This document shows positions 1 to 33,645 of a stretch of 33,645 bases of DNA, piece after piece. A model generated the notes under the pieces. The model saw only the letters and a list, made by a program, of their open reading frames with translations, was not told where the DNA came from and searched no databases. The stretch spans positions 1 through 33,645 of the IMG/VR virus record IMGVR_UViG_3300049595_003044; one strand, 5' to 3'. The translations under genes and the position numbers were made by a program. Every line of letters starts with the position of its first letter. The stretch's first letter is position 1. The stretch is from a virus.

Positions 1-436
1 TTACGGACAATGGATATTTGATACCTATTGTATTCATATAACAGAACACAGTATCTACTTCTGTATAGTTGGAGAAATTCTTAGTAAATGGTAAACCTCT
101 AATTGCTGATTGTATGAAGTATGCCTTTCCTAAAGTTTTGCAGTTATCATCGTTATCATACAATGATTGCATAAATCTACGTTCTAAATCATTTTCAAAT
201 TCAAAAAAATTTATAAAATCAACATCAACTTCTTTTAATTCTTGAAATGTTTCTATGATAGAACTGTAGTACTTATCGAAAGCACATTCATCTAAATCTC
301 TATCTAGCAATAACTTTTCTATTTGATTATCTACAAATAAAACACAATTGTTGACAAAATCAAATTGTCGGTCAACGAAATTAAGGTGGCTAATATCCTC
401 GTAATCTAAAGAGTTGTATACAGGTATATTTTTCAT
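1..436 (-). CDS. Hypothetical protein, C-terminus beyond the left edge
   Basis: An ATG at 436 opens a leftward frame that stays open for 145 codons to the window edge, so only the N-terminal part is visible. It begins four bases after the stop of the lipoprotein gene and probably belongs to the same transcript. The visible part is acidic, helical-looking and soluble, with clusters of Asp and Glu such as LLLDRDLDE and FFEFENDLERRF. There is no signal peptide, membrane segment or recognisable catalytic motif. I do not recognise the family. The unbroken frame with phage-like composition supports a real gene; its function is unknown. Confidence 0.7.
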   Translation of the reverse strand, partial: MKNIPVYNSLDYEDISHLNFVDRQFDFVNNCVLFVDNQIEKLLLDRDLDECAFDKYYSSIIETFQELKEVDVDFINFFEFENDLERRFMQSLYDNDDNCKTLGKAYFIQSAIRGLPFTKNFSNYTEVDTVFCYMNTIGIKYPLSV

Positions 437-440
437 GAAA

Positions 441-698
441 CTATTTGTTTTTAATTTTAGGAATAGTAAAATTAAAGGTACTGTTGAAATTTCTATACCT
501 AAAATGTATAGAATTATTTACCGAATTACGATTCAATGATGTGTTAACATTAATATTTCCATTCTTTTGGGAAATTCTAAATGAGTTATTATGTGTATAG
601 GTGGAACATGAATATGACATACCTATCAGCACTACTACTATAAAAGTCATAGTTAACTTAGTCAAATAATAACTTGTAATTTTTGCTTTCTTTTTCAT
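441..698 (-). CDS. Small predicted lipoprotein
   Basis: An 85-residue protein. The N-terminus has a basic n-region (MKKKAK), a hydrophobic stretch at about residues 18-27 (TFIVVVLIGM) and a cysteine at residue 31 in the context SYSC, which looks like a signal-peptidase-II lipobox. The mature part is rich in Asn, Ser and Arg and could form short beta segments. The frame can be extended upstream only with a TTG at 710, so the ATG at 698 is preferred; it overlaps the previous gene by 41 bases. Position just after a membrane-anchored glucosaminidase makes an outer-membrane spanin or lysis accessory possible, but that is inference from context. No homologous family is recognised. Confidence 0.6.
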   Translation of the reverse strand: MKKKAKITSYYLTKLTMTFIVVVLIGMSYSCSTYTHNNSFRISQKNGNINVNTSLNRNSVNNSIHFRYRNFNSTFNFTIPKIKNK

Positions 699-849
699 TA
701 GATTCTGCAACTTCTCCCAATAATTCTAAATCGGGATACTTTTGTTTAAGGTTTTTAAAAAGTAACTTAGCTTGTTCGAAATTCTCAGCAAATATATCAG
801 GAGCTAACTCTTGACGTGCTTGTTTGAATCTAGTATTAAACTTTCTCAT
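658..849 (-). CDS. Small charged helical protein of unknown function
   Basis: A 63-residue protein, rich in Lys, Glu and Leu and probably all alpha-helical, with no membrane segment. Its ATG at 849 overlaps the stop of the upstream glucosaminidase gene in an ATGA arrangement, which indicates translational coupling and is the main argument that it is real. The 3' end overlaps the lipoprotein gene. It could be a small lysis-module partner or regulator, but nothing in the sequence shows its job. Confidence 0.55.
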   Translation of the reverse strand: MRKFNTRFKQARQELAPDIFAENFEQAKLLFKNLKQKYPDLELLGEVAESNEKESKNYKLLFD

Positions 850-1580
850 ATGTAAATTTTATGTTTATCTAATAGATATAATTTATATCTTATAATAATA
901 TTTCTGAGAGTATATCGGTAGGCATCTGACGTAGCGTATCCACCCTTTTCTAAAGCATTTAACCAATCTACCCAAGTCCCATCATTAATATACCCTACAT
1001 AATGACTTGGATTATTAGGTGTTCCCACCATAAACAAACTATGATATCTAAATGAATGCCATATACTTTTGAACTTTACATATTTACAATGAGTAATTTT
1101 GCAATCTGAATAAAGCTTAATCCAATTTTTGGAAAATGCTAGATTATGCCAATCATCAATTCTACTTGGTACATTATCTCCAAAATATCTTATTCCAAAT
1201 GGATTTTTATTTTCAATAACTAATTCTGAACCTTCAGGATTCTGTATACTAAAGCCTCCTTCCAATAGAAATTGAGCTAACTTAACAGAGGCAGGAAACC
1301 CATACTTTGTTTGCTCGTTTACAGCTATATAAGCATATTTTTCTATATACATAGCTTGAACAGAATCTACTTGAGAGGCTAATGTCTTAATAACATACAG
1401 GTCATCATCTAAATCTAGGTAATCTCCTACTAATGTAGAATCTAATGAGTTTTCAATACTACGTTGAGAACTCATGTTTAGTCTTTCACTTACTTCGTGT
1501 GTGTACAGCATATGTGTACCAATACCTAATATATAGGTGATTGGCAACAGTATGATATATCCATATATGTGTTTACTCAT
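846..1580 (-). CDS. Membrane-anchored GH73 N-acetylglucosaminidase (endolysin-like)
   Basis: A 244-residue peptidoglycan hydrolase of the FlgJ/LytD type (glycoside hydrolase family 73), expected to cut the glycan strand of murein. Residues about 5-24 form one hydrophobic segment (YIILLPITYILGIG) that looks like an uncleaved signal-anchor or SAR-like export signal. The catalytic domain starts near residue 80. It shows the family hallmark AQFLLEGGF, in which Glu107 is the expected catalytic acid, followed by NPFGIRYFGD, then WHSFRYHS and the C-terminal signature GGYATSDAYRYTL. The frame extends upstream to a TTG at 1607, but that codon lies inside the -7 promoter box, so the ATG at 1580 is chosen. 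A strong Bacteroidetes-type promoter lies directly upstream. The likely role is lysis at the end of infection; entry through the wall is an alternative. Confidence 0.87.
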   Translation of the reverse strand: MSKHIYGYIILLPITYILGIGTHMLYTHEVSERLNMSSQRSIENSLDSTLVGDYLDLDDDLYVIKTLASQVDSVQAMYIEKYAYIAVNEQTKYGFPASVKLAQFLLEGGFSIQNPEGSELVIENKNPFGIRYFGDNVPSRIDDWHNLAFSKNWIKLYSDCKITHCKYVKFKSIWHSFRYHSLFMVGTPNNPSHYVGYINDGTWVDWLNALEKGGYATSDAYRYTLRNIIIRYKLYLLDKHKIYI

Positions 1581-1604
1581 ATGTGCTTTTATTAAATTCT
1601 TATG

Positions 1605-1636
1605 CAAATATATGTACTAATATTTACAGTATCAAG
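1605..1636 (-). promoter_or_regulatory. Predicted Bacteroidetes-type promoter for the lysis gene group
   Basis: Read on the minus strand, CTTG (1636-1633) is followed by a 20-base spacer and then TATATTTG (1612-1605). This fits the established Bacteroidetes primary-sigma consensus of a -33 TTG/TTTG, 19-21 bases, and -7 TAnnTTTG. It lies between the stop of the subtilase gene (1643) and the ATG of the glucosaminidase (1580). It is the best promoter in the window because both boxes and the spacing match. Confidence 0.65.
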
Positions 1637-1642
1637 TATTTT

Positions 1643-2593
1643 TTAATTTTTTTTCATAAAATTTTTCAAAAAACAGAATAAACACTTTTTAGCTTTAGGT
1701 TTTGGAACTTCTACAGCAATTTCCTCTCCTAAAATACTCTTTGTTGGATTGATTATTCCATATCCTGATTTAATATCAAAGTTTGGTCTTTCGATATCTA
1801 TTACAGATTCTATAATGCTGCTATAAGTTACTGCAATTCCTGACTGTTTCATTAAAGCTATGCAACCGCTTACGAATGGTGCAGCCATTGAAGTTCCTGA
1901 GAGTACTGCGTATGACCCGTTGAGGTAGGTACTTAGGATTTCTGCACCGGGTGCGACTATGTCTAATTCCTGACCATATGTCGTGAAATAAGCAACCTTC
2001 ATATTTTCATCCGTAGCTCCTACAGAAATACAAGAATCATATGCAGCAGGAAAATAGTTCTCTTGCAAACCACTGTTTCCACTTGCAACAACTACTATAA
2101 TACCTTGTTGTTGAGCCTTCTTGCAAAGTTTTTCTAAACCGCTAACTTGAGATGGTGTGCCTAATGACATATTGATTATATCCATTTTATCATCTATAGC
2201 TGTTTTTAAAGCATCTATGACACCTTTTATACTTCCACTTGTACCATCTAATGCTTTATATACATGTATCTCTGCATCAGGTGCTATACCTAGTACGCCA
2301 TAGCTGTTTCCTTGTGCTGCTATAATACCTGCCACGTGTGTTCCGTGCCCTGAGGTGTCTTCACAACTGTTAGATTCTGTAAAGTTTTTAGAGCTTGAAA
2401 TTTTCAAATCAGGATGGTTTAAATCGCATCCCGAATCTATGATACCAATCTTCACACCTTTTCCTGTGAATCCTTTTTTATGTAAACTTTCTATATTTAA
2501 CTTTACCAATCCCCATCCTATATTTTGACTAAAAGTCATCATAGGATTTAAATCGTTAACTATATGTGGTGGTACGATTACATTTTTTGTCAT
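1643..2593 (-). CDS. Subtilisin-like serine protease (family S8)
   Basis: A 316-residue subtilase with the complete catalytic set: Asp53 in GIIDSGCDLNHPDL, His83 in SGHGTHVAG, oxyanion Asn173 in ASGNSG and Ser235 in GTSMAAPFVSG. There is no signal peptide and only a short segment before the catalytic domain, as in intracellular subtilisins, so it probably acts in the cell or inside the virion. The C-terminal 20 residues are basic with cysteines (KKCLFCFLKNF). An upstream ATG at 2638 would start inside the U-tract of the preceding terminator, so the ATG at 2593 is chosen. Possible roles are maturation of virion or host proteins, or degradation during takeover. Classical phage prohead proteases belong to other families, so a structural role is not established. 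Confidence 0.93.
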   Translation of the reverse strand: MTKNVIVPPHIVNDLNPMMTFSQNIGWGLVKLNIESLHKKGFTGKGVKIGIIDSGCDLNHPDLKISSSKNFTESNSCEDTSGHGTHVAGIIAAQGNSYGVLGIAPDAEIHVYKALDGTSGSIKGVIDALKTAIDDKMDIINMSLGTPSQVSGLEKLCKKAQQQGIIVVVASGNSGLQENYFPAAYDSCISVGATDENMKVAYFTTYGQELDIVAPGAEILSTYLNGSYAVLSGTSMAAPFVSGCIALMKQSGIAVTYSSIIESVIDIERPNFDIKSGYGIINPTKSILGEEIAVEVPKPKAKKCLFCFLKNFMKKN

Positions 2594-2631
2594 TGTGTAT
2601 TGTTTTTGTCTACCTATAAATATGCTATCTA

Positions 2632-2664
2632 TAAACAAAAAGTGAATCCCACAAGAGATTCACT
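2632..2664 (-). terminator. Rho-independent terminator for leftward transcription
   Basis: On the minus strand an 8-bp perfect stem (AGTGAATC at 2664-2657 with GATTCACT at 2648-2641), loop of 8, is followed at once by TTTTGTTTA. It sits between the CGC-KR small gene and the subtilase. It would end or attenuate the transcript carrying the nuclease and membrane genes. Confidence 0.8.
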
Positions 2665-2688
2665 AAGCAACATCATGTAATGTAGGTA

Positions 2689-2853
2689 CTATTTTTTGTA
2701 GGGAAATGCTTTATTTAAAGCTTCTTTCCTCTTATTGCATCCGCAATCTTCTTTACCCATTACTCTTGCTACATTTTCGGCTACTTTGTCAATACCTGTA
2801 GCTTTTGTAATTTTCGCTACAGTATCTCCTAAACCTTTTGATTTTTCACTCAT
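2689..2853 (-). CDS. Small CxC...KR...LN..FPY-type phage protein
   Basis: A 54-residue protein starting at ATG 2853 and ending in TAG. The N-terminal two thirds look helical (LGDTVAKITKATGIDKVAENVARV). The C-terminus reads CGCNKRKEALNKAFPYKK, with Cys37 and Cys39. From memory of phage proteomes, short proteins ending in a Cys-x-Cys-x-KR...LN..FPY pattern recur in large marine and Bacteroidetes phages, sometimes near structural genes; this was not checked by search. A metal-binding tail is possible, but two cysteines alone are not enough for a zinc site in one chain. It is the last gene before the terminator at 2632-2664. Confidence 0.75.
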   Translation of the reverse strand: MSEKSKGLGDTVAKITKATGIDKVAENVARVMGKEDCGCNKRKEALNKAFPYKK

Positions 2854-2874
2854 GATTCTATAGATTATAATTAA

Positions 2875-3213
2875 TTAAATTTTCCATTTAGATGCATATC
2901 CTAAATCAACTAATTCAGTATTTACCTCTAAACCTGATTTCAATATAACAGTTGCTAAACATCTACCGAAAGAATCAATCTTCTTAGAATGTATATAGAA
3001 TACTCCTTCAGGATTTTCATCTAATATCATATTTTTCAATGCCTCAGTAGATTCCATAGCATGTGCTTTCTCAACTAAATCTTTAGTTTTTAATTCAGGA
3101 GCATCAATATCTTGTAATCTTAATATAGATTTTCTCAAAATATTAAAACCTAAATCTACATTGCATTCAAGAGTATCACCATCGATAATTCTTATTAATT
3201 TGCATTTATACAT
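2875..3213 (-). CDS. Thermonuclease (SNase-fold) nuclease
   Basis: A 112-residue protein with the staphylococcal-nuclease fold signature. It has IIDGDTLECNVDLGF at the start (metal ligands Asp11 and Asp13), then RLQDIDAPE, giving the Arg32 and Glu40 counterparts of nuclease Arg35 and Glu43, and FGRCLATV, giving the Arg84 counterpart of Arg87. All key catalytic residues are present, so it is expected to be an active calcium-dependent nuclease on DNA or RNA. No signal peptide is seen, so the substrate is probably intracellular, such as host DNA. An alternative ATG at 3231 would add six residues; the shorter start places the family motif at the usual distance from the N-terminus. Confidence 0.9.
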   Translation of the reverse strand: MYKCKLIRIIDGDTLECNVDLGFNILRKSILRLQDIDAPELKTKDLVEKAHAMESTEALKNMILDENPEGVFYIHSKKIDSFGRCLATVILKSGLEVNTELVDLGYASKWKI

Positions 3214-3242
3214 ATATAAATAAAAATCCATATAATTTAAGT

Positions 3243-3551
3243 TTATTTTAGTAACCTTTTATTTTCTTTTTCTAAATACTCTAATCTTACTTTGTACTCA
3301 GCTAATTGAGTTTTTAACTCTGTTATCTGTCTTTGTAGTTCCTCCTTCTCCAACTCTTTTTCAGTTAATTTCTTTTCTAAGTTATTAACTCGGTCTCTTA
3401 AGTCTTCTCTAAATAAAACATTTTCTTTCGTATTATGTTCACTTAGCTTATATCTTAACTTCAACTTAGATTCATAAAATTTCCAAGCACCCGCTGAACC
3501 CGCTACAGTAATCAATGTTATAATCACTGTTGATATGTTATCATTAATCAT
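3243..3551 (-). CDS. Single-TM coiled-coil protein, inner-membrane spanin candidate
   Basis: A 102-residue protein with one N-terminal membrane segment (about residues 6-24, ISTVIITLITVAGSAGAW). A basic stretch follows, and then a long heptad-rich helix from about residue 48 to the end (LRDRVNNLEKKL, ELQRQITELKTQLAEYKVRL). This N-in membrane anchor plus periplasmic coiled coil is the architecture of Rz-type inner-membrane spanins. The neighbouring membrane protein gene begins four bases upstream. A lipoprotein that could be the partner lies 2.5 kb further on, not adjacent, so the spanin role is an inference from architecture only. It could also be a general membrane-tethered scaffold. Confidence 0.65.
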   Translation of the reverse strand: MINDNISTVIITLITVAGSAGAWKFYESKLKLRYKLSEHNTKENVLFREDLRDRVNNLEKKLTEKELEKEELQRQITELKTQLAEYKVRLEYLEKENKRLLK

Positions 3552-3554
3552 TCG

Positions 3555-3950
3555 TTATCCTTTTTTTAGTAGTCTCATTAATTTTGAAACTTCCTCCCTG
3601 CTACATCTCCATGTAATCCAAAATAACGCTATCAACTCTGAAAAATAAATGAAATGAAGTTGTGTATTATATATATTTTCTTTTAGAGATATATACAGTA
3701 TAGTTAGTATTACTATAAATGATATGTTAGCACTCCATTTTCTAAGCGATATCATATTAAATAAATTTCCTACTAACAAACCTATAGAAGATATTACACC
3801 TATATAATAATAATAACTATGTATATTGATATTTGGGACACAGAACATAGATTGTGTAGGATAGCATAACTGAGCTAACATTATAAAACAAAGTATGATT
3901 TCTAAGGGCTCACTATCACCATACATTAAAATTTCTTTAAGTTTTATCAT
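3555..3950 (-). CDS. Polytopic membrane protein of unknown function
   Basis: A 131-residue protein with about four hydrophobic segments: residues near 17-32 (EIILCFIMLAQLCY), 47-67 (YIGVISSIGLLVGNLF), 75-90 (ISFIVILTILYI) and 98-113 (IYFSELIALFWITW). The C-terminus is basic and cytoplasm-like. It is followed after four bases by the single-TM coiled-coil gene and preceded by one base from the next gene, so it is in the same operon. Its size and context would suit a holin or antiholin, but four segments is not the usual class I-III pattern and no family is recognised. Confidence 0.65.
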   Translation of the reverse strand: MIKLKEILMYGDSEPLEIILCFIMLAQLCYPTQSMFCVPNINIHSYYYYIGVISSIGLLVGNLFNMISLRKWSANISFIVILTILYISLKENIYNTQLHFIYFSELIALFWITWRCSREEVSKLMRLLKKG

Positions 3951-3951
3951 A

Positions 3952-4815
3952 CTAATCGAATTCTTTAGATATTAATTGTTTATACGCATTCCAAATACTT
4001 CTGCTTCTTTTTAATTTCTTTTTCTTATCAGGGTCTTTTGTTCTTGTAAGAGTTCCATCTAACCTATTAATCATGAATTGTGCTGCTCTAATCTTATGAG
4101 CATTATTATCTAGTTTATTAAGTCTTTTAATGCTGTTGTGAGACTCTGTAGAATCTTTAAAACCTATATCAATACTTTCGCTGTCAGACGGATTATTGTA
4201 TAAATCTATTTGTTTATCAGATAAACCTTGTTTCTTTAATTCAGCCTCATCTTTACCTTTATCTTCATCTGCTTCAGGTACTTCTAAAAATTGAAATACT
4301 CTATCCATATCGAAAGTTTTACCTAAGATGTTTCCCATATCTTTTCTATTGGAGTCAGATAGGTTAATGACTAAGCAAGGGCCGATTAAACCATTATTCT
4401 GTATAATGTCTATTGCTGCTATGGTGACATCTTCTAAATCAAAAGGGAAGTATTTGTTCTTATATTGTATTACATATGCAGGTCTGAGACTTTTACTATT
4501 AGATAATGCATCTACCGCACTTTTTTTAACTATTTTCTTAGGAGGATACAAATTAGATATTCGAATGTGTTTATTTTCTCCCTTGGAAGTAAAGTATGGT
4601 TCTATTTTTTCTCTACGACCTTTTATATTAAACTTGTTTTTTAAATGTATTTTGAGTACTAACCAAGAATCTACATGAATTTGTTTCCATTCATGAGGAA
4701 TAGACTTAAAGCCCTTTGGCATATTGTCCAATCTGATAGTATCAGTTGTTATTTTACTTATATTCTTTTCAAATACATCTTCATCATCTACATCCTCATG
4801 TATCTTATATCTCAT
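3952..4815 (-). CDS. Hypothetical protein, 287 residues
   Basis: A soluble protein beginning at the ATG at 4815 (MRYKIHEDVDDED). The frame could be extended upstream only through a TTG, adding a low-complexity Asn-rich stretch encoded by an ATT/ACT-type repeat, so the ATG is preferred. The first 180 residues look globular, with alternating hydrophobic strands (LRPAYVIQYKNKYFPFDLEDV, VTIAAIDIIQNNGLIG). The rest is charged and probably flexible, ending in a basic helical tail (KDPDKKKKLKRSRS). No family or catalytic motif is recognised. The location near small membrane and nuclease genes gives no clear hint. Confidence 0.7.
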   Translation of the reverse strand: MRYKIHEDVDDEDVFEKNISKITTDTIRLDNMPKGFKSIPHEWKQIHVDSWLVLKIHLKNKFNIKGRREKIEPYFTSKGENKHIRISNLYPPKKIVKKSAVDALSNSKSLRPAYVIQYKNKYFPFDLEDVTIAAIDIIQNNGLIGPCLVINLSDSNRKDMGNILGKTFDMDRVFQFLEVPEADEDKGKDEAELKKQGLSDKQIDLYNNPSDSESIDIGFKDSTESHNSIKRLNKLDNNAHKIRAAQFMINRLDGTLTRTKDPDKKKKLKRSRSIWNAYKQLISKEFD

Positions 4816-4842
4816 ATTATTACTATTATTATTACTATTATA
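4816..4842. repeat. Short ATT/ACT triplet-type low-complexity tract
   Basis: About 27 bases made of ATT and ACT triplets lie directly upstream of the ATG at 4815. It forms the A/T-rich leader of the 287-residue gene and has no stop in one frame, which is why an artificial N-terminal extension can be drawn through it. Confidence 0.6.
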
Positions 4843-4865
4843 AATATAATACAATATGCGATAAA

Positions 4866-5030
4866 CTACTTAGCCTCAATATTTTTATCTTCAGGTATTT
4901 GTCTATCTTGTATCTTAGCTAGTAGTTCTTGTTTACTATCTTCTAAATTTTGGAGAATCATTTTGTGCAACTCCAAATTATATGAAACAATTCCTAATTG
5001 TTTATATAACTCATCTAAATCTTCTTTCAT
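4866..5030 (-). CDS. Small helical protein of unknown function
   Basis: A 54-residue protein (MKEDLDELYKQLGIVSYNLE...) ending in TAG. It is almost certainly one long amphipathic helix or hairpin with heptad-like Leu spacing, possibly a short coiled coil. Its ATG at 5030 overlaps the stop of the degenerate-HNH gene as ATGA, indicating translational coupling and supporting a real gene. Small coiled-coil partners of this kind are common in phages and have no assignable function here. Confidence 0.65.
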   Translation of the reverse strand: MKEDLDELYKQLGIVSYNLELHKMILQNLEDSKQELLAKIQDRQIPEDKNIEAK

Positions 5031-5542
5031 ATATTATCAGGTATTATGACTCGTTTACCAACAACATTATCCACTGTTAAATAATAACAATTGTAACACA
5101 GTAGTTGTAAATTATCTAATTTATGATTTGTTTTATCTCCATCTTTCCAATCCATTAGTAGTGGAATACTATAATCTAAAACTCTTCTCTCACAAAATCC
5201 ACATCTTTCGCACTTTTCCTCTAATAAAGATTCTCTGACTAATCTATCTTTTAATTTCTTATATGGATAATCAGGACAGTATCCTGCAATTACTTCTTTT
5301 AATCTTTTATAGGCAGTAGGTCTCATAGAACCTTTAGAAATACCAACACCCTCTCTATTCATGTGAATTTCAAACAGACTTTTCCCACTAGTACTATCTA
5401 AATAATATGAAGAATACTTTTTATATGTATTATAAGCAACATTCAAAAAAGCAGCTGCTGCTTTATTTGATTTTGTATTAGCCATGGCATACCTAATCAT
5501 TTTTTCGGGTATGTCTATCCTATGTCCAATTTTAGGTTTCAT
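5027..5542 (-). CDS. HTH plus degenerate HNH/zinc-finger DNA-binding protein
   Basis: A 171-residue protein. Residues about 12-45 (MIRYAMANTKSNKAAAAF to NTYKKY) resemble a helix-turn-helix. Residues 111-153 resemble an HNH nuclease zinc domain: CERC (Cys111, Cys114), then PLLMDWKDGDKTNH, NLQLLCYNC (Cys149, Cys152). The four zinc cysteines and the Asn-rich loop are kept. The usual catalytic His (DHINGD context) is Trp132, and the usual His after the last Cys is Tyr153. The domain is therefore probably a DNA-binding zinc finger rather than an active nuclease. A regulator role is plausible. It overlaps both neighbours by a few bases. Confidence 0.72.
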   Translation of the reverse strand: MKPKIGHRIDIPEKMIRYAMANTKSNKAAAAFLNVAYNTYKKYSSYYLDSTSGKSLFEIHMNREGVGISKGSMRPTAYKRLKEVIAGYCPDYPYKKLKDRLVRESLLEEKCERCGFCERRVLDYSIPLLMDWKDGDKTNHKLDNLQLLCYNCYYLTVDNVVGKRVIIPDNI

Positions 5543-5780
5543 ATATTATAATCTTATTTTCAATACTACATTTACTTAATATTTTAGAAATGTATTTTAA
5601 GTCATCCTCACTCTTATTACTATACATTCTTGTCTTACCTCCTATCCTCATAAGTATGTAAATTTGCTCTATTTGAGTTTCAGGTATACTGAAGTTGCTC
5701 ATAATACAGTTAGCAAAATATTCATAAGATTGGGTTTTATCATAATATAATTCTATGCATCCTTTAGCTATTTCATCCAT
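5532..5780 (-). CDS. Hypothetical protein, 82 residues
   Basis: A small soluble alpha/beta-looking protein (MDEIAKGCIELYYD...). It has no membrane segment and no recognised motif. It overlaps the upstream 63-residue gene by 13 bases and the downstream HNH-like gene by 11 bases, as expected for a phage operon of tiny genes. Function unknown; possibly an early host-takeover protein, judging only from size and clustering. Confidence 0.55.
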   Translation of the reverse strand: MDEIAKGCIELYYDKTQSYEYFANCIMSNFSIPETQIEQIYILMRIGGKTRMYSNKSEDDLKYISKILSKCSIENKIIIYET

Positions 5781-5959
5781 ACAAATGTATTATATATAGT
5801 TTCGTATATTTTTAGAGGTATATAATAAATATGATTGTAAATATTAGCATACAAGTGACTACCACTATCAAAATCAACACCATATAATATACAATATGGT
5901 TTTGCTTGTGCAGATACTTTAATATATTTTAATTTCTTAATAATTGTTACTTGACTCAT
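5768..5959 (-). CDS. Hypothetical protein, 63 residues
   Basis: A short Tyr- and Ile-rich protein with beta-strand character (KLKYIKVSAQAKPYCILYGVDF). It has no signal peptide or clear membrane segment. It overlaps both neighbours (23 bases with the 77-residue gene, 13 with the 82-residue gene), and ATG and stop positions fit the operon chain. No family recognised. Confidence 0.5.
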   Translation of the reverse strand: MSQVTIIKKLKYIKVSAQAKPYCILYGVDFDSGSHLYANIYNHIYYIPLKIYETIYNTFVWMK

Positions 5960-6170
5960 ATTGTTTTTGTATAGATAATTTTAAATCATAGATGTCATTG
6001 CACTTTCCGTATTCTTCCAACATTTCTAATATTCTTATTATGTTATCTAAAAATAATATTTTATCGGAATGGTTAAATGTTATCGGCCATTCAATATCTT
6101 TAGAATCTTTACATAGAATATTGTACATATCATCTGAAACTATGTGTCTCAAAACATTAGTCTTGTCCAT
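5937..6170 (-). CDS. Hypothetical protein, 77 residues
   Basis: A small acidic, helical protein (NHSDKILFLDNIIRILEMLEEY). It starts two bases after the stop of the 101-residue gene and overlaps the next gene by 23 bases. No motif, membrane segment or known family is seen. Confidence 0.55.
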   Translation of the reverse strand: MDKTNVLRHIVSDDMYNILCKDSKDIEWPITFNHSDKILFLDNIIRILEMLEEYGKCNDIYDLKLSIQKQYESSNNY

Positions 6171-6172
6171 AT

Positions 6173-6478
6173 TTATATGTTTACTGTTATACCCATCTCA
6201 TTCAATATTCTGTATTTTGCTTCAGATACTAAGATATTCTTTACTAGGGAACTTTCACTTTTTGAATTTTCTAATAGTTCATTGTAATGTTTTTCCATGG
6301 ATTGCAATATAGCATCTCCATCAAAACCTGAATTAGATTCCATCCAATCTATAATTGTAGGTAAATATTCTAATTTTTTAAATTGCACTCCCTCATTTAT
6401 ATTCTTCTCAATGTAGTTACTTGCAATTAAAGAAGCTCTAACTAACTTTTCTAAATTTTTTAAATTTTCAGAATTCAT
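6173..6478 (-). CDS. Hypothetical helical protein, 101 residues
   Basis: A soluble, mainly helical protein (ENLKNLEKLVRASLIASNY, YLPTIIDWMES, SLVKNILVSEAKYRILNEM). It lies eight bases after the holin-candidate gene and two bases before the next tiny gene. No motif is recognised. Confidence 0.6.
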   Translation of the reverse strand: MNSENLKNLEKLVRASLIASNYIEKNINEGVQFKKLEYLPTIIDWMESNSGFDGDAILQSMEKHYNELLENSKSESSLVKNILVSEAKYRILNEMGITVNI

Positions 6479-6486
6479 ATGTTATA

Positions 6487-6726
6487 TTATTTTTTTTTGT
6501 TAAAGAATTTTTCGGAAGCAATCGAACCTAGTCCTCCCAAAAGTAAAATTAATAATCCATCGAATATAAATTCAGATACCTTATAATCTGTAAATATATC
6601 GATAATGACTATTCCGTACATTAGCATCATAGTTGAGAATGTAACAACTCTTCTCATAGATGTTTGACCATCATCATTTTTAACAGCTTCGCTTAATATG
6701 TTAAATCTCATAGGTTTATTATTCAT
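6487..6726 (-). CDS. Two-TM small membrane protein, holin candidate
   Basis: A 79-residue protein. A polar N-terminus with SMRR near residues 23-26 precedes two membrane segments, about residues 27-45 (VVTFSTMMLMYGIVIIDIF) and 53-72 (FIFDGLLILLLGGLGSIA). The C-terminus is strongly basic (SEKFFNKKK). Two TM segments with both ends inside and a basic tail is the class II holin layout. The ATG at 6726 overlaps the stop of the 495-residue gene by eight bases; the ATG at 6750 would overlap by 32 and is less likely. A holin role would fit with the glucosaminidase further downstream, but it is not adjacent. Confidence 0.65.
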   Translation of the reverse strand: MNNKPMRFNILSEAVKNDDGQTSMRRVVTFSTMMLMYGIVIIDIFTDYKVSEFIFDGLLILLLGGLGSIASEKFFNKKK

Positions 6727-8206
6727 ATATGTGTGGATTATTTTTTCCATAAACTCTCATTAGTACACCTGCTATGGCATTAGCTTGATTTTCATGATTA
6801 GACCCATCGTTTCCTGACTTACTATGAAGCATTCCTGATACATTCTGTTTATGGTGAACTAATTCATGTGCTATAGTTCTTAGTATATCAGCCATGTTTC
6901 TATTATGCGTAACAACTTCTATAGTTTCACTATGAGGTATGTATCCTCCAAATGAAGTTGTCTCTACATTATCTCTCGGTTCAGTATGTAGTTTTATATT
7001 AGGAGAATTTATAGACATTGTGTCTGCACAAAAATCTACAAAATCTTTTATAGTATCCTCTCTATTATCTGAGCATCCGCATTCGTTTACTTTTTTCTTT
7101 TTCCAAATTTTACCTTTTCTACAAGCTGCCATAGCTAATGACCTGTATGCAGATGTCTTATTTCCATACGATTTAACAGCTCTATAATAACATCTATCTC
7201 TTTTAGGTTTGGCTTTAGATTCATTCATTGAATAATTCTTAGTTATTAAATCTTTTTTTAAGTCTATTAATTTATCTAGGTATCCGCTTCTTCGCAAAAA
7301 TTTATATACCAAATTTTCATAGGAATATTCCCCATCTTTATCTAAGCCTGATTTTCTATAGTTCTTTAATTTATTTTTTAGCCTATCTATTTTCTCTATA
7401 CGTATTTTTGCATTACTGTTAGTATTTACTAAATCATTTATGACCTTGCTAAATTGCAAAGATTTATTGTATATTTTATTATAATCTATTTCTATACTTA
7501 ATTTATTCGGTTCTACAATCCATTTATCATTTTTAACAGAATATTGTCCCGATGCTTTTGATTTTTCATTTGAATCCTCTACATACAATTCTACGTCAAA
7601 ACCTTTAACTTTTATAGGATATGTATTGTTCCATAATGATTTCTTCAGATAAAAATATCTTTCTAAAAGTTCCTTATCCTTTTTAGTGCTATCAAAATCA
7701 ACTATTAAATGTAAATCGATATCTGAATACTTAGACCAATTATAGTTGGCTATAGAACCCGTTAGTATAATATCTTCTATAACTACAGTCATATCAAATG
7801 AATCTATAAACTGTTGTGCTATATTCATCAAATTATCCCTTATCTCAGGAATAAGTTTTCCATCTACAAATATATCCGAGGGTAATTCATTTTTAAATTC
7901 AAATGATTTTAATACTTGCAATTCATTACCTATATATTCTTGTAAAAGTTTATCTACAGATTCATTAGTAACTTTAGCTGACTTAGTATTTTTAACAAAC
8001 TGTTTCCCCGTACTACCTGCCTTTCTTTTCTTTATAGCAGTAGATTTTCTTTGTGCCTTTGTCAAACTTTTAGCTTTAGCTAATGGTAAACATCTATTTG
8101 GATTATCCTTTCTTTTGGAAGTACCACAAGCACCTTCTATAGTACCCGCAGTATTTATTCTAACCCACTTTTGATTTAACCATTTTCTTAAATCCTCTTC
8201 AAGCAT
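6719..8206 (-). CDS. Nucleotidyltransferase / HExxH metallopeptidase fusion with two basic phage motifs
   Basis: A 495-residue multidomain protein. Residues about 13-75 carry a Lys/Arg-rich phage motif (KWVRINTAGTIEGACGTS, RCLPLAKAKSLTKAQRKS). Residues about 120-235 form a Pol-beta-type nucleotidyltransferase, with GS at 150-151 and the metal ligands in SDIDLHLIVDF (Asp162, Asp164); a third carboxylate is probably in FDVELYV. Residues about 335-375 are a second basic Cys-containing motif (KRDRCYYRAVKSYGNKTSAY). The C-terminus is a zinc peptidase: HELVH (His447, Glu448, His451) with a likely third ligand Glu472 in HENQANAIAG. All active-site residues are present. The upstream leader has a TATGTTTG box. 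A virion-associated or late protein that modifies host targets is plausible but unproven. Confidence 0.82.
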   Translation of the reverse strand: MLEEDLRKWLNQKWVRINTAGTIEGACGTSKRKDNPNRCLPLAKAKSLTKAQRKSTAIKKRKAGSTGKQFVKNTKSAKVTNESVDKLLQEYIGNELQVLKSFEFKNELPSDIFVDGKLIPEIRDNLMNIAQQFIDSFDMTVVIEDIILTGSIANYNWSKYSDIDLHLIVDFDSTKKDKELLERYFYLKKSLWNNTYPIKVKGFDVELYVEDSNEKSKASGQYSVKNDKWIVEPNKLSIEIDYNKIYNKSLQFSKVINDLVNTNSNAKIRIEKIDRLKNKLKNYRKSGLDKDGEYSYENLVYKFLRRSGYLDKLIDLKKDLITKNYSMNESKAKPKRDRCYYRAVKSYGNKTSAYRSLAMAACRKGKIWKKKKVNECGCSDNREDTIKDFVDFCADTMSINSPNIKLHTEPRDNVETTSFGGYIPHSETIEVVTHNRNMADILRTIAHELVHHKQNVSGMLHSKSGNDGSNHENQANAIAGVLMRVYGKNNPHIYE

Positions 8207-8230
8207 ATCATTCTATATTAAAAAACCTAT

Positions 8231-8238
8231 CAAACATA
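8231..8238 (-). promoter_or_regulatory. Possible Bacteroidetes -7 box (TATGTTTG)
   Basis: TATGTTTG on the minus strand matches TAnnTTTG and lies 24 bases before the ATG at 8206, in a 53-base gap between genes. No TTG is present 19-21 bases upstream, so only half the consensus is met. Confidence 0.3.
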
Positions 8239-8259
8239 AGTTTATTTTTCAGGTGCATC

Positions 8260-8631
8260 TTATCCTTCTTCAGGTTGTTGTTCCTCATCTCCTTGAGCAG
8301 CATCTGCTTCAGGTTGTTCAGGAGGTGGTTCTGAACCTGTCTCTACTCCTCCACCTGCACCTGCCTCGGTATCTCCTCCTTTATCTTCTCCGCTCTTTAT
8401 ATTATTTAATTCATCCTTAGTGAATACACTACTTCCAATCATAACATGGTCTACATCCATGTATTCAAATTCTACAGGAGCTCCATCGAAATCATAACCT
8501 ACTGCTTTAAAATCATTGAGTAAATCCCAAGGTTCATTTACAATTAAATATTCACCGTTAACATATACCTTGAATTTTAAACCCAACTCAAGATAATCAT
8601 CTAGCATATTAATATTAAAGTACTGTGACAT
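8260..8631 (-). CDS. Hypothetical protein with acidic low-complexity tail
   Basis: A 123-residue protein with two parts. Residues 1-80 look like a small globular domain (LKFKVYVNGEYLIVNEPWDLL, FEYMDVDHVMIGSSVF). Residues 81-123 are a disordered acidic tail of Glu, Gly, Pro, Ala and Gln. The tail codons are clearly more GC-rich than the surrounding DNA, so its composition is constrained at protein level. Acidic tails of this type occur on phage virion or DNA-mimic proteins; no specific family is recognised. It lies alone between two short A/T-rich gaps, before the metallopeptidase fusion. Confidence 0.7.
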   Translation of the reverse strand: MSQYFNINMLDDYLELGLKFKVYVNGEYLIVNEPWDLLNDFKAVGYDFDGAPVEFEYMDVDHVMIGSSVFTKDELNNIKSGEDKGGDTEAGAGGGVETGSEPPPEQPEADAAQGDEEQQPEEG

Positions 8632-8666
8632 ATATTCTATTTTATATAAATATACAATAAAAATTA

Positions 8667-9851
8667 TTATACCTTGATTAAGGTATGCTCATAAGTTGAT
8701 AAATCATATATTTCAACTTTCATAGAACCTAAGTTAAACTGTCCTAAAACATTACTGTTTTTAAGTATAGTTGAAAGTTCATTCAAAGCATATCTTTCTG
8801 CATCCGTAAATTTATCAAAGTCTATAGTTACTACTATATTCTCTTTTTCAAATTTATCTAAACTCATGACTCTCTCTCTCATATCATATAAAGTATTATT
8901 CTGCTCTTCCTCAATATATTTTTCATAATCCATAAAATCAGTATATACCACGTCACACCAAGGTTCTATATTAGCTAGTGCCTCGTATCTTCTACAGTTC
9001 AATAACTTAACTACAATATTATACTTAGGAGGTATAATAGGTTTCATTAATGGAGTATGCATAACATAATGACCCCATTTTCTAACAAAGTTTCTACCAC
9101 TCTTAAAATTCTGTAATAACCACTCATTTGAATCAACTCCAACATCGGTAATTGTGGTGTTGTACCTAGAACCTCTACATGTAAGATGATATACGAATCC
9201 TTCCCAAGTTTGAATAAATTTTACTCCATTTAACATAAATCTATTAAATATATCGGAATCTTCTTTTGATTGTGGTGCATATAATATATCGTGACCTCCA
9301 ATCTTAGTAAAGTCTTTTTTATAGAATGCCCATGGAGCAAAGATACCATCGGTATCGGGTACGTTGGTGTTATTTCTAAAATAGTTATCAATCCAATCTA
9401 AGAACTTAGCTTCTTTAAACTCATCAGGTTCTTTGCCGAAATCTTCCAATATCTTTTCTGGCCCTTCAGGGTGAAGTCCTGAAGGTTCTACTCTCGTTAA
9501 TGATACTATTACACCTTGTTTAATATTCTTTTCAATGGCATCAAGAGCCTTTGGAGCTAAATACATATCTGAGTGGTATATCATGCAATAGTCATGCTTT
9601 GCTACCTTAGTTACAAGTCTGTCATATAAGATAGTATGACCTAATCTATCAGGGCCTTCATTTCTAATGGCACTGAAATTACTATCTTCCTCCATCTTCT
9701 GTACGCACCATTCCCATGTACCATCATTAGAAAAATCATCTGCCACACAAATCTGAACGGTGTGATTCCCTTGATTTTTTCTAATAGAAGCATATGACCA
9801 TTTCAAATACTTTAAATTATTTCTACTTGGTTGTATTAGTGATATTTTCAT
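8667..9851 (-). CDS. Family 2 glycosyltransferase with extra C-terminal domain
   Basis: A 394-residue protein with a GT-A fold at residues 1 to about 260. It has ISLIQPSRN at the start, the nucleotide-binding DDFSNDGT (38-45), a metal-binding HSD (93-95) in MIYHSDMYL, and an acceptor-side acidic motif in QSKEDSDIFNRF. It is expected to move a sugar from a nucleotide-sugar to an acceptor. The last 120 residues (PKYNIVVKLLNCRRYEAL onward) form an additional alpha/beta domain not found in minimal GT2 enzymes. The ATG at 9851 overlaps the previous stop as ATGA, which decides the start. It is the last gene of the glycosyltransferase cassette. Confidence 0.88.
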   Translation of the reverse strand: MKISLIQPSRNNLKYLKWSYASIRKNQGNHTVQICVADDFSNDGTWEWCVQKMEEDSNFSAIRNEGPDRLGHTILYDRLVTKVAKHDYCMIYHSDMYLAPKALDAIEKNIKQGVIVSLTRVEPSGLHPEGPEKILEDFGKEPDEFKEAKFLDWIDNYFRNNTNVPDTDGIFAPWAFYKKDFTKIGGHDILYAPQSKEDSDIFNRFMLNGVKFIQTWEGFVYHLTCRGSRYNTTITDVGVDSNEWLLQNFKSGRNFVRKWGHYVMHTPLMKPIIPPKYNIVVKLLNCRRYEALANIEPWCDVVYTDFMDYEKYIEEEQNNTLYDMRERVMSLDKFEKENIVVTIDFDKFTDAERYALNELSTILKNSNVLGQFNLGSMKVEIYDLSTYEHTLIKV

Positions 9852-10822
9852 GATATTGATTTTAGTATATCTCTCCAATTAAGTTTATATCTTTCCTCTG
9901 AAAAATATTTTATGTAATTATATGTTGATTCTTCAGCTACTTCATCATAGAATTTTGTATCTGTTTTTAGCATCTTCGCAACTTTTTTGCAAGATTCTAA
10001 ATCATCAGGTTCAAATGAAGTTTTAGGATAGCATATTCTCTGAGTATCTGAGTTGATATTGCCTATACAAGGTATGCCTAGATATGCACAATTCAAACTG
10101 AATGTACCTGCTATTGAATTTGGATTTAAATGTACAGCATACCTAAATTCATTAAGCTTATAAATCCAATCTCTCCAAGTCTTATAAGGTAGATTGTTTA
10201 TGACACTTACCATAAGCTCCTCCTGATGCATTCTACCCATAGATGGTGCATAGACCTCATCTTCTATTTCCAACCCAACAATCAAAGAATTAAATCCTCC
10301 ATAATACCTTACTAAATTACCCCCTATAATAACATTAGACCTATCAACTTTAGGTAAATCTTTAATAGAATCTTCTATCATTAGAGTAGGATTTATAAAT
10401 CCATTTTTATTAAGTAATCCTTTATAGTATGATTTATCTCGTTCATTATGACACAAGAAAAAATCAGCATTAACCATTATATTATAAAACCAAAAAGTTT
10501 GGGAAGGTTTATAATCTTGAAATATCCAAGATGCACCCTCCTGCATAAATGCATACTTCTTACAAACTCTTTTCAGGTCTTTTACTATGTCCCAATTTGA
10601 AGTATCATCTCCGACAGAAATATTATAATACTTGTCTATGTTTTTAGGTATGATAATAATACCTACATCTATAGAATTGGATTCTAATTTTAGTAATTCA
10701 AATATATTATAGTGAGAAGCACCTTGAGCTACATACCAAGCATACTCAGTACGCATATTATTAAAATCCCTAGATAACTTATCGACATTTTGACTCCATT
10801 CCGAAAACCAAGCTATTTTCAT
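9848..10822 (-). CDS. GT-B fold glycosyltransferase (GT4-like)
   Basis: A 324-residue protein starting MKIAWFSEW, a Rossmann-type N-terminus. The C-terminal half has the pattern HLNPNSIAGTFSLNCAYLG followed by IPCIGN, resembling the donor-binding region of GT-B enzymes where a conserved acidic or polar residue and a G-x-P turn hold the nucleotide-sugar. The usual first Glu of the E-x7-E motif is not evident, so donor chemistry may differ or the enzyme may be a distant family. The ATG at 10822 is preferred to the ATG at 10834 because it gives the standard N-terminal strand. A TATCTTTG box lies upstream. Confidence 0.75.
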   Translation of the reverse strand: MKIAWFSEWSQNVDKLSRDFNNMRTEYAWYVAQGASHYNIFELLKLESNSIDVGIIIIPKNIDKYYNISVGDDTSNWDIVKDLKRVCKKYAFMQEGASWIFQDYKPSQTFWFYNIMVNADFFLCHNERDKSYYKGLLNKNGFINPTLMIEDSIKDLPKVDRSNVIIGGNLVRYYGGFNSLIVGLEIEDEVYAPSMGRMHQEELMVSVINNLPYKTWRDWIYKLNEFRYAVHLNPNSIAGTFSLNCAYLGIPCIGNINSDTQRICYPKTSFEPDDLESCKKVAKMLKTDTKFYDEVAEESTYNYIKYFSEERYKLNWRDILKSIS

Positions 10823-10845
10823 AAATTGTATCATTTATTATTCTG

Positions 10846-10853
10846 CAAAGATA
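10846..10853 (-). promoter_or_regulatory. Possible Bacteroidetes -7 box (TATCTTTG)
   Basis: TATCTTTGCAG on the minus strand is a perfect TAnnTTTG match, 24 bases before the ATG at 10822, inside a 58-base intergenic gap that is rare in this compact region. The -33 region reads TTTTACG and has no TTG, so the site is only half supported. It could give the last two glycosyltransferases of the cassette their own promoter. Confidence 0.4.
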
Positions 10854-10880
10854 CATAAAATATTTTAAACATTCGTAAAA

Positions 10881-11921
10881 TTAATGTTGAATTTTAGCAA
10901 ACACATCGTCCCAAGTATATGCTATATAATTCTCGTTAAACAAATTATGACAGTTCATTTCACAATACTGATTTGCTAGAGGATACCATTCATGACTTTT
11001 TCTTAAAGCTCCTAAATTTGTTTTATCTATTCCTTCCTCCCCTTGAATATAAGACCTTTTCTTAGGATGCTTTCTATTATGTCCCATAAGTATATTTGCT
11101 ATATGATATTGTTTTAAATTTGGGAATATCCTTTGGCACATTAACATAAAAGCAGTATCCTCATGAACAAAGAATATACTGTTTGGTATGTTGACACCTG
11201 ATTTTACTAATTCAGATGATATAACTAATCCACATCCATTAAATTTCAAAGGACTAATATTAAGTATTTCAAATTTACTTTCCTCATCGTTAATATTATT
11301 CAACTCATCTAATGTTATGGTATGTCTGACAGACCACCAATTCTCAGTGTCTCCCTCTATGAATGGTTTATCTGCTACTTTACGATGTTCTAATGGTTTC
11401 CATGAATCATCCCACATTTTAGTTATTCCAAATGTGGCAACATATTTTGATTCAGTTTGTTCCGATGTATGTAATCCATCTATAGCTATTAAGTATTCTT
11501 TAGGAAATATCATATCAGTCTCCCCCCAAACTAATATATCAGTTATTGTAGAAAACACTGTATTAAAATCTCTCCTGTAATCTGCTACAGTTCTTACTCT
11601 ATCTACAACATTTATATAAACATTTATATCAGGAATATTTTGAGATATTTCTGATGATATGGTGTTTTTAATTTGAGTAACTATATCAGATATTCTTACA
11701 TCATTTATAGGTTTCTCTAGCATTGTTCCTGAATGTATCTCAAAATCTAAGTATATAGTTTCTACACCATAATCTTTATTATATGTACCTCTATACTTTG
11801 AATAATACTTTATAGCTTCTACCAAACTTTTTAAGTATTCAGAAACTATTTCAACTTCATACCATTGTATTAAAGTTCCTATAGCTATCTTAGGCTTTTC
11901 TTTTGTCTTCAACTTCATCAT
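10881..11921 (-). CDS. Putative glycosyltransferase (GT-A-like phage family)
   Basis: A 346-residue protein starting with IAIGTLIQWYEVEIVSEYL. It has an acidic DxD-like motif (VWGETDMIFPKEYL), then NGCGLVISSELV, then FFVHEDTAFMLMCQRIFP. This last part resembles the downstream acidic motif of GT-A enzymes. No strict DxD is present, since ETD stands in its place. The basic segment GHNRKHPKKRSY near residue 290 could contact the donor phosphate. Its place among clear glycosyltransferases strengthens the call. It is the downstream neighbour of the methyltransferase gene by one base. Confidence 0.65.
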   Translation of the reverse strand: MMKLKTKEKPKIAIGTLIQWYEVEIVSEYLKSLVEAIKYYSKYRGTYNKDYGVETIYLDFEIHSGTMLEKPINDVRISDIVTQIKNTISSEISQNIPDINVYINVVDRVRTVADYRRDFNTVFSTITDILVWGETDMIFPKEYLIAIDGLHTSEQTESKYVATFGITKMWDDSWKPLEHRKVADKPFIEGDTENWWSVRHTITLDELNNINDEESKFEILNISPLKFNGCGLVISSELVKSGVNIPNSIFFVHEDTAFMLMCQRIFPNLKQYHIANILMGHNRKHPKKRSYIQGEEGIDKTNLGALRKSHEWYPLANQYCEMNCHNLFNENYIAYTWDDVFAKIQH

Positions 11922-11922
11922 A

Positions 11923-12552
11923 CTACTTTTTATTTATAACCCAAAAATTATTTTCTGCTAATTGAACATCTAAATCATTTTCATAAGAATACCTATCTAC
12001 AGCTTTTTTTACGCCTTCCCAACTTTTATAATCATCCCCGAAGATTACTCCATTAGTATTTAATATTTCCATATAATGTTTAATATCATTGTACACATCA
12101 AATTCATCATGAGATGCATCTATGTATATCATATCTGCTTTTATATTTTGTGATTTAAAATATAAATATCCTATGTAGGATGTATTTGGAAATGGTATTA
12201 TGATATCCTCTACTTTTCTATGAACTACATTACTTAAAAATTGATAATATATATTAGGATATCCATTCTTTAGTAACAAATCTCTTTCAGGAGTGCTTTT
12301 GTGAGAACTCCAAAATTCTATAGCACCTAACCAAGTATCAACACAATATATCTTTGTGCATTTATTGGTATGTTTTATATGCTCTGCCATTGTAATTGCA
12401 GACAGTCCTTTCCAAGTTCCAACTTCTATAATTACTTTTGGATTAACAGCGTCTATAAGTTGTTTAAATACCTTACTATTTCCATTCCAACCCTGTAAAT
12501 CTTCAGGAAGTAATTCTAAATTGTTGTAAATACTTTTGTTAATTTCGTTCAT
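11923..12552 (-). CDS. Class I SAM-dependent methyltransferase
   Basis: A 209-residue protein of the Methyltransf_24 type. Motif I is IIEVGTWKGLSA (about 43-52), followed by the acidic SAM-ribose region YCVDTW. ADMIYIDASHDEFDV is the post-motif strand with the SHxxxxV pattern found in sugar or antibiotic O-methyltransferases of this family, and GVIFGDDY follows. The ATG at 12552 comes two bases after the previous stop; a longer frame runs into the upstream gene and is rejected. In a cluster of glycosyltransferases the likely substrate is a sugar hydroxyl on the finished glycan, by inference. Confidence 0.85.
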   Translation of the reverse strand: MNEINKSIYNNLELLPEDLQGWNGNSKVFKQLIDAVNPKVIIEVGTWKGLSAITMAEHIKHTNKCTKIYCVDTWLGAIEFWSSHKSTPERDLLLKNGYPNIYYQFLSNVVHRKVEDIIIPFPNTSYIGYLYFKSQNIKADMIYIDASHDEFDVYNDIKHYMEILNTNGVIFGDDYKSWEGVKKAVDRYSYENDLDVQLAENNFWVINKK

Positions 12553-12554
12553 TA

Positions 12555-13217
12555 TTATATATTTAGTTCGTACTCTTCTTTGGGTTTCCAATTTGATTTC
12601 ATCTTGTAAAAATCTATATCGGGAAAATATTCTGTGATTCTTCTTACATTGCTATCGTATATGTTGTTAGAATCTATTACCTTTCTTTGACTCTTATTAA
12701 AATTTCCTATGCTATCTGATTTGAGTAATGAATCCTCCTCATCTATCAATCTTTTTTTTAATTTCTGTATGTTATATTCAGCACTTGAGCTGCCTCTATA
12801 AGAAAGTATTTTCTCTTTAATACTATATATGTAACTTTGTTTATATGCTCCTATATTCATACTTCTATTTTCAGAAGTTAATCTAATAGTATCTGTATTG
12901 AAGTTATTATTTTTTATACTATCATAGAATTTACTACCTACTCTACAAGTATCATGGCATAAAAACCAATAGTCTGCTTTAATAGTCAAATCTATTACTG
13001 AAATTAAACCTGTAAAATCTATAGAATTATGTGATGCTTTATATAGGTTTATATTATATTCATTAGGTATACTTTCATATACATCATACCCTCCTACAAA
13101 AAAATATATATCATTATTTGGAATACCTGAATCTAGTAGACTTGGTACTAGTACATTTAAAGTCTTATCATAAAAATTCTTATGTGAACTTATTGTAAAT
13201 TTAAGATTAACGTTCAT
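12555..13217 (-). CDS. Putative glycosyltransferase-like protein
   Basis: A 220-residue protein. It has an N-terminal FTISSHKNFYDKTLNVLVPSL pattern, a central YWFLCHDTCRVGSKFYDS that occupies the position of a GT-A DxD region, and MNIGAYKQSYI downstream. From memory, proteins with the FLCHDTCRVG and MNIGAY elements recur in phage glycosyltransferase clusters; this needs a profile search. The C-terminal third is basic and may be helical. The gene overlaps its upstream neighbour by 11 bases. Function is inferred mostly from context. Confidence 0.6.
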   Translation of the reverse strand: MNVNLKFTISSHKNFYDKTLNVLVPSLLDSGIPNNDIYFFVGGYDVYESIPNEYNINLYKASHNSIDFTGLISVIDLTIKADYWFLCHDTCRVGSKFYDSIKNNNFNTDTIRLTSENRSMNIGAYKQSYIYSIKEKILSYRGSSSAEYNIQKLKKRLIDEEDSLLKSDSIGNFNKSQRKVIDSNNIYDSNVRRITEYFPDIDFYKMKSNWKPKEEYELNI

Positions 13218-13908
13218 AGTGTTTTCTTGCTTTTTTCCAACTTCGCAACTTTTTATGATGAATCCAACAATCTCCTATGATATCTGCATCTGTATTATAT
13301 TTTGAATTCCAAAGCCATAACATTAACTCTTGACCTGCCCAATCATCAATGTAATCCCCATTATCAAATATGTGATTTATAAATAATTTATTATCAACAG
13401 ATTTATGTTTCCAAAATCCTGATGTGAAAGACATGAAAAAACCATTTATAGATTTTACAGTAAGTCTAAACCCTTCTTTAATACCATCTGATTTCTGCTC
13501 AATCCATGCATCATGCATACCATCTGTTATTGGTACATATATTTTGTTATCATCTATAGTATTTAAAGCTAATACCTCTAATGAGTCGTTAAGTAATATA
13601 TCATCATTAAATCCCATTATGATTTCAGCACCTTTATCTATAGCATACTTACATATAGTATTCCAAGCTCCTGTGATACCTCCATTAGCTTCTTGGCTAT
13701 CTATTCTTATGTAATCACATTCTGTTTTATCTACGAAATCAAAATCACAGGTAGATTCATTATCTAGTATGACTAAATTCATTTTGAATTTGCAATCCTT
13801 CCAAGATTGGTAAAATTCTTTAGCTATTTCATATCCCTCAGTTCTAAGATGTGAGTGATGAAATACTACACAAATAAATGTGTTTGTCTGTCTTCCCATT
13901 CGTACCAT
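13207..13908 (-). CDS. Family 2 glycosyltransferase
   Basis: A 233-residue GT-A enzyme. LVILDNEST near residues 45-53 is the nucleotide-binding strand and turn. EANGGITGAWN (73-83) is the typical N-x-G helix that positions the donor, and GFNDDILLNDS (99-109) supplies the metal-binding acidic pair. DDWAGQELMLWLW near residue 190 is the likely acceptor-side acidic motif. The start could be the ATG at 13908 or the one at 13899; both lie inside the previous gene, overlapping it by 43 or 34 bases. Confidence 0.85.
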   Translation of the reverse strand: MVRMGRQTNTFICVVFHHSHLRTEGYEIAKEFYQSWKDCKFKMNLVILDNESTCDFDFVDKTECDYIRIDSQEANGGITGAWNTICKYAIDKGAEIIMGFNDDILLNDSLEVLALNTIDDNKIYVPITDGMHDAWIEQKSDGIKEGFRLTVKSINGFFMSFTSGFWKHKSVDNKLFINHIFDNGDYIDDWAGQELMLWLWNSKYNTDADIIGDCWIHHKKLRSWKKARKHYER

Positions 13909-14597
13909 TTTTTTGCAAATATGTTTCTTGATTCGGTAACTAATTTTCTAAAATTAGAATTATCAGTTTTAGATTTCTCTGAAAATGTTATTGAATTATG
14001 AATCCATCTATGATTTTCTGTACAAGATTCAACAAATAGATTATTGTATCCTGAGTCATGTGCTCTGTAACAAAAATCTTGACTCTCTTTATCTCCAAAA
14101 TATGATGTATCGAATAATCCAATGCTATCAAACATAGACATCTTAAAGAACATGATACCATCAGCCCACAATACTTTATGGATATCCATTCCATAAAACA
14201 TACCTAATCTTTTATTGAATCTATTAAAATTAGAATGTTTAGTTATACCCACAACGCCAACATTTAGATTAACATCATTACATAGGTTCTTTATAGAATT
14301 TATACTATCCTTTGTTATATGTACATCTGATTGTAAAAAACAAAAATACTCTTCTGAATGATTTAATCTATATCCTTTATTTATAGCTTCACTTATAGAA
14401 TACTGTACTCCCGATACATATTTCTCTATATTATCTAGTGTAGGTTCGTAGTTACTGAAATTTTCATCCTCTACGTTAGATATAAATAAAAATCTTGACT
14501 CAGGAAAATTTTTAGCACAATTCTCCAAATTAAGTATTTCGTATAAAGGTCTATTCATTATAGTCGGAACTACGAATAGTATATCTGAATTATCCAT
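13866..14597 (-). CDS. Family 2 glycosyltransferase
   Basis: A 243-residue GT-A protein. ILFVVPTIMNRP is the first strand, YFCFLQSDVHIT (about 84-95) carries a QSD in the DxD position, WADGIMFFKMSMFDSIGLFD matches the GT2 G-x-F-x-x-R/K-x-x-F-D region, and FGDKESQDFCYRAHDSGYN supplies the distal acidic motif. All elements of an active enzyme are present. The first bases of the gene overlap a relic reading the C-terminus of a GT8-like enzyme, because the 40-bp repeat spans its start codon. Confidence 0.85.
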   Translation of the reverse strand: MDNSDILFVVPTIMNRPLYEILNLENCAKNFPESRFLFISNVEDENFSNYEPTLDNIEKYVSGVQYSISEAINKGYRLNHSEEYFCFLQSDVHITKDSINSIKNLCNDVNLNVGVVGITKHSNFNRFNKRLGMFYGMDIHKVLWADGIMFFKMSMFDSIGLFDTSYFGDKESQDFCYRAHDSGYNNLFVESCTENHRWIHNSITFSEKSKTDNSNFRKLVTESRNIFAKKWYEWEDRQTHLFV

Positions 14598-14628
14598 TAT
14601 AGTTATGTTTTACTAAATCCCATACATG
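14589..14628. repeat. 40-bp direct repeat, left copy (glycosyltransferase tail remnant)
   Basis: These 40 bases are identical to 15299-15338. Read leftward they encode the tail HVWDLVKHNYNG and a stop, the exact C-terminus of the GT8-like gene at 15300-16049. A few further codons upstream (ETQVT against TERVK) still look related before an in-frame stop. The copy overlaps the start of the next glycosyltransferase gene. Confidence 0.9.
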
Positions 14629-14684
14629 TGTTACCTGAGTTTCGTTTTAAAACTCAAAAATAATTTTTACAAAACACATAAATT

Positions 14685-15233
14685 TTATAGTAATCTATGT
14701 TTTTTTACCGCAGAACCATCCCAAATACAACCTGAATTCATATCAATTGAATATATCCATTCATATTCTTTTGATTTTCGGTGTAAATCTCTAACATTTA
14801 AATCTTCATAATTTGGAAATTCTATACCTTTATATTTTTTGGAAACTAAATCCCAATCTATGTTATATGGATAATTTGTGTTTGTGCTATATTGTCTTGT
14901 GAAATCTATGTATGAATCTTCAGTGTTCAAAGTAAGAATTTTACTCGTATCTAAATATAATTTATAAATATAGACATCACTCTTCATTACATCTTTCAAT
15001 GATGTGTTATCCTTAGCATCCCAAGTAACACCATACTTCTTGAAATTAATCCAATTACTTCCAAAACCATACCATAGTCCACTAGGTTTTCCAAGTACAT
15101 CTTTGTTTTTACTTTTAATTTCAATATTTTGAATAGGTGTTTTACTAAGGTGAACCCTTTCATTTTTACCTAACACCAACCTTTCGTTCAATAACTCTCT
15201 TGTTATTGTTGTTAAAAATCTTCTTAATTTCAT
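14685..15233 (-). CDS. Unknown protein in a cassette between direct repeats
   Basis: A 182-residue protein that is not a recognisable glycosyltransferase. The N-terminus is basic (MKLRRFLTTITRELLNERL). The centre has HLSKTPIQNIEIKSK, a Trp/Gly-rich KPSGLWYGFGSNWINF, and the end reads WIYSIDMNSGCIWDGSAVKK. The arrangement of an early HLSK and a GLWYG...W segment faintly recalls ADP-ribosyltransferase-like toxins, but this is only a visual impression. It is flanked by 87- and 66-base non-coding gaps, unusual in this region, and by 40-bp direct repeats, all of which suggest a recently inserted moron-like gene. It has its own A/T-rich leader. Confidence 0.7.
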   Translation of the reverse strand: MKLRRFLTTITRELLNERLVLGKNERVHLSKTPIQNIEIKSKNKDVLGKPSGLWYGFGSNWINFKKYGVTWDAKDNTSLKDVMKSDVYIYKLYLDTSKILTLNTEDSYIDFTRQYSTNTNYPYNIDWDLVSKKYKGIEFPNYEDLNVRDLHRKSKEYEWIYSIDMNSGCIWDGSAVKKHRLL

Positions 15234-15298
15234 CTGTATTTTATTTTTACTATATATATATAATTTAAAAAAAATCCATCTTAAAATTATATTTCGTT

Positions 15299-15338
15299 AT
15301 TATCCATTATAGTTATGTTTTACTAAATCCCATACATG
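15299..15338. repeat. 40-bp direct repeat, right copy
   Basis: Exact copy of 14589-14628. It lies in the 3' end of the GT8-like gene, encodes that enzyme's last 12 residues and includes its TAA stop. Distance between copies is 710 bases, enclosing the 182-residue gene. Confidence 0.9.
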
Positions 15339-16049
15339 CTTTACTCTCTCAGTTCTACTCTCTATGTCAAATCCTGTAAAGTGCCATATGTTCCCATACT
15401 TTATCATATGTAGTTCATCTGAATGCAATTGGGTATTGCTCTTAAACCAACCTTTAGAAAACATTCCTAGAATATTCCAACTTCCATCCAAAAATTTTAT
15501 ATTGACATTATTTTTTGCGAGATGGAAATTTAATATAGTCTGCTCTCTTCCACCCCCCTTATCCCAATTATCTAACTCCGTTCTATTTTTTAAATAGAAA
15601 TTAAATATTTCTTCGAATAAAGGTAAGTATAGTTTATGGAAAAACATAACACCCGTATTACCATAATTTGTAATGTCTAGTGGAACTCCTTTAAAAAATT
15701 TACCGTAATTCTTTATGCTGTCATATACCCAAGCCCAATTAACTAAATCTCTAACCATACAGAAATCTTCTTCGAACATATCAAATACATTAGGTGCATC
15801 CCATTTTATCATAGTATCGGCATCAACTATACCAATCTTATCATAACCTACTCCATGTTCGAATATAAGTTCTTTATTCCACACAACTCTACCACATCGT
15901 TCATCATTAGTTTTGATTACTTTAAGGTCACAGTTATTATTCTTACACCAATACTCCCAACTTTTTATACAATATTTTGAGTATTCATTATGGTCAATCT
16001 TAGCAGAGTCAACTGTTATGCTGATTATATATATTAAATTCTTAGCCAT
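15300..16049 (-). CDS. GT8-like glycosyltransferase
   Basis: A 249-residue GT-A enzyme. YSKYCIKSWEYW is followed by IGIVDADTMIKW with the DxD metal site at residues 76-78, NTGVMFFHK, GGGREQTILNFHLAK and a C-terminal IWHFTGF with the His typical of retaining GT8-type enzymes. It is a clear paralog of the next gene upstream, sharing SKYCI-SW, IVD-DT and the R-QT-LNF pattern. The ATG at 16049 overlaps the previous stop by eight bases and is preferred to the longer frame. Its last 40 bases are repeated at 14589-14628. Confidence 0.85.
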   Translation of the reverse strand: MAKNLIYIISITVDSAKIDHNEYSKYCIKSWEYWCKNNNCDLKVIKTNDERCGRVVWNKELIFEHGVGYDKIGIVDADTMIKWDAPNVFDMFEEDFCMVRDLVNWAWVYDSIKNYGKFFKGVPLDITNYGNTGVMFFHKLYLPLFEEIFNFYLKNRTELDNWDKGGGREQTILNFHLAKNNVNIKFLDGSWNILGMFSKGWFKSNTQLHSDELHMIKYGNIWHFTGFDIESRTERVKHVWDLVKHNYNG

Positions 16050-16770
16050 AGTACATATTAAATAATTCATCCATAAGCATATTTCTATAATCTCTATCCA
16101 TAGCATTAAAATGAGTTACATAGGTATACTCACTTATAACATTCTTATTTAATGCCCTTTTAGATATTAGTCCCTGAACATTGTATCGAATGTCCATTAC
16201 TTTTAAAGATATATGATTATACTTTTCTTTTATATATTTTCTTATTAGAAAATTCAAAACCGTTTGGTCTCTACCTACTCCATAAGAAGTTTGAATAGAA
16301 TTCAGGTCATTATAATTTGCCAAAACATAATTTCCTATGTCTTTGTATAAATCTATTGAATTTCTATCTAAGACTATGAAACCTGAATTAAAGTACTCAA
16401 ATGGTGAAACTATATCTAAATCACTAAACTGATGCTTATGGTATGCTTCTATGCTTCTCACTATCCAATCATAATCAGTATCATCTAAAGATACTCCAAT
16501 CTCATTAGGTTTAATGCTATCGAAGAAATTAGGGCATTTAGGATTAACTATAGTATCATTATCTACTATAGCTATCTTATCAAATTCTATATCAGACTCT
16601 TCTAATACCTGCGTTGCAAATACTTTCATCCAATGAGGTTCTATACTATTTACATCTACATCATATTCTATAACTTCGATGTTGTATCTTCTTCCCCAAA
16701 TTTTCCAAGAGTCTATACAGTACTTTGAATATTTGTTATTTCCTAAATTAACTATGTATATGTAATTCAT
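16042..16770 (-). CDS. GT8-like glycosyltransferase (paralog of the next gene)
   Basis: A 242-residue GT-A protein. YSKYCIDSWKIWGRRY near the N-terminus is followed by IAIVDNDTIVNP (metal-binding DND, residues 70-72), FNSGFIVLDR, GVGRDQTVLNFLIRK and YVTHFNAMDRDYR with a C-terminal His. The order of motifs matches the neighbouring GT8-like gene, so the two arose by tandem duplication and then diverged. It overlaps the upstream GT2 gene as ATGA. Confidence 0.83.
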   Translation of the reverse strand: MNYIYIVNLGNNKYSKYCIDSWKIWGRRYNIEVIEYDVDVNSIEPHWMKVFATQVLEESDIEFDKIAIVDNDTIVNPKCPNFFDSIKPNEIGVSLDDTDYDWIVRSIEAYHKHQFSDLDIVSPFEYFNSGFIVLDRNSIDLYKDIGNYVLANYNDLNSIQTSYGVGRDQTVLNFLIRKYIKEKYNHISLKVMDIRYNVQGLISKRALNKNVISEYTYVTHFNAMDRDYRNMLMDELFNMYYG

Positions 16771-17510
16771 AAACTTTTATATAATTCGTTTTGTTTTTCT
16801 TGTCTAGCAATACTTTTAGGATGGTATAAGCAATAAACTTTATCTAAAGGAAGCCTAGACACTACAGAAGCTCCTACAACAGTTTCATGAACTTTACCTT
16901 TCCATTTAATAGTATCTTTATTCCTATACAATCTTGCTTGATAATCAGGAAAATTTATGATAGGCTCTTTATACATTATACTTAATCTATCCTGTATCTC
17001 CTTTTCAGATATTACTAAATCAAAATGCTTAAGCATAAAAAAGTTATCATCGAATTTCTCTATTTCTCTATGGTTCTGTATTAAGTCATCACTGCTAATA
17101 TTCCAATTCCATTTCTTAATATGTTCTATAGTAATTCCATCAACTGTATTTACTCTTGGAATGTATATTAAATCCAATGACTCAGGATTTGATTGGATAA
17201 TATCCGTAATATTTTCAGCTAAATCTTTAGAAGGGTATTCATCCGCATCTAACTGAAATATCCAATCCTTTTCACATAGTGAATTTGCTACATTTTTATA
17301 CCTAGCGAAATCTCCATCAAAAGATTCTCCATGAACTATAGTATCAGAATTTAATTCAACATACCTTTCGATAACCTCTAAAACTTCAGACGTTACTTGG
17401 TTAGTATCATATTGAATAACTACTTCATCTTCATCTTTTGGGAATATAGACTTGAGTAATCTATCTAATTCTTCATGTTCATTGCATACTGTAATTAAAT
17501 AACTTATCAT
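16767..17510 (-). CDS. Family 2 glycosyltransferase (WaaE/KdtX-like)
   Basis: A 247-residue GT2 enzyme of the type that adds sugars to lipopolysaccharide core. ISYLITVCNEHEELDRLLKS is the N-terminal signature, FDGDFARYKNVANSLCEKDW the donor-positioning helix, and FQLDADEYPS carries the DxD (88-90). The C-terminal NFPDYQARLYRNKD followed by WKGKVHE is characteristic of this subgroup. All expected motifs are intact. It is coupled by ATGA to the downstream GT8-like gene. Confidence 0.9.
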   Translation of the reverse strand: MISYLITVCNEHEELDRLLKSIFPKDEDEVVIQYDTNQVTSEVLEVIERYVELNSDTIVHGESFDGDFARYKNVANSLCEKDWIFQLDADEYPSKDLAENITDIIQSNPESLDLIYIPRVNTVDGITIEHIKKWNWNISSDDLIQNHREIEKFDDNFFMLKHFDLVISEKEIQDRLSIMYKEPIINFPDYQARLYRNKDTIKWKGKVHETVVGASVVSRLPLDKVYCLYHPKSIARQEKQNELYKSL

Positions 17511-17513
17511 ATT

Positions 17514-17996
17514 CTAGTTATTTAGACTTTCATAAGATATATTAACAAAATGTTTGAAAGCTTCAGTGAATTTATCCTTTGGGAAATTTACAGAATTTTC
17601 AAAATCAATATAATTCTCTAAATACTTTCCGATGTTGTTTGGGTCAGGATACTTCTTAGACTCATCTTCACTTAATTTTTTTATAGGAGTTACCTGCCAC
17701 ATAAATGTTGTACCATCAACGTCATCAGGAATTGGATATATAGATGACGTATCAGTGGCCTGCATACAAGGAATCCAAACATTACGATTTCCATCAACCA
17801 CCCTAAAATTAAATGCTGTTTTAGCAATACTGCTTTCTAACTTGTTTAATGTTTCAGAACCATCAATAAGGAATGAATTTGTTGTATAACCTGAATCCAT
17901 ACATATTTTTGACGTAAGTCCCGTAGCATCGTCCTGTTCTACCAATACACTCAAATTATGTGTTATTGGAGATATTTCATCATAATTACTTTTCAT
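17514..17996 (-). CDS. Conserved phage protein of unknown function
   Basis: A 160-residue protein starting ISPITHNLSVLVEQDDATGL and SKICMDSGYTTNS, with a Trp-containing MWQVTPIKKLSEDESKKYP in the second half. From memory, proteins with this THNLS...CMDSGY...P-I-x-L-S-E architecture are found in marine T4-like and other large phages, where their function is unknown; I cannot confirm it here. It has no glycosyltransferase motifs, although it sits inside that cluster. It is a soluble, probably mixed alpha/beta protein. Gaps to both neighbours are three bases. Confidence 0.7.
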   Translation of the reverse strand: MKSNYDEISPITHNLSVLVEQDDATGLTSKICMDSGYTTNSFLIDGSETLNKLESSIAKTAFNFRVVDGNRNVWIPCMQATDTSSIYPIPDDVDGTTFMWQVTPIKKLSEDESKKYPDPNNIGKYLENYIDFENSVNFPKDKFTEAFKHFVNISYESLNN

Positions 17997-17999
17997 AAT

Positions 18000-19268
18000 T
18001 TATATTTTTAATTTTGGAAGATTCAAAACAATCTCTTCGGCTACCTTAATACTATCTAGTATGCCGTATAATTTCTCAGACATTTTTTCAAATGTAAAAT
18101 TTTTACTAGTATACTTTTTCTGATTTTCAGCCATTTTTTTATATTCTTTGTAATTATTTTCCAAAGACTGTAAAACTTTCATGGCATATACATAATTTAC
18201 GGTAAACCACTTTGCTTCTTTCATAAACCATGCATTTTGTACAGATTTATGTACATCTGTCAAATCACCGGGCAAGAGGACACACATCTCAGTATTCAAA
18301 AAATCAACTTGACCTGACCAATTAGATGCTACCACAGGTTTACCTGACGTAGTAAATTCTAATAAAGGTCTTCCAAATCCCTCTCCCTTAGTAAACGAAA
18401 TCATTGCTTTAATCTTTGAATAGTTATATAACTCATTCATTTCAGATTCTGTCAAATTACCATGAATTATATAAACCGATGGACAGTTTTTAATCTCCTT
18501 AGTAATATAATTAATCCTTGACTTCATCTCTTGTAAATCATGTACACTATAATTAGCACCACTTGTTTTAAGAATTAATGCAGGTCTTGTAGTAGATGGT
18601 TTATTCTTAAAGGTCTCACAGAATATTTTAATGAGCATCCCGACATCTTTCCTGTCTTGTCCCAAATCACCTTCCAACCAATGACCTACAAATAAATAAC
18701 AATTAGACTCTTTAATAGGATTTAACATACTTCGCATCTTATCCGAAGTTACAGATACTGTTTTATATACTGAAGTATCCACTCCTTCAAATAATACTTC
18801 TAGTTTTAGAGAATCTTTTAACTTTACAGTATCTACTAATATGTCTGTATCTTTTTCATGCTTATCAAATATTGAATTTTTGAATACATCTATAGTATGA
18901 TTACTCGTACCTATAACCATATCCATATTATTGCATCCCTCAATCCATTCAGGTTTACATAAATCTGTTTCAATACCCGCAGTAATTCCTATATTATATT
19001 TTCCTAATCTGATAAATTCATTCGGAATTGTTATCTGTATAAATATATCAGGGTTAGGTGTATCATTGTTAACTATATGTTTCTCAATAATCTTACCCTT
19101 TTCAGTATTGACATCTAAACCATCCCATGCTGTAGAGCCCCAATTTAAAGGATGTATCTCTAATTTGTATTTAGGATTTTTTATAATAGAGTATGCAATA
19201 TCTCTTGAGTGGTCTCCGTATCCTGACCTTGTCATAATCGGAGCATACATTAAAACTGTTTTTACCAT
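18000..19268 (-). CDS. Family 4 glycosyltransferase (GT-B fold)
   Basis: A 422-residue full-length GT-B enzyme. The N-terminal Rossmann domain begins VLMYAPIMTRSGYGDHSRDI, a loop typical of GT4. The C-terminal domain starts at VLFEGVDTSVY and CYLFVGHW. It carries the donor-binding signature FTKGEGFGRPLLEF with the E-x7-E glutamates at 296 and 304, followed by SGKPVVASNWSGQVDF. This is a complete, probably active retaining transferase. It follows the split GT4 pair by one base, so the two are adjacent relatives. Confidence 0.92.
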   Translation of the reverse strand: MVKTVLMYAPIMTRSGYGDHSRDIAYSIIKNPKYKLEIHPLNWGSTAWDGLDVNTEKGKIIEKHIVNNDTPNPDIFIQITIPNEFIRLGKYNIGITAGIETDLCKPEWIEGCNNMDMVIGTSNHTIDVFKNSIFDKHEKDTDILVDTVKLKDSLKLEVLFEGVDTSVYKTVSVTSDKMRSMLNPIKESNCYLFVGHWLEGDLGQDRKDVGMLIKIFCETFKNKPSTTRPALILKTSGANYSVHDLQEMKSRINYITKEIKNCPSVYIIHGNLTESEMNELYNYSKIKAMISFTKGEGFGRPLLEFTTSGKPVVASNWSGQVDFLNTEMCVLLPGDLTDVHKSVQNAWFMKEAKWFTVNYVYAMKVLQSLENNYKEYKKMAENQKKYTSKNFTFEKMSEKLYGILDSIKVAEEIVLNLPKLKI

Positions 19269-19269
19269 A

Positions 19270-20199
19270 TTACCAAGTTATTCCTATGTTTTTAGATGAA
19301 TTATCAATATGACTTACTACTTTTTCTACTGTAAAAGATTCTCTAGGTTTCCAATCAGATAATAGTCTATCTATATGCTTTACAAATCTATTTGACATTT
19401 CAATAGAAGACATCCCACTCTCTTTAGTTAGAGCCCATTCTCTACCCTTCTTCCCAAAATTTTTCCTATCATCCCTAGACATGTTATACCAATAGGCTAT
19501 AGCATCTGCAACATCTTCGAATTTACATCTATCATCAAAAATATATGGAGTTACTACAGAGCCTTGCAAAGACCTATTAGACGGGAATACAGGTTTTACC
19601 CATTCACCATGATTCTTGTATGTACCTGCATGATTAGATGATACATCCATATCAAAATCTATCCAATTACCATTCTCGTCTGAGAATCTACATTGGTCTT
19701 GTAAACCTCCTGTAACATTGTTTATAATAGGAGTACCTGCCATAATAGATTCAGCACCGCTAAGTCCAAATCCTTCATTACTAGCAATATTTACAGTAAC
19801 ATCAGCTAAGTTATACATGAAATTTAGTTCTTTAACTCCTAATTTCTTATCTGAGAATATAACTTTGTAATCATTACACAAGGTATTCTTGACTGCAATC
19901 AAATCCGTACCATTCTCATCTACAGGTTCAGTATGCATCAATAAACATACTCGTGAAGATTTATCTTTGGGTAGACTATCACAGAATTTTCGGTATGCTA
20001 ATATTAAGTCTCCTGATTGTTTTCTTCTAATATTTCTATTATTCCAAAATATCAAAAAATCTACATTGTTGTTTACTCTAAATTCATCCTCAAAATTTTT
20101 GAACTCTGTAAAATCTTTGTGTCCATCTTCAATGGGATGATAATACTTTGAATTGATACCATGAGGTACAAATGCCGTATAAACTACTCTATTACTCAT
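19270..20199 (-). CDS. C-terminal half of a split GT4 glycosyltransferase
   Basis: A 309-residue protein that starts where the second Rossmann domain of a GT-B enzyme normally starts (VVYTAFVPHGINSKYY). It contains DFLIFWNNRNIRRKQ, LLMHTEP and the donor-binding SNEGFGLSGAES (Glu142 and Glu150 form the E-x7-E motif), then AGTPIINNVTGGLQDQ. It lacks the N-terminal acceptor domain, which is encoded by the upstream gene. The ATG at 20199 overlaps the upstream stop by eight bases (ATGAGTAA), in a different frame (+1). It could work as a two-chain enzyme by coupled translation, or the pair could be one gene broken by an indel. Confidence 0.85.
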   Translation of the reverse strand: MSNRVVYTAFVPHGINSKYYHPIEDGHKDFTEFKNFEDEFRVNNNVDFLIFWNNRNIRRKQSGDLILAYRKFCDSLPKDKSSRVCLLMHTEPVDENGTDLIAVKNTLCNDYKVIFSDKKLGVKELNFMYNLADVTVNIASNEGFGLSGAESIMAGTPIINNVTGGLQDQCRFSDENGNWIDFDMDVSSNHAGTYKNHGEWVKPVFPSNRSLQGSVVTPYIFDDRCKFEDVADAIAYWYNMSRDDRKNFGKKGREWALTKESGMSSIEMSNRFVKHIDRLLSDWKPRESFTVEKVVSHIDNSSKNIGITW

Positions 20200-20740
20200 A
20201 TAATTCTATAATATTTACATTGTTATTAACTAATACGTTTTTATGTATATTGTGTGATTGTTTACTAATTCCTAATACCATATCGCAAGAAGCATACGAC
20301 ATCCAATTATAATTTGGAAACGGAGTATTATCCCAAATAGCGTAGTATATAATAGGACAATGAGACCTAACTTCATGTTCCATCTGATACAACCATTGCC
20401 AAAATCTTGGGTCTGTAAAATGGATTATAGCATCAGGCTTTATAGTTTTTATCAAGTATCTTAAGATGTGCGGGTCTCCGTATCCATTCCAAGGCATTAC
20501 TTTAACATCTGCATGGTCTATACCTAACTCATTGTTAACATCGTCAGATACATCAATTATCTTCCCTATTTCAGGGTGTTCGATTGCTGCCCCTAATTGA
20601 AACCAATTATAATGTTCAGCAGTTCCGACAACAATTTCTCTACTCATAGTACCAATTCCTGAATGAAGTCTTAAGTCATCAGAAAGAAGCAGTATTGTTT
20701 TCTTCTCAGGTTTACTTTTTTTTAATTTTAATAATTCCAT
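20192..20740 (-). CDS. N-terminal half of a split GT4 glycosyltransferase
   Basis: A 182-residue protein with the N-terminal domain of a GT4 enzyme only: TILLLSDDLRLHSGIGTMSRE, MPWNGYGDPHILRYL, IIHFTDPRFWQWLYQMEHE and MVLGISKQSHNIHKNVL. In related single-chain enzymes this last stretch runs directly into a VPHGI segment; here it ends in ELYE and a TAA, and VPHGI appears in the next gene. The chain therefore stops at the interdomain linker, a point at which separate folding is possible. Confidence 0.85.
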   Translation of the reverse strand: MELLKLKKSKPEKKTILLLSDDLRLHSGIGTMSREIVVGTAEHYNWFQLGAAIEHPEIGKIIDVSDDVNNELGIDHADVKVMPWNGYGDPHILRYLIKTIKPDAIIHFTDPRFWQWLYQMEHEVRSHCPIIYYAIWDNTPFPNYNWMSYASCDMVLGISKQSHNIHKNVLVNNNVNIIELYE

Positions 20741-20755
20741 ATATTATATAACAGT

Positions 20756-21256
20756 TTAAATTACTAAGGTAGGTTTATCAGTAGTACAGTTTTGTACATA
20801 CTTTAGCAAATTATCTATAAAAACATCTTTCTTATTATTATTCTTTAAAATTATAATCATATCACAATCAAAATACAAATATTTATATCTTAAATTCATA
20901 TTATCTACATCGTATCTTTTATTATGAAACATTCTCGGAAAATAACTATGTTCTGTGTAATTAAAATGATTTGGAATATACTCTATAAATCCATAGTTTA
21001 ATTCTAAACTTAATGATTTTATATAACTGTCAGCACCTATTTGATTTCCTCCACCCAATATAACAAAATCGTGTTTAAAACTTTTCAATCCTATAAAAAC
21101 ATCTCTTATGTTAATATGGTTTTGATAGTTAATACAACTTACAATTCCTACTTTTATTGGAGAATCATTTGATTCTACTTTTCTTAGGGCATAGGTCTTC
21201 TCTATCTTTGAACTCACAATATTTGCAATTCTTGTTTCGGTCTCCTGATATAGCAT
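20756..21256 (-). CDS. SLOG/YspA-like (DUF2493-type) protein
   Basis: A 166-residue protein. IKVGIVSCINYQNH starts a Rossmann-like fold, and FVILGGGNQIGADSYIKSL (residues 64-82) matches the GG...GAD nucleotide-binding loop of the SLOG superfamily, which includes YspA/DUF2493 and DprA-like proteins. The later HNKRYD...N...RYKYLYFDCDMIIIL pattern resembles the RN...D region. It may bind or cleave a nucleotide ligand; role unknown. The only usable start is the ATG at 21256, which makes the first 30 codons overlap the nuclease gene by 92 bases. A non-ATG start near 21155 would remove the overlap but cannot be shown. Confidence 0.6.
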   Translation of the reverse strand: MLYQETETRIANIVSSKIEKTYALRKVESNDSPIKVGIVSCINYQNHINIRDVFIGLKSFKHDFVILGGGNQIGADSYIKSLSLELNYGFIEYIPNHFNYTEHSYFPRMFHNKRYDVDNMNLRYKYLYFDCDMIIILKNNNKKDVFIDNLLKYVQNCTTDKPTLVI

Positions 21257-22103
21257 GATAGGTTATGTTTTCTTTATATGAACCATCTTTTTCAAAAGAA
21301 TTTTCGACAAAATCAGTCAAATTTTTTAAGGAGTTATCTACGTCATTTGCTGTTTCGGGTATAGAACACATTGCTATTCTACTAGTACCGTATTCCAACT
21401 TCCTCGTAACTATCATAAACTTAACATTTATGCTTTCATAAGGAACTCCATATTGTTTTGAGAAATAATATTTATAAAACAAAAGTTGAGATTGTTTTAA
21501 TACATCATTTCTCATGTATTTATTCCAACCTTTAAAACTTGTTTTGATGTCAACCAACACAATACTAGACGTTAATTTATCATATAATACTATATCTACA
21601 TATGCTAACATGTTCACATCAAAGTCTAGTTCAGTAGCTTTCATATATAGTGGAACTTCTACTCCTAATAAATCATATCTTTTTTTGTCATAATATGAAT
21701 ATATATTAGGTATTAGTTCATCCATTATATTAACTCCATCTTCCCAAAAATCATTTAGTTCTTCAGGAGTTGTGAAATGTTCAATGCCTGATACATCTTT
21801 AGTATAGTTCTCAACCATAAAGGTTTTCAATCTATTCTTGTAATCGTATCCTGTTGAAGTTGTTGTAGAATTGTTCATATACAATCCTAAATACTCTTGT
21901 AAAGTTTCATGAAATGAAGTACCAAACAAAGTATGAATAGACGGGTCTCTAGTTCTAAGATTTTCTTTGTATGCTAATTCCCAACTTCTAGGACATTTAG
22001 CATACTTTGAATATTGTGAATAAGATATTCTACCAACACTTCCACTATCAACAGATGTTTTATATGACTCAAGAATTCTAGTTTTTATCTCCTCTATATT
22101 CAT
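21165..22103 (-). CDS. PD-(D/E)XK nuclease, Cas4/RecB-like, with Fe-S cysteines
   Basis: A 312-residue nuclease, numbered here from the alternative ATG one codon upstream. YSQYSKYAKCPRSWEL supplies the first Cys (38). His66 lies in FGTSFHETLQ. The catalytic core is GVEVPLY (Glu150), AYVDIVLYD (Asp171) and VLVDIKTS (Asp186, Lys188), followed by a Q-x-x-x-Y helix (KQSQLLFYKYYF). The C-terminal Cys294, Cys297 and Cys306 (CKYC, LCPK) complete the four-cysteine set known from AddB and Cas4, which hold a 4Fe-4S cluster. Expected activity is DNA end resection or single-strand exonuclease work in recombination, next to the RecA-like and helicase genes. Confidence 0.92.
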   Translation of the reverse strand: MNIEEIKTRILESYKTSVDSGSVGRISYSQYSKYAKCPRSWELAYKENLRTRDPSIHTLFGTSFHETLQEYLGLYMNNSTTTSTGYDYKNRLKTFMVENYTKDVSGIEHFTTPEELNDFWEDGVNIMDELIPNIYSYYDKKRYDLLGVEVPLYMKATELDFDVNMLAYVDIVLYDKLTSSIVLVDIKTSFKGWNKYMRNDVLKQSQLLFYKYYFSKQYGVPYESINVKFMIVTRKLEYGTSRIAMCSIPETANDVDNSLKNLTDFVENSFEKDGSYKENITYHAISGDRNKNCKYCEFKDREDLCPKKSRIK

Positions 22104-22278
22104 CACTTTGTATTACTTTTTCTAAATATACAGCTGCGTCCATTAACTCTTCTTGAAGATGTGTTAACCATTGTATAATGTTTAAATCATCCCTTTCCAT
22201 AGTAACACCGTATTTATTTTTACCAATATCTGCTCTCTCCCTAATCTTGTTAATCACAGATTCTTCTATTTTACTCAT
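22078..22278 (-). CDS. MazG-like small protein
   Basis: A 66-residue all-helical protein. IRERADIGKNKYGVTMERDD and WLTHLQEELMDAAVYLEKVI resemble the E-x-x-E...E-x-x-D helical pair of MazG-type nucleoside-triphosphate pyrophosphohydrolases, reduced to a minimal phage form. Glu and Asp in EELMDA would bind magnesium. If active it could hydrolyse non-canonical dNTPs or alarmones; MazG-type roles in phages are known but this small version is not proven to work alone. It overlaps the nuclease gene by 26 bases. Confidence 0.65.
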   Translation of the reverse strand: MSKIEESVINKIRERADIGKNKYGVTMERDDLNIIQWLTHLQEELMDAAVYLEKVIQSDEYRGDKN

Positions 22279-22526
22279 TGCAAAATTTTTGGATTTGAAA
22301 CTGACTCTTCTAATACTTCAAAACAATCTGCACATCTTAAAACTTGAATAGGTACTAATTGGTCATTAGCACTCCCTGTAGCAAGTTTACTTATTTTCTT
22401 CAATAATATTACATTAGTAAAGAATATACCTTCACAAGACTTACACTTTATTGTAGGATGCTCAGTGATGTCTATGTTTACATTCATTTGTTTAGAATTT
22501 CCATCTAAACCTAAAATCTTTCCCAT
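22275..22526 (-). CDS. Small zinc-ribbon protein
   Basis: An 83-residue protein with two Cys pairs, TIKCKSC (28 and 31) and VLRCADC (65 and 68), spaced as a treble-clef or zinc-ribbon. The intervening KKISKLATGSANDQLVPIQ is typical of a conserved phage zinc-ribbon family found near DNA polymerase and nuclease genes. Role unknown; DNA or protein binding is likely. Its leader contains a TATATTTG box. Confidence 0.75.
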   Translation of the reverse strand: MGKILGLDGNSKQMNVNIDITEHPTIKCKSCEGIFFTNVILLKKISKLATGSANDQLVPIQVLRCADCFEVLEESVSNPKILQ

Positions 22527-22539
22527 TGAATAATTTTTA

Positions 22540-22547
22540 CAAATATA
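22540..22547 (-). promoter_or_regulatory. Possible Bacteroidetes -7 box (TATATTTG)
   Basis: TATATTTG on the minus strand lies 14 bases before the ATG of the zinc-ribbon gene (22526), in the 58-base gap after the polymerase gene. No TTG is found 19-21 bases upstream; the region there reads ATGGTA, so the site is only partly supported. Confidence 0.35.
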
Positions 22548-22584
22548 CTAATAATTTTTGATAAATACCATTTTTAAAAAAAAA

Positions 22585-24903
22585 TTAATGACCATCTAAA
22601 AAATTTGTAGCTATTTCGGGTGGAGCTTTCAATGTAACTCCATCTAGGGTAGTTGTATTTTCCATAATATACTTTACTATTGGAATAAACTCTTCTATCC
22701 TGTCTTGTTCAATCTCTACAATTAATTGGTCATGTATCTGAGCTATTACTTGTCCTTTAGAACCTCTCTTACTTAATTCTCTGTTTATGTGCAATGCTGC
22801 TCTGTTTACTATAGATGCAGCTAATGATTGTATTTGAAAATTTAAACTTGAGTTGTAAGCATTCTTTAAATCTCTATATAGTGATATAGCACGTTCTTCT
22901 CCCAATTTTTTTACTAATTTATCTCTATGGTCATAGTCTAGTACTTTATCCCCATATTCATCAAATACTTTCTTACCTCTCCATAGATGTCTTACTCTTC
23001 CTAATTTGTTACGTATCATTCCTGTGCTTTCAAATTCTTTTTTTGAGGCTTGAATCCAATCAGCCACACCGGGGAATCCCTCCAAGTAAGCATCTCTAAG
23101 TTCCTCTCCCTCTGCTTTTTTAATATTCAAACTCTTAGCCAATGCAAATCCTGTCATACCATAAGCAATACCTAAAGCATATGCCTTAGCTTTCTGTCTC
23201 TTGTTAGCATCAATCTTTTTAAGAAAATTAGGAGCATTCTTATCAGCAGATACACCTTCTAACTTTTCAGTTCGTATAGCAACTGTACTATAAAAATCAT
23301 GACCTTTATTAAATATTTCTTGCAAATTAACATCATTTGATATACTAGCAAATATATGTGGCTCTAATGATTCATAATCTGAATCTATGAACTTATACCC
23401 ATCTCTAACCTTAAAAAATGCCCTTACCCTATTGTTGAATTCTAATACTATAGGGTCATCATCGCCCTCCTCTTTAGGTTTAGGTAACTGTTGTAAATCA
23501 CTCCCATACCTTCCCGATACTGTACCATGCTGTTTAAAGTATGGGTAAAATATACCATTCTTATTCTTCTCTAACAATCTTTCTACATACGTTGAATATA
23601 TCTTAACTAACTTATTGTAAACTCTAAGTTTAGTAGCCCATGTATACTTTGAACTTATGCTCTCAATAAATATATCATTAAACTGTGACGTTCCTGAGTC
23701 AGTTTTAGATATAGGTTTTAAACCTAAATAGTTAAAAGCTATTTCAGATAAATGCTTTTTAGATTGTATATTAATTAAATCTCCACTATTATAATCTATC
23801 CATAATAATAAACTTATTTTAGATAGCTCTGATACAGGAACTCCGTGGTCACTAGTATGGTCTATTAAGAATCTTTTGTACGGAGAATCTTCCAACTTTT
23901 CTATTTCTTTTTTAAGCAATCTTACTTCTCCTTTAGCATCTAAAGATAAATTTAAATTAGCATTTTTAACTAACATTTTAGCAAAGACACCTCTATTTTT
24001 TGGTGGGAAGTTATTCACATATGATTGCTCAAATATCCAATCTTTTACTCCTTTAATAATTTTTAATTCAGATATTACTTCATTTTTCTTTTCATTTATT
24101 ACATTTAACATTTCATCCTTTGTCTTATGTAGCAATTCTATATCTAATTGAATTCCACGTCTTTCCATTGGAATTGTAACTTCCTTATATACAGGCATTA
24201 CTTCATCTTCGAAAAAAAACTTATCTAGTTTCTCCTCATGTAACTTACCATAAAAAAGATTAGCTACTCTAAGAGTTAAATCAGTATCTGCTGCTGCATA
24301 TTTAGATAGTATGTCTAAATCTGCTTTATAGATTTGATATTTATTTTTGGTTGTTGAACCTCCATTCTTATGGATACTATCTTTCAATTCAATCTGCTCC
24401 TTATTTGCTTCATCTTCTATATTTAATCCTAGTTCTTGTTGATACATTTGAGCAATAGATTTCAATCCGAATGGAGTTCCAAAAGAAAATGCACCCTCTT
24501 CTTGTACTGTGTGAACTGCTAACATAGTATCCATCCATAATTCAGGAAGCAAATCTATTCCGTATTGATTATTTATTATTGAAGTATCAAAAGAAGCATT
24601 GTGCATTACAACTTTCTTTTTATCTTTCTTTATCTTTTCTAATATTAGTTTAAGTATATCCTTAGAAGGTATACTATCTATATAACATTCCTTTAAACTA
24701 TCAGATTCAGAGTCATATACTTGAGTAGGTATGTAATATCCATTACCTATTTTAGTTGAAAATGATGCCCCTATTATAGAATCGGTATGAACATCTATAC
24801 CTGTAGTTTCTGTATCGACAGCTACTATATTAGTTGCCTCTATAGAATCAAATAATTCTAAAAATTCACCTCTAGTAAATACAGTTTTATATATTTTGTC
24901 CAT
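22585..24903 (-). CDS. polA: Family A DNA polymerase with 3'-5' proofreading domain
   Basis: A 772-residue replicative polymerase. The exonuclease domain has VAVDTETTG (Asp30, Glu32), HNASFD (Asp106) and YAAADTD (Tyr202, Asp206). The polymerase domain has SGRYGSDLQQLP, motif A DSDYESLEP (Asp509, Glu514), motif B KRQKAKAYALGIAYG (Arg569, Lys573, Leu577, Tyr581) and motif C IHDQLI (His724, Asp725). All catalytic carboxylates are present. There is no 5'-3' exonuclease domain; that job lies with the separate gene at 29256. The motif B position equivalent to E. coli Phe762 is Leu577. The enzyme replaces the family B polymerase found in T4-type phages. Confidence 0.97.
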   Translation of the reverse strand: MDKIYKTVFTRGEFLELFDSIEATNIVAVDTETTGIDVHTDSIIGASFSTKIGNGYYIPTQVYDSESDSLKECYIDSIPSKDILKLILEKIKKDKKKVVMHNASFDTSIINNQYGIDLLPELWMDTMLAVHTVQEEGAFSFGTPFGLKSIAQMYQQELGLNIEDEANKEQIELKDSIHKNGGSTTKNKYQIYKADLDILSKYAAADTDLTLRVANLFYGKLHEEKLDKFFFEDEVMPVYKEVTIPMERRGIQLDIELLHKTKDEMLNVINEKKNEVISELKIIKGVKDWIFEQSYVNNFPPKNRGVFAKMLVKNANLNLSLDAKGEVRLLKKEIEKLEDSPYKRFLIDHTSDHGVPVSELSKISLLLWIDYNSGDLINIQSKKHLSEIAFNYLGLKPISKTDSGTSQFNDIFIESISSKYTWATKLRVYNKLVKIYSTYVERLLEKNKNGIFYPYFKQHGTVSGRYGSDLQQLPKPKEEGDDDPIVLEFNNRVRAFFKVRDGYKFIDSDYESLEPHIFASISNDVNLQEIFNKGHDFYSTVAIRTEKLEGVSADKNAPNFLKKIDANKRQKAKAYALGIAYGMTGFALAKSLNIKKAEGEELRDAYLEGFPGVADWIQASKKEFESTGMIRNKLGRVRHLWRGKKVFDEYGDKVLDYDHRDKLVKKLGEERAISLYRDLKNAYNSSLNFQIQSLAASIVNRAALHINRELSKRGSKGQVIAQIHDQLIVEIEQDRIEEFIPIVKYIMENTTTLDGVTLKAPPEIATNFLDGH

Positions 24904-24922
24904 ATGCTTTTTTTATAACTAA

Positions 24923-25204
24923 TCAAAACTCACCATATAAATCATATTTCTTTGGTTTTGGTTTCTCAATCTCCACATAATTTTCATGAATTGCATATAA
25001 TTTTCCTTTTAATGGTGATAACTTATAATCTCCACTAAAGTTAGTAGCTCTCATGTACTCGCTAAGGGTCTCTACAAGACCTTCTATTACATCATCTGAC
25101 GTTGAGTTATGTTTAGGGTCGATGAGAGTCCACCTATCGCCAGGTGGAACTCTATTAGCTATCAGCATATCTTCTTCCCTCAGTTCCTTATCTTTTTTAC
25201 TCAC
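24923..25204 (-). CDS. Hypothetical protein between polymerase and reductase genes
   Basis: A 93-residue protein with a GTG start at 25204 that overlaps the stop of the reductase alpha gene (GTGAGTAA), indicating coupling. It is hydrophilic: an N-terminal charged stretch (MSKKDKELREEDMLIANR), a DPKHNSTSDDVIEGLVETL helix and a proline/lysine tail (EIEKPKPKKYDLYGEF). No cysteines are present, so it is not a glutaredoxin. Its position suggests a role in dNTP supply or polymerase function, which is inference only. Confidence 0.65.
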   Translation of the reverse strand: MSKKDKELREEDMLIANRVPPGDRWTLIDPKHNSTSDDVIEGLVETLSEYMRATNFSGDYKLSPLKGKLYAIHENYVEIEKPKPKKYDLYGEF

Positions 25205-26837
25205 AACTTTTGCAATCTAATATGTTTCGAGAAAATTCCTGTGCTGAACTCTTACTATATTGATAATACAAAGTTTTAACACCCTCCTCATGCGCATACA
25301 TATATAACATATTTATATCCTTAGCAGATACCGATGGGTCTATTGAGAGATTTAAACTCTGTGCTTGGTCAATATATTTCTGTCTTTGAGCAGCTTGTAA
25401 TACAATTTCTTTAGGACTTATCTCTGAGAATGTTCTAAAAACTTCTTTAGTTGGGAAATCTAAATGTTGAACAGAACCATCCTTCTTCATAATGCTATCC
25501 CAAATCTCATCAGTATCTAAACCATATTTTTGTAATTCTTTTTCTAAATATGGATTCTTGTATACTGTTTTTATTTTAGCTAAATCATTTACAAAATAAT
25601 TTGATTTATAAGGTTGTATACTCATAGATACCTGACCTAATATGAAACTTGTTGACTTAGTAGGAGCTATAGCAATCAAAGTTGTATTAGCATAATTATC
25701 TCTAATACATTTATATTTCTGAGGGTTGCTCTCGTACAACTCCATTGATGCATTATCACATTTTTCTTTTAATCTCTTAAATATAGCATGATTAATCTGT
25801 TTAGCTGCTAATGATTCAAATGCTACTAACTTAGATTGTAATAATGAATGGTATCCTAAAACACCTACCCCTATAGCTCTATGATTCTTAGCAAAATTAT
25901 GAGCTCTTTTCATACCATCTAAATTCTCAGATTTTCGTATGAATTCATTTATAACAGCATTCAAGAATTGTACGTACACTTCTATAGCATCTGTCTTTAC
26001 AATTTCCTCCCAATGTAACAAATTTATAGAACCTATGCAACATACAAATGATTCTTCTGAATTAGATGGAAGTTGAATTTCGGAACATAAATTACTTGCT
26101 ACTATCTCTGTAGAATACTTATGTTTAATGTTAGCATATGGAGTGTTTCTATTTGAAGTATCTCTGAACATTATGTATGGGTATCCTAGCTCTACTCTTC
26201 TTTGGATTATCTTCGCCCAAACTTTTCTCTTATCCGAATCTCCATTCTTCATTTCCTCCATCCAAGAGTCTCCAATGGTAACTCCATATTGTAAATTTTG
26301 AATAGGATTGCCCTCAGTTGCAATATCTAGGAAATCTAGTATGTCTTTATGTTCTACAGGTAGATATACTGCACATGCGCCTCTACGAGCCTCTGATTGT
26401 TTACAAACATCTACAGCGGTATCATATAGTTTAGCGTAATGGATAGGCCCGTCAGCTTTCCCACCCGTTCTTATCTCAGAACCTCTTGGTCTAATATTTC
26501 CTAAATATGCAGAAGTTCCTCCCCCATACTTAGACATCATGCCAATCTCTGTTGAACTTTCAAGCATACTAAACAAACTGTCATCCACATAAGAACCATA
26601 ACATGATATGGGTAATCCTTTATCTTTTGCAAAGTTAATCCATACAGGAGTCGATAAACTATAGAAACCTTTAGACATATAGTTTTCAAACTTATCAGCA
26701 AATCCTTCTATTTCAAGTATACTTTCAGCTGCTTTTGAAATTTCTCTCACTCTCTGTTCAGCAGATTCTGATATGTAACCTCTTGACAAAAATGTCCTAG
26801 AATCTTCATTAAGCCAATAATAATCTTTATAATTCAT
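25197..26837 (-). CDS. nrdA: Ribonucleotide reductase class Ia, alpha subunit
   Basis: A 546-residue catalytic subunit that makes deoxyribonucleotides. Active-site residues are present: Cys79 in ISCYGSYV, Asn249-Leu-Cys251-x-Glu253 in NLCSEIQLPS, a Cys at 266 or 267 in VCCIGS, the tyrosine pair Tyr524-Tyr525 in TLYYQYSKSS that passes the radical, and a C-terminal CKSC redox pair (542, 545). It is about 200 residues shorter than bacterial NrdA because it has no N-terminal ATP-cone; the sequence begins at the catalytic barrel region. It should therefore lack dATP feedback inhibition at that site. Transcription runs from the beta subunit gene into this one. Confidence 0.96.
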   Translation of the reverse strand: MNYKDYYWLNEDSRTFLSRGYISESAEQRVREISKAAESILEIEGFADKFENYMSKGFYSLSTPVWINFAKDKGLPISCYGSYVDDSLFSMLESSTEIGMMSKYGGGTSAYLGNIRPRGSEIRTGGKADGPIHYAKLYDTAVDVCKQSEARRGACAVYLPVEHKDILDFLDIATEGNPIQNLQYGVTIGDSWMEEMKNGDSDKRKVWAKIIQRRVELGYPYIMFRDTSNRNTPYANIKHKYSTEIVASNLCSEIQLPSNSEESFVCCIGSINLLHWEEIVKTDAIEVYVQFLNAVINEFIRKSENLDGMKRAHNFAKNHRAIGVGVLGYHSLLQSKLVAFESLAAKQINHAIFKRLKEKCDNASMELYESNPQKYKCIRDNYANTTLIAIAPTKSTSFILGQVSMSIQPYKSNYFVNDLAKIKTVYKNPYLEKELQKYGLDTDEIWDSIMKKDGSVQHLDFPTKEVFRTFSEISPKEIVLQAAQRQKYIDQAQSLNLSIDPSVSAKDINMLYMYAHEEGVKTLYYQYSKSSAQEFSRNILDCKSCE

Positions 26838-26857
26838 TTTTTTTTCAGTTGTTTAGT

Positions 26858-27841
26858 TTAGAATAAATCGTCTTCAGTTATGGATTTTGTTTTTTTGGAA
26901 TAATCTATTTGTCTTTTATAAAAGAAATCACCTTCCTTTGTTGACATAATCTCTAAATCAAACCAATGAACATTTTTTAATAAATCTTTGTCAACCTCAA
27001 ATATACTATCCATTTGAATTCTATTCAAAGAATTATTAAATCTATTCATTATAAAATGTTTAATAGTTTCCTTTGGTAAGAAATCTAACTCTCCATCTTC
27101 AAAAATCCAATCTAATATTTTACATTCAGATTTGTATGCCTTTTGACATGCAGAGTATATCAAACTATTAAATTCATCATCAAACCATTCAGGATTCTCT
27201 TCCTTAACTATATTTATAATTTCAGCACCAAAGTTTCCATGAATATCCTCTTCCTTAGATGTAGCTTCTACAACATTTGAAATTCCTTTAAATATGTTTC
27301 TCTCTTTATTAAAAGACATCATTATCAAAAATTGTGAAAATAATGATACATGCTCTATAAATAGTGAAAATAATAATACAGATTTAGTATACATTTTATC
27401 ATCTCTACTACGAGTACCATCTAAGTATTTTGAAAGGTAAGCTATCCTATCTCTTATAGCAGGGATTTCAACGACAGTTCTAAACTCATCTTCTAATCCT
27501 AGTATTCTAAGTAGTCTTGCATATGCATCTTTATGACGAACTTCACTCTCGGCAAATGTCATACCAACGTCACCAATTTCCGTTATGGGCATTCTCTTAT
27601 ACATGTCAGCCCAAAAAGTTTTTACATTAACCTCTATTTGAGATATAGCTAACATAGTTTTCTTAATGATACTTCTCTCAACATCAGATATGTTAACTTT
27701 GTAATCATTTATATCTGTAGTGAAATTGTATTCTGTATCAATCCAATACGAATGTCTAATAGCATCTTTGTATTTTAATAAAGATGGATATTCATATGGA
27801 AGAATATTTACTCTTCTCTCAAATATGTTTTTCTTTTTCAT
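26858..27841 (-). CDS. nrdB: Ribonucleotide reductase class Ia, beta subunit
   Basis: A 327-residue di-iron protein that makes the tyrosyl radical for the alpha subunit. Metal ligands are visible: Glu70 in SQIEVNVKTF, Glu100 and His103 in ESEVRHKDAY, Glu163 in FIEHVSLF, and Glu198 and His201 in EEDIHGNF. The radical tyrosine is Tyr107, four residues after the His as in class Ia enzymes. The C-terminus (KSITEDDLF) is acidic with a final Phe, as needed to bind the alpha subunit. A longer frame starts only at a TTG, so the ATG at 27841 is chosen. No thioredoxin or glutaredoxin gene is found nearby. Confidence 0.96.
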   Translation of the reverse strand: MKKKNIFERRVNILPYEYPSLLKYKDAIRHSYWIDTEYNFTTDINDYKVNISDVERSIIKKTMLAISQIEVNVKTFWADMYKRMPITEIGDVGMTFAESEVRHKDAYARLLRILGLEDEFRTVVEIPAIRDRIAYLSKYLDGTRSRDDKMYTKSVLLFSLFIEHVSLFSQFLIMMSFNKERNIFKGISNVVEATSKEEDIHGNFGAEIINIVKEENPEWFDDEFNSLIYSACQKAYKSECKILDWIFEDGELDFLPKETIKHFIMNRFNNSLNRIQMDSIFEVDKDLLKNVHWFDLEIMSTKEGDFFYKRQIDYSKKTKSITEDDLF

Positions 27842-27894
27842 GATAATGTTTATTCTTGTTATGATTTCAAGCAACTATAAATATTATATATTCA

Positions 27895-29259
27895 CTAAGA
27901 ATTTTTGAATTCTGCAAACATATTGTAAAAAGATTCTCTTTCTTCAGCTCTTTTCGAACTATCTAAAGATGATACGTCTTTTTTAATTTTCATAGCATCT
28001 CCCGAATTTTCTCTGAATATTTCTATATTACCATTAGAAGCATCAAACTTTGTCGGAAATGTTACACCATCTGCTCCAAATCTATTTTTAATAACATGAA
28101 ATCTTCCAATACCTAATACTTTATCTTCAGCTCTTCGTGATAATGACATTATAAAATCACCAATAGCTATCTTACTATAATCTTCAGATATTTTATCTGC
28201 TTCTATAATTTCTGAATCTAGGCTTGACCTATTTGTTTGAGAAGCTGTCCATATAGGACAGTTATATTCCGCTGATAAACTTCTAAGTCCCTCATAAATT
28301 TGCTTTAATTCAAATCTCAACTCTTTATTATGACCTTTTAATAAATCAGCATAATCTACTATTATCAAATCAGGTGTATTTGATTGTCCTATGCATCTAT
28401 CGATATGAGATTTCATAGTTAATATCGAAGCAGTTTTTGCAGCAAACTGTTCTACTATTAAAGTTCCTTTTAAATTTTTTACCTTATCCTCAACTTTATC
28501 CTTATGTAGTAATAAATTTGAATTGTTTAGCCCTGTGATAATACTGTCATATCTCCTTGCAGTATATATTTTATTTAACTCTAGTGTATAATGTACTACG
28601 GTCTTTCCTGCAATTAATGCATTAGCACCTAAAGCTGATAGTACCCATGATTTTCCTGCTCCCGCAGGTGCTATTATTATCCCTAGTTCTCCCGATGCTA
28701 AACCACCTTGAAGTAAATCATCAATACATTCCCAACCTGTAGTAACTGTATTTCTAAAATTTTCACTATATCTTTCTTCAAATTGGTCTTTATATATATG
28801 ACCTATGTCTCTTGTGTAGCCTGATTTCAATGCAGAATCTAATGTAGATTTTACTCCATCATAATCCGAAGCATTAAGTAATTCTACACATTCTAATATT
28901 GCTCTTTTAATTTCTTGATTTCTGCAAAAATCTACAGATTGTTCTTGTACATATTTTAAATCATTCGAATTAGCATACATTTCAGCCCTCCTAAAATACT
29001 CTTGTATCTCTTGCTTGAGTAGACTTTGAGTATCAGGCAACTTAGCTAATTCAGTACTGAACACAGTAATTGATGGGGATTGTCCATATTTAAAATAATA
29101 ATCTAGTGTACTTTTTATAATCCACTGAGATGCATTGCTAAAAAAATAAGTTGGCTTTAATATATCCGAAATTTGAGTTAGGAATGCAGTATTATCAATT
29201 AACGATACAATTAATTTGTATTCGAAATCTTTACCGTAACTACTTATGATGTTTGTCAT
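27895..29259 (-). CDS. DnaB/gp41-like replicative helicase
   Basis: A 454-residue hexameric-type helicase. The N-terminal 150 residues are helical, as in the DnaB N-domain. The RecA-like ATPase domain starts at TTGWECIDDLLQGGL, with Walker A APAGAGKS (197-204), Walker B LIIVDYADLL (Asp302), an arginine-rich region SRRAEDK and IGRFHVIKNRFG near the end. It unwinds the fork for the PolA-type polymerase. The ATG at 29259 overlaps the stop of the exonuclease gene as ATGA, which decides the start over a longer TTG- or ATG-based frame. No primase is present in the window. Confidence 0.93.
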   Translation of the reverse strand: MTNIISSYGKDFEYKLIVSLIDNTAFLTQISDILKPTYFFSNASQWIIKSTLDYYFKYGQSPSITVFSTELAKLPDTQSLLKQEIQEYFRRAEMYANSNDLKYVQEQSVDFCRNQEIKRAILECVELLNASDYDGVKSTLDSALKSGYTRDIGHIYKDQFEERYSENFRNTVTTGWECIDDLLQGGLASGELGIIIAPAGAGKSWVLSALGANALIAGKTVVHYTLELNKIYTARRYDSIITGLNNSNLLLHKDKVEDKVKNLKGTLIVEQFAAKTASILTMKSHIDRCIGQSNTPDLIIVDYADLLKGHNKELRFELKQIYEGLRSLSAEYNCPIWTASQTNRSSLDSEIIEADKISEDYSKIAIGDFIMSLSRRAEDKVLGIGRFHVIKNRFGADGVTFPTKFDASNGNIEIFRENSGDAMKIKKDVSSLDSSKRAEERESFYNMFAEFKNS

Positions 29260-30290
29260 TTCTTTAAGTTTTTTAAATAATTTTTCCAAAATAAAAAATC
29301 ATGTTCATTTTTACATAATTCTATATGGAAAAAAATGGTTTGTAACTTCTGTACTTCTAATTCAGGTAAGTCTCTCTTTGAAATTGCTAATATATTAGAT
29401 TGTATATCCCCTGACATATTGGGTGTTAGCAATTGCATAAGTTCGTAATTCCTATAGGCAATCTCACTCTGATTTACTATATTTTCGAATATCTTTGCTT
29501 TAGGATTCGCACTGTACTGTATCTTACTTTGCTCTACTATATCATCTATAGTTATGTGTTTGTCTGTTGTATTTAAATTGAAATGCTTATTCAATCCTAC
29601 TTCTCCAACTTGTTTTACACCTGCTATGTTATCAGTCCTATCACCTACAAAACATCTGTATGTTAAGTAATTTAATGGAGTATAACCATATAATGATACA
29701 GTAGATTCTTCCGATATTAATAGTTTCTTCTCATGCGAATATACAAAAGTTTTCTCATCTATTAACTGCAAATAGTCTCTGTCAGAACTCATAATAATTT
29801 TGGAAGATTCCTTACTAAGAACCTGTTTACATAGATATGCTATCACATCATCAGCCTCCACACAATCTATTATAATTGTTTTAACAGGCATTATTGATAG
29901 AGAATTAACTAATAAATTTAACTGCATTCTTTTAGATTCATTCTCATTTAGAATTCCTCTAGTATCAGCAAATCTATTGAAACTACCCGCACTTAATACT
30001 TTTTGCTTGTATTCTTTATGCAAATGTCTTCTTCTAACACTTCCACCTTTTCCATCAAATACTACATATATAGACGTTGGAGAATAGTCTACTATTGCTT
30101 TATATATAGTTCTGAAAAATCCTAGTATTCCACCAACATGGTCTCCTTCATAGTTTAATGTAGGGACAGCTTGAAAATTTCTAATAAAAACATTCAAGCC
30201 GTCCACAATCAAAATCTTATCCTCTACTACATTTTCTGAGGATTGACTCTCCTTAAACTTTTTAAATTCCTCAAATGAATCAGTAATCAT
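29256..30290 (-). CDS. 5'-3' exonuclease / RNase H (FEN family, T4 Rnh-like)
   Basis: A 344-residue flap nuclease that would remove RNA primers and flaps. The metal-binding carboxylates are all visible: Asp30 in ILIVDGLNV, Asp79 in VVFDGKGG, Glu145, Asp147 and Asp148 in VEADDVIAYL, Asp170 and Asp172 in SSDRDYLQL, and Asp217 and Asp220 in VGDRTDNIAG. The last stands in front of the H3TH motif GVKQVGEVG. The RRRHLHKEYK segment is the usual basic arch. It overlaps the RecA-like gene by 11 bases; the TTG at 30308 is rejected in favour of the ATG at 30290. It supplies the activity missing from the polymerase. Confidence 0.93.
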   Translation of the reverse strand: MITDSFEEFKKFKESQSSENVVEDKILIVDGLNVFIRNFQAVPTLNYEGDHVGGILGFFRTIYKAIVDYSPTSIYVVFDGKGGSVRRRHLHKEYKQKVLSAGSFNRFADTRGILNENESKRMQLNLLVNSLSIMPVKTIIIDCVEADDVIAYLCKQVLSKESSKIIMSSDRDYLQLIDEKTFVYSHEKKLLISEESTVSLYGYTPLNYLTYRCFVGDRTDNIAGVKQVGEVGLNKHFNLNTTDKHITIDDIVEQSKIQYSANPKAKIFENIVNQSEIAYRNYELMQLLTPNMSGDIQSNILAISKRDLPELEVQKLQTIFFHIELCKNEHDFLFWKNYLKNLKK

Positions 30291-31425
30291 CTTCGTTATC
30301 CTCTTCAATTATTATAGTGTCGGTATCCAAAGCTTCATTTATATTATACTTGAATATCATTTCATCACATAAATGATTATAAACAATTTCCTTATATTTT
30401 GGATTTGATATAATCTTATCGTAAAATTGTTTAGATTGGAATTTAATCTCTTCAAGTACCTCTCCTGTTTCTTTATCTACAACTCTGTAAGTATACCATG
30501 CACCATTTAAATCAACTATCTTTCTATTAGACATCTCATCCAACCATGAACCATAGTTGTCCATACCTGAATTGTAATAGATTTTATAGCTAATACTTCT
30601 ATTGGCAGGCCCTAATCTGTTCTTCTTCACATGAGCAACAGACTCTACTCCGATATGATGTTTCTTACCATTCTTTTCTACAGATACTTTTTTACCTGCT
30701 TCTAGTCTTAGTCTAACAGATGAGTGGAATGGTATACCTTTTCCTCCTGAAGTAGTATATATGTCACCACCCAATGCTCCCAATCTTACTCTAAGTTGAT
30801 TAGTAATTATAAGACATACTTTGTGTCTGCCTATATAATTTGTAATCTTTCTCATTGCCTGAGATATGATTATGGACTTACTAGTATTCCAACCTTGTTT
30901 ATCAAATCCAATAGCTTTTTCTGCTTTGGTAGTTGCTCCCATTATGGAATCGATAACAATGGTAAGTAATATGTCAGGGTTTTTTTTCCTGATTTCAATA
31001 ATCATTTGTTCTATAGTATCAAATATATCTTCTACAGTATACATTGATAAATACAACATCTTAGACACATTGACACCTATAGCTTTCATGAATTCCTCAC
31101 TTGCAGCATTCTCAGTATCTATATAAACAGCTATTCCACCTTTTTCTTGGGTTGATTTCATTGCATGACAAGCCAATAATGATTTACCTGATGCCTCCAT
31201 TCCCGAAATTTCGGTGATTCTCCCTACAGGAAAACCACCGTTTTTTCTATTTGAAATAGCAATGTCTAACATATCATTCCCTGAGGATACCCAATCTGAT
31301 ATATCAGATGGATTCGAATCTGAACCGTCTAAGAAATAGGCAACCTTATCAGTAGATTTTTTAAATATACCGTTTACATAGTCAGCTAAATCTTCCTCTA
31401 TCGAGTTATGATTTTTTTTAGACAT
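30280..31425 (-). CDS. RecA/UvsX-like recombinase
   Basis: A 381-residue strand-exchange ATPase. Walker A GMEASGKS (75-82), catalytic glutamate in YIDTEN (Glu105), Walker B TIVIDSIMG (Asp159), the ITNQLR sensor (208-213) and the DNA-binding loop region GGDIYTTSGGKGIPFHSS are all present. The C-terminal tail is highly acidic (DTDTIIIEEDNEDDY), as in RecA proteins where it regulates filament assembly. It would load with the gp32-like protein encoded just upstream and drive recombination-dependent replication. Spacing to both neighbours is tight. Confidence 0.94.
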   Translation of the reverse strand: MSKKNHNSIEEDLADYVNGIFKKSTDKVAYFLDGSDSNPSDISDWVSSGNDMLDIAISNRKNGGFPVGRITEISGMEASGKSLLACHAMKSTQEKGGIAVYIDTENAASEEFMKAIGVNVSKMLYLSMYTVEDIFDTIEQMIIEIRKKNPDILLTIVIDSIMGATTKAEKAIGFDKQGWNTSKSIIISQAMRKITNYIGRHKVCLIITNQLRVRLGALGGDIYTTSGGKGIPFHSSVRLRLEAGKKVSVEKNGKKHHIGVESVAHVKKNRLGPANRSISYKIYYNSGMDNYGSWLDEMSNRKIVDLNGAWYTYRVVDKETGEVLEEIKFQSKQFYDKIISNPKYKEIVYNHLCDEMIFKYNINEALDTDTIIIEEDNEDDY

Positions 31426-31432
31426 TATTTAG

Positions 31433-32323
31433 TTATTTGGAATTAAGTAACCTTTCGAATTCTAGCATAGCGTTTGACACTTGAGGAGACTCAACAGTCA
31501 TCGGATTACTTGGAAAAGCATTTGATGAATTTGATGATTCAACAGTTGGTGACGGGATGCCTAATGATTGGGAAGTTCCACCACTATTATTAGGAGTAAA
31601 AGTTGGTGCAATATTACCTGCCATATGATTACCTATTGCCTTATCTACAAAATCTGTATTAGGCTTTGGATATAGATAATTTTCCAATACTTTAATCAAC
31701 TCCTCTTTCGTTGGTGCTTTAAAAATATCTTCCAATTTTGGCACTTCAGATAGTGCTTTAGCACCTACTTCATTATCAGAAAACGCAGCGGTCTTATTAG
31801 GCTTAATCATAATTGAAGTACTAGGATATCCATCTCCTTGCTTCTTATGGTACTCAACATAGATGTCGTTACCATTTGTCAAGTCTGATATATCTCCGTA
31901 GTCTCCACTGTTTAAAAATTTGGCTAAAGTTGCATAAACAGCTTCCGTAAAACCATAAAATCTAACTCCCTTGCTTTCTTCCCCTCTTACCAAAATTGGA
32001 GCATATACTCTCAATTTAGGTTCTAGCTTCTTCCCTCTTATCCAAGAATCTTTGTTTCCCTCTGCTTGTAGTTTCTTAGCCCACTGCATAATTGGGTCAT
32101 CCATTCCGTAAGTCACAGGTGAGACAATAGGTTTTTCTGATAAACCGTAATGGAAGTAAATTCTTCTTAAGGAGTCTGTTGGCTCGTGTGGGTAGGGTAC
32201 GATTCTAATGATGTGTTCCTTTTCAGGTTTCCAAAATAAATCATCATTCTTTGCTGAATCTTTTGACGTTTTTTTATTCAAGCGATTAATATCATCTTGA
32301 ATAGCTGAGAAATTAATTGGCAT
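31433..32323 (-). CDS. gp32-like single-stranded DNA-binding protein
   Basis: A 296-residue protein. A basic helical N-terminus (DINRLNKKTSKDSAKND) is followed by an OB-fold-like core with WKPEKEHIIRIVPYPHEP, RRIYFHYG, KLRVYAPILVRGEESKGVRFYGF and DIYVEYHKK. A Pro/Ser/Asn-rich flexible linker near 235-280 leads to a short hydrophobic-acidic end (AMLEFERLLNSK). This layout is that of T4 gp32-type proteins: cooperativity end, DNA-binding core, protein-interaction tail. The protein has no cysteine at all, so the zinc site of T4 gp32 is missing. It is encoded directly upstream of the recombinase, as expected for its partner. Confidence 0.88.
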   Translation of the reverse strand: MPINFSAIQDDINRLNKKTSKDSAKNDDLFWKPEKEHIIRIVPYPHEPTDSLRRIYFHYGLSEKPIVSPVTYGMDDPIMQWAKKLQAEGNKDSWIRGKKLEPKLRVYAPILVRGEESKGVRFYGFTEAVYATLAKFLNSGDYGDISDLTNGNDIYVEYHKKQGDGYPSTSIMIKPNKTAAFSDNEVGAKALSEVPKLEDIFKAPTKEELIKVLENYLYPKPNTDFVDKAIGNHMAGNIAPTFTPNNSGGTSQSLGIPSPTVESSNSSNAFPSNPMTVESPQVSNAMLEFERLLNSK

Positions 32324-32345
32324 AACTTAAAAATTTTGTTTAAAA

Positions 32346-32777
32346 TTAAAGATATATTGATTTTTTAAAATCCAAATTTACAAAAACTAATCTCTCTTCA
32401 AAATATGCTTCTGAAGTAGACTGTTCGTCAGCAGGAAATCTCTTCACTATAAGAAGTACATCCCTATAGTTTTCCCAATCTATTTGATAACTCTTATCTA
32501 AAATTCCATTGTTCAATACCTTGATTAATGAATTTAATGCATTAATGGTGTATAAGGTATTTGTGTGTTTCTTCTTATTTATTGATATAGTGTTCTTAGC
32601 CAAACCATCTCTCAAATTGTCTTCAGTATTATAAACTAATACCGAGCTATGTGGATTGTCTCTGTCTGTATACATATAAAACTTATTGTTATATATTTTA
32701 TAATACGTTGATAAGTAATCAACAGTTAGACTCAGCGAATCATTAGAAGTAAATGTACATAAAAATTGTCCTTTCAT
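32346..32777 (-). CDS. Conserved hypothetical protein of the replication module
   Basis: A 143-residue soluble protein between the polymerase-like fragment and the ssDNA-binding gene. The N-terminal half is beta-rich (FLCTFTSNDSLSLTVDYLS, YYKIYNNKFYMYTDRD). The second half has KKHTNTLYTINALNSLIKVL and YQIDWENYRDVLLIVKR. No catalytic motif is seen. It may be a small replication accessory factor, judging from position only. Confidence 0.7.
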   Translation of the reverse strand: MKGQFLCTFTSNDSLSLTVDYLSTYYKIYNNKFYMYTDRDNPHSSVLVYNTEDNLRDGLAKNTISINKKKHTNTLYTINALNSLIKVLNNGILDKSYQIDWENYRDVLLIVKRFPADEQSTSEAYFEERLVFVNLDFKKSIYL

Positions 32778-32792
32778 AATAAATCTTTTTGG

Positions 32793-33645
32793 TTAGCATA
32801 CGATGCTAAATAGCTCCATATCTTTGTAGTTTTTTCCTTTTTTTACTTTGCTATTAATTAATATTTTTTTTACATCTTTTAATAAATCATAACCATCTTC
32901 TACGTTATAATCTATTAATATTGAATCATAGGTGTATAATATCATCTTAGATTTTTTGTTGTCTAACAAGGTATTCACTCCATGTATAAATAGCATAGAA
33001 AGTTCAGTTTCTATCATTTGTATATAATAACTGAATAGTTTTGATTTATTCATTTCATCACTTACTGAAAGTTTTCTTTGGGTTATAGGGCTTTCTATAT
33101 ATCCTATAGTTTGGTACTGCTCCCAAATTTTTTCTTTAAGTGAATATACTTTATTAAAAAAATCTACATTATACCTATCACATAAGTCTTTATCATCTTT
33201 ATATAGTAAAGTAAAACTTATCTTCTTACTATCCTCATATTGAGATTCTGTAATAGTATCCGTATTAAAATACATTTTTGCGAAATGTGTGTGTAATGAT
33301 TCTATATCTGAAAAATCATAGTTTAATAACTTTCCAATAATCCTAATGTGATAGGAGTCAAAATCATACTCAACTAGATACCCACTATCAAATCTACTTA
33401 TAAAATTCAATCTACTATCATCTTTTTTATTTATAGCTGAATAGTTAACTCCATCATATACATTAGATGGTCTACCTGTTTTAGTATGAATATTATAGAG
33501 AACTTTTACAAAGTTATTTGAATATTTTCTATTAAAATTAGAGTTGAAAGAATCTAATTCTACATACATACAATTTTTTTCTATAATTTCTATAGAGGGA
33601 TAAACTACATTTGTATAAAATTCAGATGCCTTAGATATGTCTAAG
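32793..33645 (-). CDS. Second family A polymerase-like protein, N-terminus beyond right edge
   Basis: The frame is open from the window edge through a Met at 33569 to a TAA at 32795-32793, so the start is not visible. Numbered from that Met, the protein resembles the palm and fingers of a family A polymerase. YLVEYDFDSYHIRIIGKLL matches motif A with Asp69 kept and the usual Glu replaced by His74. SKKISFTLLY matches the K-x3-F-x3-Y part of motif B. SYYIQMIETELSMLF resembles the helix before motif C, and YTYDSILIDY matches motif C with Asp215 kept. Both metal-binding Asp are present but several flanking residues differ. It is distinct from the full polymerase at 22585 and could be a variant polymerase, a primase-like enzyme or one half of a split enzyme. 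Confidence 0.72.
   Translation of the reverse strand, partial: LDISKASEFYTNVVYPSIEIIEKNCMYVELDSFNSNFNRKYSNNFVKVLYNIHTKTGRPSNVYDGVNYSAINKKDDSRLNFISRFDSGYLVEYDFDSYHIRIIGKLLNYDFSDIESLHTHFAKMYFNTDTITESQYEDSKKISFTLLYKDDKDLCDRYNVDFFNKVYSLKEKIWEQYQTIGYIESPITQRKLSVSDEMNKSKLFSYYIQMIETELSMLFIHGVNTLLDNKKSKMILYTYDSILIDYNVEDGYDLLKDVKKILINSKVKKGKNYKDMELFSIVC

Follow-up and report, generated by a model that had tools for sequence, protein, structure and literature searches.

A predicted thumb-less, proofreading-dead family A polymerase in a constant replication module of tailed phages

The gene cut by the right edge of the viral DNA analysed here encodes divPolA1, as judged from its sequence a diverged, proofreading-dead and thumb-less family A polymerase of tailed phages, which in this phage is carried in addition to a complete PolA. 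We propose, with a probability of about 0.5, that divPolA1 acts as an accessory, non-proofreading polymerase for short stretches, in gap filling or primer replacement and/or in the extension of UvsX D-loops. The window, that is the whole stretch of DNA under analysis, comprises all 33,645 nucleotides of IMG/VR record IMGVR_UViG_3300049595_003044. The gene is not a fresh discovery: its family was described as divPolA1 by Yutin et al. in 2024 (Virol J 21:200, PMC11348598), who named it from 14 phages, immuto among them, that have a regular polymerase of family A, B or C as well. In the literature searched the name occurs only in that paper and its preprint, and the text of the paper (PMC11348598) contains no occurrence of the term steric gate. 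Beyond the published account, the present analysis adds the size of the family, its linkage to a small protein that we call h143, a primase survey, motif statistics, the fixed gene order and the coexistence with mostly family B polymerases.

The window-edge gene and its full-length copies

The open reading frame at the right edge (33644-32793, minus strand) has an open 5' end and, as the window is the complete IMG/VR record, the assembly ends within the gene. It and the other polymerase gene of the window are located as follows.

32793..33645, minus strand: divPolA1, a family A polymerase-like protein of 413 aa, of which the window covers the C-terminal 283 codons; the other 130, at the start, lie beyond the window edge
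22585..24903, minus strand: complete PolA (3'-5' exonuclease and polymerase), the presumed replicase; PF00476 E=1.6e-60, PF01612 E=1.9e-15

The extension past the right edge advised in the initial annotation was available from near-identical contigs (L002-L009 and L014), which carry the gene with 99-100% identity over the fragment seen in the window (L002 shows no difference in 849 nt), extend further and supply the N-terminal 130 codons. The full-length protein read from these longer contigs has 413 residues and starts 390 nt past the window edge. The Met at 33569, from which the initial annotation had numbered the protein, is internal residue 156 and not the start; its Asp69 and Asp215 correspond to D224 and D370. 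Contig G001 (59 kb) carries divPolA1 together with a complete PolA that is 100% identical to that of the window, where the full, proofreading PolA noted some 8 kb from the edge gene indeed lies 7.9 kb away and has its exonuclease motif residues. Four pairs of divPolA1 genes gave dN/dS values of 0.09-0.16, indicating purifying selection, and these values together with the full-length copies in dozens of loci rule out a pseudogene. In IMG/VR at least 562 related stretches were confirmed, the longest contig among them measuring 197 kb; divPolA1 is present, too, in LR756508, a record of 484 kb.

Family A membership and predicted fold

The window protein alone matched neither a Pfam nor a PHROG family. 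In tblastn it found the 'DNA polymerase family A' of Flavobacterium phage immuto (immuto35A_1, the type example of the published divPolA1) at E=3e-37 and Twort-type PolAs at about 1e-7. The immuto homologue scores 42.7 bits against PF00476, above the cut-off of 34.3, and the same profile is matched by 52 of the 56 full-length divPolA1 members (best 5.5e-14); the proposed PF00476 search thus failed with the window protein and succeeded with its full-length relatives. A profile built from the 56 members matches the Klenow fragment of E. coli DNA polymerase I (E=7.7e-7), in an alignment that brings all three motifs into register and pairs D224 and D370 with Klenow D705 and D882. The AlphaFold2 model of divPolA1 (pLDDT 94.3, pTM 0.90) has Klenow (1kfd) as its top Foldseek match in the PDB (E=2.4e-16, TM 0.68), its best PDB matches being Klenow and other Pol I enzymes at TM 0.68-0.70, and in a viral structure library it matches phage PolAs. 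The structural match to Klenow spans the whole length, including the N-terminal part. A structure without a right-hand palm had been named as an outcome that would speak against a polymerase; what is predicted is a family A palm and fingers fold with Klenow as the best solved match.

Taken via the family, the homology goes beyond chance and, on the strength of the sequence comparisons, we regard divPolA1 as securely a relative of the family A polymerases. The profile match to Klenow, the predicted fold and the presence of PolA both in the window and in G001 bear out the view of the initial annotation that a second, diverged family A polymerase stands beside a complete PolA. The window protein belongs to a distinct branch, with about 27-36% identity to most members, and shares with the published divPolA1 its status as an extra to a regular polymerase, a probably dead exonuclease, the reduced thumb, the conserved palm and the replication neighbourhood. 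A match of immuto35A_1 to a reverse transcriptase-associated PolA model in a defence library (E=6e-7) is explained by shared PolA homology. As a point of annotation, the Microcystis phage Mel-JY01 protein labelled 'DNA polymerase I TIGR00593' (L022:16874-17914, WWT39339) contains only the 5' nuclease domains PF02739 and PF01367 and is thus misnamed; the PolA-like protein of this phage is in fact WWT39333, annotated as hypothetical.

Active-site motifs

The three polymerase motifs of the window gene lie at these positions.

33348..33365, minus strand: motif A, DFDSYH; Asp at 33365-33363, His in place of the steric-gate Glu at 33350-33348
33201..33239, minus strand: motif B, Y-x3-K-x3-F-x3-Y; Tyr at the Arg754 position, with Lys, Phe and Tyr kept
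32922..32936, minus strand: motif C, Y-T-Y-D-S; Asp at 32927-32925, Tyr in place of His at 32930-32928

Residues were counted in 59 non-redundant members, which had been picked from IMG/VR because they matched a pair of short conserved patterns in the region of motifs A and C. The catalytic Asp residues of motifs A and C, already recognised in the initial annotation, are invariant (59/59 each). The equivalent of the steric-gate Glu710 is His and that of His881 is Tyr in all 59, as had been read from the window gene, the 59/59 counts being partly built in because the choice of patterns favours a gate His and a Tyr-Asp pair in motif C; the few members found outside that choice, namely L018 and L020 from a first scan with other patterns and immuto, Mel-JY01 and LR756508 from tblastn, agree. 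The K-x3-F-x3-Y spacing of motif B is likewise kept, with K270 (Lys758), F274 (Phe762) and Y278 (Tyr766) each present in 58 of 59. The replacement of the motif B Arg by Tyr, on the other hand, is true of the window gene and of 43 members but is not family-wide, the Arg754 equivalent being Arg in ten, Ile in four and Met and Leu in one each. Two further Klenow residues are retained throughout (Arg188 for R668 and Gln339 for Gln849, 59/59 each), a Glu (Glu342) has been gained at the Ala852 position in all 59, and the Glu883 equivalent is Ser in 52 and Ala in seven. Compared with Klenow, divPolA1 therefore keeps the equivalents of Arg668, Lys758, Phe762, Tyr766 and Gln849, and shows the changes Glu710 to His, His881 to Tyr, Glu883 to Ser and Ala852 to Glu. 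Among 12 sampled PolAs, from E. coli and phages and including the window phage's own, the Glu, Arg and His of motifs A, B and C are invariant.

The Ser after the motif C Asp is not an RNA polymerase signature, as it is also found in Twort-type and HMO-2011-type DNA polymerases. These are the nearest intact PolAs by profile score and, unlike divPolA1, are full-length replicases with a thumb and with Glu, Arg and His in motifs A, B and C. T7 RNA polymerase belongs to the same superfamily, and it too is without the motif A Glu and has Ser after the motif C Asp; at the positions occupied by His, Tyr and Tyr in divPolA1 it has Gly, Arg and His, and the divPolA1 profile does not match it. Family A polymerases exclude rNTPs by the motif A Glu steric gate (PMC10639073), and mutation of this Glu alone admits them (PMC4215692). 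The change from Glu to His at this position suggests that sugar selection is altered in divPolA1 and that some use of rNTPs may be possible.

Missing thumb, shortened segment after motif B and probable loss of exonuclease activity

The thumb of Pol I is located between the IE-NG and T-x-TGR segments. These two segments are separated by 18-36 residues in divPolA1 and by 122-232 in the 12 PolAs, and about 90 thumb residues are absent from divPolA1. The distance from the motif B Tyr to the next conserved Phe is 12-14 residues, compared with 21-44 in PolAs, and by eye the exonuclease DxE motif is absent. Relative to Klenow, then, the protein is without a thumb, shorter after motif B and probably without an active exonuclease, in line with the truncated thumb and the exonuclease domain with all three Asp replaced that were described by Yutin et al. 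2024 (PMC11348598). In barbaviruses, divPolA2 is likewise an additional PolA without a thumb that accompanies a regular polymerase; by that paper's description (PMC11348598) it is set apart through its other N-terminal domain and variable gene context.

A constant module with a constant partner

Downstream of divPolA1, the window contains the following genes.

32346..32777, minus strand: h143, 143 aa, no family assigned, constant partner of divPolA1 (67/67, reciprocal 47/47)
31433..32323, minus strand: gp32-like single-strand DNA binding protein (SSB); phrog_224 E=4.7e-5, phrog_1192
30280..31425, minus strand: UvsX/RecA-like recombinase; PF00154 E=1.6e-40
29256..30308, minus strand: 5'-3' nuclease, Pol I N-terminal domain family (FEN type); PF02739 E=1e-27, PF01367 E=4e-5
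27895..29289, minus strand: DnaB-like replicative helicase; PF03796
26858..27874, minus strand: ribonucleotide reductase small subunit; phrog_86 E=8.9e-64
25197..26837, minus strand: ribonucleotide reductase large subunit; phrog_84 E=1.5e-137

The order divPolA1, h143, SSB, UvsX, 5' nuclease, DnaB on one strand is kept with 0 violations, and all five downstream genes are present in 37 loci. Where the contigs hold enough sequence, h143 follows in 67/67 loci, SSB in 43/44, UvsX in 38/39, the nuclease in 29/29 and DnaB in 24/24. Starting reciprocally from h143, divPolA1 was found in 47/47 loci with enough upstream sequence, some contigs being common to both sets, and across 50,697 phage records the two genes occur in the same six. 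The divergence of divPolA1 tracks that of UvsX (Mantel r 0.73 over 42 loci, 0/999 permutations as high), hence the module appears to be largely inherited together. The partner h143 has the conserved core TNTLYTINALN...NNGVLD and a confident AlphaFold2 model (pLDDT 93.9), for which the PDB holds no solved match at E<=0.001; searches of h143 against PHROGs, Pfam, PDB sequences and PDB folds returned nothing credible.

Main replicases and primase in the same genomes

The main replicase found alongside divPolA1 is PolA in the clade of the window and in immuto and PolB in 10 of 20 records; in some divPolA1 records, possibly incomplete ones, none was found. The 484-kb record LR756508.1 holds divPolA1, family B matches over two open frames and a PolC-type frame of 575 aa (260.6-266.9 kb and 47.4 kb). 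The divPolA1 module is thus constant and the main replicase varies, between families A and B here and among A, B and C in PMC11348598. To call divPolA1 the second polymerase is accordingly right in that it is extra to a complete PolA, and misleading in evolutionary terms.

No primase had been visible in the window, which we trace to the fragment: the nine divPolA1 records of at least 110 kb all encode a DnaG-type primase (phrog_47), as do 0 of 11 records below 65 kb, and in those nine it lies at least 39 kb from divPolA1, too far to be seen in a 34-kb window. The primase of immuto is immuto35A_179. With a primase in every record of at least 110 kb, a substitute is not needed, and a role of divPolA1 in replacing a missing primase is ruled out.

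Origin of divPolA1

In a tree of the palm, all divPolA1 proteins form one branch with support of 100/100. The best tree joins this branch with HMO-2011-type PolA (95/83), a union with herelleviral PolA is equally good, and a clade shared with the phage's own PolA passes the AU test (p 0.29). The divPolA1 profile scores 57 bits with HMO-2011-type, 43 with Twort-type/herelleviral and 3 with the phage's own PolA; a duplication of the phage's own PolA, although not rejected by the tree, is not supported by these scores. Twort-like and Listeria herelleviruses have their sole PolA just upstream of SSB and a UvsX-like recombinase. A Twort-type origin by synteny was nevertheless set aside, as only the PolA position and UvsX agree and SSB and h143 do not match. 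Listeria phage LP-124 (L188:1289-4568) has a layout resembling the divPolA1 module: two genes encode the exonuclease and the polymerase of its PolA, and the genes that follow immediately downstream lead to a RecA-like recombinase.

Proposed role and alternatives

In the role that we favour, divPolA1 would add short stretches of nucleotides while a separate enzyme serves as the replicase. The module nuclease is of the Pol I N-terminal type (PF02739/PF01367), so that the module would hold the parts of a split Pol I, with the 5' nuclease, four genes downstream, on one chain and the dead exonuclease and polymerase on the other, a putative pairing read from gene order. Such a split Pol I would replace primers and fill gaps, and/or divPolA1 may extend the 3' ends in UvsX D-loops. 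Lacking a thumb, divPolA1 would be distributive alone, and h143 or SSB may keep it on DNA. The specialised recombination polymerase that the initial annotation had considered would fit the SSB-UvsX neighbourhood. Gap filling alone, however, does not explain the invariant gate His, the motif C Tyr or the gained Glu342. The 5' nuclease is also common in T4-like phages without divPolA1, and to our knowledge many phages manage without any divPolA1-like enzyme.

The altered gate could also mean a primer-making or RNA-synthesising polymerase, in which loss of the Glu permits rNTPs and the enzyme initiates short RNA primers or elongates them, for instance on DNA opened by UvsX. The gate chemistry described above and the presence of DnaB helicase in the same module argue for it, whereas the DnaG-type primase of all the longer records argues against, as do the Gly gate of T7 RNA polymerase with its retained motif B Arg and motif C His, the failure of the profile to reach that enzyme and the PDB matches, which are DNA polymerases. 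His is moreover bulky too and may still exclude the 2'-OH, and we consider an RNA or primer polymerase unlikely.

A translesion polymerase inserting opposite damage, aided by its shortened fingers and lack of proofreading, would account for the dead exonuclease (PMC11348598), the short stretch after motif B and the missing thumb, and would suit the company of recombination genes. The protein is, however, without pol theta- or pol nu-type inserts, is strictly linked to core replication genes rather than repair genes, and coexists with PolA and PolB replicases with no visible preference, all of which makes lesion bypass improbable in our estimation.

We also doubt that divPolA1 is a former replicase, an ancestral PolA beside SSB and UvsX that was displaced by an acquired polymerase and shrank to a minor or structural job. 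The herelleviral arrangement and the profile's preference for HMO-2011-type and Twort-type PolA over the phage's own speak for such a history, but the Twort SSB is not detectably related to the module SSB, h143 is without a counterpart there, and the tree leaves the branch unsettled. This scenario furthermore concerns origin and says nothing on present function.

A more speculative combination, to which we attach little credence, is that divPolA1 and h143 together make up a thumb-less polymerase of two parts, with h143 in place of the thumb and an active site rebuilt by the gate His, the Tyr ahead of the motif C Asp and the gained Glu342; this polymerase would accept rNTPs and synthesise short RNA or RNA-DNA at UvsX or helicase-loading sites; if true, the pair would be a new kind of Pol I-derived priming or patching enzyme. 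The altered contact residues and the missing thumb might suggest that divPolA1 serves the replisome as a scaffold without catalysis, its active site a fossil. We regard this as very improbable, since the two metal-binding Asp and Lys270, Arg188 and Gln339 vary little or not at all even between very diverged members, and a scaffold would need none of them.

The divPolA1 family occurs in many large aquatic phages whose replicases belong to different families; a module kept while the replicase varies makes divPolA1 a candidate core part of the replisome that work on T4 and T7 leaves unexplained. A natural His at the sugar-selecting position combined with a lost thumb provides a natural test of what these parts are for, and the constant partner h143 is a directly testable lead.

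Other features of the window

Between the structural and the replication genes, the window contains a dense block of glycosyltransferase-like and methyltransferase-like open reading frames (8667-20740, minus strand), and the immuto annotation has a similar block at 49-60 kb. An open reading frame at 1643-2638 (minus strand) encodes a subtilisin-like serine protease, recognised by eye from its GTHVAGI...GTSMAAP signatures.
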